Assembly: GCF_018449475.1 (NCBI RefSeq)
Contig: NZ_JAHCQH010000012.1
Coordinates: forward strand, 1 to 64,000
Length of the DNA stretch: 64,000 bases
DNA from: Ancylobacter radicis
GTDB taxonomy: Bacteria > Pseudomonadota > Alphaproteobacteria > Rhizobiales > Xanthobacteraceae
Direction: 5' to 3'
The notes under the pieces were generated by a model. It did not search any database. It worked only from the letters and a program-made list of their open reading frames with translations, and was not told where the DNA came from. Positions 1 through 64,000 of this stretch are shown here, piece after piece; position 1 is the first letter of the stretch, and each line of letters starts with the position of its first letter. The position numbers were made by a program, and so were the translations under genes.

Positions 1-303
1 GGTAACGCGGTTCCGAGAACGTAAGACCGCCGAAGTCTCATCCGACATCCAACCCCGAAGGATCGGACATCCGCAAGGACCCCGCCGTCCACGTTTCTCT
101 TTCTTCATCTTAACTTGTCAAACAGCGCGCCAGCTCAAAGCCAGCAGAGAACCGAAGCCCTCAACCTAAGGGCTCACACCCTTAGAAGTGTCGACGCCTT
201 TCCCTCCGGCGGACGCCGGTCTTTCGACCCCGTCGATGAAGGGAAGGTCAGGAGCGCCTCGCTGCAGCGGCCGGAGCCGGTGGTCGGCGGCGCCCCGTCG
301 ATG
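1..303 (-). ncRNA. Probable 5' leader of an rRNA operon (16S beyond left edge)
   Basis: Read on the minus strand, this stretch follows a strong promoter, has no convincing reading frame, and contains GCTGTTTGACA (boxA-like) near 116-126, then GAAGAAAGAGAAACGTGG, which I recall as typical of sequence just upstream of 16S rRNA in Hyphomicrobiales. It includes several hairpin-prone segments, for example CCTAAGGG...CCCTTAG around 167-186. I infer that the 16S gene starts to the left of position 1. An alternative is the start of a small protein at 48 reading leftwards (MSDETSAV...), which I consider less likely. Confidence 0.6.
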
Positions 304-309
304 GCGCGG

Positions 310-339
310 TTTATAGGCTGGCTTGCCCGAAGCTGTCAA
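310..339 (-). promoter_or_regulatory. Strong sigma-70-type promoter, probably rrn
   Basis: On the minus strand a perfect TTGACA (334-339) is followed 18 bases later by TATAAA (310-315), or 17 bases later by CTATAA. This is the best match to a housekeeping promoter in the window. Its position ahead of the leader-like sequence at 1-303 supports an rRNA operon promoter. Confidence 0.65.
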
Positions 340-646
340 CGGCTCCTGCCAAGAAAAATGACAGGCTCACGACACTGTTGATAAGCGGCCCAGAGAAAGG
401 GAAAAAATGCTGACCTTTCAGAGGCTTATCAAAATCGCTCGAAAAGCCTCGAAAAGCCGCGCCCCGCACGGGCGCCCCTGAAAAGCCGGTTCGTCCGCCG
501 GGAGAGCCCGCAAACCCCGCTTTGGGGGTCAAAACCTGCCCCAATCGGTGCAGGGCGTCGGATCGACTGCCTGCCAAACGGGCATTTGCCGGGGTTTCCC
601 GCCCGTCTCCCGCGCCGGGCGCCGCCAACGCCGTCCCCGCCGGCAC
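340..646. other. Intergenic stretch upstream of the rrn promoter
   Basis: GC-rich DNA between the end of the DUF1737 gene and the rRNA promoter. Overlapping frames exist here on both strands, but none has family resemblance or a good ribosome site. I see no RNA gene or repeat in it. Confidence 0.4.
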
Positions 647-850
647 TTAGTGCTCGGACAGCACCACTTCCTCGGACCACTCGCCCTCCACCTCCTTGAC
701 GATGGCCTGGCCGCAGATCACCCGGCCCTTCACCGCGTCGAAGGTCAGGGCCGGGCTGCCATGGAGCTGCCAGCCCTTGTTGAGGGCGGCGCTGACACGC
801 TTGCAGAAGGCCGCGTCGTCCGGTCCGGTGAGGTAGCGATAGAGCTTCAT
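647..850 (-). CDS. DUF1737 domain protein
   Basis: A 67-residue cytosolic protein. It begins MKLYRYLTGPDDAAFCKRVS and continues with a segment on a Trp-containing, Gly-rich turn (NKGWQLHGSP) typical of the DUF1737 family of short proteins. The function of the family is not known. The length fits a complete family member. It stands alone between the rRNA promoter region and the CoA-ester lyase gene, 71 bases downstream of the latter on the same strand, so it could be cotranscribed with it. Confidence 0.75.
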   Translation of the reverse strand: MKLYRYLTGPDDAAFCKRVSAALNKGWQLHGSPALTFDAVKGRVICGQAIVKEVEGEWSEEVVLSEH

Positions 851-921
851 AGGGTCCTCAAAGGGTCGATGCGGCCATTGATGCCGCCGTGATCAGAATA
901 GGAGAGCGCCGCCCGCCCGCG

Positions 922-1821
922 TCAGCCCCGCGCGGCAATGGCGTCGGCCAGCGCCACGCGCTTGCGGGCGATGTCGGCATGCATGCGCTCATACATCCGC
1001 CCGCCGACCTGCAGCACGCCCCGGCCGGCATTCTCCGGCCGGTCGAACATGGCGATCAGCGCGCGCGCCTGCGCGAGTTCGTCGTCCGGCGGGCTGAAGG
1101 CGGCGTTGCAGGTCTCGATCTGGCCGGGATGGATCAGCGTCTTGCCGTCAAACCCCATGATGGCGGCCTCCGCGCATTCGCGGGCGAAGCCGTTCAGGTC
1201 GGTAAAATCGTTCCACACCCCGTCGAGCACCTCCACCCCGCCGGCCCGCGCCGCCAGCACGCAATGCGACAGCCAGGACGCCATGGAGGCGCGTCCGGGC
1301 CGGAGCTGCGCGCCGGTCTCCTTGGCGAGATCATTGGTGCCCAGCACCATGACGGCGAGCCGCGTCGCCGGGTTGCGGGCGGCGAGCGCGATGTCGAGCG
1401 CGCGCAGCACGGCCAGCGGGGTCTCGATCATCGCCCAGAGCCGCAGCCCTGAGGGCGCGCCGAGCGCCTCCATCTGGCGGCCGACCACCAGCAGCGTCTC
1501 GGCATCGGCGACCTTGGGGATCAGCACGGCATGGATCCCCACCCCGGCGGCGGCGGCGCGGGCGATGGCGGCAAGGTCCGCGTCGAACCAGGGCGTGTTG
1601 GTGCCGTTGACCCGCACCACCACCTCGCGCCGGCCGAAGCCGCCGGCGGTCAGGCTCTGCACCACCTGATCGCGCGCCTCGCGCTTGGCTTCGGGCGCGA
1701 CGGCGTCCTCAAGATCGATGATGAACCCGTCGGCGGGCAGGTCGCGCGCCTTCTCCAGAGCGCGGGCATTGGAGCCGGGCATATAGAGAACACTGCGGCG
1801 GGGGCGGATCGGCGCAAACAT
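922..1821 (-). CDS. CoA-ester lyase, HpcH/HpaI-CitE family
   Basis: A 299-residue TIM-barrel enzyme of the citrate lyase beta / malyl-CoA lyase family, which cleaves or hydrolyses beta-hydroxyacyl-CoA thioesters with a divalent metal. Family features visible are RSVLYMPGSN near residues 9-18, DLEDAV at 36-41, the metal-ligand Glu in AMIETPLAV, and the second metal-ligand Asp in GTNDLAKE. The length is normal for the CitE-like group. The exact substrate (malyl-CoA, citramalyl-CoA or other) cannot be read from sequence. It is divergent from the FAD oxidoreductase at 1946 with a 124-base shared upstream region, which suggests but does not prove a common catabolic role. Confidence 0.85.
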   Translation of the reverse strand: MFAPIRPRRSVLYMPGSNARALEKARDLPADGFIIDLEDAVAPEAKREARDQVVQSLTAGGFGRREVVVRVNGTNTPWFDADLAAIARAAAAGVGIHAVLIPKVADAETLLVVGRQMEALGAPSGLRLWAMIETPLAVLRALDIALAARNPATRLAVMVLGTNDLAKETGAQLRPGRASMASWLSHCVLAARAGGVEVLDGVWNDFTDLNGFARECAEAAIMGFDGKTLIHPGQIETCNAAFSPPDDELAQARALIAMFDRPENAGRGVLQVGGRMYERMHADIARKRVALADAIAARG

Positions 1822-1945
1822 GATTCGCTCGGCTCATTGGCAATCGGGCAAATCGAGCCTATCCGGCTCCATGGGGCGCTGCCAATGGTCTCGCGCGCCC
1901 GGACCACTACGTAGCGGAAAACGGCGGATCGAAAAACGGCGGATC

Positions 1946-3112
1946 ATGGACGAGAGCTTCGATGTCATCATCGCGGGCGGCGCCATCATGGGGGCGGCGG
2001 CGGCCTATTTCCTCACCCTCGACCCCGCCTTCACCGGGCGCGTGGCGGTGATCGAGCGCGACCCCAGCTTCGCGCGCGCCTCCACCACCCTGTCGGCGGC
2101 CTCGCTGCGCCAGCAATTCTCCATCCCCGAGAATATCCGCATGTCGCTGTTTGGGCTGGACTTCCTGCGCACGGCAAAGGAACGCTTCGGGCCGGACACC
2201 GATCTCGCCTGGCATGAGGGCGGCTATCTCATCCTCGCCAGCGAGGCGGGAAGGCCCATTCTGGAAGCCAACCACCGGGTGCAGCAGGCCGAGGGCGCCG
2301 ACATCGCGCTGCTGGACCCCGCCGCGCTCAATGCCACCTTCCCCTGGCTCCATGTCGAGGACCTCGCGGCCGGCGCCTATGGCCGCTCCGGCGAGGGCTG
2401 GTTCGATGCCCATGCGCTGCTCGCCTGCCTGCGCACAGCCGCCAAGGCGCAGGGCGCGCATTTCATCACCGCCGAGGTCGCCGCCATCGAACGCGCCGGC
2501 GACCGCATCGCCGGGGTGACGCTGACCGATGGGCGGCGCCTCGGCTGCGGCGCGCTGGTCAACGCCGCCGGGCCGTGGGGCGGGCGGCTCGCCGCCATGG
2601 CGGGCATCGTGCTGCCGGTGATCGGCAAGAAGCGGTGCGTCTTCGTCGTCCATTGCAAGACCGAGCTGCCGAAGCTGCCGCTGCTGGTCGATCCCTCAGG
2701 CTTCTATATCCGCCCGGAAGGCAGCTTCCAGATCTGCGGCGCCCCGCCGGCCGAGGATCCCGATGCCGGCGATGATTTCGAGGTCGACTGGTCGGTGTTC
2801 GAGGAGAGCATCTGGCCCGCGCTCGCCCACCGCATCCCGGCGATGGAAGAACTGAAGCTGGTGCGCGCCTGGGCCGGTCATTACGAGATGAACCTGCTCG
2901 ACCACAACGCCGTCATCGGCCCGCACCCGCAGGTCGGCAACTTCTACTTCATGAACGGCTTCTCCGGCCACGGCCTGCAACAGGCCCCCGCCGCCGGGCG
3001 GGCGATCGCCGAATGGCTCGTCCATGGCCGCTCCGTCTCTCTCGATCTCGACGTGTTCGGCTATGAGCGCATCGCCACCGGGCGCCCCCATGCGGAACTG
3101 AACATCATCTAA
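1946..3112 (+). CDS. FAD-dependent oxidoreductase, DAO family
   Basis: A 388-residue enzyme of the D-amino-acid-oxidase/glycine-oxidase fold. The N-terminus (DVIIAGGAIMGAAAAYFL) is the dinucleotide-binding beta-alpha-beta unit, with Ala in place of the middle Gly of GxGxxG. Further marks are VIERDPSFARAST, the second FAD contact VNAAGPWGG near 215, and the C-terminal FMNGFSGHGLQQAPAAGRA typical of the family. I chose ATG 1946 because the first residues after it begin the FAD fold; the frame is open further upstream. Substrate is unknown. The DUF429 gene follows after 11 bases, so the two probably share a transcript. Confidence 0.85.
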   Translation: MDESFDVIIAGGAIMGAAAAYFLTLDPAFTGRVAVIERDPSFARASTTLSAASLRQQFSIPENIRMSLFGLDFLRTAKERFGPDTDLAWHEGGYLILASEAGRPILEANHRVQQAEGADIALLDPAALNATFPWLHVEDLAAGAYGRSGEGWFDAHALLACLRTAAKAQGAHFITAEVAAIERAGDRIAGVTLTDGRRLGCGALVNAAGPWGGRLAAMAGIVLPVIGKKRCVFVVHCKTELPKLPLLVDPSGFYIRPEGSFQICGAPPAEDPDAGDDFEVDWSVFEESIWPALAHRIPAMEELKLVRAWAGHYEMNLLDHNAVIGPHPQVGNFYFMNGFSGHGLQQAPAAGRAIAEWLVHGRSVSLDLDVFGYERIATGRPHAELNII

Positions 3113-3123
3113 AGGGGGCGCTG

Positions 3124-3891
3124 ATGCGCGTCGCGGGGGTGGATGGCTGCAAGGGCGGCTGGGTGGCGGTGATCGTCGCGCCGGACGGGACGACGAGTGC
3201 CCGCCGCCTCGGCTCATTGGCCGAACTGTTCGACGCGCCCTCCCCGCCCGAGATGATCGCCCCGGATCTTGTGGCCATCGACATGCCGATCGGCCTGCCG
3301 GAGACGGTCGAGGCGAAGGGCCGGGCGCCGGAGCGGCTGGTGCGCCCGCTGCTCGGCGGGCGGCAGTCCAGCGTCTTCTCCATGCCCTCGCGCGCGGCGG
3401 TCTATGCCAGCGTCGACCCGGCGGTCCCGGAGGAAGCGCGCTACCGCCATGCCTGCGCTGTGGCGCGGGCGACCTCGACGCCGCCGCGCGCGGTCGCCAA
3501 GCAGGCCTTTCACATCTTCCCGAAGATCATCGAGATCGACACGCTGCTGCGCGCCCGACCGGCACTTCAGGCGCGGCTGTTCGAATGCCACCCGGAAGTG
3601 AGCTTCTGGGCGCTCAACGGGCAGGTCCCGCTCGACGTCGCCAAAAAGGTGAAGAACGCCCCGCACGCACCGGGCCTCGCCCTGCGCCGTGCCCTGCTGG
3701 AGGCGGCCGGCTTTGCCCCCGCCATCCTGTCGGCCGCCACGGCCCGCGCGCTGAAGGTCGGCGCCGATGATCTGATCGACGCCGCAGCCGCCGCCTGGAC
3801 CGCCGGCCGGCTGGCGCGCGGCGCGGCCACCAGCTTCCCCACCCCGCCCGAGCGCGACGCGCTGGGACTGCCGATAGCGATCTGGGCGTAG
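3124..3891 (+). CDS. DUF429 protein, predicted RNase H-like nuclease
   Basis: A 255-residue protein. The N-terminal VAGVDGCKGGWV and the later VAIDMPIGLP supply the acidic residues expected of the DUF429 (COG4923) family, predicted to have an RNase H-like fold. The central FECHPEVSFWALNG segment is also characteristic. The biochemical role of the family is not established. It lies 11 bases downstream of the FAD oxidoreductase gene and is followed by the repeat block that separates it from the convergent cysNC gene. Confidence 0.8.
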   Translation: MRVAGVDGCKGGWVAVIVAPDGTTSARRLGSLAELFDAPSPPEMIAPDLVAIDMPIGLPETVEAKGRAPERLVRPLLGGRQSSVFSMPSRAAVYASVDPAVPEEARYRHACAVARATSTPPRAVAKQAFHIFPKIIEIDTLLRARPALQARLFECHPEVSFWALNGQVPLDVAKKVKNAPHAPGLALRRALLEAAGFAPAILSAATARALKVGADDLIDAAAAAWTAGRLARGAATSFPTPPERDALGLPIAIWA

Positions 3892-3954
3892 AGGGCCGAC
3901 ACGCGTAGAGGATGCCGCGCAGCCTTATCGCACGGCGCCTGCCACCCCTCACGC

Positions 3955-4047
3955 CGTCATCCCCGGACTTGATCCGGGGATCCACGCTTTCGGCCGGGCG
4001 CTCGGGACGGGAAGGCGTGGATGGCCGGATCAAGTCCGGCCATGACG
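3955..4047. repeat. Two-hairpin palindromic repeat, unit A1
   Basis: The left arm is a CCCCGG-aCTTGAt-CCGGGG hairpin within a CGTCAT...ATCCACG frame. A spacer related to TTTCGGCCGGGCGCTCGG follows. The right arm is a GGCCGG-ATCAAGT-CCGGCC hairpin within GTGGAT...CATGACG. First of three units between the convergent DUF429 and cysNC genes. Confidence 0.9.
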
Positions 4048-4146
4048 ATGTGTGGGCGGAAGGCGCGCGGAAGAAGCAGTACTGTCAGGGGACGCCCCGT
4101 GCCCAACCGGACGTTGTCCCCAGTCGCACGACTCCCCCATTTACAA

Positions 4147-4240
4147 CGTCATCCCCGGACTTGATCCGGGGATCCACGACTTGGGCGGGAGCACGGCGGA
4201 ACGGAAGACGTAGATGGCCGGATCAAGTCCGGCCATGACG
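4147..4240. repeat. Two-hairpin palindromic repeat, unit A2
   Basis: Same architecture and orientation as the unit at 3955, with a more diverged spacer. It is preceded by a CCCAGTCGCACG...CCCCCATTTACAA segment at about 4117-4146 that recurs before the unit at 4315. The repeat period between these two units is therefore about 168 bases. Confidence 0.9.
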
Positions 4241-4314
4241 ATGTGTGGGATGGAAGAGGGTCTCCGGTCGGAGTCGCACCGTCATGCCCAGTCGCACGTC
4301 CCCCCCATTTACAA

Positions 4315-4407
4315 CGTCATCCCCGGGCTTGACCCGGGGATCCACGCTTTCGGCCAGGCGCTCGGAAAGGGAAGACGTGGATGGCCGGATCAAGTCCGGC
4401 CATGACG
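4315..4407. repeat. Two-hairpin palindromic repeat, unit A3
   Basis: Same architecture as the units at 3955 and 4147. The left hairpin carries a G-C pair where the other two carry A-T (GGgCTTGAcCC against GGaCTTGAtCC), so the stem is conserved by a paired change. The remainder of 3892-4469 is connecting sequence with no gene. Confidence 0.9.
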
Positions 4408-4469
4408 GTGTGTGAGCGGGGACGTGGGAGCAGAACGAATTGCGACGAGGGCGGCCGCTCCCCCGCGCC

Positions 4470-6425
4470 TTATATCCCCGCGTCGTCCGCCACCGGCTCG
4501 CCCGGCTGGTGGAACACGCCCGCCCCGGCCAGCATCGCCTCGATGCGGTCGACCGCCGCGCTCTGGTCGAGCTTGTCGGTCTCGATCACCAGTTCCGGCG
4601 CGGTCGGCGCCTCATAGGGCGCGTCGATGCCGGTGAAGCCGCGGATTTCGCCGGCCCGTGCCTTGGCGTAGAGCCCCTTCGGGTCGCGCGCCTCGCACAG
4701 TTCGAGCGGGGCGGAGACGTGCACCTCGAAGAAGCTCTCTCCGACAATGGTGCGCACCCGCGCCCGCGCCGCCGCCGCCGGCGAGACCGCCGCCACCAGC
4801 ACCACATGGCCGAGCCCCCTGAGCAGGCTGGCCACCTCGGCGAGGCGCCGGTTGTTCTCGGCCCGGTCGGCGTCGGAAAAACCGAGATCGCTGTTCAGCC
4901 CGGCGCGCAGCGTGTCGCCGTCGAGCAGGGTGACCAGCCCGCCCCGGTTGAACAGGCGGCGCTCCAGCGCCCGGGCGATGGTTGACTTGCCCGAGCCCGA
5001 CAGGCCGGTGAGCCACACCACCGCGCCATCATGGCCGAAGCGGCCGACCCGTTCCTCGAAGGTGACGGCGGAGGCCACCGGCGTGATGTGGCGCGCGGCT
5101 GGGGTGGCGGGCACCGCCTCGGCGTCGAGCACGGAGATGACGAGGCCGCCGCCGGCAATGCGTCCGCCGAGTTCCAGCGCCACGCGGCCGGTGCGCGGGT
5201 TGAGCCCGTGCGGATCGGCGGCGATGGGGCGCGAGAGCAGCAGCTCCACCTCGCCCACCTGGTTGCGGCCGATGCGCCGGGATTCGAAGGTCGAGAGATG
5301 GCCGGGATCGACCACCTCATGCACCACGGCGACGGTGGCGCGTGATTCCGAGGTGGCGAGGCGCACGATCAGCGACGTGCCGACCTCCAGCGCCTCCTCG
5401 GCCAGCCAGAACAGACGCACGCGCAGGCGCCGCGTGGCGTGCGGGCGCGCGGCCGGGGTGGAGAGGATTTCGCCGCGCTCGACAAAGATCTCGCGGTCGA
5501 GGGTGAGCCCGGCGGCCGCGCCCGCGTCGAGTGCCGTCAGTTCCTGCCCGGCGGGCGGCACCGGCCAGCTTTCGATGGTCTTCACCACCGCGCTCTTGCC
5601 GGAGGGCTGGAACACCACCTCGTCGCCGACCTTGAGGCTGCCGGTCTCGATGCGGCCGGCGACGATGCGCCGGTCGTCGAATTTGTAGACCGCCTGCACC
5701 GGCATGCGCAAAGCGAGGTCGCCGGCCGCGCGGGCCGGCTCGAAGCGGTCGAGCGCCTCCAGCACGGTCGGCCCGTCATACCAGGGTGTGCGGGTGCCAT
5801 GGGCGGAGACGCCGTCGCCCTCGCGGGCGGAAATCGGGATCACCGCGCTCGCCCGCACGCCGAGTCCGGCGAGATAGGCGCTGATCTCGGTCTCGATGGC
5901 GCGGAAAGTCGCCTCCTCGAAGCCGACCCGGTCCATCTTGTTCACGACCACGGCGACCTGCTTCACGCCGAGCAGATGCAGCAAATAGCCATGCCGCCTT
6001 GTCTGGTCGCGCACGCCCTCGGCGGCGTCGATCAGCAGGAAGGCGGCATCGGCCTGCGCCGCGCCGGTGATCATGTTGCGCAGGAATTCCGCATGGCCGG
6101 GCGCGTCGATCAGGATGATGTCGCGCGAAGGCGTCTGGAAGCGGATCTGGCTGGTGTCGATGGTGATGCCCTGGTCGCGCTCGGCCTGCAGGCTGTCGAG
6201 CAGGAACGACCATTCGAACGGCATGCCGCGCCGGGCGGAAATTTCCTTGAGCTGCTCCAGCTTCTGGCTGGTGATGCCGCCGGTCTCGTGCAGCAGGCGG
6301 CCGATCAGCGTCGACTTGCCGTGATCGACATGGCCGACGATGACGATGCGCACGAGCTGCCGGTCGGCGGCGGCGACGGGGGCGGCGAGGCTGGCGAAAT
6401 TGGCCGAAGTGACAGTTGCTGACAT
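4470..6425 (-). CDS. cysNC: Bifunctional sulfate adenylyltransferase subunit 1 / APS kinase
   Basis: A 651-residue fusion in assimilatory sulfate activation. The N-terminal half is the EF-Tu-like GTPase CysN: GHVDHGKS at 31-38, DAPGH at 108-111 and NKMD at 162-165. It drives ATP sulfurylase activity with CysD. The C-terminal part is APS kinase: GLSGSGKST at 474-482, DGDTLR near 502 and [13 protein letters not shown]. The usual SP-[FY]-R-x-x-R motif is altered to SPAAAARAR near 548, losing the aromatic residue and an Arg. I chose ATG 6425, 10 bases after the cysD stop; an earlier in-frame ATG at 6485 would overlap cysD. Expressed from the divergent promoter region at 7243-7377. Confidence 0.93.
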
Positions 6426-6435
6426 GGTTGCCGCC

Positions 6436-7242
6436 TCACAGATAGCCGGCGACGCGCAGTCGCTCGAAGGAATCCTCGGATTCATGGTCCATGGCGCGGC
6501 CCGAACGCTCCGGCACCTTGGTGGTGGCCAGCTCGATCAGAATGTCCTCGATCGTCGCCGCCTCCGACGCCACCGGGAAGGTGATGTCCTGGTCGCCCAG
6601 CGAGCGGTAACGCTTGCCGGCCTTGGAGAAATACAGCGGGATCACGGGAATTTTCTCGCGCTGCGTGTAGGCCCAGATGTCCAGCTCGGTCCAGTGCAGG
6701 ATCGGGTGCACGCGCAGATGCGCGCCGGCCGGCAGAGTGGCGTTGAAATGATCCCAGAACTCGGGGGGCTGCTCGCGCACGTTCCAGTCGCCCTCCAGCC
6801 CGCGCGGGGAGAACACGCGCTCCTTGGCGCGGGTCGCCTCCTCGTCGCGGCGAATGCCGGCGACCACGGCGTCGAAGCCGAACTTCTCCAGCGCCATCTT
6901 CAGCCCTTCGGTCTTGCGGGCGGCCGAGCGGGTGGCGGGCGGCAAAGTCGGGTCCATCTGTTCCAGCGGCGGGCACGGCTCGACGCGCAGGTCGAGACCC
7001 CACGCCCCGGCATAATGGTCGCGGAAATCGTACATTTCCCGGAACTTCTTGCCGGTGTCGACATGCATCACCGGAAACGGCACATGGCCGAGAAAGGCCT
7101 TGCGCGCCAGCCAGATCATCACGTTGGAATCCTTGCCGAGCGACCAGAGCAGCGCCATGCGCTTCATCCGCGCGAAGGCCTCCCGGAAGATGTAGATGCT
7201 CTGAGCCTCAAGCTCGTCGAGCCGGTCGTCGGCGGTGGACAT
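6436..7242 (-). CDS. cysD: Sulfate adenylyltransferase subunit 2
   Basis: A 268-residue catalytic subunit of ATP sulfurylase. It forms APS and pyrophosphate from ATP and sulfate in the cytosol with the CysN GTPase. The PP-loop appears as SLGKDSNVM near residues 34-42. [14 protein letters not shown] and [14 protein letters not shown] are strongly conserved CysD segments. Full length compared with the family. It is the first gene of the leftward cysD-cysNC operon and divergent from the sulfite reductase operon, so both halves of the pathway share one control region. Confidence 0.95.
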
Positions 7243-7377
7243 GGCGAGAACCCGATTGTCGCTGCCCGCTGGGGCGGGAGCTAATTACACGTGAAAATCG
7301 TGCATTTAAACCTTTTGCACGTTCTAAATTGGTGTTATGCAGAGCCAACCCATCCGTCAACAGGAAATTAGAAGCCC
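7243..7377. promoter_or_regulatory. Shared divergent control region of the sulfate assimilation genes
   Basis: 135 bases between the divergent starts of cysD and the DUF2849 gene. It contains an AT-rich core (about 7281-7335) in otherwise GC-rich DNA. Within it, GTGCA (7300-7304) and TGCAC (7316-7320) form an inverted repeat with an 11-base centre, a geometry seen at LysR-type regulator sites such as CysB. No regulator gene is adjacent, so the binding protein is an inference. Confidence 0.5.
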
Positions 7378-7686
7378 ATGGCCGCCCCGCAACAGCAGAA
7401 ACTGAAGGTCAACGGTCCCGTCGTGGTGACGGCGAACCGGCTGACGGACGGCGCTGTGGTGTGGCGCACGGCGGCCGGCGGCTGGTCGGCGGAATTGGCC
7501 GACGCGGCGGTGGTGACCAGCGCGGAGGCCGCCATCGCCCTGCTCGCCGGCGCCCAGCAGCGCGACATCGACGCGGTCGGCGCCTATGTGGCCCCGGTCC
7601 TGCTTGGCGCGGACGGCGCGGTGGCGCCGGGCAATCTGCGCGAGCGCATCCGCGTCGCCGGTCCCACTTTCGAGCTGCCGCACTGA
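7378..7686 (+). CDS. DUF2849 protein, sulfite-reductase associated
   Basis: A 102-residue cytosolic protein with KVNGPVVVTANRLTDGAVVW at its N-terminus, the signature of DUF2849. Members of this family are habitually encoded directly upstream of the nitrite/sulfite reductase hemoprotein in alphaproteobacteria; their activity is unknown. A GGAA-type ribosome site lies about 10 bases before ATG 7378. It ends 33 bases before the preferred cysI start and is the first gene of the rightward operon. Confidence 0.85.
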   Translation: MAAPQQQKLKVNGPVVVTANRLTDGAVVWRTAAGGWSAELADAAVVTSAEAAIALLAGAQQRDIDAVGAYVAPVLLGADGAVAPGNLRERIRVAGPTFELPH

Positions 7687-7719
7687 TTGACGATCACGAC
7701 GCATAAGGCGAAGCCGACC

Positions 7720-9375
7720 ATGTATGTCTATGACGAATTCGACCGCGCCTTCCTGGCCGAACGTGTCGCGGAATTCCGCGATCAGGTGGGCCGGCGGCTG
7801 TCCGGCGCGCTGAGCGAGGACGAGTTCAAGCCGCTGCGGCTGATGAACGGCGTCTATCTCCAGCTGCACGCCTATATGCTGCGCATCGCCATTCCCTATG
7901 GCACGCTCAATTCCGACCAACTTCGCCGCATGGCCTATGTCGCCCGCCGCTATGATCGCGGCTATGGCCATTTCACCACCCGGCAGAACATCCAGTTCAA
8001 CTGGATCAAGCTGGACGAACTGCCCGAGGCGATGGCCGCGCTGGCTGAGGTCGGCGTCCACGGCATCCAGACTTCCGGCAATTGCATTCGCAATGTTACC
8101 ACCGACCAGTGGGCCGGCGCCACGCCCGGCGAATATGACGATCCGCGCATCTGGGCGGAGATCCTGCGCCAGTACTCGACGCTGCACCCCGAATTCACCT
8201 ATCTGCCGCGCAAGTTCAAGATCGCCATCACCGCCGCCCCGCAGGACCGCGCCGCCATCAAGGTGCACGATGTCGGCCTGCGGCTGCACCGCAACGAGGC
8301 GGGCGAGCTCGGCTTCGAGGTGCTGGTCGGCGGCGGTCTCGGCCGCACGCCGTTTGTCGGCAAGCTGGTGCGCCCCTTCCTGCCGGCGCGCGACCTGCTC
8401 AGCTACATCGAAGCCATCATGCGCGTGTACAATCAGTACGGACGCCGCGACAACATCTACAAGGCGCGCATCAAGATCCTCGTCCACGAGATCGGCGCGG
8501 AAGAGTTCTCGAGGGCTGTCGAGGCCGAATGGGAGGCGATCCGCGAGGGCGCCCTCAAGATGACCGACGAGATGATCGCGGAAATCCGCGGCCGCTTCCT
8601 CTACCCGGATTTCGCCGCGCTTACCGACAACCCGCCGGAACTGGTCGAGGCGCTGAAGGATGAGCGTTTCGTCACCTGGCACGCCAATTCGGTGCACACC
8701 CACAAGGTGCCGGGCCACGCCATCGTCACCATCTCGCTGAAGCCCGTCGGCGCCCCTCCGGGCGATGCCACGGCCGACCAGATGGAGGTCGTCGCCGACC
8801 TCGCCGACCGCTACGGCTTCCGCGAGATCCGCGTCGGCCACGAGCAGAATCTCTGCCTGCCCAATGTCGCGCAAAAGGATCTGCCGGCGCTGTGGGCGGC
8901 GCTCGACGCGGCCGGCCTCGCCACGCCCAACGTCAACCATATCAGCGACATCATCGCCTGCCCGGGCCTCGATTATTGCGCGCTGGCCAATGCCCGGGCC
9001 ATTCCGGTGGCACAGGAAATCGCCAAGCGTTTCGCCGATCTTGACCGCTCGCGCGGCATCGGCCGGCTGCATGTCAACATTTCCGGCTGCATCAATGCCT
9101 GCGGCCACCACCATGTCGGCCATATCGGCATTCTCGGGGTCGAGAAGAACGGCCAGGAATTCTACCAGATCACGCTCGGCGGGCGCGCCGACGAGAAGGC
9201 CCAGCTCGGCACCCTGCTCGGACCTGCCGTGTCCTATGAGCAGGTGCCCGACCTTATCGAGGACGTGGTGGACACCTACATGGAGCTGCGGGCGGGACCG
9301 CAGGAGCTTTTCATCGACACCGTCGCCCGCCTCGGTGTCGAGCCCTTCAAGGAGCGCGTCTATGCCGCTCATTGA
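7720..9375 (+). CDS. cysI: Sulfite (nitrite/sulfite) reductase hemoprotein
   Basis: A 551-residue siroheme and [4Fe-4S] enzyme reducing sulfite to sulfide with six electrons. The cofactor cysteines form the expected pattern: Cys414 and Cys420 (CPGLDYC), then Cys457 and Cys461 (CINAC). Both ferredoxin-like half domains are present, with FTTRQNIQFNW near 85-95. I chose ATG 7720, which gives the usual MYVYDEFD N-terminus; a TTG at 7687 would add 11 residues. No cysJ flavoprotein is nearby, so electrons probably come from ferredoxin or a separate reductase. The DUF934 gene overlaps its end by 14 bases. Confidence 0.92.
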   Translation: MYVYDEFDRAFLAERVAEFRDQVGRRLSGALSEDEFKPLRLMNGVYLQLHAYMLRIAIPYGTLNSDQLRRMAYVARRYDRGYGHFTTRQNIQFNWIKLDELPEAMAALAEVGVHGIQTSGNCIRNVTTDQWAGATPGEYDDPRIWAEILRQYSTLHPEFTYLPRKFKIAITAAPQDRAAIKVHDVGLRLHRNEAGELGFEVLVGGGLGRTPFVGKLVRPFLPARDLLSYIEAIMRVYNQYGRRDNIYKARIKILVHEIGAEEFSRAVEAEWEAIREGALKMTDEMIAEIRGRFLYPDFAALTDNPPELVEALKDERFVTWHANSVHTHKVPGHAIVTISLKPVGAPPGDATADQMEVVADLADRYGFREIRVGHEQNLCLPNVAQKDLPALWAALDAAGLATPNVNHISDIIACPGLDYCALANARAIPVAQEIAKRFADLDRSRGIGRLHVNISGCINACGHHHVGHIGILGVEKNGQEFYQITLGGRADEKAQLGTLLGPAVSYEQVPDLIEDVVDTYMELRAGPQELFIDTVARLGVEPFKERVYAAH

Positions 9376-9889
9376 GAATGGACAGATCATCGAGGATCGC
9401 TTCGTGCGCGTGACCGACGAGGACGCGCTGCCCGAGGGCGTGCCCGTGCTCATCGGCACCGACCGCTTCCTGAAGGAGGCAGCCGCGCTGAAGGGCCGGC
9501 AGGCGCCTGTCGGCATCATCTGGCCGAACAACCGGCCGATCGCCGAGATCGCGCCCTATCTCGACCAGCTCTCGCTGATCGCGCTCAACTTCCCGAGCTT
9601 CCGCGACGGGCGGGCCTACAGCCAGGCCCGGCTGCTGCGCGAGCGGCTCGGCTGGACGGGGCCGCTGCGCGCCATCGGCAATGTGCTGCGCGACCAGTTC
9701 CTGCTGATGGAACGTTCCGGCTTCGACCAGGTCGATGCGGTGAAGGCCGCTGACGCCGACGCCTTTGACGAGGCGGTACACCGCTACACCGTGTTCTACC
9801 AGCCCGCGACCCCCGACGAGCGCCCCAGCCTTCTGCGCCAGCGCCTCGGCCGAACCGTGTCCGGCGTCCCTGCGGGAGTGCCGAAATGA
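9362..9889 (+). CDS. DUF934 protein, sulfite-reductase associated
   Basis: A 175-residue protein of the DUF934 family (COG3749), nearly always encoded between cysI and cysH in alphaproteobacteria and thought to assist sulfite reduction. Visible family segments are IWPNNRPIAEIAPYLDQL and the FRDGRAYSQARLLRERLG motif followed by GNVLRDQF. The start at ATG 9362 lies inside the end of cysI, and the stop overlaps the cysH start as ATGA. The tight overlaps indicate translational coupling of cysI, this gene and cysH. Its precise activity is not known. Confidence 0.88.
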   Translation: MPLIENGQIIEDRFVRVTDEDALPEGVPVLIGTDRFLKEAAALKGRQAPVGIIWPNNRPIAEIAPYLDQLSLIALNFPSFRDGRAYSQARLLRERLGWTGPLRAIGNVLRDQFLLMERSGFDQVDAVKAADADAFDEAVHRYTVFYQPATPDERPSLLRQRLGRTVSGVPAGVPK

Positions 9890-10644
9890 GCCTCGCCCAG
9901 CGCAGCGATGACAGCCTCTTCGTCAGCCTGCCGTCCGAGGCCCCTGTCTCCGACGCCGGGCTGACGGCGCTCAATCACGCGCTGGAAGCCGCCACCCCGG
10001 CCGAGATCATCGGTGAGGCCGCGCGCACGGTCGGGCCGGGCAAGCTCGCCCTCGTCTCCTCCTTCGGCACGGAATCGGCGGTGCTGCTGGCCTTCATGGC
10101 CGAGGTCGACCCGTCCATTCCGGTGGTGTTCCTCGACACCGGCTGGCTGTTCGAGGAAACGCTGGCCTATCGCGACACGCTCACCCGCCAGCTCGGCCTC
10201 AGGGATGTGCGCACCCTGCTGCCGGATGCGGCGCGGCTGGCGGAAATGGATGCCGAGCGCGATCTCTGGTTCTCCGACCCGGATGCCTGCTGCCGTATCC
10301 GCAAGGTCGAGCCGCTCGCCCGCGCCCTCAAGGGGTTCGACGGCTGGCTGAACGGGCGCAAGCGCTATCAGGGCGGCCTGCGCGCTTCCATCCCCGTGGT
10401 GGAACGCGACGGCACCCGGCTGAAGTTCAACCCGCTGGCCAATCTCGACCGCGCCGATGTGGACGCCGCCCATGCGCGCTTCAACCTGCCGGCCCACCCG
10501 CTGGTCGCCAAGGGCTTCGCCTCGGTCGGCTGCATGCCCTGCACCAGCCGGGCGAGCGCGGAGGAAGGCCGCGCCGGCCGCTGGGCCGGCCGCGCCAAGA
10601 CCGAATGCGGCATCCACACCCTGCTGAACACGATCGAAAACTGA
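9886..10644 (+). CDS. cysH: Assimilatory adenylylsulfate (APS) reductase
   Basis: A 252-residue thioredoxin-dependent reductase that releases sulfite from an activated sulfate. The [4Fe-4S] cysteine set is complete: Cys135-Cys136 (DACCRIRK) and Cys216/Cys219 (GCMPC). In this family that set marks enzymes that use APS rather than PAPS. The catalytic Cys241 lies in the C-terminal ECGIH. The PP-loop-like SSFGTESAVLL is near 58-68, and DTGWLFEET follows. It overlaps the DUF934 gene by four bases. The APS preference means the APS kinase domain encoded nearby is not needed for reduction. Confidence 0.93.
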   Translation: MSLAQRSDDSLFVSLPSEAPVSDAGLTALNHALEAATPAEIIGEAARTVGPGKLALVSSFGTESAVLLAFMAEVDPSIPVVFLDTGWLFEETLAYRDTLTRQLGLRDVRTLLPDAARLAEMDAERDLWFSDPDACCRIRKVEPLARALKGFDGWLNGRKRYQGGLRASIPVVERDGTRLKFNPLANLDRADVDAAHARFNLPAHPLVAKGFASVGCMPCTSRASAEEGRAGRWAGRAKTECGIHTLLNTIEN

Positions 10645-10707
10645 GCCGCCCTCCCCGGCCGGATCGCGGGCCGCAGCCCAGACCTGCGACGCCCCCGCCC
10701 CACACAC

Positions 10708-10819
10708 CGTCATGGCCGTCCCCGGACTAGATCCGGGGATCAGCCCGGCCATCCACGTCTTGCTTCGCGCCATGCGCCGGCCGAAAGCGTGGATCCCCGG
10801 GTCAAGCCCGGGGATGACG
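10708..10819. repeat. Palindromic repeat, nested form, unit B1
   Basis: Same family as the units at 3955-4407 but in the opposite orientation. The CATGGCCG...CGGCCATCCACG hairpin has a second palindrome (TCCCCGGACTAGATCCGGGGA) inside it. The distal hairpin is CCCCGGGTCAAGCCCGGGG. Confidence 0.88.
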
Positions 10820-10942
10820 GAGGCGAGGGCGTGACCCGGCCATCCACACCTTCCCGCACGTGCACCGAACCAGCCGGCGGCCCCAGATCACGTCCGGCCA
10901 TCACGGCGCGACTCCAACCAGCACGCCACCCATCCCCCACAC

Positions 10943-11053
10943 CGTCATGGCCGTCCCCGGACTTGATCCGGGGATCAGCCCGGCCATCCACGTCTTCCCT
11001 TTCCGAGCGCCCGGCCGAAAGCGTGGATCCCCGGGTCAAGCCCGGGGATGACG
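10943..11053. repeat. Palindromic repeat, nested form, unit B2
   Basis: Nested form like the unit at 10708. Its spacer, with TTTCCGAGCGCCCGGCCGAAAG, is close to the reverse complement of the spacer of the unit at 4315, so the whole unit and not only the hairpins is conserved. Confidence 0.88.
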
Positions 11054-11226
11054 GGGCGAGGGTGTGACCCGGCCATCCACACCTTGCCGCACGCGGACCG
11101 ACTCGAAGACGGGGGTGACGGGGTGAGGGTGTGACCCGGTCATTCACCCCTTGAACACGTGCACCGAGCCGAAGACGGGGATGACGGTACGCCCCCCGAC
11201 TGGGGCGCGCCGCCCATCCCCCACAC

Positions 11227-11322
11227 CGTCATGGCCGGGCTTGACCCGGCCATCCACGGCTTGCAGGCGTCGAGCCAGCGGAAGCGAAGTCGTGGATCCC
11301 CGGGTCAAGCCCGGGGATGACG
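11227..11322. repeat. Palindromic repeat, simple form, unit B3
   Basis: Simple form: CATGGCCGGGCTTGACCCGGCCATCCACG without the inner palindrome, a diverged spacer, then GTGGATCCCCGGGTCAAGCCCGGGGATGACG. It shows the state that the nested units at 10708, 10943 and 11383 would have without the inner hairpin. Confidence 0.88.
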
Positions 11323-11382
11323 GTGTTCTTTCGGGGCCGTTGCCTGAGCCGATATGCCCAATGCCCCCTCCACCCCCCACAC

Positions 11383-11493
11383 CGTCATGGCCGTCCCCGG
11401 ACTTGATCCGGGGATCAACCCGGCCATCCATGTCTTCCCGTCCCGGGCGCCCGGCCGAAGTCGTGGATCCATGGGTCAAGCCCGGGGATGACG
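11383..11493. repeat. Palindromic repeat, nested form, unit B4
   Basis: Nested form like the unit at 10708. The distal hairpin has decayed on one side (GGATCCATGGGTCAAGCCCGGGG), so its stem is imperfect. Confidence 0.85.
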
Positions 11494-11537
11494 GGTGACG
11501 GCGTGCCGTGGCGGACAGATGCCGAAACCGCATCCAC

Positions 11538-11595
11538 CTATTTTACAGTACAAAATAGTCTATATATGAACATAATTACAGTTCTTATGTAGAAT
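11538..11595 (+). promoter_or_regulatory. AT-rich promoter with two inverted repeats upstream of sbp
   Basis: Inverted repeat 1 is CTATTTT (11538-11544) and AAAATAG (11552-11558) around a 7-base centre. Inverted repeat 2 is ACATAA (11570-11575) and TTATGT (11585-11590) around 9 bases. A candidate promoter is TGAACA (11567-11572), 17 bases, TAGAAT (11590-11595), which overlaps repeat 2. The region is strikingly AT-rich for this genome. Likely regulated by sulfur status, by inference from the downstream gene. Confidence 0.5.
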
Positions 11596-11670
11596 CTGTT
11601 TGACCACTTTATTTTAGCGTGAAATCCTTCCCTCATGCCATTGCGGGCGCGTCGCGCCGGGGAGTTCACC

Positions 11671-12690
11671 ATGTCGTTCCGTCTGAAAACCGTGGCCATC
11701 GCCACCCTGGTCGTCGCCCTCGCGGCGCCGCTCGCCGCGCCGCAGACCGCCCACGCGGCGGACGCCACCCTGCTCAACGTCTCCTATGACCCGACGCGCG
11801 AATTCTACGCCCGGTTCAACAAGCTGTTCTCTGAGCGATATCAGGCCGAGACCGGCAAGGACGTCGCCGTCAACGCCTCGCATGGCGGCTCGGGCAAGCA
11901 GGCCCGCTCGGTGATCGAGGGGCTGGAGGCCGATGTCGTCACCCTGGCGCTCGCCTATGACATCGACGTCATCGCCGATAAGGGCCTGATCGCCGCCGAC
12001 TGGCAGAAGCGCCTGCCCGACAATGCCTCGCCCTACACCTCGACCATCGTCTTCCTGGTACGCAAGGGCAACCCGAAGGCCATCAGGGACTGGCCGGATC
12101 TGGTGAAGCCGGGCGTCGAGATCATCACCCCCAACCCGAAGACCTCCGGCGGCGCGCGCTGGAACTACCTCGCCGCCTGGGCCTTCGCGCTCAAGGCCTA
12201 TGGCTCGCCGGAAAAGGCCAAGGCGTTCATCGGCGAATTGTTCAGCCATGTCGCCGTGCTCGACACTGGCGCGCGCGGGGCCACCGTCACCTTCACCCAT
12301 CGCGGCGTCGGCGATGTGCTGCTGGCCTGGGAGAACGAGGCCTTCCTCGCCCTGAAGGAGGTCGGCGCGGACAAGTTCGACATCGTCGTCCCCTCCCTCT
12401 CCATCCTCGCCGAGCCCCCGGTCGCCGTGGTCGACCGGAATGTCGATCGCCGCGGCACCCGCGCCGCCGCCGACGCCTATCTCAAGCTGCTCTATTCGAA
12501 GGAGGGCCAGACCCTGGCCGCGGAGAATTTCTACCGGCCGCGCGACCCGGAGGTCGCCCGCGCCTTCGCCGACCAGTTTCCCAAGGCCGAACTGGTGACC
12601 ATCGACGACCCGATTTTCGGCGGCTGGCGGCAGGCGCAGAAGACGCATTTCGCCGATGGCGGGGTGTTCGACCAGATCTACGCGAAATAG
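11671..12690 (+). CDS. sbp: Sulfate/thiosulfate ABC transporter substrate-binding protein
   Basis: A 339-residue periplasmic binding protein for sulfate uptake. A Sec signal peptide ([20 protein letters not shown], cleavage near AHA-ADA around residue 30) precedes [19 protein letters not shown]. The sulfate-pocket segments [12 protein letters not shown] and [18 protein letters not shown] are clear. ATG 11671 has GGGGAG seven bases upstream and begins the signal peptide; an upstream in-frame ATG at 11635 would add 12 residues. No cysT, cysW or cysA permease/ATPase genes follow, so this is an orphan binding protein that must work with a transporter encoded elsewhere. Confidence 0.92.
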
Positions 12691-12771
12691 CCGATCCCAT
12701 TGGCCTCATCGGCCTGATCGTCCACCTCACTGCACCGACGCTCCGGCGGAAATCACCCTCCGCCGGGGCGC

Positions 12772-13353
12772 TCACAGCAGATAGAGCGAGACCAGAAAAC
12801 CGCCGACAATGGCCAGCGCCAGCGCGGCGGTGACAAGGCCCAGCCGCTCCTCGATGAAGGTACGGGCGGTCGGCCCCACCCAGTAAAGCAGCCCCGCCAC
12901 CATGAAGAAGCGCAGACCGCGCGTGATGACGGACAGGACAAAGAACCAGAACAGGCTGTAATGGGCAAATCCCGAGGTGATCGTGACCACCTTATAGGGG
13001 ATCGGCGTCAGTCCCTTGATCAGGATGATCCAGTGCCCGTAACGCTGATACGCCTGCGAGAAGGCATCGACCTTGTCGCCATAGCCGTAAAGCTGGATCA
13101 GGAACAGGCCGACCGAGTCATAAAGCAGCGAGCCGATGGCATAGCCGACCAGCCCGCCAATGACCGAGGCCAGGGTGCAGATGCTGGCATAGAACCAGGC
13201 GAGCTTGGGCCGCGCCAGGCACATCGGCACCAGCATGACATCCGGCGGAACCGGAAAAAACGAGCTTTCAGAAAAGGATACGCCCGCCAGGGCCCAGGGC
13301 GCGGACGGCCGCTCGGCAAGCTTGATCACCCATTGGTAGAGGCGGCGCAGCAT
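12772..13353 (-). CDS. YqaA/DedA family membrane protein
   Basis: A 193-residue inner-membrane protein of the SNARE-associated/VTT (DedA-like) superfamily. The motif SESSFFPVPPDVMLVPMCLA near 28-47 is the conserved re-entrant segment with Pro and acidic residues. Several hydrophobic stretches follow, with a second re-entrant-like GLTPIPYKVVTITSGFA. DedA relatives are linked to lipid flipping and envelope homeostasis; the YqaA branch is uncharacterised. It is encoded 35 bases downstream of hisE on the same strand and convergent with sbp. Confidence 0.82.
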   Translation of the reverse strand: MLRRLYQWVIKLAERPSAPWALAGVSFSESSFFPVPPDVMLVPMCLARPKLAWFYASICTLASVIGGLVGYAIGSLLYDSVGLFLIQLYGYGDKVDAFSQAYQRYGHWIILIKGLTPIPYKVVTITSGFAHYSLFWFFVLSVITRGLRFFMVAGLLYWVGPTARTFIEERLGLVTAALALAIVGGFLVSLYLL

Positions 13354-13388
13354 GGTGGCTCCTGAAGGGAAGGATGGGCTTACCGCCG

Positions 13389-13811
13389 TCAGCGGCGAGT
13401 ATTGCCGCGCCGCCCGAGCGTGGGCGCCCCGCCCATGTCGGGCGCTTCATGCAGGCCAAGAGCCAGAAGATCAACCGGCAGGGCCGGCTTGGCAGCTCCC
13501 CGCTTAGGCATTTTCTCAGCCATGCCAAGCAGTTGCTCGCGCCGCTCCATCTCCGCCCAGACATCGTCGGGATCGATGCCCAGCTCGACCCAGAGCACGA
13601 CGAGATTGTAGATGAGGTCCGCGCTCTCGCGGATCGTGCCGGACGTATCGCCCTGCACCGCATCGAGCGAGACTTCCACCGCCTCTTCCGCGACCTTTTT
13701 GGCGATGAAGGTCCGCCCCTTCGCGAACAGCCGGGCGGTGCGCGGCGAGGCGTTGCGTCCCCGGCGCGTGGCAACCACGGCATCATGCAGGCGGCGAATC
13801 GAATCACTCAT
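13389..13811 (-). CDS. hisE: Phosphoribosyl-ATP diphosphatase
   Basis: A 140-residue MazG-fold enzyme that removes pyrophosphate from PR-ATP, step two of histidine biosynthesis. The metal-binding EEAVEVSLDAVQG near 42-54 and ESADLIYNLVVLW near 62-74 are the characteristic HisE helices. A C-terminal tail of about 40 residues beyond the core is Pro/Ala-rich and ends GRRGNTRR. The gene is away from other his genes, so it may be a second copy or a HisE-like pyrophosphohydrolase of different specificity; sequence alone does not settle this. Confidence 0.8.
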   Translation of the reverse strand: MSDSIRRLHDAVVATRRGRNASPRTARLFAKGRTFIAKKVAEEAVEVSLDAVQGDTSGTIRESADLIYNLVVLWVELGIDPDDVWAEMERREQLLGMAEKMPKRGAAKPALPVDLLALGLHEAPDMGGAPTLGRRGNTRR

Positions 13812-14050
13812 GGATTCAGCGTACTACGCCATCCATGAAGCCGTCGTGTCGCCACAACCGCATGCAAAGCATGGCATCGTTGTTGCTGCTGAATTTTTGC
13901 TGCGGACTCCGGCGGACGTGTTGCCTCGCGCCGTTCTGATCGCAGAAATACCGGCCCCCTTTTGATCCGCCGCACCAAACGGTTTATGCAGGACATGCCG
14001 CGAGCGGTCCTTCATCCGCCGGTCCAACGCTGGAAACGGAACCTAGACGC

Positions 14051-15418
14051 GTGACGAAACTCTCCTTCCTGCGCGCCCGCCCCTCTTTGCCCGGCTGCCT
14101 TGCCGCGACCCTGGCGCTGGTCCTGACGGCCGCGCTCGCCCCCGCCGCACAGGCCACCCCGTCGCTGGTGGTGGAGGTGGATAGCGGCAAGGTGCTGATG
14201 GCCGAGGACGCCACCAAGCCGTGGTATCCGGCCTCCGTCACCAAGCTGATGACCGCCTATGTGACCTTCAAGGCGATCCGCGCCGGCCGCATTACCCCGC
14301 AAACACTCATTTCCGTTACCGAAACAGCGTCCGCGCAGCAGCCCTCGAAGATGGGCTTCAAGGTTGGCACGCAGGTCACGGTCGATAACGCGCTGAAGAT
14401 GATGCTGGTGAAGTCCGCCAACGACATGGCGGTCGTTCTGGCGGAAGGCGTGGGCGGCAATTACGCCGCCTTCATCGCCGAGATGAACGCCAGCGCCCGC
14501 GAACTCGGCATGGACGGCACTCATTACGCCAACCCGAACGGCCTGCCCGACCCGAACCAGGTAACGACGGCGCGCGACCTCGCCATCCTCACCCGCGCCA
14601 TCCTCACCGAGTTCCCCGAGCAATCCGACCTGTTCCGCATTCCCGCGATCAAGCTCGGCAATGCGGTGATCCGCAGCTACAACAAGCTGATCGACCGCTA
14701 TCCCGGCGCCGATGGCATGAAGACCGGCTTCATCTGCGCCTCCGGCTTCAATCTCATCGCCACCGCCCATCGCGGCGACAAGCGGCTGATCGCCGTGGTG
14801 CTCGGCACCAATTCCGGCAAGGAGCGCACCGAACAGGCCGCCCTGTTGCTGGAAAAGGGCTTCCAGCACTCCTGGAAGATCTTCGGCGCGGTCTCCCCGA
14901 CCGTGGACTCGCTGCGCAATGAGGGCGGCCCGCCGACCGACATGCGCGCGCAGGTATGCGGCGGCAAGCGCAAGAACACCGCCTCGGAAGCCGATGACGA
15001 CAGCGGGCCGGCCCCCACCAGCTTCGTCGCCGCCGGCATGGGCAGTCTCGGCGACAATGTGACAGGCGCCAGCCTGCTGCAGAAACTGCCGCCCTCGATG
15101 TCGCCGGTCGAGGTGTTCGTCGGTCCCTTCCCGAGCGCCGAGGCGCTCGCCGCGGCCTATCCCCCGCCGCCGGAAAAGAAAAAGCCGGCCGCCAAGCCCA
15201 CGGCCAAGAAGAAGTCCGGCCCCACCACTGCCGTGATCGACACCGCCCCGCTTCCCGCACCGAAGCCCGCGGCCAAGCCAGTCGCCGCGAAGCCCGCGCC
15301 GGCCAAACCGGCGGCCGCGAAACCTTCAGCCGCAAAGCCGGCGGCCGCCCCCGCGGCCAAGCCATTGCCGAATCCCGCCCCGGCGCCTACCTACCCGATC
15401 GTTCCCCCGCCGCAATAG
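14051..15418 (+). CDS. D-alanyl-D-alanine carboxypeptidase (PBP5/6-like)
   Basis: A 455-residue periplasmic penicillin-binding protein that trims peptidoglycan pentapeptides. A GTG start at 14051 precedes a signal peptide ending near AQA-TPS (residue 36). The active-site motifs are in order: SVTK (SxxK) near 63, SAN (SxN) near 122, and KTG near 224. Beyond about residue 365 the protein becomes an Ala/Lys/Pro-rich tail with AKPAAAKP-like repeats, which may bind the wall. The first part of the tail holds KKKPAAKPTAKKK. The start is supported by the signal peptide and by lack of earlier in-frame start. Confidence 0.9.
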   Translation: MTKLSFLRARPSLPGCLAATLALVLTAALAPAAQATPSLVVEVDSGKVLMAEDATKPWYPASVTKLMTAYVTFKAIRAGRITPQTLISVTETASAQQPSKMGFKVGTQVTVDNALKMMLVKSANDMAVVLAEGVGGNYAAFIAEMNASARELGMDGTHYANPNGLPDPNQVTTARDLAILTRAILTEFPEQSDLFRIPAIKLGNAVIRSYNKLIDRYPGADGMKTGFICASGFNLIATAHRGDKRLIAVVLGTNSGKERTEQAALLLEKGFQHSWKIFGAVSPTVDSLRNEGGPPTDMRAQVCGGKRKNTASEADDDSGPAPTSFVAAGMGSLGDNVTGASLLQKLPPSMSPVEVFVGPFPSAEALAAAYPPPPEKKKPAAKPTAKKKSGPTTAVIDTAPLPAPKPAAKPVAAKPAPAKPAAAKPSAAKPAAAPAAKPLPNPAPAPTYPIVPPPQ

Positions 15419-15472
15419 CCGGCCGCAGACCTTCCGGGTTGCCGGACGGCGCAGCCCGGCAAGGAAGAACCG

Positions 15473-16600
15473 ATGAGCGAACCGCCGCGCCAGCCGCCGG
15501 AACCGATCCCGGTCACTCTGCTCACCGGCTTCCTGGGGGCCGGCAAGACCACGCTGCTCAGCCGCTTGCTGCAGGATCCCGACCTTGCGGACACGGCGGT
15601 GCTCATCAACGAGTTCGGCGAAATCGGGCTCGATCACCTGCTGGTCCAGCATTTCGACGATGCGACCGTGCTGCTCGCCTCCGGCTGCCTGTGCTGCACC
15701 GTGCGCGGCGATCTGGTGGAGGGGCTGGAACAGCTCCTGCGCCGGATGGACAATGGCGCCATCCCGCCGTTCCGCCGTGTGGTCATCGAGACCACCGGCC
15801 TTGCCGATCCCGCACCCATCCTGCATGTGCTGATGATGCATCCCTATCTGGTGATGCGCTTTCGCCTCGACGGGGTGGTGACGGTCGTCGATGCGGTGAA
15901 CGGCGCGGCGACGCTGGACGAACACCCCGAATCCGTACGGCAGGCGGCCATTTCCGACCGGATCGTGCTCACCAAGACGGATCTGCTCGACACGCCCGAG
16001 CGCGAGGCGGCGGCCGGCACGTTGCGCGACCGGCTGCGCCAGCTCGCGCCCGGCGCACCGGTGCTGGATGCCGCGCGCGGCGAGGCGACCGCTGCCAATC
16101 TGCTCGATGCCGGGCTTTATGACCCCGCCAGCAAGATACCCGATGTTTCCCGCTGGCTGGCCGATGAAGCGATCACCGCCGCCGAAGCGGAACGACGCGC
16201 TCATGCGCACGATCACAACCGGCATGACGACCGCATCCGCGCCTTCACCGTAGCCACCGAGGCGCCGGTCTCGGCGGCGGCGATCGACATGTTCCTGGAA
16301 CTGGTGCGCGGCACGCACGGCCCGAAGCTGCTACGCCTCAAGGGCATCGTGAAACTCGCCGAAGACCCCGAGCGACCTCTCGTGCTCCACGGCGTGCAGC
16401 ATGTGCTGCATCCGCCGAGCCAGCTCCCGGCCTGGCCGGACGAGGACCGGCGCACCCGTCTCGTCATGATCGTGCGCGATGTCGAGCCGGCGGTCATCCG
16501 CCGGCTGTTCGACGCCTTCATGGGGTTGCCGGCGCTGGGTCAGCCAGACGGCAAGGCGTTGACCGACAACCCGCTGGCGCCGGCCACGCTGCGGCGCTGA
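15473..16600 (+). CDS. CobW/G3E-family GTP-binding protein
   Basis: A 375-residue P-loop GTPase of the CobW/YjiA/ZNG1 class, often a metallochaperone. Walker A is GFLGAGKTT near 19-27. The metal-binding CxCC motif is present as GCLCCTVRGDL near 73-83. VIETTGLADPAP and VLTKTD (guanine-specificity) follow. A His-rich stretch (RRAHAHDHNRHDD, near 242-254) precedes the CobW C-terminal domain, as in zinc-linked members. Cofactor could be zinc or cobalt; nothing adjacent decides between them. Convergent with the CAP-domain gene, seven bases apart. Confidence 0.88.
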   Translation: MSEPPRQPPEPIPVTLLTGFLGAGKTTLLSRLLQDPDLADTAVLINEFGEIGLDHLLVQHFDDATVLLASGCLCCTVRGDLVEGLEQLLRRMDNGAIPPFRRVVIETTGLADPAPILHVLMMHPYLVMRFRLDGVVTVVDAVNGAATLDEHPESVRQAAISDRIVLTKTDLLDTPEREAAAGTLRDRLRQLAPGAPVLDAARGEATAANLLDAGLYDPASKIPDVSRWLADEAITAAEAERRAHAHDHNRHDDRIRAFTVATEAPVSAAAIDMFLELVRGTHGPKLLRLKGIVKLAEDPERPLVLHGVQHVLHPPSQLPAWPDEDRRTRLVMIVRDVEPAVIRRLFDAFMGLPALGQPDGKALTDNPLAPATLRR

Positions 16601-16607
16601 CGCCACC

Positions 16608-17237
16608 CTACTGGGCGGGAAGCGGCGCCCCGTTGAGGTTGATCTGGGTCGAACCCACGGCGGGCGCCGACGAGGGCGCGGGAGCCGGGGCAGCCGGAGC
16701 CTGGATAGCCTCGGCCCGCGGGTCCGGCACCGCGATCACCATCGCCCAATAGACGCTGTATTTGGAACGCGGCGCCCGCACGGCGGCGATGCCGAGCCGC
16801 GTCGCACCCGCCAGAAGCATGTTCTTGTTGTGCGAGGGCGAATCCCGCCAGCCGGAAAACGCCTCGGCCAGCGTGTGATAGCCGGCCCCGACATTTTCCG
16901 CCGCCTTCAGCCCGGTGAAGCCCGCCGCCTTCAGCCGGGTGGTGAGCCCCCGCCCACCAATATTGTGCGAGAGCTGGTCGGCCGCCGCCATGGAGCGCGC
17001 CTGACGCTCGGCCACCGCCATCAGCGTCGGGTCGATCGTGACCGCCGGCAGGCCACGCGCCTGGCGATAGTCGCTGATCAGCGAGGCCGCCGCTTGCGGA
17101 TCGAGCGCCCCGCCCTTGGCGATGTTGGCATAGAAGGTGTCATTGACCGGAACAGCGGTGGGATCGGCCGCGCAGCCCGCCAGCAACAGGCTGGCGAACA
17201 GGGCGACGGCGAGGCGCTTCGACGAGGGGAAGGTCAT
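16608..17237 (-). CDS. CAP-domain (SCP/PR-1) lipoprotein
   Basis: A 209-residue predicted lipoprotein. The signal peptide ends in a lipobox, LLLAGC, with Cys22 as lipidation site. A CAP domain follows (about 48-170): HN in LSHNIGGRG, AENVGAGYHT, and WRDSPSHNKNMLL, which supplies the conserved His/Glu cavity residues. The last 35 residues are Pro/Ala-rich. Bacterial CAP proteins are mostly uncharacterised envelope proteins. Monocistronic as far as I can see. Confidence 0.85.
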   Translation of the reverse strand: MTFPSSKRLAVALFASLLLAGCAADPTAVPVNDTFYANIAKGGALDPQAAASLISDYRQARGLPAVTIDPTLMAVAERQARSMAAADQLSHNIGGRGLTTRLKAAGFTGLKAAENVGAGYHTLAEAFSGWRDSPSHNKNMLLAGATRLGIAAVRAPRSKYSVYWAMVIAVPDPRAEAIQAPAAPAPAPSSAPAVGSTQINLNGAPLPAQ

Positions 17238-17308
17238 GGAGGCTCGGGGCTGGAGGCTCGGGGCTGGGAAGAACGAAAAGGTGGCGGGCGCGATGTCCGT
17301 CGCTATTT

Positions 17309-19864
17309 TTAGTCGGTGCTCGACGCATCGGGAGAGCCGAGAATGCCGCCGCGATAGATGTTCCAGGGCGTATAGGGGATGCCGATCTTGGCCGCCTTCA
17401 TCCGCTCCAGAATGGCAAAGTGCAGGTCGCTCTTGACGGTAAGCGCATAGTCCACATTCGCCACCACGCAGCGCAGTTCGAACTGCAGATAGCTGTCGGC
17501 AAACTTGATCAGATAGACGCGCGGCGGCGGGCTGCGCAGCACCTGCGGATGATCGCAGGCACAGCCGACCAGCAGGTCACGAACCTCGTCGGCATCCGCG
17601 TCATAGGCGACATTCACCCCCACGATGACCCGCCCGGTCGTGTTGGCATGGGTGAAGTTCTTCACCAGCCCGGTAATGAGGTCGGAATTGGGGATCAGCA
17701 CCGAGGCGCGGTCAAAGGTTTCGATTTCCGTCGCGCGCACGCTGATGCGCCGCACATAGCCTTCCTCGCCCTTCACCGAGATGGTGTCGCCAACCCGGAT
17801 CGGCCGCTCGGCGAGCAGGATCAACCCGGAGACAAAGTTGGAGACGATCGACTGGAGACCGAAGCCGATACCGACGGAAAGCGCACCGGCGACCAGCGCC
17901 ACGTTTTCCAGGTTCAGCCCGAGTTGCCCCATGGCAATGGCGATGACGGTGATCGAGCCGACATAGCCGATGATGGTGGCAATGGAGTTCTGCAATCCCG
18001 GATCGAACGATGTCTTTGGCAGGATCGCCACCGAGAACCAACGCTGCACCGCCCGCGCCACGACGATACCCATGGCAAGGAAAAGCAGCGCGCTCAGCAC
18101 GTCGCCGATCGTGATCGTGGAATTGCCGATGCTGAAGCCGAAGGTGGCGCGGCTCAGCAGGTCCTGAATGTCCGCGGTCGAGGTGCCGAAGGTACCGATC
18201 ACCACCACGAGAATGACGATGATCGCCACCAGCTTCAGCACGCCCGCGACGAGGACCGAGAGCAGTTCCACGCTCGCCGGCCGCACGCCAAGCGCCTTGG
18301 CGAAGTGCCGGGCTCGCGGCCCGGAGGCGATGCCGTCAACGAACACAGCGTTGATCAGGGCGATGATCAGATAGGCGGTGCCGGCCATGACCACCGCAAC
18401 CAGCGCCCGCGAGGCAAGGAAGGTGGCGAAGCTCACATAGCCGCCCACCAGGGCGGCAACGATGATCGCGGTGAGCACCCAGAAAGGAAGCCGGATCCAC
18501 TGGAGCGCGTTCGAGTTGGGCGAGGCCGTGCCGCCATCATTGGCCTCGCCGGCTTTGGCACCGGCCCCGCCCTCGGCGGCCGCCTCGTCATCCGCGCCAT
18601 CCACCAGCCCGCGCATGGTGCGCAAGGACACAAGAACCAGAGCGATGGCCATGGTGGCGCTGGTCGCCACGGTGAGCGGCACCGGGGCCACGAGAGCCCG
18701 GTGAAACGCGTTCAGCGCCGCCGCCACACCGAGGATCCACAGCCCGAGAGTGGCGTTCGTATAGATGAGCCGCGCCATCTCGTCGGAAATCGGCAACACG
18801 CGGCGGCGCGGTTCGGTTGGCGCGAGCGCGCCAAGCAGCAGGCCATGGCCGATGGCGATGATGCTCACCGCCAGGATGACCCCCTGAGCCACCTCTGCCA
18901 CCCGTTCGGGCAGCAAGTCGAAAGCCCCCAGCAGCGACATGACGGCAATGGTTGCCGCCGGCGCCGCAACGGTGCTGATCAGCGCGACCAGCGCGGAGAG
19001 GAGGCAGGCTTTGAGACGCGGCAAGTGCTCGCCACTGGCGCCGAGATCAAGCCGGCGCAGCGGCCGCGCGAACATTTTTCGCAGGAAGAAGGTGAGGCCG
19101 ATAATGGCAAAGACGGCCGCCATCACCAGCATCTGGCCGATGAGGGGCATGCGTGCGTCGGCATAAGCCTGCCAGTCGCCCAGCAGGTAGCGCACGCCAC
19201 GCAATTCCTGCGGGATGGCGGCAGCGGCCGAAAGCCATAACGTCGGATCGAGGGCGGAATAGGAGCGGGCGAAAAGCTGGTCCGTGAACATGGCCCGCCG
19301 CCGGCTGATGATCCGGTCGGAAAGTTGGTCCGCCCGCACCTTCAGTAGCTTGGCCTGTTTGAGCACCGCATCGAGTTCGCTCGCGCGCACCGTGAGCGTC
19401 TCGCGCTCGCTGGCAATGGCCGGATCTTCCGGCGGCGCATCGGCGGCAGGCTTCGGGCCGATCTCCTGGACGCGCCGGTTGAGGTCGGCCAACAGCGGCT
19501 CGAGAAGGGCGATTCCGGCGGCCAGGTCCGTCCGTACCGGATCGAGCCGGTTGCGCAGATCATCAAGGTCGATCGATCGCAGGCTCTCGCGGCTGAGTGC
19601 CCCCTCCACGCCGTCCACGACGGCGCGAAAACCGCTCAGCTTCTCCTGAAGCGCCGTCTGCTCGGGAAGCGCCTGCGTCTGTGCCGCAGCGGGAGACGGC
19701 GCCAGCACAAGCACCGTGCCCGCTGTGAGAAGAAGTCCGCACAAGGCGACGCAGAGAGCTGACCGTGCCCGCCGCGTGAAAGCGCGCAGCGCAAAGCCGA
19801 AGCGCGCGGAGCGGGCCGATGGTACCGCTCTCGCGCGGAGAAATGCGTCTGTGTGCTGAATCAT
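17309..19864 (-). CDS. Mechanosensitive channel, MscS family with DUF3772
   Basis: An 851-residue inner-membrane protein. An N-terminal signal-like segment (LCVALCGLLLTAGTVLVLAP) precedes a periplasmic DUF3772 region (about 75-215), then roughly ten membrane segments, then the MscS domain. The pore/beta-domain signature GIGFGLQSIVSNFVSGLILL lies near 655-675, followed by ERPIRVGDTI and EGYVRRISVRATEIET. A C-terminal alpha/beta domain completes the channel. It is a large MscK/MscM-like relative acting in osmotic protection. I chose ATG 19864; a TTG/ATG start 18 codons upstream is possible. Confidence 0.88.
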   Translation of the reverse strand: MIQHTDAFLRARAVPSARSARFGFALRAFTRRARSALCVALCGLLLTAGTVLVLAPSPAAAQTQALPEQTALQEKLSGFRAVVDGVEGALSRESLRSIDLDDLRNRLDPVRTDLAAGIALLEPLLADLNRRVQEIGPKPAADAPPEDPAIASERETLTVRASELDAVLKQAKLLKVRADQLSDRIISRRRAMFTDQLFARSYSALDPTLWLSAAAAIPQELRGVRYLLGDWQAYADARMPLIGQMLVMAAVFAIIGLTFFLRKMFARPLRRLDLGASGEHLPRLKACLLSALVALISTVAAPAATIAVMSLLGAFDLLPERVAEVAQGVILAVSIIAIGHGLLLGALAPTEPRRRVLPISDEMARLIYTNATLGLWILGVAAALNAFHRALVAPVPLTVATSATMAIALVLVSLRTMRGLVDGADDEAAAEGGAGAKAGEANDGGTASPNSNALQWIRLPFWVLTAIIVAALVGGYVSFATFLASRALVAVVMAGTAYLIIALINAVFVDGIASGPRARHFAKALGVRPASVELLSVLVAGVLKLVAIIVILVVVIGTFGTSTADIQDLLSRATFGFSIGNSTITIGDVLSALLFLAMGIVVARAVQRWFSVAILPKTSFDPGLQNSIATIIGYVGSITVIAIAMGQLGLNLENVALVAGALSVGIGFGLQSIVSNFVSGLILLAERPIRVGDTISVKGEEGYVRRISVRATEIETFDRASVLIPNSDLITGLVKNFTHANTTGRVIVGVNVAYDADADEVRDLLVGCACDHPQVLRSPPPRVYLIKFADSYLQFELRCVVANVDYALTVKSDLHFAILERMKAAKIGIPYTPWNIYRGGILGSPDASSTD

Positions 19865-19953
19865 GATCTCGGGCGTATTGGAGCCGGAGAGCACTCTGTC
19901 ATGCCCGATATGGGCCAAGTCAAGGCGACCGGCGCCTCGACGATCCCGCGCCG

Positions 19954-20673
19954 TCAGCTTCCACGCATCGAAGGCGGCAGGCTGCGCTCCTGCAGATCAA
20001 AAGCCGCCGACCACACCGCGGCGACATCGCCGACGAATTCGCGCAGGCGCGAGAAGAAGGTGGGGTGCGGAGCCCTTACGCGACCGACGACTTCTTCATC
20101 ATCGACGGAGAAATCGGCCGCATGATTGACGGCGAGATGTTTCATCCGGCCGTTATTGGGGAGGAACACGACCTGCAATTCCTCGATGTCGCGATTCTGG
20201 GCCAACAGCACCAGCTGGCGCATCAGCGCGGAACCGATACCCTTGCCCTGCCAGGGACGTTCGACGCTGAAGGCGGCCTCGGCGGAAGACGGCTTGCCCT
20301 TCACGCGCGGCATCGGGTGAAGCTCGGCGACGGCGCGCAGCTCCCCCTCGACGAAATAGCCGAGCGCGCAGGCATCGCCGCTGATCACCCGATTGGCATG
20401 GCGCACGATCGCCGCATCCGAGACGACGCCACCGAAGCGCATGAAGCGGCTGAGCGGATCAAGCCGGAGCAGATGCTCGACAAGAAGATGACGCTCGGCA
20501 GGCAACAGCTTGCGGACCTGGCCGTCCAGCTCAACGGCGCGGGCAAATCGGCCCGGCACAGCACCGTTCTCGGCAGAGACGGCCGTGGCATCGGAGCGCG
20601 GATCGGTCAGTTCGGTCACGGGCATGGTCTGGGTCTCGACGACCGCTCGGTCATATTGCGGCGCAGCAGACAT
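19954..20673 (-). CDS. GNAT family N-acetyltransferase
   Basis: A 239-residue protein with a single GNAT domain (about 75-205). The acetyl-CoA-binding motif A is AAFSVERPWQGKGIGSALMR, and motif B follows in LAQNRDIEELQVVFLPNNGRM. The N-terminal LLPAERHLLVEHLLRLDPLSR resembles segments seen in GNATs linked to regulatory or ligase-like proteins. The substrate is unknown. ATG 20673 was chosen; the open frame extends 56 codons upstream without family resemblance. Confidence 0.8.
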   Translation of the reverse strand: MSAAPQYDRAVVETQTMPVTELTDPRSDATAVSAENGAVPGRFARAVELDGQVRKLLPAERHLLVEHLLRLDPLSRFMRFGGVVSDAAIVRHANRVISGDACALGYFVEGELRAVAELHPMPRVKGKPSSAEAAFSVERPWQGKGIGSALMRQLVLLAQNRDIEELQVVFLPNNGRMKHLAVNHAADFSVDDEEVVGRVRAPHPTFFSRLREFVGDVAAVWSAAFDLQERSLPPSMRGS

Positions 20674-20797
20674 ATGCGCACTGCACAAGAAGACAACTCG
20701 CGTCGCTGCATGGCTCTCATGCACGCTGGACGAGCCACATTCCATCCTGACGCAAGCTTGCGCCACTAGGCGCGCGTCGGCAATGCGTAAGGCTACG

Positions 20798-21643
20798 CTA
20801 GTCGGCCGCCGCGCTGAGCGGCTGATGCCGGCTGACCACATCCATGATCGCCCGCCGCAACCCGCCTTCGGCCGTGACGCCGAAATTGTAATGGCTCATG
20901 GAGAACGGCCCCGGCTGGCCCGGATGGGCGGAGCGGAACCCGACATAGACGCCCTGAAAGCTCCCCTCCTCGTCCAGCAGCGCCGCGCCGGAGGTGCCGC
21001 CCTCCGCGTCGCAGTCGATCGCGACTTCGCGCAGCCCGTCCGGCGCGCGGGCGGTCTGCACCCGGGCGCGGCAATGCTGCAGCGAATGGGCCTCGACGCC
21101 GCCGGTGCGGGCCGCGGCCACAAGCACCAGCCGGCCCGGCACTTTCAACGCGGAACCGAGCGGATAGGGACGCACGCCGGGCACGGTGCGCTCCAGGGGA
21201 ACCACCGCCCAGTCACGCATGGCGGGATCGGCATAGGGCTCGCGCGAGCCGCACAGCGTGTCGGCCAGCCGGATGGGCACGACCTGCCGCCCCCCGGAGG
21301 TCTCGATCTCGAAGGTGCACAGAGCCTTCCGGTCGCGGGAGAGCCCATCGGGCGCAAAGAGCATGTGCGCCGCCGTCACGATGACATTGCCCGCGCCGAC
21401 GAGTTGCCCGGTCCCCACCGCGCCGCCGCACCGCACCAGACCCGTCGCGCCGAAGCGGGATGCCAGTTGTTGCCGGGAAAGCCCGTTTTTCTCGGCGAAC
21501 GCTGCCGGCGACAGCCGGTCGTCGCCGTCGATCATCACCGCCGAGGAGGGCAGCTCGCGCGCCGGCGCCGCCTGCGGCGCGGCAATCGCCAGCACCATCA
21601 AGGCTGTAGCGGCGCGAGAGCGGATCGCTCGGCTGGCCCCCAT
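20798..21643 (-). CDS. Secreted trypsin-like serine protease
   Basis: A 281-residue chymotrypsin-fold protease with a signal peptide (ATALMVLAIAAPQAAPARE) ending near residue 27. The triad is visible: His in VTAAHMLF, Asp in RDWAVVPL and Ser in EGGTSGAALLD. Paired cysteines (CGG, CTF, CGS, CRA, CDA) suggest disulfides and an extracytoplasmic location. ATG 21643 is preferred because it begins the signal peptide; upstream frame is open but unsupported. It is divergent from zapE with 161 bases between. Physiological substrate unknown. Confidence 0.82.
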   Translation of the reverse strand: MGASRAIRSRAATALMVLAIAAPQAAPARELPSSAVMIDGDDRLSPAAFAEKNGLSRQQLASRFGATGLVRCGGAVGTGQLVGAGNVIVTAAHMLFAPDGLSRDRKALCTFEIETSGGRQVVPIRLADTLCGSREPYADPAMRDWAVVPLERTVPGVRPYPLGSALKVPGRLVLVAAARTGGVEAHSLQHCRARVQTARAPDGLREVAIDCDAEGGTSGAALLDEEGSFQGVYVGFRSAHPGQPGPFSMSHYNFGVTAEGGLRRAIMDVVSRHQPLSAAAD

Positions 21644-21804
21644 TGGCTCCCCCTTTCGTGATGGAACCATTTCGACGCAGGAAGATGACCGGTTCAAGGC
21701 GGCCCCGTCCGTCTTACCTCTTCGTCGCAGAAAGCCCCCCACATGCTTGCGGCAGCCCCATGTGGCAGCTAAGGCGTGCAGTGCGAGATGGGAGTGGTCC
21801 GAAG

Positions 21805-23040
21805 ATGGCGGACAGGTCGGCCGACATGACAATTGCCGCGGAAGCGGGCGGCTCGGTGTTGGCGGCGCGCTATGTCGCGCGCATGGCCTCGGGCGACATC
21901 GCACCCGATCCCGGCCAGGCCAAGGTCGTCGCCGCCCTCGCGCAGCTTGAGCAGCGCATCGCCGCGCGGCGCCTCGCCCGCAAATCCTCCGCCCTCGGCT
22001 GGCTGTTCGCCCGGCGCGAGGACGCCATCCCGAAGGTGCGCGGCCTCTACATCCATGGCGCCGTCGGCCGCGGCAAGACCATGCTGGTCGACCTGTTCTA
22101 TGAGTGCGTCGCCGTGCGCAAGCGCAAGCGCCGCGCCCATTTTCACGAATTCATGGCCGATGTGCATGCCCGGATCTTCCAGATCCGCGCCGATATGAAA
22201 GCGGGCCGGATCAAGGAGTCCGACCCCATCGCCCTGGTCGCCGCCGCCCTCTATGAGGAAGCCTGGCTGCTCTGCTTCGACGAGTTCCACGTCACCGACA
22301 TCACCGACGCCATGATCCTCGGGCGGCTGTTCGAGAAGCTGTTCGATCTCGGCGTGGTCATCGTCGCCACCTCCAACGTGGCGCCCGAGAACCTCTATGA
22401 AGGCGGCCTCAACCGCGCGCTGTTCCTGCCCTTCATCGGCATGATCCAGCAGCACATGGATGTGGTGCGGATCGAATCGCCGACCGATTACCGGATGGAG
22501 AAGCTCGGCGGCGTGCGCACCTGGTATGTGCCGCGCCCCGACCAGACCATGGCCGACATCGATCGCGAGATGGAAAAGGTCTGGCACCGCGTCGCCGGCG
22601 TCGATGGCGGCGCCCCGACCAGCATCGTCTCCGGCGGGCGAACCATCCCGGTGCCGCGCGCGGGTGGCGGCGCGGCGCGCTTCGACTTCCATGAGCTGTG
22701 CGGCGTGCCGCTCGGCGCCAGCGATTATCTGCGCCTCGCCCGCAGCTTCCACACCGTGCTGATCGACCATATTCCGACGCTCGACCAGGACCGCCGCAAC
22801 GAGGCCAAGCGTTTCATCACGCTGATCGACGAGTTCTACGAGAAGGGCGTGAAGGTCGTGGCCTCCGCCGCCGCCGAGCCGGAGGAGCTTTATCTCGGCA
22901 CGGAAGGAGCGGAAGCCTTCGAATGGGCCCGCACCGTCTCGCGCCTGCATGAGATGCGCTCGTCCGACTATATCGCCCGCCCGCACGGGCGCGGCGATTC
23001 GCAGGCCAGCGGCGACACGACCGGCCTGGTCGAGACCTGA
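21805..23040 (+). CDS. zapE: ZapE/AFG1-family ATPase
   Basis: A 411-residue AFG1-like P-loop ATPase. In E. coli the family member ZapE associates with the division ring; in mitochondria AFG1 acts in protein quality control. Walker A is GAVGRGKT at 85-92, Walker B is LLCFDEF near 155-161, and sensor-like VVIVATSNVAPENLY follows. The start at ATG 21805 gives the usual N-terminus; the frame is open to 21643 but those codons lie in the divergent intergenic DNA. In many Hyphomicrobiales zapE lies close upstream of mdh, as here. Confidence 0.9.
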   Translation: MADRSADMTIAAEAGGSVLAARYVARMASGDIAPDPGQAKVVAALAQLEQRIAARRLARKSSALGWLFARREDAIPKVRGLYIHGAVGRGKTMLVDLFYECVAVRKRKRRAHFHEFMADVHARIFQIRADMKAGRIKESDPIALVAAALYEEAWLLCFDEFHVTDITDAMILGRLFEKLFDLGVVIVATSNVAPENLYEGGLNRALFLPFIGMIQQHMDVVRIESPTDYRMEKLGGVRTWYVPRPDQTMADIDREMEKVWHRVAGVDGGAPTSIVSGGRTIPVPRAGGGAARFDFHELCGVPLGASDYLRLARSFHTVLIDHIPTLDQDRRNEAKRFITLIDEFYEKGVKVVASAAAEPEELYLGTEGAEAFEWARTVSRLHEMRSSDYIARPHGRGDSQASGDTTGLVET

Positions 23041-23109
23041 CGCGCATTCGCTCTTGATCGGCAGCGCGGCAGGTCCACAATCGGTGTCAGAGACTCAAGA
23101 CGCGCATCC

Positions 23110-23829
23110 ATGACCAGCCGCAGTCAGCCCAAGTCCAAACCTCCCCATCATGAATGCGCCCTGACCGGGCGGATCATCACCGATCATGACGGCATCCGGC
23201 TCGATCTGGTCCGCCCCTCGCTTGCCGCACATATTCGCTCAGCGCATCCCGGCATTGCGCCAGACGCGTACATCTCGCGCGCCGCCATGGCCCGCGAGAG
23301 GGCGGCCTACATCACGGCGACACTCCAGGCCGAGCGCGGCGACCTCTCCCAGCTCGACCATGATGTCATCGAGAGCCTGACGCAGAACGACATATTGACG
23401 GAGAATGTCGAGGCGGAGATCGACCGCGACCGCACCTTCGGCGAGCGGGCGGCCGACGCCATCGCCACCTTCGGCGGGAGCTGGACCTTCATCATCGCCT
23501 TCATGGTGTTCATCGGCTTCTGGATGGCGCTGAACGTCGCCGGGCTGCTGGGCGCCTTCGACCCCTACCCGTTCATTCTGCTCAATCTCGTGCTCTCCTG
23601 CGTGGCCGCGCTGCAGGCGCCCGTCATCATGATGAGCCAGAAGCGGCAGGAGGAAAAAGACCGCCGCCGCTCGGAGAATGACTACCGGGTGAACCTGAAG
23701 GCGGAACTCGAAATACGCCATCTGCACGAGAAGATGGACCACATGCTCACCCGACAATGGGAGCGGCTGACCGAAATACAGTCGATCCAGATCGAACTCA
23801 TGGAAGACTTGGCGGAACGTCGCCGTTAG
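23110..23829 (+). CDS. DUF1003 membrane protein
   Basis: A 239-residue inner-membrane protein of the DUF1003 family. After a charged N-terminal region come GERAADAIATFGGSWTFII and two membrane segments around 122-141 and 152-175, joined by FDPYPF. A basic linker (SQKRQEEKDRRRSENDYRVN) and an amphipathic, probably coiled C-terminal region end the protein. All these are standard DUF1003 features. Function is not established. It lies between zapE and mdh on the same strand. Confidence 0.85.
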   Translation: MTSRSQPKSKPPHHECALTGRIITDHDGIRLDLVRPSLAAHIRSAHPGIAPDAYISRAAMARERAAYITATLQAERGDLSQLDHDVIESLTQNDILTENVEAEIDRDRTFGERAADAIATFGGSWTFIIAFMVFIGFWMALNVAGLLGAFDPYPFILLNLVLSCVAALQAPVIMMSQKRQEEKDRRRSENDYRVNLKAELEIRHLHEKMDHMLTRQWERLTEIQSIQIELMEDLAERRR

Positions 23830-23873
23830 GCATTTCGTATTCCGTATACACTGTAGATGAGAGCAAAGTTGTA

Positions 23874-24951
<1,078 letters not shown>

Positions 24952-25281
24952 GCCCGCGACCTGCGAACCGCGCCGCCCGGGCCTCCCGGTCGGCGCCACA
25001 CGTGACGGATGAAGGAAATGACGGTCCTTCGCGGACAAAGGGGACCCGCGAACGGCCGGAAGTACCCGATCCCGATGACTTCGACGTGCCGGCTTGCAAA
25101 TTTGACCGACGGTGCCGCAATGCTGCGGCATTCATGAAGTCAACACGAGACCTATATACACGCTGAACAGAGCTTTCCGCCCCGGTCCATCGGGGCACCG
25201 GACGTGAGACTGGCCAGAAGGCCGGCAATTCCGGCAGCAAAGCGCCTCCACCGGACCGCAGCGGTCCCCCAGGAGCCGACG
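24952..25281 (+). promoter_or_regulatory. Intergenic region upstream of sucA
   Basis: 330 bases with no gene. A perfect 7-bp hairpin (TGCCGCA-ATGC-TGCGGCA, about 25113-25130) has no T-run after it. A TATATA element at 25153-25158 could be a -10 box, but I see no matching -35 at 16-18 bases. AGGAG at 25271-25275 is the sucA ribosome site. sucA probably has its own promoter here. Confidence 0.4.
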
Positions 25282-28260
25282 ATGTCGCGCGCGGACTTGA
25301 ACGAAGCTTTCCTGAATACCTCCTTCCTCTACGGCGCCAATGCGGCCTGGATCGAGGACCTGTATGCCCGTTACGAGGCGGACCCCGCTTCCGTGGACGA
25401 GCAGTGGCAGGCCTTCTTCGCCAGCCTCAGGGACGTCCCGGCCGATGTCGAGAAGAGCGCCCGTGGCGCCTCCTGGAAGAAGCAGGGCTGGCCGATCCAT
25501 GCCAATGGCGAGCTTGTCTCCGCCATGGACGGCAACTGGATCGAGATCGAGAAGGCGGTCGGCAAGAAGGTCGAGGCCAAGGTCGCCGAGAAGGCCCAGA
25601 AGGCCGGGGTCGAGCTGTCCTCCGCCGATGTGCAGCAGGCCACCCGCGATTCCGTGAAGGCGCTGATGATGATCCGCGCCTACCGGATGCGCGGCCATCT
25701 CCACGCCAAGCTGGACCCGCTGGGTCTTGAGCCGGAGCGTTCCGCTCCCGAGCTCGACCCGGCCTCCTACGGCTTCCAGGAAGCCGATCTCGACCGGCCG
25801 ATCTTCATCGACCACGTTCTCGGCATGGAATTCGCCACCGTCCGCCAGATGGTGGCCATCCTCCAGCGCACCTATTGCGAGACGCTCGGCGTCGAGTTCA
25901 TGCACATCTCCTCGCCCGAGGAGAAGGCGTGGATCCAGGAGCGCATCGAGGGTCCCGACAAGGAGATCACCTTCACCCGCGAGGGCAAGCGCGCCATCCT
26001 CAACAAGCTGGTCGAGGCCGAGGGCTTCGAGAAGTTCCTGGATGTCCGCTACACCGGCACCAAGCGTTTCGGCCTCGACGGCAGCGAAAGCCTGATCCCC
26101 GCGCTGGAGCAGATCATCAAGCGCGGCGGCAATCTGGGCGTGAAGGAAATCGTGCTGGGCATGGCCCATCGCGGCCGCCTCAACGTGCTGACCCAGGTGA
26201 TGGGCAAGCCGCACCGCGCGCTGTTCCACGAATTCAAGGGCGGCTCCTGGGCTCCCGACGAGGTCGAGGGCTCCGGCGACGTGAAGTACCATCTGGGCGC
26301 CTCGTCGGACCGTGAGTTCGACGGCAATCAGGTGCATCTGTCGCTGACCGCCAACCCGTCGCATCTCGAAATCGTCGACCCGGTGGTGCTCGGCAAGTGC
26401 CGCGCCAAGCAGGACCTGCTGGGCGACGCCGAACGCACCCAGGTGATGCCGCTGCTGCTGCATGGCGATGCCGCCTTCGCCGGCCAGGGCGTGGTCGCCG
26501 AATGCCTCGGCCTGTCGGGCCTGAAGGGACACCGCACCGGCGGTTCGATCCACTTCATCATCAACAACCAGATCGGCTTCACCACCTATCCGCGCTTCTC
26601 GCGCTCCTCGCCCTATCCGTCGGATGTGGCGAAGACGATCGAGGCGCCGATCTTCCATGTGAATGGCGACGACCCGGAAGCCGTCACCTTCGCGGCCAAG
26701 ATCGCCACCGAGTTCCGCCAGCGGTTCCGCAAGCCGGTCGTGGTCGACATGTTCTGCTACCGCCGCTTCGGCCACAATGAAGGCGACGAGCCCGCCTTCA
26801 CCCAGCCGCTGATGTACAAGGCGATCAAGCAGCACCCGAGCACGCTTGAGCTCTATGCCCGCAAGCTTGAGGCCGAGGGCGTGATCGAGGCCGGCGAGTT
26901 CGACAAGATGAAGGCCGAGTGGCGCTCGCGTCTCGACACCGAATACGAGGCGGGCCAGGCCTACAAGCCGAACAAGGCGGACTGGCTGGACGGCCGCTGG
27001 GCCGGCCTCAAGGCCGCCGCCGCCGAGGACGATCCGCGCCGTGGCAACACCGGCGTGGCGCTCGATGTCCTCAAGGAAATCGGCGATAAGATCACCACCG
27101 TGCCGGAGGGCTTCCACCTCCACCGCACCATCCAGCGTTTCCTCGACGCCCGCCGCAAGGCGATCCTCGAGGACGGCGCGGGCATCGACTGGTCCACCGC
27201 CGAGGCGCTGGCCTTCACCTCGCTCCAGCTCGATGGCCACCCGGTGCGCCTCTCCGGCCAGGATTGCGAGCGCGGCACCTTCTCGCAGCGCCACTCGGTG
27301 CTGATCGACCAGGAGACCGAGGAGCGCCACACGCCGTTCAACCATCTGCGCGAGGATCAGGCGCGCTACGAGGTCATCAACTCGATGCTCTCGGAAGAGG
27401 CCGTGCTCGGCTTCGAATATGGCTACTCGCTCTCCGAGCCCAATGCGCTGACCATGTGGGAAGCCCAGTTCGGCGACTTCGCCAATGGCGCGCAGGTCAT
27501 CTTCGACCAGTTCCTCTCCTCCGGCGAGCGCAAGTGGCTGCGCATGTCCGGCCTCGTCTGCCTGCTGCCGCATGGCTATGAGGGTCAGGGACCGGAGCAC
27601 TCCTCCGCGCGTCTGGAGCGTTTTCTGCAGATGTGCGCCGAAGACAACATGCAGGTCGCCAACTGCACGACGCCGGCCAACTATTTCCACATCCTGCGCC
27701 GTCAGCTGAAGCGCGACTTCCGCAAGCCGCTGATCCTGATGACCCCCAAGAGCCTGCTGCGCCACAAGCGCGCCGTCTCCACGCTCGCCGAGTTCGGCGC
27801 CGGCACCAGCTTCCACCGCGTTCTGTGGGACGATGCCGACCGCTCGCACACCGGCCTGCCGGCCGAAGCCGTCAAGCTGAAGGCCGATGGCGAGATCCGC
27901 CGCGTCGTGCTGTGCACCGGCAAGGTCTATTACGATCTCTATGAGGAGCGCGAACGGCGCGGCATTGACGACGTCTATCTGATGCGCGTCGAGCAGCTGT
28001 TCCCGTTTCCGCTGAAGACGCTGGCGCAGGAGATTTCCCGCTTCAAGCAGGCGGAGATCGTCTGGTGCCAGGAAGAGCCGAAGAACCAGGGTGCCTGGGC
28101 CTTCGTGCAGCCTTATCTGGAGTGGGTGCTGGAGCAGGCTGGCTCGGTCTCGTCGCGTCCGCGTTACACCGGTCGTCCGGCGTCCGCGGCAACGGCGACC
28201 GGCCTGATGTCCAAGCATCTCGCGCAGCTCAAGGCGTTCCTTGCGGACGCGCTGGGCTGA
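25282..28260 (+). CDS. sucA: 2-oxoglutarate dehydrogenase E1 component
   Basis: A 992-residue thiamine diphosphate enzyme that decarboxylates 2-oxoglutarate and passes the succinyl group to SucB lipoyl arms. The N-terminal NTSFLYGANAAWIEDLYARY is the conserved E2-binding region. The ThDP fold shows GMAHRGRLNVL, HGDAAFAGQG and INNQIGFTTYPR. The transketolase-like C-terminal half shows QDCERGTFSQRH and LPHGYEGQGPEHSSAR. ATG 25282 follows an AGGAG site and gives the normal N-terminus; an earlier in-frame start would add 26 unrelated residues. The sucB gene follows after 62 bases. Confidence 0.97.
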   Translation: MSRADLNEAFLNTSFLYGANAAWIEDLYARYEADPASVDEQWQAFFASLRDVPADVEKSARGASWKKQGWPIHANGELVSAMDGNWIEIEKAVGKKVEAKVAEKAQKAGVELSSADVQQATRDSVKALMMIRAYRMRGHLHAKLDPLGLEPERSAPELDPASYGFQEADLDRPIFIDHVLGMEFATVRQMVAILQRTYCETLGVEFMHISSPEEKAWIQERIEGPDKEITFTREGKRAILNKLVEAEGFEKFLDVRYTGTKRFGLDGSESLIPALEQIIKRGGNLGVKEIVLGMAHRGRLNVLTQVMGKPHRALFHEFKGGSWAPDEVEGSGDVKYHLGASSDREFDGNQVHLSLTANPSHLEIVDPVVLGKCRAKQDLLGDAERTQVMPLLLHGDAAFAGQGVVAECLGLSGLKGHRTGGSIHFIINNQIGFTTYPRFSRSSPYPSDVAKTIEAPIFHVNGDDPEAVTFAAKIATEFRQRFRKPVVVDMFCYRRFGHNEGDEPAFTQPLMYKAIKQHPSTLELYARKLEAEGVIEAGEFDKMKAEWRSRLDTEYEAGQAYKPNKADWLDGRWAGLKAAAAEDDPRRGNTGVALDVLKEIGDKITTVPEGFHLHRTIQRFLDARRKAILEDGAGIDWSTAEALAFTSLQLDGHPVRLSGQDCERGTFSQRHSVLIDQETEERHTPFNHLREDQARYEVINSMLSEEAVLGFEYGYSLSEPNALTMWEAQFGDFANGAQVIFDQFLSSGERKWLRMSGLVCLLPHGYEGQGPEHSSARLERFLQMCAEDNMQVANCTTPANYFHILRRQLKRDFRKPLILMTPKSLLRHKRAVSTLAEFGAGTSFHRVLWDDADRSHTGLPAEAVKLKADGEIRRVVLCTGKVYYDLYEERERRGIDDVYLMRVEQLFPFPLKTLAQEISRFKQAEIVWCQEEPKNQGAWAFVQPYLEWVLEQAGSVSSRPRYTGRPASAATATGLMSKHLAQLKAFLADALG

Positions 28261-28322
28261 CTTTCCGACTGAACTGAGGGAGTGCCGGTCCAGAGGCTGG
28301 CAAAGGGTGAGGAAGAACGAGT

Positions 28323-29558
28323 ATGGCCACCGAAATCCGCGTTCCGACGCTGGGCGAATCGGTCACCGAGGCGACCATTGGCAAGTGGTTCAAGAAGGCG
28401 GGAGAGGCGGTCGCGGCTGACGAGCCGATCGTCGAGTTGGAGACCGACAAGGTCACCATCGAGGTTCCCGCCCCGGCGGCCGGCGTGCTGTCCGAGATCG
28501 TCGCCAAGGATGGCGAGACCGTCGGTGTCGGCGCCCTGCTCGGCTCCATCGGCGAGGGCGGCGCCACCGCCAAGGCCGCGCCCGCTTCGGCCCCCGCCCC
28601 GGCCAAGGCTGAAGCGCCCAAGGCCGAGGCGCCCAAGGCGGTTGCTCCGGCTCCGGCGCCCGTCGCCGTGCCCGCGGGCTCGAACGGCCCGGCCGTCGCC
28701 AAGCTGGCGGCCGAGAGCGGCCTCAACCCCGCCATGCTCGCCGGTTCCGGCAAGGATGGCCGCGTGACCAAGGGCGACATGATCAGCGCCATCGCCACAG
28801 CGCCGGCCCCCGCGGCCGCGCCGGTGAGCGTGCGTGCGCCCTCCGCGCCGGACGACGCCTCGCGCGAAGAGCGCGTGAAGATGACCAAGCTGCGCCAGAC
28901 CATCGCCAAGCGGCTGAAGGATGCGCAGAGCACGGCGGCGATGCTCACCACCTTCAACGATGTCGACATGTCGGCGGTGATGAGCCTGCGCGCCCAGTAC
29001 AAGGACGTGTTCGAGAAGAAGCACGGCGTGAAGCTGGGCTTCATGGGCTTCTTCACCAAGGCGGTGATCCAGGCCCTCAAGGACGTGCCCGAGGTCAATG
29101 CCGAGATCGACGGCACCGATCTGGTCTACAAGAACTATTACCATGTCGGCATCGCCGTCGGCACCGATAAGGGCCTCGTCGTGCCGGTGGTGCGCAATGC
29201 CGACGAACTGTCCATCGCCGGCATCGAGAAGGCCATTGCCGGTCTCGGCCGCAAGGCGCGTGATGGCAAGCTCGGCATCGAGGACATGCAGGGCGGCACC
29301 TTCACCATCACCAATGGCGGCATCTATGGCTCGCTGATGTCGACCCCGATCCTCAACGCGCCGCAGTCGGGCATTCTCGGCATGCACCGCATCGAGGAGC
29401 GTCCGGTCGTGGTGAAGGGCCAGATCGTCGCCCGCCCGATGATGTATCTGGCGCTGAGCTACGATCACCGCATCGTCGACGGCAAGGGCGCCGTCACCTT
29501 CCTCGTGCGCGTCAAGGAAGCGCTGGAGGATCCGACCCGCCTCGTGCTGGATCTGTGA
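28323..29558 (+). CDS. sucB: 2-oxoglutarate dehydrogenase E2, dihydrolipoyl succinyltransferase
   Basis: A 411-residue core subunit of the 2-oxoglutarate dehydrogenase complex. Domains in order are: one lipoyl domain with the modified Lys43 ([10 protein letters not shown]); an Ala/Pro-rich flexible linker (about 80-115); a peripheral-subunit-binding domain ([20 protein letters not shown]); a second linker; and the catalytic acyltransferase domain, with [11 protein letters not shown] near 382 holding the catalytic His and Asp. A GAGGAAGAACGAG ribosome region precedes ATG 28323. Follows sucA in the same operon. Confidence 0.96.
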
Positions 29559-29586
29559 TCCGGACCGGGCTCCGGCGGAGGGGAGA

Positions 29587-30228
29587 ATGAGCTACTTCAG
29601 CGAATTCGCGACCCTGATGGCCGTGTTCGCGGTGGTGATCGTCGCGCCGGGGGCGGATTTCGCCCTCGTCGTGCGCCAGAGCGTCGTGCATGGCCGCAAG
29701 GTCGCGCTGGTCACCAGCTTCGGCATCGGCGCCTCGCTGCTGTTCCACATCTCCTACACCATCCTTGGCATCGGGCTTATCGTCTCCCAGTCGCTGGCGC
29801 TGTTCGCGCTGATCAAGTGGCTGGGGGTCGCCTATCTCGTCTATCTCGGCATCCGCTCCTTCTTCGAGAAGCCGATGAATTTCGACGAGCGCGCGCTCGC
29901 GGCCGATGCGGGCACGGCGGGGCGCGTCTCGCTGCCCGCCTGCTTCGGCATGGGCTTCCTCACCAATGCGCTCAACCCCAAGCCGGTGCTGTTCTTCCTG
30001 TCGCTGTTCTCGGCGATGGTGAGCCCGCAGACACCGGTGCCGGTGATCTTCCTCTATGGCATCGGCATGGCGAGCGCGCTCATCGCCTGGTTTGCCGGCG
30101 TCACCTTGTTCTTCACCAATCCCGCCGTGCGGGCACGCTTCGCGGCCGGCGGCCGCTGGTTCAACCGGGTGACCGGCGCGACCTTCGTGCTGCTCGGCCT
30201 TCGCCTCGCCGTCCAGAAGGCAGGCTGA
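29587..30228 (+). CDS. LysE/RhtB-family amino acid exporter
   Basis: A 213-residue inner-membrane translocator with about six hydrophobic segments. [19 protein letters not shown] near 22-40 is the family signature (PGPDF-like, with Gly-Ala-Asp here), and [19 protein letters not shown] near 122-140 is the second conserved motif. It sits between sucB and lpdA with short gaps (28 and 29 bases), so it is part of the dehydrogenase-complex operon. The exported compound cannot be read from sequence. Confidence 0.88.
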
Positions 30229-30257
30229 CCACCTTCGAATTCAGGGAAGCTGCGTCC

Positions 30258-31658
30258 ATGTCCTACGATCTCGTCGTCATCGGCACCGGCCCCGGCGGCT
30301 ATGTGTGCGCCATCCGCGCCGCCCAGCTTGGGCTGAAGGTCGCGGTGGTCGAGAAGCGCGCCACCTTCGGCGGCACCTGCCTCAACATTGGCTGCATCCC
30401 CTCCAAGGCGCTGCTGCATGCCTCGCACCGCTTCGAGGAAGCCGCGCACAGCTTCGCCAAGATGGGCATCAAGGTCGGCACGCCGGAGCTTGATCACGCC
30501 GCCCTGCTCGGCTTCAAGGATCAGGCGGTCGAGGGCAACACCAAGGGTGTCGCCTTCCTGATGAAGAAGAACAAGATCGACACCTATCACGGCACGGCCA
30601 GCATTCCGGCGGCCGGCAAGGTGGACATCGCGATGGCTGACGGTTCGGCGCAGTCGCTGGAGACCAAGGCCATCGTCATCGCCACCGGCTCGGACGTCGC
30701 CCGGCTCCCGGGCATCGAGATCGACGAGACGCGCGTGGTCTCCTCGACCGGCGCCATCGCTCTCGACAAGGTGCCGGGCAAGCTGGTCGTGGTCGGCGCC
30801 GGCGTCATCGGCCTTGAGCTGGGCAGCGTGTGGCGCCGTCTCGGCGCCGAGGTGACCGTGGTCGAGTATCTCGACCGTATCCTGCCCGGCATGGACCTGG
30901 ATGTCGCCAAGTCCTTCCAGCGCATCCTCCAGAAGCAGGGCTTCGGCTTCAAGCTCTCCTCGAAGGTGACGGGCGTCGATACGTCCGGCGCGACGCTGAA
31001 GGTGTCGGTCGAGCCCGCCACTGGGGGCGCCGCCGAGACGCTGGAGGCCGACGTGGTGCTCGTCGCCATCGGCCGCGTACCCTACACGCAGGGCCTCGGC
31101 CTTGAGGCGCTGGGCGTCGAGACCGACAAGCGAGGCCGCATCGTCACCGATCACTATTACCGCACCAACGTGCCCGGCCTGTTCGCCATTGGCGACGTGA
31201 TCACCGGCCCGATGCTGGCGCACAAGGCCGAGGATGAGGGCGTCGCGATCGCCGAGTTGCTGGCCGGTCAAGCGGGCCATGTGAACTATGACGTCATTCC
31301 CGGCGTGGTCTACACCTTCCCGGAAGTCGCCTCGGTCGGCAAGACCGAGGAGGAGCTGAAGGATGCCGGCATCGCCTACAAGGTCGGCAAGTTCCCCTTC
31401 CTCGCCAATGGCCGCGCCAAGGCCAATGACGAAACCGACGGCTTCGTGAAGGTGCTGGCGGACGAGACCACCGACCGCGTGCTCGGCGTCCACATCATCG
31501 GCTCCGAGGCCGGCGAACTCATCCATGAAGCGGCCGTGCTGATGGAATTCGGCGGCTCCTCCGAAGATCTCGCCCGCACCTGCCACGCCCACCCGACCCG
31601 CTCGGAAGCGGTGAAGGAAGCGGCGATGGCGGTGGAGAAGCGTTCCATCCACATGTGA
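30258..31658 (+). CDS. lpdA: Dihydrolipoyl dehydrogenase (E3)
   Basis: A 466-residue FAD disulfide oxidoreductase that reoxidises dihydrolipoyl groups of the 2-oxoglutarate dehydrogenase E2. The FAD motif GTGPGGY is at 9-15, and the redox-active Cys41/Cys46 are in [29 protein letters not shown] is the NAD-binding motif near 178. The catalytic His-Glu pair is in [14 protein letters not shown] near the C-terminus. ATG 30258 starts the FAD fold. Last gene of the sucA-sucB-lysE-lpdA operon; an intrinsic terminator follows at 31689. Confidence 0.96.
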
Positions 31659-31688
31659 GCTCTTCGGACGCCATCGCGCGACCCAACA

Positions 31689-31725
31689 AAAAGGCCCGGA
31701 GGTCTCCCTCCGGGCCTTTTCTTTC
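31689..31725 (+). terminator. Rho-independent terminator after lpdA
   Basis: AAGGCCCGGAGG (31691-31702) pairs perfectly with CCTCCGGGCCTT (31707-31718) around a TCTC loop. TTTTCTTTCT follows on the plus strand, and AAAAA precedes the stem so it may act in both directions. It closes the rightward TCA operon and faces the leftward small gene at 31743. Confidence 0.92.
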
Positions 31726-31742
31726 TGGAAGGCTTCAGGCGG

Positions 31743-31871
31743 TCAGGACCCCTTCACCGGGGTGGAGGTCTGCGTCGTGGTCGAGGCGTGGGCCGGGCAG
31801 TCGGCCAGCGCCGCGCCGGAAATGGCGGCGGTGAAGGCCAGCGCGCAGAGGGCAGTGGCGAAACGCTTCAT
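31743..31871 (-). CDS. Small exported protein, 42 residues
   Basis: Too short for most gene callers. Translation begins MKRFATALCALAFTAAISGA, a classical signal peptide, with predicted cleavage at ALA-DC near residue 23. The mature part is only about 20 residues: DCPAHASTTTQTSTPVKGS. AGGAG lies nine bases before ATG 31871, a strong ribosome site. The Cys after the cleavage site is not in a lipobox position (ALADC), so lipidation is uncertain. I recognise no family; small exported peptides of this type are common in Hyphomicrobiales. Function unknown. Confidence 0.7.
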   Translation of the reverse strand: MKRFATALCALAFTAAISGAALADCPAHASTTTQTSTPVKGS

Positions 31872-32028
31872 CAGACACTCTCCTGTCGTGGTTCACGATG
31901 GGGGAAAGTGTCGCCGAAGCGCGTCCCGCTGAAAAGAGCGGCACCGGCAACCGGGTGCCTCAAACCGCGTCATTTTCGGTCATGTCACGCAGCCGTGTAG
32001 CTGACCGATCCAGCTTTGACGCCCCCCG

Positions 32029-33015
32029 CTACCGCGCGCGGGGATGCGCCGCCTTCCACGCTGCCATCAGCGCCGCCGAATCCACCGCCGCATAGATCTG
32101 CGTGGTGGAGAGCGAGGCGTGGCCGAGCAGTTCCTGGATGGAACGCAGATCGCCCCCGCGCCCCAGCAGATGCGTGGCGAAGGAATGGCGCAGGGCGTGT
32201 GGCGTCGCGCTGTCCGGCAGGCCGAGCCCGCCGCGCATCCGCTCCATGGCCAGTTGCACGATGCGCGGCGAGAGCGGTCCGCCCTTGGCGCCGCGAAACA
32301 GATGCTTCTGCGGCTCCAGCTCATAGGGGCAGGCGCGGGCATAGGCGTCGACCATCTCCAGCACCGGGCGCAGCACCGGCACCATGCGGGTCTTGTTGCC
32401 CTTGCCATGAACGATGATCTGGTCGCCCCGTCCAGGCTCGGGCATGTCGCGCCGCATCAGGCCGAGCGCCTCGGAAATGCGCAGGCCAGAGCCATAGAGC
32501 AGCGCCAGCACCGCCGCGTCACGCTCCAGCACCCAGGGTTCGCGGTCCTCGCCGGCACGGGTCGCCGGATCCGCCACCGCCCGCGCGTCGGCGGTGGAGA
32601 GCGGGCGCGGCAGGGTGCGGGGAATGCGCGGCGCGCGCACGGCGGTGAGCGCCCCGACCTTGCCGAGCCCCTCGCGCTCCATGTGCCGGCCGAAGGAGCG
32701 GGCAGCCGCCAGAAAGCGCATCTGCGTGCGCGGCTCTATGCCCTCCGCGCGGCGGGCGGCGATCACCGCGCGCACATCGCGCGGGGCGAGCGCGGCGAGC
32801 GCGGGCAGGTCCAGCCGGCGGCCAAGATGCTGCGCCAGCAGGCCGAGAAAGGTCGCAACATCACGGGCATAGGCCTCGCGGGTCTTCGGCGAGAGCCGGC
32901 GTTCATGGGCCAGCCGGCCGAGCCAGCCGGACAGCGCCGCCGCCACATCCGGCCCGGCGCCGGCCAGCAGCGCCCTTTCCGCCCGTTCGGCCTTCTGCGC
33001 GTCGCTTGCTGCCAT
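32029..33015 (-). CDS. xerC: Tyrosine recombinase XerC
   Basis: A 328-residue site-specific recombinase that resolves chromosome dimers at dif with XerD. An N-terminal SAM-like core-binding domain spans about 25-125. In the catalytic domain the residues appear in order: Arg in GSGLRISEAL, Lys in HGKGNKTRMVPV, HALRHSFATHLL, GHASLSTTQIY with the nucleophilic Tyr near 308. ATG 33015 gives a normal length; the frame is open far upstream into the repeat region. I call it XerC rather than XerD because of its position next to priA, as in other Hyphomicrobiales. Confidence 0.88.
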   Translation of the reverse strand: MAASDAQKAERAERALLAGAGPDVAAALSGWLGRLAHERRLSPKTREAYARDVATFLGLLAQHLGRRLDLPALAALAPRDVRAVIAARRAEGIEPRTQMRFLAAARSFGRHMEREGLGKVGALTAVRAPRIPRTLPRPLSTADARAVADPATRAGEDREPWVLERDAAVLALLYGSGLRISEALGLMRRDMPEPGRGDQIIVHGKGNKTRMVPVLRPVLEMVDAYARACPYELEPQKHLFRGAKGGPLSPRIVQLAMERMRGGLGLPDSATPHALRHSFATHLLGRGGDLRSIQELLGHASLSTTQIYAAVDSAALMAAWKAAHPRAR

Positions 33016-33125
33016 GGTCCGATTCCCGGCTTGTCCGTTCACAGGATGATGCGCCCCTGCGGTTAAAATTCGACGTGAGGGACCGAGAGCCCTCCCAAAA
33101 GCCCCTAGGCCACGCGCCCACACAA

Positions 33126-33220
33126 CGTCATCCCTGGGCTTGACCCGGGGATCCACGACTCGACCGGGCGCGCGGGCAGCAGGGAAGTCGTGGATGGCCG
33201 GGCCAAGCCCGGCCATGACG
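33126..33220. repeat. Two-hairpin palindromic repeat, unit C1
   Basis: A full unit in the same orientation as 3955-4407: CCCTGGGCTTGACCCGGGG on the left and GGCCGGGCCAAGCCCGGCC on the right. It lies between the divergent xerC and priA genes. Confidence 0.88.
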
Positions 33221-33308
33221 GTGTCTTGGACAAGCGCGGCTCCGGTTCGGGCGACGCGGCGACGGAAGGCATCCGCTTCCGCTATCGCCGCCGATGCCCC
33301 CCACACAA

Positions 33309-33340
33309 TGTCATCCCCGGGCTTGGCCCGGGGATCCACG
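33309..33340. repeat. Palindromic repeat, left half only, unit C2
   Basis: Only the left hairpin is intact (TCATCCCCGGGCTTGGCCCGGGGATCCACG frame). The right side has decayed to AAAGGCCGGGCCGGACGATGAC at about 33364-33385. The region 33016-33464 holds these repeats, the xerC leader and the priA leader, and no other gene. Confidence 0.8.
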
Positions 33341-33464
33341 TCTTCTTGTGGCGCCAGATCGTGAAAGGCCGGGCCGGACGATGACGGAGCATCATGGCGG
33401 GACACGCGCCTGCCCCGCAGCACGCTTTCCCTCCCCACGCCCCGATGCGCTATGAAGGGCGACC

Positions 33465-35672
33465 ATGGCCGCCCCCGATTCCCCTTCCCTCTTCCCCGCG
33501 CAGGAGCGCGTGGTCGACGTGCTGCTGCCGGTGGCGGTCGGCTCGGCCTATTCCTATGCCGTGCCGCAGGGCATGGACGTCGCGCCCGGCGACATCGTCG
33601 TCGTGCCGCTCGGCACGCGGCGGCTTCTCGGCTGCGTCTGGCCGCGCGGGGAAGACGCCCCGGCCGTCGACCCCGCCAGGCTCAAGCTGATCCATCGGCG
33701 CTACGACGTGCCCCCACTCCGGCCGGAGATGATCGCCTTCCTCCGCTGGATCGCCGACTACACGGTGACGCCGCCCGGCATGGTGCTGCGTCTCGCGCTG
33801 CGCCATGACGAGAGCGCCGGCTTTGGCCGCGAGCGCACGGGCGTGCGCCTCACCGACAAGCGGCCGGAGCGCGCCACCGTGGCGCGCGGGCGGGTGCTGG
33901 AAGCGCTGGCGGACGGCTTTGTCCGCGCCAAGGCGGAAGCGGCGCGCGAGGCGGCGGTCTCCCCCTCGGTGATCGACGGGCTGATTGACGACGGCGTGCT
34001 GGAAACCGTCGTGCTGCCGCCCGAGCCGGCCGCCGAGACGCCCGATCCCGATCACGACACGCCGGAACTGCTTCCCGCCCAGCGCGAAGCGGCGGACCGG
34101 CTGGTCGCAGCGGTAAAGACCCGCGCCTTCGCCCCTCACCTGATCGACGGTGTCACCGGCTCGGGCAAGACCGAGACCTATTTCGAGGCGGTGGCCGAGA
34201 CCATCCGGCAGGGGCGGCAGACGCTGATCCTGATGCCGGAAATCGCGCTGACCCAGGCCTTTCTCGACCGCTTCGCCCGCCGCTTCGGCGTGCGTCCGGC
34301 GGAATGGCACTCGGCAGTGAGTTCGAGGCGGCGCGGGCGCATCTTCAAGGGCGTCGCCTCGGGCGAGGTGAGCGTGGTGGTTGGCGCGCGCTCGGCGCTG
34401 TTCCTGCCCTTCACCGATCTCGGCCTCATCATCGTCGATGAGGAGCATGACGGCGCCTACAAGCAGGAAGACGGCGTCCATTACCATGCCCGCGACATGG
34501 CGGTGGTCCGGGCGCGGCTGGAGGCGGCGCCCATCATCCTCGTCTCCGCCACGCCCTCGCTGGAAACCGAGGTCAATGCCCGGCGCGGGCGCTATGCGCG
34601 GCTGCATCTGCCGGAACGCTTCGCCGGCACGCGGGTGCCCCGCCTCGAACCCATCGACCTGCGCAAGGAAGGCCCGCCGCGCGGGCGCTGGATCGCGCCG
34701 CGTCTCGCGCAGGAGATGGAGCGCACCATCGAGGCGGGCGGGCAGGCGCTGCTGTTCCTCAACCGCCGCGGCTATGCCCCGTTGACGCTCTGCCGCGCCT
34801 GCGGCCACCGCATCCGCTGCCCCTCCTGCTCGTCCTGGCTGGTCGAGCACCGCTTCCGCCGCCGGCTCGAATGCCACCAATGCGGCTATGCGACGCCGGT
34901 GCCGAGCGATTGCCCGAACTGCCATGAGCCGAACGCGCTCATTCCCTGCGGCCCCGGCGTCGAGCGGCTGCATGAGGAAGTCGCCGCGCTGCTGCCGCAG
35001 GCGCGCACGCAGGTGCTCTCCTCCGATCTCGCCGGCGGGGTGGAGCGGCTGCGCGCCGAGCTGAAGGCGATCGAGGATGGCGAGGTCGACGTCATCGTCG
35101 GCACGCAGCTGGTGGCCAAGGGGCACAACTTTCCCGGCCTCGCCATGGTCGGGGTGATCGACGCCGATGTCGGCCTCGGCCATGGCGACCCGCGCGCGGC
35201 GGAGCGCACCTTCCAGCTCCTGCACCAGGTGGCCGGCCGCGCCGGCCGGCACAATGTGGAGGGCCGCGCCTTCCTGCAAACCTACATGCCCGAGCATCCG
35301 GTGATGCAGGCGCTCGTCGCCGGCGACCGCGACGCCTTTTATGACCGCGAGATCGCCATTCGCGAGGAGGCGCATCTGCCGCCCTTCGCCCGCTTCTGCG
35401 CCCTGATCGTCTCCGGCACGGAGGCCCCGGCGGCGCATGCCCATGCCCGCGCCCTCGCCGCCTGCTCGCCCTTCACCGACGAGGTGCGGGTGCTCGGCCC
35501 GGCGGAGGCCCCGCTGGCGCTGGTGCGCGGGCGCCACCGCTTCCGCCTGCTGGCCCGCGCCGAGCGGGGTTTCGACCTGTCCTCCTATGTGCGCGCCTGG
35601 ATGGCCGGCGCCCCGCGCGCCACCGGGAGCCTTCGGGTAGAGATCGACATCGACCCGCAGAGCTTTCTCTAG
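33465..35672 (+). CDS. priA: Primosomal protein N' (replication restart helicase)
   Basis: A 735-residue superfamily 2 DNA helicase that reloads the replisome at collapsed forks. The N-terminal 3'-binding domain begins VVDVLLPVAVGSAYSYAVP. Walker A is GVTGSGKTE at 229-237 and the DEAH-type box is DEEH near 325. The zinc-binding region has eight Cys in CRACGHRIRCPSC, CHQCGYATP and CPNCHE near 444-490. The late motif GRAGRHNVEGRAFLQTY is present. Full length. Divergent from xerC across a repeat-containing gap. Confidence 0.95.
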   Translation: MAAPDSPSLFPAQERVVDVLLPVAVGSAYSYAVPQGMDVAPGDIVVVPLGTRRLLGCVWPRGEDAPAVDPARLKLIHRRYDVPPLRPEMIAFLRWIADYTVTPPGMVLRLALRHDESAGFGRERTGVRLTDKRPERATVARGRVLEALADGFVRAKAEAAREAAVSPSVIDGLIDDGVLETVVLPPEPAAETPDPDHDTPELLPAQREAADRLVAAVKTRAFAPHLIDGVTGSGKTETYFEAVAETIRQGRQTLILMPEIALTQAFLDRFARRFGVRPAEWHSAVSSRRRGRIFKGVASGEVSVVVGARSALFLPFTDLGLIIVDEEHDGAYKQEDGVHYHARDMAVVRARLEAAPIILVSATPSLETEVNARRGRYARLHLPERFAGTRVPRLEPIDLRKEGPPRGRWIAPRLAQEMERTIEAGGQALLFLNRRGYAPLTLCRACGHRIRCPSCSSWLVEHRFRRRLECHQCGYATPVPSDCPNCHEPNALIPCGPGVERLHEEVAALLPQARTQVLSSDLAGGVERLRAELKAIEDGEVDVIVGTQLVAKGHNFPGLAMVGVIDADVGLGHGDPRAAERTFQLLHQVAGRAGRHNVEGRAFLQTYMPEHPVMQALVAGDRDAFYDREIAIREEAHLPPFARFCALIVSGTEAPAAHAHARALAACSPFTDEVRVLGPAEAPLALVRGRHRFRLLARAERGFDLSSYVRAWMAGAPRATGSLRVEIDIDPQSFL

Positions 35673-35857
35673 CGACACCGGTTCCCGCGTGCGCCCGACA
35701 TCCCCATGATGACGTTGCGTAATTCACGAAAACGGTCGGCCACGGCGGAATGTTTCAGCCGACTAACCAAAACTTCAGAAGTGTCATGACACCGTGCGGC
35801 AAGGCTGCTTTGGTGCCGGCACTCGGGACACAGGTGGTGAGCAGGTCGCGTGGAATG

Positions 35858-36010
35858 ATGAGTCTGCCCTTCTTTGGACTGTTCACCTCGCTCGCCCTCA
35901 TCGGCAGCGGCCGGCGCCGCTCCGCTATCTTCTTCTGGGTCCTCTCCTTCGCATTGCTGCTGGTGCTGCTCCGCGATCATGTCGCCGACACCCTGCGGAT
36001 GCTGCTCTAA
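35858..36010 (+). CDS. DUF5993 family small membrane protein
   Basis: A 50-residue hydrophobic protein (MSLPFFGLFTSLALIGSGRR then a second membrane segment IFFWVLSFALLLVLLRDH). It resembles the DUF5993 family, which I recall being encoded immediately upstream of DsbB-type genes. Two consecutive ATGs (35855 and 35858) could serve as start. It ends four bases before the dsbB-like start at 36015, so the two are translationally close. Its role is unknown; a small partner of the DsbB-like protein is a reasonable guess. Confidence 0.7.
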   Translation: MSLPFFGLFTSLALIGSGRRRSAIFFWVLSFALLLVLLRDHVADTLRMLL

Positions 36011-36014
36011 TCCC

Positions 36015-36665
36015 ATGATGCCTATGGATGAATCCGAATTGCCGCCGCGCGCGGCACATTTCGGCTTGTCACCTGCGCTGTCGCGCGGGCTGAACGCGCT
36101 GGGCGTGATGTCGGTCAGCCTCGTGCTCATTCTCGCCTTCGTGGATCAGATCAGCCATGGCGACTTTCCCTGTACGCTGTGCATCATGCAGCGCGTCGGC
36201 TTCATCGGCGTGGCGACGGGATTGTGCCTCAATCTGCGCTTCGGCCCACGCCCGAGCCATTACGCCATTGCCCTCCTGTCAGCGATGATCGGCGGATTCG
36301 TTTCCGCCCGTCAGGCCCTGCTGCACCTCGCCCCCGCCACCCGCGTCTATGGCGAGCCGGCGCTGGACATGCACTTCTACACATGGGCGCTGACCCTCTT
36401 CTGCATCATCATTGCCGGCTGCACCTTCCTCCTGCTGTTCGACCGCCAGGGACCGCAGGTCCGGCGGGGCCGGCGCCGTCTTTCCCCGTTCGGCTTCACC
36501 GCGCTTTTCGTCATCTCCATCCTCACTCTGGTCAATGGACTGTCCACGGTGATGGAATGCGGTACGGGCGGCTGCCCGGAAGATCCGGCCAATTACCGGC
36601 TGCTCGAAAAGATCGCGCCTTTGGCGGCCTGGCTCAGCCATGCGGCAACTGAGCAGCCCCATTGA
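36015..36665 (+). CDS. DsbB-like disulfide oxidoreductase (DUF5993-linked variant)
   Basis: A 216-residue inner-membrane protein with about four to five membrane segments. FPCTLCIMQRVGFIGV near 57-72 holds the CxxC that in DsbB passes electrons to quinone, and the Arg after it is conserved. Other cysteines are Cys in IIAGCTF and the late MECGTGGCPEDP near 185-196, a C-x4-C pair at a different place from the periplasmic loop of canonical DsbB. It is longer than the canonical DsbB at 49049. Starts at 36015, 36018 or 36024 are all possible. Paired with the upstream DUF5993 gene. Confidence 0.75.
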   Translation: MMPMDESELPPRAAHFGLSPALSRGLNALGVMSVSLVLILAFVDQISHGDFPCTLCIMQRVGFIGVATGLCLNLRFGPRPSHYAIALLSAMIGGFVSARQALLHLAPATRVYGEPALDMHFYTWALTLFCIIIAGCTFLLLFDRQGPQVRRGRRRLSPFGFTALFVISILTLVNGLSTVMECGTGGCPEDPANYRLLEKIAPLAAWLSHAATEQPH

Positions 36666-36753
36666 CGAGAGCGGCCAGACCGGAATAGCTTCGCCCGATG
36701 TTCACGGTGACAACCCAGAGGGCGCCCCAGCGCGCGGATCGGCGAATTCGTCG

Positions 36754-36776
36754 CCCGGCCGATTAAATCGGCCGGG
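36754..36776. repeat. Perfect 23-base inverted repeat
   Basis: CCCGGCCGAT (36754-36763), TAA, ATCGGCCGGG (36767-36776). It lies between the DsbB-like gene and the gene at 36822. There is no T-run, so it is not a standard terminator; it could be an operator or a hairpin end of the upstream mRNA. Confidence 0.6.
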
Positions 36777-36821
36777 AGTTCTGACGCGCCTGTCCCTACC
36801 CTCTTCGTCACGGAATCTGCC

Positions 36822-37115
36822 ATGACCGCCGGTCTTCTTCGCCATCGCCTCGTCGTCGAGGCGGATGCGCATCCCAATCTCATGCTCCGCCTGCTGGAGC
36901 CCTTCGCGATCCACGACGTGCAGCCCACCCGCATCCGGCTCGACGCGCCGGAAAGCGGCCAGATCGATCCGGCCAATCTCGGCGACATGCGCGCGGAAAT
37001 CGCCTTTGTCGCACCGGTCGAGGTGGCGGAGCGCCTCTGGGCCCGCATCGACGTGATGGTGCCGGTGCGCAGCTCGCATCTGGTGTCGAGCGCCGCCATC
37101 GTCGCGGCGGCCTGA
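36822..37115 (+). CDS. Small ACT-like protein of unknown function
   Basis: A 97-residue cytosolic protein. HRLVVEADAHPNLMLRLLEP followed by FAIHDVQPTRIRLD looks like the first strand, helix and second strand of an ACT-type ligand-binding domain, but the match is by eye and weak. It ends six bases before the AEC transporter gene, so the two are probably cotranscribed and it might sense the transported compound. No closer assignment is possible. Confidence 0.55.
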   Translation: MTAGLLRHRLVVEADAHPNLMLRLLEPFAIHDVQPTRIRLDAPESGQIDPANLGDMRAEIAFVAPVEVAERLWARIDVMVPVRSSHLVSSAAIVAAA

Positions 37116-37121
37116 TCCCCC

Positions 37122-38066
37122 ATGCTCGTGCAACTCGGTGCCATCGCCTATATCGTGGCGCCGGTTTTCGGGCTGATCGGGCTCGGCTATGTCGCCTCTC
37201 TCTCCGGCCATCTGCGCGAGCGGGCGGCCGAGGGGCTGTCCGAATATGTCTTCGGCCTCGCCGTCCCCGTGCTCATCTTCAAGACGCTGGCGGAAGCGCA
37301 ACTGCCGGCGGAAGGCCAGCCCTGGGGCTATTGGGTCGCCTATTTCACCGGCGCGTTCATCGTCTTCGCGCTGGGCATGCTGGCGGCGAAGCGCCTCTTC
37401 GGGCGCGACCACACCGAATCGGTGATCCACGGCTTCACGTCAGGCCAGGCCAACACCGTCTTCGTCGGCGTGCCGCTCATTCTCCAGGCCTTCGGGCCGG
37501 AGGGGGCGGTGCCGCTCTTTCTGCTGATCGCCATCCATCTGCCGATCATGATGGTGGTGGCGACCGTGCTGACGGAGGGCGCGAGCGTTGGCTTCTCGCT
37601 CAAGGGCCTGGCCAAGCTCGGGCGGATGCTGGCCTTCAACCCGATCCTGCTCGGCATCTATGCCGGCGCCATCGCCAAGATCGTCGGCTATGCACCGGCC
37701 GGCCTGCTCAAGCAGACGCTGGACATGCTGGCCGCCTCCGCCGTGCCCTGCGCGCTGGTCTCGCTCGGCCTCGCCTTGCACCGCTACCCGATCCGGGGCG
37801 ATCTCGGCCCGGCCATCGTCATCACCACGCTCAAGCTCGTGGTGCACCCGGCCATCGTCTACAGCCTGACGCGCCTTCTGCCCATGCCGCCGGTCTGGGC
37901 GGATGTGGCGGTGGTGTTCGCGGCCATGCCGAGCGGGGTGAACGCCTATCTGCTGGCCCAGCGTTACAAGGCCGGCGTCACCGCCTCGGCGAGCGCGGTC
38001 TCGCTCTCGACCGCGCTCAGCCTGTTTACGGTGACAATCTGGTTCCTGATCCTCGGCGTCGGCTAA
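37122..38066 (+). CDS. AEC-family (auxin efflux carrier-like) transporter
   Basis: A 314-residue inner-membrane carrier with about ten hydrophobic segments in two halves, typical of the AEC family. Conserved marks are the N-terminal PVFGLIGLGYVAS, GFTSGQANTVFVGVPL near 106-121, the mid-protein NPILLGIYAGAI, and the late FAAMPSGVNAYLLAQRY near 267-283. Bacterial members move organic acids such as malate or malonate; substrate here is not determined. Encoded directly after the ACT-like gene and convergent with the GDPD gene, 13 bases apart. Confidence 0.88.
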   Translation: MLVQLGAIAYIVAPVFGLIGLGYVASLSGHLRERAAEGLSEYVFGLAVPVLIFKTLAEAQLPAEGQPWGYWVAYFTGAFIVFALGMLAAKRLFGRDHTESVIHGFTSGQANTVFVGVPLILQAFGPEGAVPLFLLIAIHLPIMMVVATVLTEGASVGFSLKGLAKLGRMLAFNPILLGIYAGAIAKIVGYAPAGLLKQTLDMLAASAVPCALVSLGLALHRYPIRGDLGPAIVITTLKLVVHPAIVYSLTRLLPMPPVWADVAVVFAAMPSGVNAYLLAQRYKAGVTASASAVSLSTALSLFTVTIWFLILGVG

Positions 38067-38079
38067 GGATCGGCCCCAC

Positions 38080-39360
38080 TCAGTTCAGCTTCATGCAATT
38101 GGCGTAGAAAGTGGTCGTCGCCGGCCAGTCGGAGAACACGCCGATCACGCCGATGTCGCGGGCGAGCACATCGAGCAGGCTCAGCATGTCGCCATCGCGG
38201 TCGATCACCGGCTTGACCGACTGGTAGTAATAGCCGCCGCCGGTATTGAGCGGGCCCGAGCGTTCCAGCGACCAGCTGATCAGGCCGAGCTTGGCCTTCT
38301 TCGCCTCTTCGGCATAGATCGACGGCACGATCTTGCCGTCCTTATGGGTGACCAGCATCCACAGCGGCGGGGCGAGGATCTTCACGCCCTTGTCGGCCAG
38401 TTCCTGCATGGAGGGCTTCCACGTCTCGGGCTTCATATTGTCGAAGCCTTCGCCGCTCTCGTCCCGGCCGTCGAGATAAACAGCCTGCGCGCCGAAGGCC
38501 GGCTCGGCCTTGAGCCAGTAGAGGACATCCTCCAGCCGGAAGGACTGCGCGTAGACGTCGCGCGGATCGACGCCCGCCGCCTTGTACTCGTCGATCATCT
38601 GCTGGGCGTAATGCTCCTGCGTGTAGGAGCCTTCAAACGGCATCGCCACTTCCGGCGTCTTCAGCTCGGGAGTGAACTTCAACCCGAGCGACTTCACCAG
38701 CGCGATGTAGTCCTTGTGCGAGACCAGCGTGGCGCGGTTGACATAGAGGTCGGTGCGCCAGCTCGGCGTTCCGTCCATATATTCCTCGGCGGTCGCGGCG
38801 CGCGGATTGGAGCCGTCCATTTTCGGCCGCAGCGAGCGGAACTCCGCCAGCGTCAGGTCGCTGGTGCAGCATTTGGCGCTGGCCTTGCGCCCGCTCGCCG
38901 GATCGGCCGGGGTGAAGCCCTGCGAGCATTTCGCGGCCAACTCCGGGCGGGCGAGAATGTCGGTGGTGGTGTGCAGGTCGCACTGGGCGTGGCGGCACAC
39001 CAGTTCGCGGTCCTTGGTGAAGGCAACGTCGCATTCGATCACGCCGGCACCCATGCGGGCGGCGGCGATATAGCCCTCGCGGGTATGCTCGGGAAATTGC
39101 AGCGGCGCGCCGCGATGGGCGATGGAGAAGTTCTTCGCCGTGAACGGTCCCTTGCACTGGGCAAGCTGATCCTTGAGCGCGCCGTCCTTCATCTCACCGA
39201 CGAGATAGAAGGGACGCGGGCCGATCTCGATATCGGTGATGGGGTTCTGGGCGGCGGCCGGTACAGACGTCAGGCCGACGGCAAACAAGGCAGTGGCGCA
39301 CAAGGCGGCGGCGAAACGGCGGAGGGCGGTGGCGGTGGTCACGGGGTCGCTCCCAGTCAT
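38080..39360 (-). CDS. Exported glycerophosphodiester phosphodiesterase family protein
   Basis: A 426-residue GDPD-fold hydrolase predicted to be periplasmic. A signal peptide ends near AAA-QNP (about residue 38). [19 protein letters not shown] near 83-101 supplies the first catalytic His-Arg and the metal-ligand Glu; [19 protein letters not shown] near 110-128 supplies Glu, Asp and the second catalytic His. The protein is longer than minimal GDPDs because of an insertion rich in Cys and charged residues (about 150-200). Probably cleaves glycerophosphodiesters. ATG 39360 begins the signal peptide. Confidence 0.86.
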
Positions 39361-39421
39361 CCAAAGGCTGCCTTTCGTTAGGGCGTGGCGGTGACAAGGG
39401 TTTGACGACAGGGCCGACCGG

Positions 39422-40288
39422 TCAGGCACAGCCGGCCAGATCACGGACCTGCGCGGGCGTCACGCCGCTGGCCCGCAAGTCGCGCAGGCTCTGCGAGCCG
39501 ATGGATTTGGAGAGCTTGCGCCCCTGCGCGTCGAGCAGCAACGCATGATGGGTGTAGAGGGGAGCCGGAAGCCCCAGCAGGTGCTGAAGCAGGCGGTGCA
39601 CCGAGGTCGCGGCCTTCAGGTCCGCCCCGCGCACCACATGGGTGATGCCCTGCAACGCGTCATCCACCACCACGGCGAGGTGATAGGAGGTCGGCACCTC
39701 CTTGCGGGCGATCACCACATCGCCCCAGGCACACGGATCGGCGGGACTATCCACCGCCGTCCCGGCCGTTTCCTCGATCTCCCGCCACGCCAGCGGGCCG
39801 GCCAGCGCGGCCGCCCGCGCCATGTCGAGCCGCAGCGCATAGGGCTCGCCGGCGGCGAGGCGATGCTCCCGTTCGTCGTCGCTCATGACATCGCGGAGGA
39901 AGGGAAACAGCGGCGCGCCATCGGGATCGACCGGCCAGCCGGGACGCGCCTCCACCGCGCGGCGAATATCCGCCCGACTCTCGAAGCTCGGATAGACCAG
40001 ACCCAGCGCGTCGAGCCGCGCCAGCGCGGCGCGGTAGGCCTCCATATGCTGGGATTGGCGGCGCACCGGCCGCTCCCAGTCGAGGCCAAGCCAGGCGAGA
40101 TCCTCATAGATCGCCGCCTCATAGTCCGGGCGGCAGCGCGTCGGGTCGATATCCTCGATACGCAGCAGGAAGCGCCCGCCGCTGGCGCGCGCCAGCGCGT
40201 CGTTCAGCAAAGCGGAGCGGGCATGGCCGAGATGGAGCAGGCCATTCGGGCTCGGGGCGAAGCGGAAGGCGGGGCGGGCATCGCTCAT
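39422..40288 (-). CDS. gluQ: Glutamyl-Q tRNA(Asp) synthetase
   Basis: A 288-residue truncated glutamyl-tRNA synthetase paralogue that attaches glutamate to queuosine at position 34 of tRNA(Asp). [20 protein letters not shown] near 9-28 is the HIGH region and KLSKSIGS near 259-266 is the KMSKS region. The anticodon-binding domain is absent, as expected. The zinc-binding cysteines of the E. coli enzyme are missing: the matching segment reads [15 protein letters not shown]. It begins 19 bases after the sdhB stop on the same strand and is probably read through from the sdh operon. Confidence 0.9.
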
Positions 40289-40307
40289 CGCCCGCCTGTG
40301 TAGCGCG

Positions 40308-41090
40308 TCAGAACTGGCGCGCCACCATCATCTTCTTGATCTCGGCGATCGCCTTGGCCGGGTTCAGCCCCTTCGGGCAGGCCTTGGCGCAGTTCATGAT
40401 GGTGTGGCAGCGATACAGGCGGAACGGGTCCTCGAGGTGATCGAGCCGGTCGCCGGTCGCCTCATCGCGCGAATCGATCAGCCAGCGATAGGCCTGCAGC
40501 AGCGCCGCCGGGCCGAGATAGCGGTCGCCATTCCACCAGTAGCTCGGGCAGGAGGTGGAGCAGCAGGCGCACAGGATGCACTCATACAGCCCGTCGAGCT
40601 TCTCGCGGTCGCCGCGGGCCTGCTTCCATTCCTTCTCGGGCGCGGGCGTCTCGGTGTGCAGCCAGGGCTCGACCGAGGCGTGCTGGGCGTAGAACTGGGT
40701 GAGGTCCGGCACCAGATCCTTCACCACCGGCATGTGCGGCAGCGGGTAGACCTTCACCGCCGACGCCGTCACGTCGTCCATGCTCTTGAGGCAGGCCAGC
40801 GTGTTGGTGCCGTCGATGTTCATGGCGCAGGAGCCGCAGATGCCCTCGCGGCAGGAGCGGCGGAAGGTCAGCGTCGGGTCGATCTTGGTCTTGATCCAGA
40901 TCAGCCCGTCGAGCACCATCGGCCCGCAATCGTCGCGGTCGACATAATAGGTGTCGACATGCGGATTTTTCCCGTCTTCCGGGTTCCAGCGATAGATCTT
41001 GTACTCGGCCAGCCGGTTGGCCCCGGTAGGCTTGGGCCACACCGTGCCTTCGGTAAGCTGAGAGTTCTTCGGTAGAGTGAGCTGGACCAT
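40308..41090 (-). CDS. sdhB: Succinate dehydrogenase iron-sulfur subunit
   Basis: A 260-residue subunit that carries electrons from SdhA FAD to quinone. The [2Fe-2S] cysteines are in CREGICGSC with a fourth Cys in LACLKSM. The [4Fe-4S] and [3Fe-4S] clusters use [12 protein letters not shown] and [20 protein letters not shown] 41090 gives the family's normal start; an upstream extension of 50 codons overlaps sdhA and is not supported. Encoded 20 bases after sdhA. Confidence 0.97.
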
Positions 41091-41110
41091 GGCGCGAAAT
41101 CGTCCCCGGC

Positions 41111-42958
41111 TCAGTACACGCGCTTGCGCGGCTCGATGTACTGGATGTCGTTCGACAGCGTGTAGGTGTGGACCGGCCGGTCGTCGAGGCGCACGGAGCG
41201 TTTCTCGAAATCGACGAAGGCCAGCGTGTGCTTCATCCATGTGGCGTCGTCGCGCTCGGGATAATCCTCGCGCGCATGGGCGCCGCGGCTCTCCGTGCGG
41301 GCGGCCGCGCTTTCCATCGTCACCGAGGCCTGCGCGATCAGGTTGTCATATTCCAGCGTCTCGATGAGATCGGAATTCCAGATCAGCGAACGGTCGGTGA
41401 CGGCGATGTCGTCCGTGCCGGCGAACACGTCGGCGATCAGCTTGCGACCCTCTTCCAGCACCTCGCCGGTGCGATAGACGGCGCAATTGTTCTGCATCAC
41501 CTTCTGCATCGACAGCCGCAGCTCGGCGGTCGGCGTGCCGCCGGACGCGTTGCGGAAATGGTCGAGGCGGGAGAGCGCCAGCTCGGCGGAATTCGACGGC
41601 AGCTCGGGCTGCTTGTCGCCGGCGGTGAGGATATCGGCGCAGCGCAGCGCCGCCGCGCGGCCGAACACCACGAGATCGGTCAGCGAGTTCGAGCCGAGGC
41701 GGTTGGCGCCATGGATCGACACGCAGGCGCATTCGCCCACCGCCATCAGGCCGGGCACCACATGGTCGGGGTTGCCGTCCTTCTTGGTGACGACCTCGCC
41801 GTGGAAGTTCGTGGGGATGCCGCCCATGTTGTAATGCACGGTCGGCAGCACCGGGATCGGCTCCTTGGTCACGTCGACGCCGGCGAAGATCTTCGCGCTC
41901 TCGGAAATGCCCGGCAGGCGCTCATGCAGGATCGCCGGGTCGAGATGGTCGAGGTGCAGGTAGATGTGGTCCTTGTTCTTGCCGACGCCGCGTCCCTCGC
42001 GGATCTCCATGGTCATGGAGCGGGAGACGACGTCGCGCGAAGCCAGGTCCTTGGCCGAGGGGGCGTAACGCTCCATGAAGCGTTCGCCCTCGGAATTGGT
42101 GAGATAGCCGCCCTCGCCGCGCGCGCCCTCGGTGATCAGGCAGCCCGAGCCGTAAATGCCGGTCGGGTGGAACTGCACGAACTCCATGTCCTGCAAAGGC
42201 AGGCCGGCGCGCAGCACCATGGCGTTGCCGTCGCCGGTGCAGGTATGGGCGCTAGTTGCGGAGAAATAGGCCCGGCCATAGCCGCCGGTGGCGAGGATCA
42301 CGGTCTGCGCGCGGAAGCGGTGCAGCGTGCCGTCGTCCATCTTCAGCGCGATCATGCCGCGGCAGCGTCCGTCATCGTCCATGATCAGGTCGAGCGCGAA
42401 ATACTCGATGAAGAATTCCGCGGAATGCTTCAGCGCCGCGCCGTAGAGCGTGTGCAGGATGGCGTGGCCGGTCCGGTCGGCCGCCGCGCAGGTGCGCTGC
42501 GCCGGGCTCTTGCCATAGTCGATGGTCATGCCGCCGAAGGGGCGCTGGTAGATCTGGCCCGCTTCCGTGCGCGAGAACGGCACGCCCCAGTGCTCAAGCT
42601 CATAGACGGCGGCCGGCGCGTGGCGCACGAGATATTCGATGGCGTCCTGATCGCCCAGCCAGTCCGACCCCTTGACGGTGTCGTACATGTGGTAGCGCCA
42701 GTCATCCGTGCCCATATTGCCGAGCGAGGCGGCGATGCCGCCCTGCGCCGCCACGGTGTGCGAGCGGGTGGGGAACACCTTGGTCACGCAGGCCGTGCGC
42801 AGCCCCGCCTGCGAGCAGCCGACGACCGCGCGCAGACCCGCGCCGCCGGCGCCGACCACGACCACGTCATAGGTGTGATCGGTGATGGGATAGGAGTCCC
42901 CGAGCACCTTGTGGGCGGCGCCATTCGCCGCGCCATTGGCGGAGTTCGTCCCGGCCAT
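41111..42958 (-). CDS. sdhA: Succinate dehydrogenase flavoprotein subunit
   Basis: A 615-residue catalytic subunit oxidising succinate to fumarate. The FAD fold is [15 protein letters not shown] near 34-48. [10 protein letters not shown] near 66-75 contains the His that binds FAD covalently. Active-site segments [21 protein letters not shown] and RDVVSRSM are present. The C-terminal [18 protein letters not shown] motif is conserved in SdhA. Full length. Four bases separate it from the sdhD stop. Confidence 0.97.
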
Positions 42959-42962
42959 GGGT

Positions 42963-43361
42963 TCAGCCTCCGAAACTGATCTTCAGAACGGCGAAGACAC
43001 CGACGCCGCCAACCGCGATGGTGAAGAAGCTGTTGGCGATCAGCGCCAGCACCTTCATCCCCTCGGAATGCACGTAATCCTCGATCACCACCTGCATCCC
43101 GATCCGCATGTGCATGGCGATGGAAAACAGCGCCAGCGACAGCGCCACGGCGGCGAAGGGATTGCGCAGCAGCTCGACCAGCGCGCCATGACCTTCACCT
43201 GCCACGCTGATTACGAGCGGCACGCAGATGAGGATCAGCAGCAGGTTGGAAATGCCGGTAACGCGCTGCAGCCAGAAATGGCCGGTGCCGGAGCGGGCGG
43301 AGCCGAGCCCGGCAACGCGCCGGCGCGGCGTGCGCATGGAAGAACCGGATGAGGAACTCAT
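42963..43361 (-). CDS. sdhD: Succinate dehydrogenase membrane anchor subunit
   Basis: A 132-residue membrane subunit with three hydrophobic segments (about 40-60, 70-88, 105-128). [20 protein letters not shown] near 20-39 is the SdhD N-terminal region with quinone-site residues. The heme-ligand His lies in [19 protein letters not shown]. It anchors SdhA-SdhB with SdhC and helps form the heme b and quinone sites. Three bases separate it from sdhC. Confidence 0.93.
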
Positions 43362-43364
43362 CGC

Positions 43365-43757
43365 TCAGCCTTTCACCAGCCAGATGACGATCCAGAGCAG
43401 GACCGTCAGGGAGATCGAGCCGCCAATGGTGAGGCGCGCAAGCAGTTCGCGCCATTCCGGCCCGAATCCGGCGCCCGTGTCCCACACGAAATGGCGGATG
43501 CCGCCAATCGCGTGGTGAAGCAGCGCCCAGCTATAGCCGATCATCACGATCAACCCGATCCAGCTGCCATAAATCCCGTTCACGAGATCGAAGGCCTCGG
43601 GCGAGGTGGCCCCGGCCACCAGCCAGAGGGCGAGCAGCGCCGTACCGAAATAGAGGGCAACGCCCGTGACGCGATGCACGATCGACATCATCATCGTGAG
43701 CATCGGGCGGTAAATCTGGAGATGCGGAGAAAGGGGCCGCTCGGCCGCTCCTGGCAT
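43365..43757 (-). CDS. sdhC: Succinate dehydrogenase cytochrome b556 subunit
   Basis: A 130-residue membrane subunit. RPLSPHLQIYRPMLTMMMSI near 7-26 and SIVHRVTGVAL are the SdhC signature (SPHLxIY and SxxHRxTG, with quinone-site residues). The heme-ligand His is in ALLHHAIGGIRH near 85-96. Three membrane segments. ATG 43757 with AAGGA upstream gives the family's normal start. First gene of sdhCDAB. Confidence 0.94.
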   Translation of the reverse strand: MPGAAERPLSPHLQIYRPMLTMMMSIVHRVTGVALYFGTALLALWLVAGATSPEAFDLVNGIYGSWIGLIVMIGYSWALLHHAIGGIRHFVWDTGAGFGPEWRELLARLTIGGSISLTVLLWIVIWLVKG

Positions 43758-43806
43758 GTCGATATCCTTGGGTGCCAAAGGATCGCTGTGAGGTGTGCGT
43801 AGCTGA

Positions 43807-43829
43807 AACGATTGCAATTCGCAATCATT
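43807..43829. promoter_or_regulatory. Fur-box-like inverted repeat upstream of sdhC
   Basis: AACGATTGC (43807-43815), AATTC, GCAATCATT (43821-43829): nine-base arms with one mismatch. It lies 50 bases upstream of sdhC. Similar A/T-flanked ATTGC/GCAAT palindromes occur at Fur sites in alphaproteobacteria, and direct Fur activation of sdhCDAB is reported in Caulobacter. Binding here is inference. Confidence 0.45.
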
Positions 43830-44068
43830 CCAAAGGCGACGTCTATCGTTGAAATATCCCGCCACACACGCTGCGTTGCAGCATGGGAAGCCTAGCGCAA
43901 GCCCGGAATGACATACATCCCCTTTCGCGCCGGCGGCGGAGTTTCAGTTCCAGAATGGCAGGAACGCGGTGCTGACGGGCTGTTAACCATCTTTGCCTTC
44001 TAATTGACGGAAATGCGCGGTCTGTATCCCTTCTACGCAGAGACCGCCCTGTCGAGGTCGCGCCTTCT
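43830..44068. other. Rest of the sdhC / esterase divergent intergenic region
   Basis: About 240 bases between the sdh control palindrome and the esterase start. Contains TTGACG at 44004-44009 without a convincing -10. No gene or repeat seen. Confidence 0.35.
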
Positions 44069-45352
44069 ATGCATTTCACGAAACCCTGCCTCCTGATTGG
44101 CGCATTGTTGATGGCGCTGTCCGTGCTTGTGCCGGCACCGGTCTCGGCACAGCAGTCCCCGGTCAGCGGCGAGCGGCGCATCGTCTCGGGCGGCCTCACC
44201 CGCGAATTCATCCTGTACGTGCCGAAGAATGCCCCGCCGGGGCCGAAGCCGCTGGTCATCGCCCTGCATGGCGCCTGGCAGCCGGCCAGCGTGATGCAGC
44301 GCTATCTCGACCTCGACAAGGTCGCCGACCGCGAAGGCTTTGTCGTCGCCTACCCGAAAGGGCTGAACCTGTTGTGGAATGACGGTCGCGCCACCGTCGC
44401 CGGCATCATGCCGATCCTCTATCCGCGCGATGACGGGCGTTTCGTGGTCGACGTGCTGGACACGCTTGAGGCGGAAGGCCTGGTCGATCCCAGCCGCGCC
44501 TATCTCATGGGCTTCTCCAATGGCGGCTTCCTCACCGCCTTCGTGGCCTGCCGCCATGCCGAGCGTTTCGCCGCCTTCGCCACGATGATGATGACGGTGC
44601 CGGTCGGCTATAATGAGAGCTGCCGCCCCTCGCGCCCGGTGCCGATCCTCCTGATGAATGGCACCTATGATCCCATCGTGCCGATGTACGGGCGGCCCAC
44701 GCCCGGCGCCCGGCTGATGTCCGCGGATGAGAGCGCCGCCCTGTTCGCCCGGATCGATAGCTGCGGCGCGCCGCAGGAAACCAGCGCCCCCCATGCCCGC
44801 ATCCGGCGCTGGGAGAATTGCGCGCCGGGCGCGGCGGTCGCCTTCTACGAGATCGATGGCGGGCATCAGCCCCCCTCGCAATCGACCGATGCCGCCGACG
44901 CGCTGGCCGCGGTTCTGCTCGGGCCCCGCCGCAGCGGGCTCGACGCGCCGCAGGAAATCTGGAGTTTCTTCCAGCGTTTCACGCTGCCTCCGGCAAGCCC
45001 GCCGGCCGAGCCCCTGCTGATCGCCGGCAGCGCGGACGCGACCCGCACCGCCCCGCTCGCCGCCCCGCGTGTCACGTCGGCCGCTCCCACCGGGGCACTG
45101 GCGCTCGCCCCGACCACGCCCGCCCCCGCCCAGCTTGTGTCTCCCGCCCCCGCCGCCACGGCAACAGCATCCGGCATGACGGCGGGCGCGCGCCCGATCC
45201 TGCACAACCCGGATTCGCTCGCCACCGCTTGGCAGGGCATCGCCCCGGCCGGCACGATGGCGGCACCCGTCACGCTCGCCGTGGTCCCGCTTCCCCCGCC
45301 CTCGCCCCTGCGCCAGCGCCCCGCCAACACCCGTTCGGTCAGCCTGCAATAG
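44069..45352 (+). CDS. Secreted PHB-depolymerase-family esterase
   Basis: A 427-residue alpha/beta hydrolase of the LpqC/PHB depolymerase group. A signal peptide (LLIGALLMALSVLVPAPVSA) ends near residue 27. LVIALHGAWQ near 64-73 is the oxyanion-hole strand, GFSNGGF near 150-156 the nucleophile elbow, and NGTYDPIVP the acid loop; the His may be in DGGHQPP near 268. The last 110 residues are an Ala/Pro/Thr-rich low-complexity tail. Feruloyl esterase or short-chain polyester hydrolase are both possible. ATG 44069 starts the signal peptide. Downstream 305 bases precede the M23 gene. Confidence 0.82.
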   Translation: MHFTKPCLLIGALLMALSVLVPAPVSAQQSPVSGERRIVSGGLTREFILYVPKNAPPGPKPLVIALHGAWQPASVMQRYLDLDKVADREGFVVAYPKGLNLLWNDGRATVAGIMPILYPRDDGRFVVDVLDTLEAEGLVDPSRAYLMGFSNGGFLTAFVACRHAERFAAFATMMMTVPVGYNESCRPSRPVPILLMNGTYDPIVPMYGRPTPGARLMSADESAALFARIDSCGAPQETSAPHARIRRWENCAPGAAVAFYEIDGGHQPPSQSTDAADALAAVLLGPRRSGLDAPQEIWSFFQRFTLPPASPPAEPLLIAGSADATRTAPLAAPRVTSAAPTGALALAPTTPAPAQLVSPAPAATATASGMTAGARPILHNPDSLATAWQGIAPAGTMAAPVTLAVVPLPPPSPLRQRPANTRSVSLQ

Positions 45353-45657
45353 CGAGCCGGCTTTGGCTCGCCATGCTTTTGCCGTGAGCACGGGCTTTAC
45401 ATCGCCATCCTGGCGGACAGGCCATCGAATCGGCGTTCCGCTCCCGCCTCGGGTTGACGGCACGGGCTGCGGACGGCATCGTCCCGGCCGCCCTCGACCG
45501 GGGTACCGGCCAGCCGCCGAATCGATGCGCCCGCCCCGGCGGACGCCGGATGATCCAGAGCGAACAAGGCACCGGACATCGCCCCCGTGGTGATGACCAA
45601 GGCGCCGGACAGAAGTGGGGGATTGGCCTGTTGGAGACTCGTCGCGGACCAAACGGC
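45353..45657 (+). other. Intergenic region or N-terminal extension upstream of the M23 peptidase
   Basis: The peptidase frame stays open back to a TTG at 45454 and an ATG at 45550, so part of this stretch could be coding. Its translation (Gln/Gly/Arg-rich) lacks resemblance to the family, and there is no clear ribosome site. No RNA gene or repeat is visible. Confidence 0.4.
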
Positions 45658-47610
45658 ATGCGCCACCTGCGTGGCGCGGCGTTCGATCTGGGTGATGAGC
45701 CGCCGCTCGGTGTCGATGGCGACGCCGAGGAGCCGATCAACCGCCGTCGCATTTCCATACGCTGGCTCATGGCCACCCTGCTCACCGGCATCTGTGGCGC
45801 CGGGCTGATGGGCGGGGCGGTCTATGCCGCGCTCGATGGCGAGTACCGTTTCGCGCAGCAACCCGAGACCGTGCGTTCCGCCCTGCGCGGGGCGCTGGCG
45901 GCCGGCGAGCGCCCGTCCAATGTCGCCCGCAAGGGCGACCGCATGTCGATCCTGTCCGAGACCTTCAGCGCCAAGCAGACGCTGCGCCTGTCGACCACCA
46001 CCAAGGATGGCGACCGCGAGGTCATCAAGGTCCGCCCGGTCATCAAGGTGGAGTCGAACCTCGCCCAGTCGGTCACCTCCGCCTCGGTCGACGTGCCGCG
46101 CTTCAACCCGGCCAAGCTGATCGCCGATTCCACCGCCGACGACGACCGGGAAGCGCCGCAGACCGAGCAGACCGGCGACGTCACCCTGGTCGTGCGCGAC
46201 CTCGCCTCCATGCCCCCCAGCACCAAATTCGCGGCCGAGCTGCCGATGGAAGACGTGCTGATGAAGGTGCGCGAGAGCGCCGAGTTCAGCCTGCCGACCG
46301 ACAGCCGCGCCCCGGCGCTGGCGAGTTTCGGCGGCGCGCTCGGCTTTGCTCCGGCGGGCGCCGCGGACCCCGTGAACGCCCTCGCCCAGATGGACAACTA
46401 CTCCTCCATCGACAAATCCGGCGACGACGCCACCGGCGGCAATGACTGGACCGAGCGCGCGGTGGTCGCCAAGAAGGGCGACACCGTCGTCTCCATCCTG
46501 GTCGGCCTCGGCGTGCCCGAGGTCTCGGCCCGCGCCGCCGCCGCCGCCTTCACCGCGCGCGAGCTGCAGGGCCCGCTCGCCGAAGGCATGCGCCTCAAGG
46601 TCCTGCTGGAGGCCGGCGCCAATAACACGGTCGTGCCGCTGCGCGTCGCGGTGTTCAACGACAATGGCCACCAGGGCACCATCGCCTATTCCGACACCGG
46701 CCGCTTCCTCGCCGTGCAGGACCCCACCGACACGCAGGTGGCCGATATCGGCCCGGAGGACGCGGACGACGCCGATGGCGGCGGGCGCGGCGGCATCACG
46801 CTCTATGAGAGCATCTGGGAGACCGCGCTGCGCCACGAGGTGCCGCGCCCGGTGATCGAGAGCATGATCCGGGTCTATTCCTTCGACGTCGATTTCCAGC
46901 GCCGGGTGCGCGCGGGCGACGCCTTCGAGGTGCTCTACGAGCCGGACGAGGCGGGCGGCGCCGGCGGTGTGATGTATGCCGGCCTCACCGTCGGCGGCGA
47001 GGAGCGGCGCTATTACCGCTACCAGACCCCCGATGACGGGCTGATCGACTTCTATGACGATGCCGGCAAGAGCGCGAAGAAGTTCCTCGTCCGCAAGCCG
47101 CTTTCCGGCGGCATCTTGCGCTCGGGCTTCGGGATGCGCCGCCACCCGATCCTCGGCTATAGCCGCCTTCATTCCGGCGTCGACTGGTCCGACCGGGTCG
47201 GCACGCCGATCTACGCCGCCGGCAACGGCGTCATCAAGAAAGCCGCCTGGACCTCCGGCTATGGAAGGCGCATCGAGATCCAGCACTCCAACGGCTATGT
47301 GACGACCTATTCGCACCAGTCCGGCTTCGCCAAGGGTATCCGCGAGGGGCTGCGCGTGCGGCAGGGCCAGCTCATCGGCTATATCGGCTCCTCCGGCCTC
47401 TCCACCGGCGCGCATCTGCATTATGAGGTGCTGGTGAACGGGCGCTTCGTCGACCCGATGCGCATTCGCCTGCCGCGCGGGCGGGCGCTGGACGGCCGGA
47501 TGCTGGCCAATTTCGAGGATGAGCGCGAGCGCCTCGACGCGCTGCTCAACCACAATGCCTTGCCCAAGGTCGCCTCCGGCGCCGGCCGCACGCTCGACGA
47601 TGCGAACTGA
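45658..47610 (+). CDS. M23-family peptidoglycan endopeptidase
   Basis: About 650 residues, anchored in the inner membrane by RWLMATLLTGICGAGLMGGAV-like segment near 35-56. A large middle region carries a LysM/OapA-like segment (VVAKKGDTVVSILVGLGVP, about 270-288). The C-terminal LytM domain has GFGMRRHPILGYSRLHSGVD with zinc-ligand His/Asp, and GAHLHYEVLVNG with the catalytic HxH. It would cleave peptide cross-links during growth or division, or activate other hydrolases. The start is uncertain; 45658 begins the part that resembles relatives, with 45550 or TTG 45454 as alternatives. Confidence 0.88.
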   Translation: MRHLRGAAFDLGDEPPLGVDGDAEEPINRRRISIRWLMATLLTGICGAGLMGGAVYAALDGEYRFAQQPETVRSALRGALAAGERPSNVARKGDRMSILSETFSAKQTLRLSTTTKDGDREVIKVRPVIKVESNLAQSVTSASVDVPRFNPAKLIADSTADDDREAPQTEQTGDVTLVVRDLASMPPSTKFAAELPMEDVLMKVRESAEFSLPTDSRAPALASFGGALGFAPAGAADPVNALAQMDNYSSIDKSGDDATGGNDWTERAVVAKKGDTVVSILVGLGVPEVSARAAAAAFTARELQGPLAEGMRLKVLLEAGANNTVVPLRVAVFNDNGHQGTIAYSDTGRFLAVQDPTDTQVADIGPEDADDADGGGRGGITLYESIWETALRHEVPRPVIESMIRVYSFDVDFQRRVRAGDAFEVLYEPDEAGGAGGVMYAGLTVGGEERRYYRYQTPDDGLIDFYDDAGKSAKKFLVRKPLSGGILRSGFGMRRHPILGYSRLHSGVDWSDRVGTPIYAAGNGVIKKAAWTSGYGRRIEIQHSNGYVTTYSHQSGFAKGIREGLRVRQGQLIGYIGSSGLSTGAHLHYEVLVNGRFVDPMRIRLPRGRALDGRMLANFEDERERLDALLNHNALPKVASGAGRTLDDAN

Positions 47611-47613
47611 GCC

Positions 47614-48288
47614 ATGCCCGAAACGCCTCTCGACGGCCCCCATCTCGCCCCCCGCTCCGGCCGCCCGGCGACCTCGCTCGTCGTCTTGCTGCATGGCTAT
47701 GGCGCGGATGGGCGCGACCTGATCGACCTCGGCCAGATCTGGTCACAGCTCCTGCCCGACGCCGCCTTCGTCTCGCCGCACGCGCCCGAGCCGCTCGCCA
47801 TCGCTCCCATCGGCCGGCAATGGTTCGGCTATGTCGAGCGCAACGATGCCGAACGCTGGACCGGGGTGCAGAGCGCCCACCGCACGCTCGATGCCTTTCT
47901 CGACACGGAACTGACCCGGCTCGGCCTGCCCGGCAACCGGCTCGCCCTGGTCGGCTTCAGCCAGGGCGCCATGATGGCGCTGCATACCGGCCTGCGCCGC
48001 CGGGAAGCCCCTGCCGGGCTTGTCGGCTTCTCCGGCATCCATGTGCTGCCGACCGAGCGCGGGCTCGACGCCTTCGACACGGAGATCACCGGCCGCCCGC
48101 CGGTGCTGCTGGTCCATGGCGACCGCGACGAGACCATCGCCCCGTCCTATCTGCCGCGCGCGGTGGAGAGCCTGTCGGCGCGCGGCATCCGCCTGCGCTC
48201 GCATCTCTCGCCCGGCCTCGGCCACGGCATTGATCCGGTGGGCCTGCGTCTTGCCGGCGACTTCCTCGCCGAGGTGCTCCGGGGCTGA
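47614..48288 (+). CDS. Phospholipase/carboxylesterase family hydrolase
   Basis: A 224-residue cytosolic alpha/beta hydrolase (YpfH/YfhR-type, PF02230). VVLLHGYGADGRDLIDL near 24-40 is the oxyanion strand, GFSQGAMMAL near 110-119 contains the nucleophilic Ser, HGDRDETIAPSY near 167-178 the Asp, and GLGHGIDPVG near 205 the His. It starts three bases after the M23 peptidase stop, so they are likely cotranscribed. Substrate unknown. Confidence 0.87.
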   Translation: MPETPLDGPHLAPRSGRPATSLVVLLHGYGADGRDLIDLGQIWSQLLPDAAFVSPHAPEPLAIAPIGRQWFGYVERNDAERWTGVQSAHRTLDAFLDTELTRLGLPGNRLALVGFSQGAMMALHTGLRRREAPAGLVGFSGIHVLPTERGLDAFDTEITGRPPVLLVHGDRDETIAPSYLPRAVESLSARGIRLRSHLSPGLGHGIDPVGLRLAGDFLAEVLRG

Positions 48289-48441
48289 AGCACCGCGCCG
48301 GCTGTTGCGGGCCCTGATCGACGACGTGATGTCGCGCACCCGCATTCGCCGCTTCACAAGATTGACACGCTAAATATAGACTATCGCCGTGCGTCGGACG
48401 GCGCTCGAGTCGCCGAGCCGGCGCCCTTTTACAGGGAGCGA

Positions 48442-49002
48442 GTGTTGACGGCGACATTGTCTCCGGGTGCCTGGCCTGCCCTCGTGCTCAACGCCGATTA
48501 TCGGCCTCTGAGCTATTACCCCCTCTCGGTCTGGTCCTGGCAGGACGCGATCAAGGCGGTGTTCCTCGATCGGGTCAACATCGTCGAATATTACGAACGC
48601 CAGGTCTCCAGCGCGACCTTCCAGATGCGCCTGCCGAGCGTGGTCTCGCTCAAGGCGTTCATCCACCCGGTGCGCCAGCCGGCCTTCACCCGGTTCAACG
48701 TCTTCCTGCGCGACCGCTTCACCTGCCAGTACTGCAATGCGCGCGACGACCTGACCTTCGATCACGTCATCCCCCGCTCGCGCGGCGGTCAGACGACCTG
48801 GGAGAATGTGGTCGCGGCCTGCTCGCCCTGCAATCTGCGCAAGGGCAGCCGGATGCCGGCGGAAGCCAGCATGATTCCCCGCCAGCGCCCCTTCCAGCCC
48901 TCGGTGTTCGATCTGCACCAGAACGGCCGGCACTTCCCGCCGAACTATCTGCACGATAGCTGGATGGACTATCTCTACTGGGACACCGAACTCGATCCGT
49001 AG
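48442..49002 (+). CDS. HNH endonuclease
   Basis: A 186-residue protein. ALVLNADYRPLSYYPLSVWS near 13-32 is the common N-terminal segment of this HNH subgroup. The nuclease core is CQYCNARDDLTFDHVIPRSRGG near 96-117, then WENVVAACSPCN; the two CxxC pairs bind structural zinc and the DH...N...H residues form the active site. GTG 48442 follows AGGGAG; a TTG two codons later... is directly adjacent at 48445 and could also start it. The family is a widespread stand-alone housekeeping-type HNH with unknown target. Confidence 0.88.
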   Translation: MLTATLSPGAWPALVLNADYRPLSYYPLSVWSWQDAIKAVFLDRVNIVEYYERQVSSATFQMRLPSVVSLKAFIHPVRQPAFTRFNVFLRDRFTCQYCNARDDLTFDHVIPRSRGGQTTWENVVAACSPCNLRKGSRMPAEASMIPRQRPFQPSVFDLHQNGRHFPPNYLHDSWMDYLYWDTELDP

Positions 49003-49048
49003 CCCCGGCCGCAGATACCGAGGCGATCCTCGGGCGGAACGCGCGCCG

Positions 49049-49567
49049 TCAGCGCGTCACGGCCCCGCGCAGCGCCACCAGGGTCAGCGCCACGGCGATG
49101 AAGGCGTTGTAGCCGGCCAGCGAGAGCCCGAACAGCCGCCACGGCGCCTCGTCGCAGCGCACCACCCGTGCGCTCTGCAGGCTGTCCAGCATGTTGCCGG
49201 TGGACAGCGCCGGGCCGCTGCCCGAGCACGCATCCGGCCCCGCCCAGAACCCCCATTCGACGCCGGCATGGTAGATCGCCAGGCACGCCGCCAGCGCCAT
49301 CAGCATGCCGGTCAGCGACAGCGCCATGCGCGCATGGGACGATTTGCCGGCGGCGGCGAGGGCCACCGCCACAAGGGCGAGCGGCACGCCGACATAATAG
49401 GGAATGCGCTGCTCCAGGCAGAGCGGGCACGGGGCCAGCCCGACGACAAGCTGGAAATACCAGGCGCCGGCCAGCGTGCCGGCCGCCGCCACCGCGACGA
49501 TGAGCCCGGCGGCGATCTGCACGGAGCGCGACGCGGAGGAGGCGGGAGCGGAAGTGGCGGCAGTCAT
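49049..49567 (-). CDS. dsbB: Disulfide bond formation protein B
   Basis: A 172-residue inner-membrane quinone reductase that reoxidises DsbA. Four membrane segments are visible. The first cysteine pair is LAPCPLCLEQRIPYY near 46-60, with the conserved Gln-Arg after it. The second pair lies in the second periplasmic loop, as Cys in DACSGSG and Cys in VVRCDEAPWR. This is the canonical layout, unlike the longer relative at 36015. ATG 49567 was preferred to an ATG 11 codons earlier. No dsbA gene is adjacent. Confidence 0.88.
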   Translation of the reverse strand: MTAATSAPASSASRSVQIAAGLIVAVAAAGTLAGAWYFQLVVGLAPCPLCLEQRIPYYVGVPLALVAVALAAAGKSSHARMALSLTGMLMALAACLAIYHAGVEWGFWAGPDACSGSGPALSTGNMLDSLQSARVVRCDEAPWRLFGLSLAGYNAFIAVALTLVALRGAVTR

Positions 49568-49658
49568 TGGCGGGCATCCCGTGGTTCGATGGCGGTACAA
49601 CTAGCCACCCCGCCTGCCGTTGCAAGTCACGATTGGGCGCGGCGCTCCTGCGGCAAGG

Positions 49659-49690
49659 CGTGGATGGCCGGGTCAAGCCCGGCCACGACG
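49659..49690. repeat. Palindromic repeat, single hairpin, unit D1
   Basis: Only the GTGGATGGCCGGGTCAAGCC...GGCCACGACG hairpin of the repeat family is present, between dsbB and the esterase gene at 49853. Confidence 0.82.
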
Positions 49691-49748
49691 TCGATTGGCG
49701 AAAATGCGTCGGGCGCACATCGGGTCCGGCGAGCGCCACCAAGAACAC

Positions 49749-49780
49749 CGTCATCCCCGGGCTTGACCCGGGGATCCACG
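49749..49780. repeat. Palindromic repeat, single hairpin, unit D2
   Basis: Only the CGTCATCCCCGGGCTTGACC...GGGGATCCACG hairpin is present, 58 bases after D1. The order of the two halves is reversed relative to units A and C, as if they belong to two separate broken units. Confidence 0.82.
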
Positions 49781-49852
49781 TCTTTGGCGCGGCGCATCCA
49801 CGGCTTGCCGGGAAGAAGAAGGGTGCGCCACGCGCCCCTGACGCCCCTGACT

Positions 49853-50686
49853 TCACCGCTGCGCGAAGCGCAGGGCGCGGGCCATGGCGGGGGGGAGCAC
49901 CGAAGCGTGGTCCTCCCCGGCGAGCAGGGTGAACTCCACCTGCGCCAAGGGGCCGAGTTGCGCGGCGGCGCGCGCCGCGAAGGCTTCCGCACGGCTCACC
50001 ATGCCGCGCGCGGCGCGGCGGGCGGCCATGTCCGCGCTCGACGGCCCACCAAGCTGCCAGGGCGCCATCGCCTCCTCCCACTCGCCGACCATCAGCGACA
50101 GCCGCAGCGGCTGCCCCTGCGCCCGCGCCAGCCCCTCGATGAGCCGTGGCTCATCCCACCAGATGGACGGGCTGACCGCCACATAGGCGGCGAAGGCGGT
50201 GGGATCGCGCAGCGCCACATCGAGCGTGAACCAGCCACCAAGCGAATGGCCGAACAGCGTCCGCCGGGCCGTATCGACCGGAATCATCGTGGCGATGCGT
50301 GGCAGCACCTCCTCCTTGATGACGGCGAGAAAGGCATCGCGCCCGCCCGTCGTGCGGCGCGAGGCGGGAGGGTCGGCGCGCATCTCGGCGCTCGGCCCGG
50401 CCGTATAGTCGACGGTGCGGCGCGCGCTCCTGTCCTCATCCTCGGGATAGCCGATGCCGACCAGTACGATGTCCTCGATGCCAGTCGCCTGCGGCCGGCC
50501 GGCGCCGCGCCGCATCACCTCGACAAAGGTGGCGAAAGCGGCATTGGCGTCGAGCATCAGCATCAGCGGAAAGCCGCCGGGCGGCGGCGCGCCGCGCGGG
50601 CGGGCGAGGAAAATGCGGTAGGCCGCCCCCCCGCGCGCGGGAGCGAGATCGAACCACTCGGCATCGGGAACGGTCAAAGCGGGCAT
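49853..50686 (-). CDS. Putative siderophore esterase (IroE/BesA-like)
   Basis: A 277-residue alpha/beta hydrolase of the esterase-D superfamily (PF00756), as in ferri-siderophore esterases. FPLMLMLDANAAFATFVE near 39-56 is the oxyanion/N-terminal segment, FGHSLGGWFTL near 144-154 the nucleophile elbow, and AGEDHASVLPPA near 258-269 holds the catalytic His. No signal peptide is visible, so it is probably cytosolic like Fes or BesA. Divergent from the iron-siderophore permease gene, 247 bases apart. Hydrolysis of the DHB-serine siderophore after uptake is the likely job, inferred from context. Confidence 0.8.
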   Translation of the reverse strand: MPALTVPDAEWFDLAPARGGAAYRIFLARPRGAPPPGGFPLMLMLDANAAFATFVEVMRRGAGRPQATGIEDIVLVGIGYPEDEDRSARRTVDYTAGPSAEMRADPPASRRTTGGRDAFLAVIKEEVLPRIATMIPVDTARRTLFGHSLGGWFTLDVALRDPTAFAAYVAVSPSIWWDEPRLIEGLARAQGQPLRLSLMVGEWEEAMAPWQLGGPSSADMAARRAARGMVSRAEAFAARAAAQLGPLAQVEFTLLAGEDHASVLPPAMARALRFAQR

Positions 50687-50819
50687 GGCGGCTCCCTGCC
50701 CGGATAAGCGGCGGGCACCCCTGCTCTAGCCGATGCGGCGCCGCGCGCAAGGGGGTGCGCGGGCCTGCCGGGAGAACGGCCGCCGACGTGACGCAGCGGC
50801 GCCGCCGGCGGCGTCCAGA

Positions 50820-50839
50820 CTGAAACGATTCCAAGGAAT
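50820..50839. promoter_or_regulatory. Possible iron-responsive site in the esterase/permease divergent region
   Basis: CTGAAACGATT (50820-50830) is identical to 43803-43813 at the edge of the palindrome upstream of sdhC. It overlaps ATTCC-AA-GGAAT (50828-50839), a short inverted repeat. Located 95 bases before the permease start. Regulator not identified. Confidence 0.35.
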
Positions 50840-50933
50840 TTGCTTTCTCTGCCATGAGCTTGACCCCTTGGGGAGGCTCATGCAGAACCGTTCATGTCCG
50901 ACGCGGAATGTGCGCGGGGGCGCCGGAGACCGC

Positions 50934-51989
50934 ATGACCGACATCTCGCCCCACGCCACCGAACTTGCCGCCTATGCGCGGCTGGTGCGCCGGCGCGTCC
51001 TCATCGTCGTCGGGCTCGGCGCGTTGATGCTCGTCGCCCTGCTGTTCGACATCGCCACCGGTCCTTCCCGCCTGCCGCTCGGCGATGTCATCGCCGGCAT
51101 TCTCGACCCCGCCTCGCTCGACGGGCCCGCCCGCGTCATCATCTGGCAGGTCCGCCTGCCCTATGCGCTGATGGCGGTACTGGTCGGCGCCGCGCTGGCG
51201 CTCGCCGGGGCGGAGATGCAGACCATTCTCAACAACCCGCTGGCCAGCCCGTTCACGCTGGGCGTCTCCTCGGCCGCCTCCTTCGGCGCGGCACTGGCGC
51301 TGGTGATGGGGGCGAGCCTGCCGCTCCTGCCGGCCGAGTGGAACCTGCCGCTGTTCGCCTTCATCTTTGCCTTCGGCTCGGTGCTGCTGCTGCAGGTGCT
51401 CGCCGGGATGCGCGGCACGGGGGTGGAGACGCTGGTGCTGTTCGGCATCGCGCTGGTGTTCACCTTCAACGCGCTGGTGGCGCTGATCCAGTTCGTCGCC
51501 AGCCAGGAGGCGCTGCAGCAGCTGGTGTTCTGGAGCATGGGGAGCCTGTCGCGCGCCAGCTGGGGCAAGCTCGGCGTGCTCGCACTGGTCGCACTGGTCA
51601 CCTCACCGTACTCGCTGGCCGCCTCCTGGCGCATGACCGCGCTGCGGCTGGGGGAGGATCGCGCGCGGTCTTTCGGTATATCCGTCAAGAGGTTGCGCTT
51701 CTTCTCGCTGCTCCGGGTGAGCCTGCTCGCCGGCACCTGCGTGGCCTTTGTCGGGACCATCGGCTTCATCGGCCTGGTCGCCCCCCACATCGCCCGCATC
51801 CTGGTCGGCGAAGATCACCGATTCTTCTTGCCTGCCAGTATGTTAGCGGGAGCGTCCATCATGTCGCTGGCCTCCGTGGCGTCCAAGACCCTGGTCCCCG
51901 GCGCCCTCCTCCCGGTCGGCATCGTCACCGCGCTGATCGGCGTGCCGTTCTTCATGGCGCTCATCTTCACGCGCCGGGAGCGGCTGTGA
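50934..51989 (+). CDS. Iron-siderophore ABC transporter permease (FecCD family)
   Basis: A 351-residue inner-membrane permease with about ten hydrophobic segments. The family's signature regions are LPYALMAVLVGAALALAGAE near 78-97, NNPLASPFTLGVSSAASFGA near 103-122, and the late FVGTIGFIGLVAPHIAR near 258-274, which contacts the ATPase. GGAG seven bases upstream supports ATG 50934; an in-frame ATG at 50880 is an alternative. It is the only permease gene here, so the channel is either a homodimer or needs a partner from elsewhere. The ATPase start overlaps its stop by one base. Confidence 0.9.
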   Translation: MTDISPHATELAAYARLVRRRVLIVVGLGALMLVALLFDIATGPSRLPLGDVIAGILDPASLDGPARVIIWQVRLPYALMAVLVGAALALAGAEMQTILNNPLASPFTLGVSSAASFGAALALVMGASLPLLPAEWNLPLFAFIFAFGSVLLLQVLAGMRGTGVETLVLFGIALVFTFNALVALIQFVASQEALQQLVFWSMGSLSRASWGKLGVLALVALVTSPYSLAASWRMTALRLGEDRARSFGISVKRLRFFSLLRVSLLAGTCVAFVGTIGFIGLVAPHIARILVGEDHRFFLPASMLAGASIMSLASVASKTLVPGALLPVGIVTALIGVPFFMALIFTRRERL

Positions 51990-52762
51990 TGGCGCTGCAT
52001 GTGACGGGCCTGTCGGTCGGCTACGGTCGCCGCCCTATTATCGAAGGTCTTGATATAAAAGAGATTTCCGGCGGCTCCGTGACGGCCCTGATCGGCCCCA
52101 ACGCCGCCGGCAAGACCACGCTGCTGCGGGCCCTCGCCGGACTGGTGCCGGCCAAGGGATCGATCCGTCTGGATGATGTGGAGTTGGCCTCACTGTCCGT
52201 CGCCGGTCACGCCCGCCACGTCACCTATATGCCGCAGGCCCTGCCGCAGCGCGTGGCGCTGACCGTGCTTGAGGCCACGCTGAGTGCGCTCATGTCCGGG
52301 GAGGAGGGCAGCAAATCGCCTGCGCAAGCACGGCTGCGCGCTCTCAACGCATTGGAAAGGCTTGACATTTCCGACCTCGCCATGCGCGGCCTCGACGAAC
52401 TGTCCGGCGGCCAGCGCCAGTTGGCCAGCCTCGCCCAATCCATCGTGCGCGAACCTTCGGTGCTGCTGCTGGACGAGCCGACGAGTGCGCTCGACATTCA
52501 CCACCAGTTGCGGGTGATGCAGCTGGTGGAAGAACTCGCACGCGAACGCGGCATCATCGTCATCATCGTACTCCACGACATCGCCCAGGCGGCGCGCTAT
52601 GCGCAGCGGATTATCGTTCTGGAACAAGGCGCTATCGCCGCAGACGGTAGTCCGGCACAGGCGATCACGCCGGCCACGCTGGCGCGCGTCTACAAGGTCG
52701 AGGCGCGGGTCGAGGCCTGCTCGCGCGGCTTCCTCCAGGTCATCGTCGACCGCGCGCTTTAG
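51989..52762 (+). CDS. Iron-siderophore ABC transporter ATPase
   Basis: A 257-residue nucleotide-binding subunit energising siderophore import. Walker A is GPNAAGKTT near 36-44, the signature is LSGGQRQLASL near 136-146, Walker B is VLLLDEPTSALD near 156-167, and the H-loop His is in VLHDIAQA. Overlaps the permease gene in TGATG (one base shared between stop and start). Convergent with entA, 16 bases apart. The partner binding protein is probably the one at 62634, the far end of the locus. Confidence 0.92.
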   Translation: MALHVTGLSVGYGRRPIIEGLDIKEISGGSVTALIGPNAAGKTTLLRALAGLVPAKGSIRLDDVELASLSVAGHARHVTYMPQALPQRVALTVLEATLSALMSGEEGSKSPAQARLRALNALERLDISDLAMRGLDELSGGQRQLASLAQSIVREPSVLLLDEPTSALDIHHQLRVMQLVEELARERGIIVIIVLHDIAQAARYAQRIIVLEQGAIAADGSPAQAITPATLARVYKVEARVEACSRGFLQVIVDRAL

Positions 52763-52778
52763 TCGTCGGATCAAACAC

Positions 52779-53555
52779 TTAGCCGCGCAGCGTGGCGCCG
52801 CCATCGACATAGAGATCGGTCATGGTGATGTGGCTGGCGCGGTCGGACAGCAGGAACACCACCGACTCCGCTACCTCCTCGGGCGTCGCCAGCTTGCCGA
52901 GCGGAATGCCGGCCTTGAAGGTCTCCGGCGTGCCGGCGATGACCCGCGCGGCGCCGTTCTCATCCCCCCACATGCCGGTCTGCATGGGCGTCAGGGTCGA
53001 GCCCGGAGCGACAATATTGCAGCGAATTCCGTGACTTGCGAGCTCCAGCCCGAGGCAGCGGGTGAACATGGTGGCGGCGGCTTTTGAGGCCGCGTAGGCC
53101 GACATGGCGTGGCGGGGGATGCCGGCGGCGTTCGATGATACCGTCACGATGGCCCCGCGCTTCCTCGCCTGCATGACCTTCGCGACCTCCCGGCTGACGC
53201 GAAAAACCCCGCCTGCATTGATACTTAGCACCCGCTCCCACTCGGCATCGGTGAGCTCCGTCACCACCGTGTTGGAGAGCACGCCGGCAACGTTGGCGAG
53301 CAGGTCGATGGGGCCGATGTGGTGGACGATCAGGCCGATCAGTGCAGTGACATCCACTGACGAGGCCACATCCAGCCGGAACGGCGTCACCGCGTCGCCG
53401 AACTCGCTGGCGAGCGCCTTCACCCCCGCCTCGTCACTATCGGTGGCGACGACGCGGGCGCCCTCCTCCACGAGAAGGCGCACCACCGCCGCGCCGATGC
53501 CGCCGGCCGCGCCGGTGACGAGGGCGAGCTTGCCGTTCAGACCGCTGTCGCGCAT
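52779..53555 (-). CDS. entA: 2,3-dihydro-2,3-dihydroxybenzoate dehydrogenase
   Basis: A 258-residue short-chain dehydrogenase that oxidises 2,3-dihydro-DHB to 2,3-dihydroxybenzoate. [11 protein letters not shown] near 15-25 is the NAD-binding motif, NVAGVLSN near 88-95 follows, and the catalytic Tyr-Lys are in SAYAASKAA near 152-160. [20 protein letters not shown] resembles the EntA/DhbA substrate region (as in LYGEDGVQQVIEGS of related enzymes), which supports this identity over a general SDR. Its start overlaps the end of entF by 19 bases. Last gene of the leftward operon. Confidence 0.9.
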
Positions 53556-56500
53556 GTCGGCTCCTTGAAATCTTCCGCCGCCAGCAGGCGGGCGAGCGTG
53601 GGGGCGATGTGCGCGGTCGCCTCCGGCCCGGTGAGATGGGCGTGCAGCGCCGGCACCTCGATCACCGCGACCTCACGGGCATAGGCCCGCCACTGGTCGG
53701 GGGAGAGGTGGCGGCCCTGATGGTCGAGCCCGGCGCGGATATGGGTGATCGTGCCGTCATAGCGGCGGTGATGATGGCTGCGCACCAGACGGTTATTGCC
53801 GGCGACCACCCGCACCACGCCGTCGAGCGCGGCATCGGGCAGGCGCCCGAGCGGGCTGTCAGAGGCGCGCAGGAAGGCGAGCACGGAGGCGCGGGTGAGC
53901 GCCAGCGCCGGCAGCCGGTCGGGATCGTGGCCGGCAATGGCGATCAGCGCCTTGAGCGCGCCGTCCTCGCCGGGGTCCGGTTCGCCGCGCCAGACGTCGC
54001 AGGGGTAGGAATCGAGCATCACCACGAGCCCGACCTCACAGCCGAGATCGCGCAGCCGCACCGCCATGGCCTGCGCGATGATGCCGCCGACCGACCAGCC
54101 GAGCAGATGATAGGGGCCTTCCGGGCTGATGGCCCGGATGCGCGCGACATAATCGGCGGCCAGCGCCTCAAGGCTCGAAGGCACCGCCCCGTCCGGCGCC
54201 AGAGCGGGCGCCTGAAGGCCGTAGACCGTGCGGCGCGGCGCCAAGGCGCGGGCGAGCCGGCCATAGCACCAGGAAATGCCGCCGGCCGGGTGGATGGCGA
54301 ACAGCGGCGGCAGAGCGGGATCGCCCGCCACCAGCGTGATCAGCGGGTCGAGACCTGAATCCTCGCCCTGCCCTTCCGCATCGATCAGCCGGGCGAAGCC
54401 TTCGACGCTCGGCTGGGCGAACAGCGCGCCAAGGCCGGGATCGCGGCCGAACGCCTCGCGCACCCTGAGCAGCAGCGCGACGGCAGCGAGCGAATCCCCG
54501 CCCAGCGTGAAGAAATCATCTTCCGCCGCGATGGGCGTGGCGAGCTGAAGCTGGTCGGCGAACAAAGCGGCGAGGCGCTGCTCGGTCGGCGTTTCCGGCA
54601 CGCGCTGGCCGGTTCCCGCGAAATCTGGGGCGGGCAGCGCACCACGATCCAGCTTGCCATTGGCGTTCACCGGCAGCGCGTCGAGGGCCACGAAGGCGGC
54701 GGGCACCATATAGTCCGGCACCTTGGCGGCCACGCGCGCCTTGAGGATGGCGAGGTCCGCGCCGGGCTCGGGCACGACATAGGCGACGATGCGCTTGGTG
54801 CCGCGATCCTCGCGCGCGACAATGCCGGCCTGCCGCACAAGGCCGGAGGCCATCACCGCCGCCTCGATCTCGCCGAGCTCGATGCGCAGGCCGCGAATCT
54901 TGATCTGGTGATCCGAGCGGCCGAGATAGACCACCGCGCCATCCGGGCGGATGAGCGCGAGATCGCCCGTCGCGTAGATGCGTTCGCCCGGCTGGTGCGG
55001 GTCGGCGACAAAACGCTCGGCCGTGAGGTCCGGGCGGCCGAGATAGAAGCGCGCGAGCTGCACCCCGCCGAGATAGAGATGACCCGCCACATTCGGCGGC
55101 TGCGGGCGGCCCTGCTCGTCCAGCACATAGAGCCGCGTGTTCCACACCGGAAAGCCGATCGGCACGGAGAGCGAGCGGTCGTCGCGCGCGGCGGGCCAGT
55201 AGCTCACATCCACCGCCGCCTCGGTCGGCCCGTAGAGATTGTGCAGCTCGGCCTTGAGCGTGCGGTGGAAGCGGTCGCGCAGATCCGCCGGCAGCTCCTC
55301 GCCGGAGCAGAACACGCGGGCAAGGCTCAGCCCCTGCGCACTCGGCTCGGCGAGGAAGGCGGCGAGCATGGAGGGCACGAAATGCGCTGTCGTGATGGCC
55401 TCGGCGCGGATGAGGCGGGCGAGCGCCACGGGATCGCGATGCGCCTCCGGCGGGGCGACGACCAGCGTGCAGCCGGTGAGGAAGGGCAGGAAGAATTCCC
55501 ACACCGACACGTCGAAGGTCGCCGGGGTCTTCTGCAGGATGATGTCGGCGGGCGTGAAAGCGTAATGCTCCCGCATCCATTCCAGCCGGTTGACGATGGC
55601 GCGGTGCTCGATGACGACGCCCTTCGGCTCGCCGGTCGAGCCGGAGGTGTAGATCACATAGGCCGCGTCACCGGGCTTGGGGCCCGCCAGAGGGGTGCCG
55701 GTGGGATCGCGCGGCCAGGCGGCGGGCGAGAGCACGGGAACGCCGGCAAAGCGCGGCGCATCGCCCTCCCGCGCCAAAACCAGCTTCGGGGAGGCGGAGG
55801 CGAGGATGCGGGCGAGCCGCGCATCCGGCTGGGCGAGATCGACCGGCAGATAGGCGGCGCCCGCGCGGATGATGGCGAGAAGCGCGATCACCAGTTCCAG
55901 CGAGCGCGGCAGCGCCACCACGACGATGTCCTCACGGCCGATGCCCCGTTCGGCCAGCGCCTCGGCCAGCGCGCGCGAGCGGGCATCGAGCGTCGCATAG
56001 TCCAGCGTCTGGCCCTCGAAGCGCAGGGCGGGAGCGTCGGGCGTCTCCCGCATCCGCGCCTCGATCAGGGCGGCGAGCGTGGTGTCGGGCACCGGGTGAT
56101 CGGTGGCGTTGAGCGTCACCAGCGCCCAATGGGCTTCCTCGGGCGTCGCGGTCGGCACCGTGTCGAGCGTATCCGCGTCGCTCGCAGCAGCGATGAACTG
56201 CGCGAGGCGCGCCGCATGGGCCTCGACGCTCCCCGCATCATAGAGGTCCGGGTTGGCGTCGACCTCAAGCCGCAGCCCGTCCGTGCCGTGCAGGCGGAAG
56301 GTGAAGGTGATGTCCTCCACCGGCCCGGTGCTCAGCACCTCCAGCCGGCTCTCCAGCCCGGCAAAGCGGGGTTTCTCGTCGAAGGGCAGCAGGTTGATGA
56401 GCGGGCCGTGCAGCCGCCGCTGGCCGCCGATCAGCTTGAGGTCGCGGCGCAGCTGCTCGCTGCGGTAGCGCCCATGGCGGCGGGCGCGGGTGAGGCTCCT

Positions 56501-57445
56501 GGCGACCCCCGTCAGATAATCCGCCAGCGGCGCGCCGGCCGGCACCGCGACGCGCAGCGGCAGCACATTCATCAGCATGGCCGGCACGCGCGCCGCCGCG
56601 CTGCCCATGCGGGCCATGAAGGGCACCCCGACCACCACCTCGGGCGTCGCCGTATGGCGCTGGACATAGGCGGCGGCGAGCGCGGTGACGACATCCGGCC
56701 ATGGCACGTTCACGCGGTCGCCCAGCGCGCGCAGCCGGGCGAAGGCGGCGCGATCGATCTCCACCGCGCGGCGATGGAAGGTGAAGGCGCTCGCCGGATT
56801 ACCCGCCGCGAGGCTCGCCACTTCCGGCCGGTCGGCGAACAGGGCCTGCCAATAGGCGCCATCGGCCGCCCGCTTTTCCGAGGCGCGGTAGGCGGCGTCC
56901 TCATTGAGCGCGACCCGCACCGAGGGCAGAGGGTTGCCGGGCGCGTTCCCGGTACGGGCGGCGTTGTACAGTTCGGCCACGCGCTGGGTGAGCAGGATGA
57001 TTCCATAACCATCAATGGCGAGATGGTGGACGCGCTGCTGCCAGATGTGCCTGCTGGGGCCAAGGACGAACAGCCGCTGCGCGGCGAGCGGGTCGCGGGT
57101 CGGGTCGAGCGGGGTCGCCATGTCGCGGGCAATATCCGCCAGCGCCGCCGCCAGCGGATCGGGCGCATCGGCAAGGTCGATCAGCTCCAGCGCCGGGCGG
57201 TGCGCCGGATCGAGACACTGGCGCGGCCCTGCGGGGTCGTCGATCATACGCAGGGAGAGCGCGTCAGCCTCCTCGACCAGCTGCGCCAGCGCGGCGGCGA
57301 AGGCCGCGCGGTCCAGCGGGCCGGTCAGCTCGATATACTGGCCGGCATGGAACAGCGGGTTGGCCGGGTCGAGACGCTGCGCGTACCACAGCCCCGCCTG
57401 CGCCTCGGCGAGCGGGAAAGTCTCGGCCTCAGGGGTTCCCGTCAT
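53537..57445 (-). CDS. entF: Single-module NRPS, EntF-type (C-A-T-TE)
   Basis: A 1302-residue synthetase. The condensation domain (about 8-440) has HHLAIDG at 140-146. The adenylation domain (about 465-960) has YTSGSTGEPKG and GRSDHQIKIRGLRIELGEIE. The carrier domain has FFTLGGDSLAA near 1000, and the thioesterase has GWSVGG. Specificity residues that I can read (TFDVSVW, TTAHFVPS, RVFCSGE, NLYGPTEAAVD) give D-V-W-H-F-S-L-V-D-K, the same as E. coli EntF, so serine is predicted. It would join DHB to Ser and cyclise or release the oligomer. Four bases follow the carrier-protein gene. No MbtH gene is seen nearby. Confidence 0.93.
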   Translation of the reverse strand: MTGTPEAETFPLAEAQAGLWYAQRLDPANPLFHAGQYIELTGPLDRAAFAAALAQLVEEADALSLRMIDDPAGPRQCLDPAHRPALELIDLADAPDPLAAALADIARDMATPLDPTRDPLAAQRLFVLGPSRHIWQQRVHHLAIDGYGIILLTQRVAELYNAARTGNAPGNPLPSVRVALNEDAAYRASEKRAADGAYWQALFADRPEVASLAAGNPASAFTFHRRAVEIDRAAFARLRALGDRVNVPWPDVVTALAAAYVQRHTATPEVVVGVPFMARMGSAAARVPAMLMNVLPLRVAVPAGAPLADYLTGVARSLTRARRHGRYRSEQLRRDLKLIGGQRRLHGPLINLLPFDEKPRFAGLESRLEVLSTGPVEDITFTFRLHGTDGLRLEVDANPDLYDAGSVEAHAARLAQFIAAASDADTLDTVPTATPEEAHWALVTLNATDHPVPDTTLAALIEARMRETPDAPALRFEGQTLDYATLDARSRALAEALAERGIGREDIVVVALPRSLELVIALLAIIRAGAAYLPVDLAQPDARLARILASASPKLVLAREGDAPRFAGVPVLSPAAWPRDPTGTPLAGPKPGDAAYVIYTSGSTGEPKGVVIEHRAIVNRLEWMREHYAFTPADIILQKTPATFDVSVWEFFLPFLTGCTLVVAPPEAHRDPVALARLIRAEAITTAHFVPSMLAAFLAEPSAQGLSLARVFCSGEELPADLRDRFHRTLKAELHNLYGPTEAAVDVSYWPAARDDRSLSVPIGFPVWNTRLYVLDEQGRPQPPNVAGHLYLGGVQLARFYLGRPDLTAERFVADPHQPGERIYATGDLALIRPDGAVVYLGRSDHQIKIRGLRIELGEIEAAVMASGLVRQAGIVAREDRGTKRIVAYVVPEPGADLAILKARVAAKVPDYMVPAAFVALDALPVNANGKLDRGALPAPDFAGTGQRVPETPTEQRLAALFADQLQLATPIAAEDDFFTLGGDSLAAVALLLRVREAFGRDPGLGALFAQPSVEGFARLIDAEGQGEDSGLDPLITLVAGDPALPPLFAIHPAGGISWCYGRLARALAPRRTVYGLQAPALAPDGAVPSSLEALAADYVARIRAISPEGPYHLLGWSVGGIIAQAMAVRLRDLGCEVGLVVMLDSYPCDVWRGEPDPGEDGALKALIAIAGHDPDRLPALALTRASVLAFLRASDSPLGRLPDAALDGVVRVVAGNNRLVRSHHHRRYDGTITHIRAGLDHQGRHLSPDQWRAYAREVAVIEVPALHAHLTGPEATAHIAPTLARLLAAEDFKEPTCATAV

Positions 57446-57449
57446 GCAA

Positions 57450-57734
57450 TCAGGCCCGCGCGGCCTGTTTGGCGCTGATGAGCGCCCACCAGCCATTCAG
57501 CGTCGGGGTTTCCGCGAAGTCGGAAAATTCCAGCTCCAGCCCGCCCTCGCTCCAGGTCAGCACGAGATTCATCGCGCGCATGGAATCGAGGCCGAGATCC
57601 ATCAGGCTGTCATCGCCGCCGATCTCGTCGGGGTCCTCATGCAGCATGCGGGCGATGTCGGCGCGCATCCGCTCGCGGGTGATCGGGGCAGCGGGGGCCA
57701 CGATGCGGGTGATATCGCCGGGCTCGATGGCCAT
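57450..57734 (-). CDS. Free-standing aryl carrier protein
   Basis: A 94-residue acyl carrier domain matching the C-terminal domain of EntB. DLGLDSMRAMNL near 47-58 contains Ser51, the phosphopantetheine site. The C-terminal TPTLNGWWALIS matches the TIDAWWKLLS end of EntB. It receives 2,3-DHB from EntE and presents it to the EntF condensation domain. In E. coli and B. subtilis this domain is fused to isochorismatase; here the genes are separate and overlap by one base. ATG 57734 was chosen; an upstream extension of 15 codons would overlap the isochorismatase end. Confidence 0.9.
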   Translation of the reverse strand: MAIEPGDITRIVAPAAPITRERMRADIARMLHEDPDEIGGDDSLMDLGLDSMRAMNLVLTWSEGGLELEFSDFAETPTLNGWWALISAKQAARA

Positions 57735-58378
57735 CACAGCACCTCCAGAACATCCGCGCTCATAAGCGGCACCGCGCACACATCCGCCGCATAGGCGAGG
57801 GCGAGGTCATGCTTGGCGCGGGAGAAATCGGCCAGCGCATCGGCCACCAGGAAGGGCTCGATGTCGCGCATGAAGGCGTCGGCGGCGGTGAGCGTGCAGC
57901 CGATATGGGCGTAGACGCCGCAGATGACGAGCTGGTCGCGGCCGCGCGCGCGCATCAGCGTCTCCAGATTGGAGCGCTGGAAGGCGCTGTAGCGGTGTTT
58001 CACTAGCACGAAGTCGCCGGGCTGCGGGGCGAGCGCGGCATGGATCGGCTGGTGCTCGGGCGCCCCGCTCATGCCGGGGCCCCAGAGGTCAGCCTGAAGG
58101 CCGCGGTCGCGCCGGTCCTGATTGCCCTCCTGCGCGGTGTAGAACACCGGCACGCCCGCCGCTCGCGCCGCCTCAGCCAGCGCGGCGATATGGGCGATCA
58201 CCGGCACGAGCGGGGAAGTATCGGGGGCGAAGACGCGCAGGAAATAGTTCTGCATGTCGTGGATCAGCAGCGCGGCGCGGTCGCGCTCCAGCTTCCATGG
58301 CCCGCGCGGGGTGGGGAGTTCCTCGCGGCGCGGCAAATCGTAGGGGGGAATCGTCGGCAGGCCGGGTTTGGCGCTCAT
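57734..58378 (-). CDS. entB: Isochorismatase, free-standing EntB N-terminal domain
   Basis: A 214-residue enzyme that removes pyruvate from isochorismate to give 2,3-dihydro-DHB. [16 protein letters not shown] near 6-21 is the EntB N-terminus. The catalytic Asp is in [10 protein letters not shown] near 37-46, the Lys in [11 protein letters not shown] and the conserved region is [20 protein letters not shown] near 148. The protein stops where EntB would continue into its carrier domain. It overlaps entE by four bases (ATGA). The start at 58378 matches the family; the upstream open frame lies in entE. Confidence 0.92.
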
Positions 58379-60003
58379 CGGGCGGCCTCCTGTTCGAGGA
58401 AGCGGCGGCGGAGATTCGCCCGCAGCTCCTTGCGCGAGACCTTGCCGACGGCGGTCGTCTCGAAGGCGTCGACGAAGACGATCTGGTCCGGCACCTTGAA
58501 GTCGGCGAGGCCGCGCGTGCGCATCCATGCCTTCAGCGCGGCGGCCTTGGGCTTCTCGCCTTGCGCGATGATGAAGGCGCAGGACCGCTCGCCCAAAAAC
58601 GCATCCGGCAGCGACACCACCGCCGCGTCGAACACGCTGGGGTGGCCGAGCAGATGGTCCTCGATCTCCTCGGCGGAGATCTTCTCGCCGGCGCGGTTGA
58701 TGTGGTCGCTGGCGCGGCCCTGCACGACGAGATAGCCCTCGGGGGTGCGCTTCACCACGTCGCCGGTGCGGTAATAGCCGTCCGGCGTGAAGGCGCGGGC
58801 ATTGGCCCCGTCATTATTGTGGTAGGCGCGGATCGTGTAGGGCCCGCGCGTCAACAGGTTGCCGGCCTCGCCCTCGGGCACGGGATGGCCCGCATCGTCG
58901 AGGATCAGCACCTCGTCGGCGTCGCTGATCGGCCGGCCCTGCGTCTCGACGATGATCTCGTCGGGGTCGTCGAGGCGGGTGTAGTTCACCAGCCCTTCAG
59001 CCATGCCGAACACCTGCTGCAGCGTGCAGCCGAGCACCGGGCGCACGCGGCGCGCCGATTCCGGCAGGAACTTCGCCCCGCCGACCTGCAGCACCTGAAG
59101 CGAGGACAGATCGTGCGTCGTCGTGGGCGCGGCCTGGAGCCACAGCAGGGCGAGCGGCGGCACGAGGCCGGTGATGGTCACCCGCTCGCGGGCGATCAGC
59201 GGGAACGCGGCTTCCGGGCTCGGCGAGGGCGCCAGCACGATGCGCGACCCCGCATAGAGCGCGCCGAACACGCCGGGCGAGCTCATGGGGAAATTATGCG
59301 CCACGGGGAGCGCGGCGAGATAGACGCTGTCGGGGCTGAGCTGGCAGATCTCCGCGCTCGCCCGGAACGAATAGATATAATCGTCATGGGTGCGCGGGAT
59401 CAGCTTGGAGAGCCCCGTCGAGCCGCCGGAAATCTGCAGGAAGGCGACCTCCGAGGGGTCGGCATCCTCGGGGAGCACCACGCCTTCGCCGGAGGGCAGC
59501 GTGTCGAGCGAGGGGAAGTCTCCGCCCTCCCCGACCACCACGACATGTTCCACGGCCGGCACCTCGGCGGTGACCTGCTGGGCCAGCGTCCGATAGTCGA
59601 AGCCGTCATGGTTCTGCGCCACGATATAGCCGCGCGCTTCCGCCGTGCGGGCGAAATGGGCGATCTCGATCTGGCGATGGGCGGGGAGCGCGTAGACCGG
59701 GACCAGCCGGGCGCGGAACAGGCCGAACACCACCGACAGAAATTCCGGGATGTTGGGAAGCTGCACCACCACCCGGTCGCCGGGCTGAAAGCCCAGCGCC
59801 AGCAGGCCACGGGCGATGCGTTCCGCGCGGGCCTCAAGCTCCACGAAAGTCCAGCGCGCCTCCCCGCCGACGACCGCGATGTGGTCCGGCATCTCCCGCA
59901 CGCGCTGGCGCAGGAACGAGGTGAAGGTCTCGCCGCGCCAATAGCCGGCGGCGCGGTAGCGCGCGGCACATTCCGGCGGCCAGACCTGTCGCAGCGGGAT
60001 CAC
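58375..60003 (-). CDS. entE: 2,3-dihydroxybenzoate-AMP ligase
   Basis: A 542-residue stand-alone adenylation enzyme that activates 2,3-DHB and loads it on the aryl carrier protein. The P-loop is [13 protein letters not shown] near 188-200. The substrate pocket segment is [13 protein letters not shown] near 236-248, with Asn where amino-acid-activating domains have Asp; this Asn is diagnostic of aryl acids such as DHB or salicylate. The C-terminal region has [20 protein letters not shown], and the catalytic Lys is in [13 protein letters not shown]. Overlaps entC at its start and entB at its end by four bases each. Confidence 0.94.
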
Positions 60004-61238
60004 GGGACCTTTTCCTCCAGCGGACGGCCATCCTCGTCAATGCCGAAGGCCTGAAGCAGCGCGGCGAATTTGGCGGAAGTCTCCTCCCCCTCAGCGATGG
60101 GATCGGAGCCCGGCACGATGCCGGCCCCGGCATAAAGCCGCGCCTCGCCGCCGGCAATCCGCGCGCAGCGAATGGCGACGTGCCAGGCGCCGTCCCCGGC
60201 CTCGTCGCAATGGCCGACGGCGCCGGCATAGAAGCCGCGATCATAGCCTTCCAGCTCCGCGATGAGCCGCGCCGCCGCCGGGCGCGGCGTGCCGCACACG
60301 GCCGGCGTCGGGTGCAGCAGCGCCGCAAGTTCCAGGCTGGAGAGCGCGGGGTCGCGCAGGCGGCCGGCAATGCGGGTGCCGAGGTGCCACATAGTGGCGG
60401 TCGAGGTGATCTGCGTGCCCTCGGGCGTGCCGAGTTCAAGGCAATAGGGCGCGAGCTGGTCGAGAATCGCCTCGACCACGGCGCGGTGTTCGCGCCCGTC
60501 CTTCTCGGAAACGGCGAGCGCCTGCGCGGCGGCCCGGTCCAGCGCCGGGTCGGCATGGCGGCGCGCGGAGCCGGCCAGCGGGTGGGAGAGGATCGCCTCG
60601 CCCCGTTTGGAAATCAGCAGCTCCGGCGTCGCGCCGATGAAGGCGCCGTCCCCCTCCGCTCCCGATACCGGCACGCAGAAGGTGGTGACGCTCTCGTCGC
60701 GGGCGAGGATGCGCAGGAGCGCGCGGGCGTCGATCGGCCGGTCGGCGGCGAGGCGCAGGCTGCGCGAGAGCACGATCTTGCGCAGATCATCCTCGCCATC
60801 CGCCATTTTCTCCAGCGCGGCCGCGACGGCGGCGCGGTAGGCGGGGAGCGTCGGCTCGGCCATGACCCGCCAGTGCGGGGCCGGCAGCGTATCCCGCGCG
60901 GCCGCCGGGGGCGCCGCCGGAAAGGCCGACTGGAGGGTTTGGGCGAGAGGCGAGCGGCCGGCGAGGCGGGTCAGCTCCGCCGGCTGGAACAGATAGGCGG
61001 GCGCAGCCATGTCGTAGGGCAGCGCGCCGACCAGCACACGCGGCCCGTCCGGCCGCGCGGCAAAATAGTCCCGCACGCGCGCCTGCACAGGCGCCGCGCC
61101 GGGATCGAGACGGCCGAGGCAGCCCCGGCCGATGAGCGTCTCGCGCCCCGAGACGAGAGCGAATGGCAGGGAAGCGGCGGCATCCGGCCGCGCCGGCCAC
61201 GTCGCGGCAGGCTCGTCCCTCATGCCGCGCATGCGCAT
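60000..61238 (-). CDS. entC: Isochorismate synthase
   Basis: About 412 residues. It isomerises chorismate to isochorismate, the first committed step to DHB. The chorismate-binding fold shows [10 protein letters not shown] near 160, [10 protein letters not shown] near 205, [10 protein letters not shown] near 225, [16 protein letters not shown] near 305 and [11 protein letters not shown] near 332, with metal-ligand glutamates late ([12 protein letters not shown]). The start is uncertain: ATG 61238 has GGAG close by, but 61223, 61262 and a GTG at 61286 are possible. Overlaps entE by four bases. Confidence 0.92.
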
Positions 61239-61330
61239 CGCTCCGCTCGGGCAGGCACTCATCGACAGGTACTCATCAGCACGCACTCATCGGCAGGTTG
61301 CTCGGCAATTCCAGCTCCGGGCGCGCCGGA

Positions 61331-62575
61331 TCAGGGCCGGATCAGCGTGACGGTGTCGCCGAAGGGGTCGACCATCGGCACCGGCCGGGCCCGCTCGCCA
61401 GCCGGAGGGGCCCCGGCGGGAGGCGCGCCAGCTGCAGGCGCATTTGCGGGCGGGGCACCAGCGGGAGCGGCGGCAGCAACCGGGGTGGGGCTGCCCGCCG
61501 GAGGCGCACCCGCAGCGGCCGGCGCGCCGGCGGGCGGAGCCGGCGGACGCGGACGCGGCACGCTCTTGAGCTTGTTCGTCACATAGGCGTTGCCGCTTTC
61601 GGGATCGAGCGCGATGGTCTGCGGCATGGACCCCGTCACCACATTGGCGATCGGCTCCAGCGTCTTGCTGTCGACCAGCGTGACGAAGCCGGCCGTGCGG
61701 TTCGCGACATAGAGAATGCTGCGCTTGGCATCGAGCGCGACGCTCAGCGCGCCGGCGCCGGTGGCGATCTTCTTGATCAGCTTGCCATCCTTGGCATCGA
61801 GCACGGCGAGTTCGCCCGAGCCCTGATTGGCGACGAACACCTGATCGCCGCTGGCGTCATAAACCAGGTTGATCGCGCCCTCGCCGCCCGACGGGTAGCG
61901 GTTCGTCACCTTCTTGGTGGCAAGGTCGAGCACCACCACCTCATTGGCCTGCAGGGCCGAGAGGAACAGGCGGTTGTTCTTCGCATCCAGCGAGATGCCG
62001 GCAATGCCGCCGGTCAGGCCCTCGATGGTGTCGACGATGGTGTTGGTCGCGCCGTCGATGATCCAGATGGCGCTCGGCGTGTCGCGCATGCCGAGCACGG
62101 TGACATAGGCGCGGTTGGCCGCCTCGTCGACCGCGACCTCGCGCACATGGGCCTTTTCGCCCCTGGCGAGCTTGGCCACGACCTTGCCGGTGGCGAGGTC
62201 GATCACGCCGACCGAGCCGTCGCGGGTCTGGGTGCCGTAGAGCGTCTTGGTCTTGTTGTTGATGCCGAGCCCGAACATCGGGTCGTCGCCCAGCGAGATG
62301 GCCTCCCTGGTTTCCAGCGTCGCCGGGTCCAGCGCCAGCACATGGGTGTCGGTCGCCCCGCGCGTGCCGGCGGCGGCGACATAGACGCGGCCCATCGCCG
62401 GGCTGAACACGACCTCGTAGAGGCCCGCGCCCGGCTTCACCTGCTTGACGAATTCAGGGTCCGCCAGCGCCGTGCCGCCAAGCGCGACCAGCGCGGTGGC
62501 GCACAGCATGGCGGAGCGCAGGAAGCGCGAACGGGACGGCAAATGGGACCGGGAAGGCGTCGCGTCGATGGGCAT
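61331..62575 (-). CDS. YncE-like exported beta-propeller protein
   Basis: A 414-residue periplasmic protein. A signal peptide ends near ALA-DPE (about residue 38). Repeated blades follow, with V-x-DLATGK-like and N-x-AYVT-like turns (GVIDLATGKVV, NRAYVTVLG, VVVLDLATKKV, AVLDAKDGKLI, LVDSKTLEPI), giving a seven-bladed YVTN-type propeller like E. coli YncE, which is iron/Fur-regulated. Near 337-395 a Pro/Ala/Gly-rich insert interrupts the last blade before DPFGDTVTLIRP closes it. Its place between the binding protein and entC suggests a role in iron or siderophore handling. ATG 62575 begins the signal peptide. Confidence 0.82.
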   Translation of the reverse strand: MPIDATPSRSHLPSRSRFLRSAMLCATALVALGGTALADPEFVKQVKPGAGLYEVVFSPAMGRVYVAAAGTRGATDTHVLALDPATLETREAISLGDDPMFGLGINNKTKTLYGTQTRDGSVGVIDLATGKVVAKLARGEKAHVREVAVDEAANRAYVTVLGMRDTPSAIWIIDGATNTIVDTIEGLTGGIAGISLDAKNNRLFLSALQANEVVVLDLATKKVTNRYPSGGEGAINLVYDASGDQVFVANQGSGELAVLDAKDGKLIKKIATGAGALSVALDAKRSILYVANRTAGFVTLVDSKTLEPIANVVTGSMPQTIALDPESGNAYVTNKLKSVPRPRPPAPPAGAPAAAGAPPAGSPTPVAAAAPAGAPPANAPAAGAPPAGAPPAGERARPVPMVDPFGDTVTLIRP

Positions 62576-62633
62576 GGCGTAACTCCGTTGGGGATGTCGT
62601 TGGCGGCACGGCGCTCCCGGCGAGCGGCGCGGT

Positions 62634-63803
62634 TCAATCGAGGTCGATCCAGTTCGGCCCCTCCACGGGGACCGCGAGGAAGCGGGCGTTGACCTCGGCG
62701 ACGGTGGCGTCGACATCGAGGTCGCGGAAACGCTCGGGATGGATCCACTTGGCGAGAATCTCGACGGTGAAGAGGTCGAGCGCGGAATTGAGCATCTGGT
62801 GCGACAGGCCGTGGACCCGCTTGTCGCGCACCGCCGCCAGCCCCGCGAAGCCCGGCCGGGCGATGACGCGGGCCAGCGTCTCGCGGGCGCGCTCAGGCGT
62901 GTATTCCGGCCCGATCAGCAGGCCGCCGGTGCCTTCCATATGGCTGCCGCCGGTGGCGATATAGACCTGCGGGTCCTGGGCGATGACATATTCGAGGTTG
63001 AGCTTGCCGAAGGCGCGCGGGATGACCGCCGCGCCGATATTGTCGCCGCCGACCCTCTCGATGATCTCGCCGACATTGCCGCGGCCGGGCGAATTGCAGC
63101 AATCCGCCGTCATGCCGGCATGCGGCTCCAGGAAGACGCGCGGGCGCTGCGTGGGCGGAAGGTCGGCCAGCTTGTCCGTCACCGCGGCGAACCGGGCGCG
63201 CCGGAAGGCCAGGAACGCTTCGGCTTTGTCGGACGCGCCGGTCGCCGCCCCGAGCAGGCGCAGACTCGGCTCGGTATTGGTCAGCGGGTGGGTGAAGAAG
63301 TCGATCACCACCACCGGGATGCCGGCGGCCTCGATACGCGCGCGCTCCTCCCCGCTCGGCTGGGAACCCAGCGAGAACACGGCGAGGTCCGGCCGCGCCG
63401 CCACCACCTGCTCGACCGACATCGACCCGGCCGAACTCGCCACCTTGGCGAGGGCGTCGATGGCGGGGAATTTCGCGCGATAGGCGTCATAGGTGCTCTT
63501 GCCGAGCCGGTTGATGTCGCGCGGCCAGGCGGCGAGCACGCCGACCGGATCGGGCTGGATCAGGGCGAGCGCGACGAGGAAGCGGCCATCGTCGATCAGC
63601 AGGCGATGGGCGGGCGCTGCGAGCGTCACCTGCCGGCCGGTCAGATCGGTCAGCACGATCTCGGCCCGCGACGGCACGGCCATCCCCGCCCACAGAGCGA
63701 GCACGGCGAGCGCCAGCCAGGCGCGCGCACCCCATCCGGGCGCCGGGCGGACGGAGGCGGGGCGGGCACTGGCGCGGCCACGGGGCGGGAGAAGCAAATT
63801 CAT
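62634..63803 (-). CDS. Iron-siderophore ABC transporter substrate-binding protein
   Basis: A 389-residue periplasmic binding protein of the FepB/PF01497 family. A long signal region ends near SRA-EIV (about residue 47). The two lobes are joined by a long helix: IVLTDLTGRQVTLAAPAHRLL opens the first lobe, VVAARPDLAVFSLGS and GIPVVVIDFFTHPLTNTEP follow, then VFLEPHAGMTADCCNSPGRG, an unusual Cys-Cys stretch that may bind ligand. It is first in the leftward series that also holds the DHB-serine synthesis genes, and should deliver the ferric siderophore to the permease at 50934. Confidence 0.88.
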   Translation of the reverse strand: MNLLLPPRGRASARPASVRPAPGWGARAWLALAVLALWAGMAVPSRAEIVLTDLTGRQVTLAAPAHRLLIDDGRFLVALALIQPDPVGVLAAWPRDINRLGKSTYDAYRAKFPAIDALAKVASSAGSMSVEQVVAARPDLAVFSLGSQPSGEERARIEAAGIPVVVIDFFTHPLTNTEPSLRLLGAATGASDKAEAFLAFRRARFAAVTDKLADLPPTQRPRVFLEPHAGMTADCCNSPGRGNVGEIIERVGGDNIGAAVIPRAFGKLNLEYVIAQDPQVYIATGGSHMEGTGGLLIGPEYTPERARETLARVIARPGFAGLAAVRDKRVHGLSHQMLNSALDLFTVEILAKWIHPERFRDLDVDATVAEVNARFLAVPVEGPNWIDLD

Positions 63804-64000
63804 CGAAACAATTTTCGCAGTGCTGCGGCGTGAACGTCGCGGTCATCCGCCCACGCGACAGAAGTGTCAACTAAACATTTCGTAACGACTTCTTTTGAAT
63901 TGGTCTAAATAAGAATAGTTCAAACAAGATTATCCTCATTTCCGATTTATACCGCCTGTTTCTGCCGGAAGGTCAGCAGTCCACCTTGACGTAACGCGAC
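63804..64000. promoter_or_regulatory. AT-rich control region at the right edge
   Basis: The stretch 63866-63960 is much richer in A and T than its surroundings. On the minus strand TTGACA (63865-63870) is a perfect -35 match, without a clear -10. AAGATTATCCTCATT (about 63926-63941) weakly recalls Fur sites. It likely drives the leftward siderophore operon and perhaps a divergent gene beyond 64000. Confidence 0.4.

Follow-up and report, generated by a model that had tools for sequence, protein, structure and literature searches.

Escherichia coli YncE is a seven-bladed beta-propeller of solved structure (3vgz, 3vh0 and 7seu), encoded by a Fur-repressed gene and without an established role. DNA binding features in the title of one of these structures, 3vh0. 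The gene adjoins the divergent pqqU and has no ent genes beside it. The first-pass annotation had described E. coli yncE as iron-regulated, and the accessible parts of the literature agree: a fur mutant overexpresses YncE (PMC5120174), Fur iModulons include yncE alongside ent genes (PMC10164565), and RyhB activates a yncE fusion, as it does one of cirA (PMC4666370). YncE is called a predicted iron-transporter component in the accessible text of PMC4666370, which gives no mechanism there. The link between YncE and iron is already in print, as judged from the accessible parts of a wider set of papers (PMC5120174, PMC10164565, PMC4666370, PMC12502724, PMC4670117, PMC10875860, PMC7688217 and PMC10710014). 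Among the matches listed in the open-access literature, no paper described a siderophore biosynthesis operon that contains yncE, which is not proof of absence.

Two further propellers offer comparisons, here as given in the accessible parts of their papers. AztD of Paracoccus and Citrobacter is exported, is encoded in an ABC operon beside the SBP of the importer and hands zinc to that SBP; it has eight blades, zinc-ligand residues, a disulfide and disordered tracts (PMC6689063). XusB (DUF4374) of Bacteroides is a surface lipoprotein with a functional loop inserted in one blade, and acts on ferric enterobactin together with a TonB-dependent receptor (PMC13142918).

The yncE gene within an enterobactin-type operon

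The window, that is the whole 64,000-nt stretch of DNA analysed, contains a yncE-like gene inside an ent operon. The features of this region are:

49853..50686, minus strand: Fes-like esterase (PF00756; aligns locally with E. coli Fes over 61 aa at 34%, E 3.7e-6)
50733..51989, plus strand: FecCD permease, convergent with the operon (PF01032)
51986..52762, plus strand: ABC ATPase of the importer (ORF and homologues adjoining FecCD; start set by the FecCD overlap)
52779..53555, minus strand: entA, 2,3-dihydro-DHB dehydrogenase (TIGR04316 over cut-off)
53537..57496, minus strand: EntF-like NRPS (40% identity to E. coli EntF; adenylation code DVWHFSLVDK, Ser)
57450..57779, minus strand: stand-alone carrier protein, presumably an aryl carrier (PF00550)
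57734..58378, minus strand: entB-like isochorismatase (PF00857; start chosen by eye)
58375..60003, minus strand: entE, DHB-AMP ligase (TIGR02275 over cut-off)
60000..61286, minus strand: entC, isochorismate synthase (TIGR00543 over cut-off)
61331..62575, minus strand: yncE-like gene for a predicted exported seven-bladed beta-propeller of 414 aa (profile, model and fold evidence)
62634..63803, minus strand: siderophore-type SBP (Peripla_BP_2), first gene of the operon (profile matches)
63865..63909, minus strand: conserved promoter-like block upstream of the SBP gene, AT-rich and ending in TTAGTTGACA

The genes of the minus strand run SBP-yncE-entC-entE-entB-ArCP-NRPS-entA. All are co-directional, with gaps of 58 nt between the SBP gene and yncE and of 44 nt between yncE and the longest ORF of entC. 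The first-pass placement of a yncE relative between a siderophore-binding protein and entC was correct, the Peripla_BP_2 gene lying on one side and entC on the other, on the same strand. The enterobactin-type set of entC, entE, entB, entA and an NRPS with a Ser code is complete. The adenylation code, read from an alignment at the positions which we take to define it, is identical to that of E. coli EntF. Since the NRPS resembles EntF and has the identical Ser code, the product of the operon is likely an enterobactin-type DHB-serine siderophore.

The E. coli ent/fep region likewise has entC-entE-entB-entA, an EntF-like NRPS with the same Ser code, a Fes-like esterase and an SBP gene upstream of entC. 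However, fepB and entC of E. coli diverge from each other with nothing between them, whereas in the window the SBP gene and yncE are co-directional with entC. The window has one FecCD gene where E. coli has fepD and fepG, and, unlike in E. coli, its carrier protein is separate from EntB and its NRPS lies between the carrier protein and entA. The window SBP gave no significant match to FepB. No gene for a PqqU/YncD receptor, such as adjoins yncE in E. coli, was found beside the window yncE among the neighbours or in the receptor search; TonB-receptor matches (E ≤ 1e-10) numbered seven in the genome and none on the contig of the window (C4). The best query against the receptors of several related loci was L054 (27–43% identity), which is noted as a lead only.

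The sequence TTAGTTGAC is present upstream of the SBP gene in 13/13 Xanthobacteraceae loci, with the AT-rich part of the block varying more, and the block at 63865–63909 looks like a promoter with an operator. A regular-expression search of the 13 regions upstream of the SBP gene, using patterns which we take to represent the IRO and ICE motifs, gave no iron box of either type. There was no Rfam match in 48000–64000 and no tRNA in the window.

Predicted fold, ring closure and the Pro/Ala-rich loop

The protein was recognised as YncE-like by the first-pass annotation, and profile searches concur. The match to PF21783 (YNCE) scored 46.5 bits, above the gathering score of 27.1, and phmmer matched E. 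coli YncE (3vgz) with E 4.5e-35. NF052280 (7_blade_YncE) gave 177.1 bits over residues 26–338, below its equivalog cut-off of 400, which is also missed by one Roseomonas and four Bacteroidota relatives (157–254 bits). The following elements of the protein are referred to below:

62462..62575, minus strand: putative signal peptide, residues 1–38 (type and cleavage after TALA by eye; model helix 17–33)
62438..62455, minus strand: N-terminal strand 41–46, probably the outer strand d of blade 7 (strand order and YncE alignment; lettering inferred)
61361..61570, minus strand: Pro/Ala/Gly-rich loop, residues 336–405, linking strands b and c of blade 7 (disorder predicted for the core, 340–398)
61337..61354, minus strand: predicted closing strand c of blade 7, residues 408–413, TVTLIR (AlphaFold model and structure alignment)

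The N-terminus resembles a Sec-type signal by eye, with a hydrophobic stretch followed by TALA and, after the cleavage point, DPEF. No lipobox was seen in the sequence by eye, nor any membrane anchor or second domain. From this signal sequence the protein is presumably periplasmic.

An AlphaFold model built from an alignment of 18 sequences has a mean pLDDT of 82.6 and 28 strands. Its best solved match is E. coli YncE (Foldseek, VIA-align; Z 43.5, rmsd 2.0 over 309 residues), with 29% identity. The alignment pairs model residues 41..414 with 32..353 of E. coli YncE, and with the solved YncE structures it extends as far as residue 414. Blade 7 would be made of strands a (317–323), b (330–335) and c (408–413), with the N-terminal strand 41–46 supplying d. 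Strand 408–413 sits in blocks of mean pLDDT 83–93, is aligned in 18/18 rows and includes an invariant residue, V409. Given this strand order and the structure alignment, the ring is predicted to close as that of E. coli YncE does, through the corresponding terminal strands. The velcro closure for which a structure prediction had been proposed is thus present in the model, and the residues originally named for it, DTVTLIRP, supply the predicted strand c, with the refinement that the N-terminal strand is the outermost one. The fold, the ring closure and the disorder of the loop are all predicted with good support.

Between K335 and the closing strand lie 70 residues, 74% of which are P, A or G, with pLDDT below 50 at residues 340–374 and 376–398. 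Thus, the low-complexity segment originally seen as an insert does split the last blade, but it expands a b–c loop that is present in all 18 aligned homologues. This loop has 41–70 residues in 13/13 Xanthobacteraceae copies (41–65 residues and 63–74% P/A/G in the 12 others), 12–17 in one Roseomonas and four Bacteroidota relatives, and is also short in E. coli YncE. Because the loop exists in short form in these other relatives and is long in the Xanthobacteraceae copies, the Pro/Ala stretch, judged from the alignment, is a lineage-specific enlargement of a pre-existing loop and not an insertion into a loop-free blade. Its flanks (RPRP-type and RPVPMVDPFGDTV) are largely conserved among the Xanthobacteraceae copies and its middle is not, and a weak 15-bp tandem repeat (61396–61441) underlies part of it. 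An independent case is provided by a second YncE in a DHB locus, that of genome G266, which has its own Pro/Ala/Gly insert of ∼42 residues in the loop that leads into strand a of blade 2. As this is a different loop, such loops arose at least twice.

The first-pass annotation had suggested that the segment may form a tether or a flexible periplasmic arm. Predicted disorder and a Pro/Ala/Gly-rich composition over 70 residues would suit such a part, as would the conserved Arg-Pro flanks and the separate insert in the G266 protein. However, both ends of the segment are fixed in blade 7, which makes it a loop and speaks against a tether, and there is no lipobox or second domain for it to join. Its length also varies freely, the homologues of three siderophore loci (L022, L024 and L026) managing with 14–17 aa, and slippage in a GC-rich gene, of which the weak repeat may be a trace, could account for it. 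We therefore consider a tether or arm improbable. A flexible lid or a loop for docking a partner is possible, and the blade-inserted functional loop of XusB is comparable.

Siderophore loci with and without YncE

Relatives were collected with peptide patterns from the window propeller, a search biased to close relatives, which returned 17 loci. Siderophore-type loci made up 15 of these; no recognisable iron-uptake context was seen at L025 and L027. The whole operon order is kept in 12/12 other Xanthobacteraceae loci, with 32–67 nt between the SBP gene and yncE (12 loci) and 10–96 nt between yncE and the next ORF (13 loci). Directly before entC is also the place of yncE in two Roseomonas, of which L022 has the order yncE-entC-...-entA-esterase and a plasmid of R. 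marmotae is arranged likewise. In two Bacteroidota loci (L024 and L026), a TonB receptor, a lipoprotein, an esterase and YncE are found together with SBP-FecCD-ABC, and the stretches examined gave no match to ent or other biosynthesis genes.

The position with biosynthetic genes, directly before entC, in the window, 12 other Xanthobacteraceae and the two Roseomonas loci could mean that YncE acts on the outgoing side, binding or protecting fresh apo-siderophore in the periplasm and so aiding its export or blocking its premature hydrolysis. This we hold to be unlikely, because L024, L026 and a Paracoccus aminovorans plasmid have YncE with uptake genes and no biosynthesis gene in the stretches examined.

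In the family sample, yncE (E ≤ 1e-30) was found in 4 of the 119 genomes. All four have the SBP gene, and entE lies 2.3–2.6 kb away (start to start); a fifth genome of the same genus has no match to yncE, to entE (E ≤ 1e-120) or to the SBP (E ≤ 1e-40). The chance that all four yncE genomes fall among the 14 with entE is 1.3e-4 if genomes are independent, which does not hold: all four, and with them the family-sample evidence for the association, come from one genus, and two of them (G445 and G486) are probably the genomes of loci L021 and L020. The class sample comprised 385 genomes, with at most six first-look candidates scored per genome, and gave close YncE matches in two, that of the window and G266, at E ≤ 1.1e-39 (one at 1e-40). 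Both lie in DHB-NRPS/SBP/FecCD loci, the G266 locus having entC, entB, entA, entE, NRPS, SBP, esterase, FecCD, ABC and TonB receptor genes. On a YncE tree of 24 rows (L018 left out), G266 and Paracoccus ferrooxidans share a long branch that is separate from the Xanthobacteraceae/Roseomonas one. The starred branches of this tree force at least two changes of the label 'ent locus', so the linkage is a repeated one.

YncE matches were found in 26 plasmid records, six of which were examined. The order is TonB receptor-PepSY-YncE-SBP-permease-ATPase on the P. aminovorans plasmid, TonB receptor-YncE-PepSY on that of P. ferrooxidans and TonB receptor-YncE on one of Pantoea; no iron-uptake genes were found beside YncE on the plasmids of R. 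mucosa and Pararoseomonas. The weaker class matches were followed in 20 regions, some on short contigs. Siderophore genes were absent from 17 of 19 of these (G266:C8 excluded) in tblastn searches with EntC, EntE, NRPS, SBP, receptor and other queries, a set that did not include EntA, EntB or the carrier protein; of the other two, L078 has a distant EntE-like ligase (28%) and the C13 region of the window's own genome has a receptor and an SBP, described below.

YncE is thus a member of the operon and is repeatedly associated with siderophore loci, and its siderophore role is well supported by genome context. The predicted co-occurrence with entCEBFA operons holds in one direction, all four yncE genomes among the 119 having entE and the SBP; the converse is weak, with yncE in 4/18 SBP genomes and 4/14 entE genomes. 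Since yncE co-occurs non-randomly with entE and the SBP, a lack of co-occurrence, one half of what the first-pass annotation had named as counting against its reading, is not what was found.

The exceptions define YncE as an accessory. The entE profile (TIGR02275, E ≤ 1e-120) matched 14/119 family genomes, ten of them without yncE, and the curated cut-off was passed by 5 of the 14, of which four have yncE. At five of the ten entE loci without yncE (L042 to L046), searches around the ligase gave no entC or NRPS homologue, so part of these ten genomes probably hold other ligases. Nevertheless, ent operons without yncE were seen at L039 and L041, and a ligase near an NRPS at L037 and L038. SBP homologues (E ≤ 1e-40) were present in 22/385 class and 18/119 family genomes, with a close YncE in only 2/22 and 4/18, respectively. 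Twelve SBP-FecCD-ABC loci, picked from genomes without a close YncE match, all kept the three importer genes, with a TonB receptor in 10/12 and an esterase in 7/12, and YncE in 0/12 within the examined stretch. Because most genomes with the SBP or entE do without it, YncE is an optional accessory part, dispensable for this kind of importer.

The scarcity of YncE at such importers (0/12 loci; 2/22 class SBP genomes) might also indicate a hitchhiker, a generic envelope propeller caught in the operon with no siderophore role. There is a slim chance of this, given that yncE is kept in place in 13/13 Xanthobacteraceae loci, is missing jointly with entE and the SBP from one genome of the same genus, and turns up in siderophore loci beyond its own branch and phylum. 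Separately, co-transfer of the importer with YncE was considered because FecCD of L024 is 65% identical to that of the window, and was rejected, the FecCD proteins of the 12 loci without YncE being 60–71% identical.

A possible carrier between receptor and SBP

The step from receptor to SBP is usually pictured as diffusion. We put forward, as an evenly balanced proposition, that the window propeller is an accessory periplasmic component for taking up the catecholate (DHB-serine) siderophore which the operon itself produces, binding it and handing it to the SBP. A TonB-dependent receptor would deliver the ferric siderophore to the periplasm, where the soluble exported propeller would bind, most likely, the ferric siderophore or a hydrolysed form of it. 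Binding would stop the siderophore from diffusing back, and the propeller would then pass it to the SBP of the adjacent gene, from which FecCD/ABC would import it. The b–c loop of blade 7, rooted beside the invariant K335, may serve as a lid or docking flap. The ligand, the hand-off and the role of the loop are what we infer from context and from precedent; were they correct, a soluble periplasmic carrier would be added between the receptor and the SBP.

The hand-off is modelled on AztD, which sets a precedent for a propeller giving its cargo to an SBP. As with AztD, the window protein appears to be an exported propeller encoded beside the SBP gene of an ABC importer, with the permease and ATPase genes nearby on the other strand, and the disordered tracts of AztD are a precedent for the window loop (accessible text of PMC6689063). 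However, the window protein is predicted to have seven blades and not eight, and the AztD profile NF038015 scored 16.7 bits against a cut-off of 400. The sole Cys, residue 25, lies in the signal, so the mature protein has no Cys and can form no AztD-type disulfide. Its only His residues are 78 and 143.

Four residues, Y53, R145, R293 and K335, are invariant in 15/15 diverse homologues. H143 is His in nine of the 15 (Xanthobacteraceae, Roseomonas and all but one of the four Bacteroidota rows) and is replaced in the remaining six. Three of the invariant residues are basic, which would fit a negatively charged cargo. Such a charge is common to PQQ and ferric catecholates, and the invariant residues do not single out siderophores because E. 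coli YncE, beside pqqU, has the same ones. The d-a/b-c side of the propeller was no more conserved than the other side (p 0.64 in A1, 0.80 in A4), so that any claim for a ligand face rests on single residues.

The propeller might instead carry another substrate of a TonB receptor, such as PQQ, its place in a siderophore operon reflecting shared iron regulation only. In E. coli, pqqU, which encodes the PQQ receptor, is transcribed divergently from yncE, and there is a weaker match to the PQQ-associated propeller family TIGR03866. This match reached only 81.6 bits against a cut-off of 287.3, and with at least two changes to 'ent locus' on the tree the linkage is repeated, which makes such a carrier very improbable. 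Another location is conceivable as well, with the propeller working outside the cell or in outer-membrane vesicles as a soluble siderophore trap, in the manner of the surface propeller XusB. E. coli YncE has been found in culture supernatants and vesicles (accessible text of PMC5120174), and a YncE-family protein is among those released by Asaia (accessible text of PMC12502724). The window protein, unlike the lipoprotein XusB, has a plain signal with no lipobox and gave no match to DUF4374 at E ≤ 0.01, and in two Bacteroidota loci a separate XusB-like lipoprotein, albeit from a low-confidence model, may fill the surface role. An extracellular function is thus distinctly unlikely.

This lipoprotein (L026:7473-8735 and L024:7492-8760) is 58% identical between two Bacteroidota families. 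It has 420 residues and a lipobox-like LSSC, is encoded between the receptor and esterase genes, and gave no sequence match in Pfam, NCBIfam or the PDB. XusB provided the six best PDB rows for its model in Foldseek (TM 0.47–0.56, rmsd 9–10), a ranking that is suggestive only because the model, made from two sequences, is poor (mean pLDDT 54). The lipoprotein is possibly an uncatalogued relative of XusB, in which case the L024 and L026 clusters would encode two propellers, one at the surface and a YncE that is exported separately.

A broader form of the carrier reading, which we offer tentatively and consider rather doubtful, is that YncE-family propellers are general periplasmic carriers of TonB-receptor cargo, being ferric catecholates in this branch. 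Some Bacteroidota would then operate a relay of surface XusB-like and periplasmic YncE propellers on one receptor, and the Pro/Ala loops, added independently in two branches, would be lids or docking flaps. If true, this would supply a mechanism for the iron-regulated YncE of E. coli. With relatives fixed in loci for making or importing siderophores, across two phyla and more than one YncE branch, a vague regulatory link becomes a specific, testable proposal.

Several minor observations were made in related genomes. The Roseomonas copies of YncE (L022:9809-10936 and L048:13824-14936) have, by eye, a twin-arginine-like RRRxLGLL near the N-terminus, and may be Tat substrates, unlike the window protein with its Sec-like signal. 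On two Paracoccus plasmids (L050:5658-7809 and L051:9106-11322), YncE is accompanied by DUF3649, PepSY and DUF3325 genes, which together may serve the reductive release of iron. A YncE-family propeller of another branch (L061:8399-9898, in G266:C8) has an extra N-terminal region and adjoins the TonB receptor in a DHB-NRPS locus. In the genome of the window itself, locus L079 (C13:79500-97000) contains a further YVTN propeller and, at a distance of ∼5 kb on the other strand, a TonB receptor and a second SBP homologue, the latter 34–37% identical to the window SBP.
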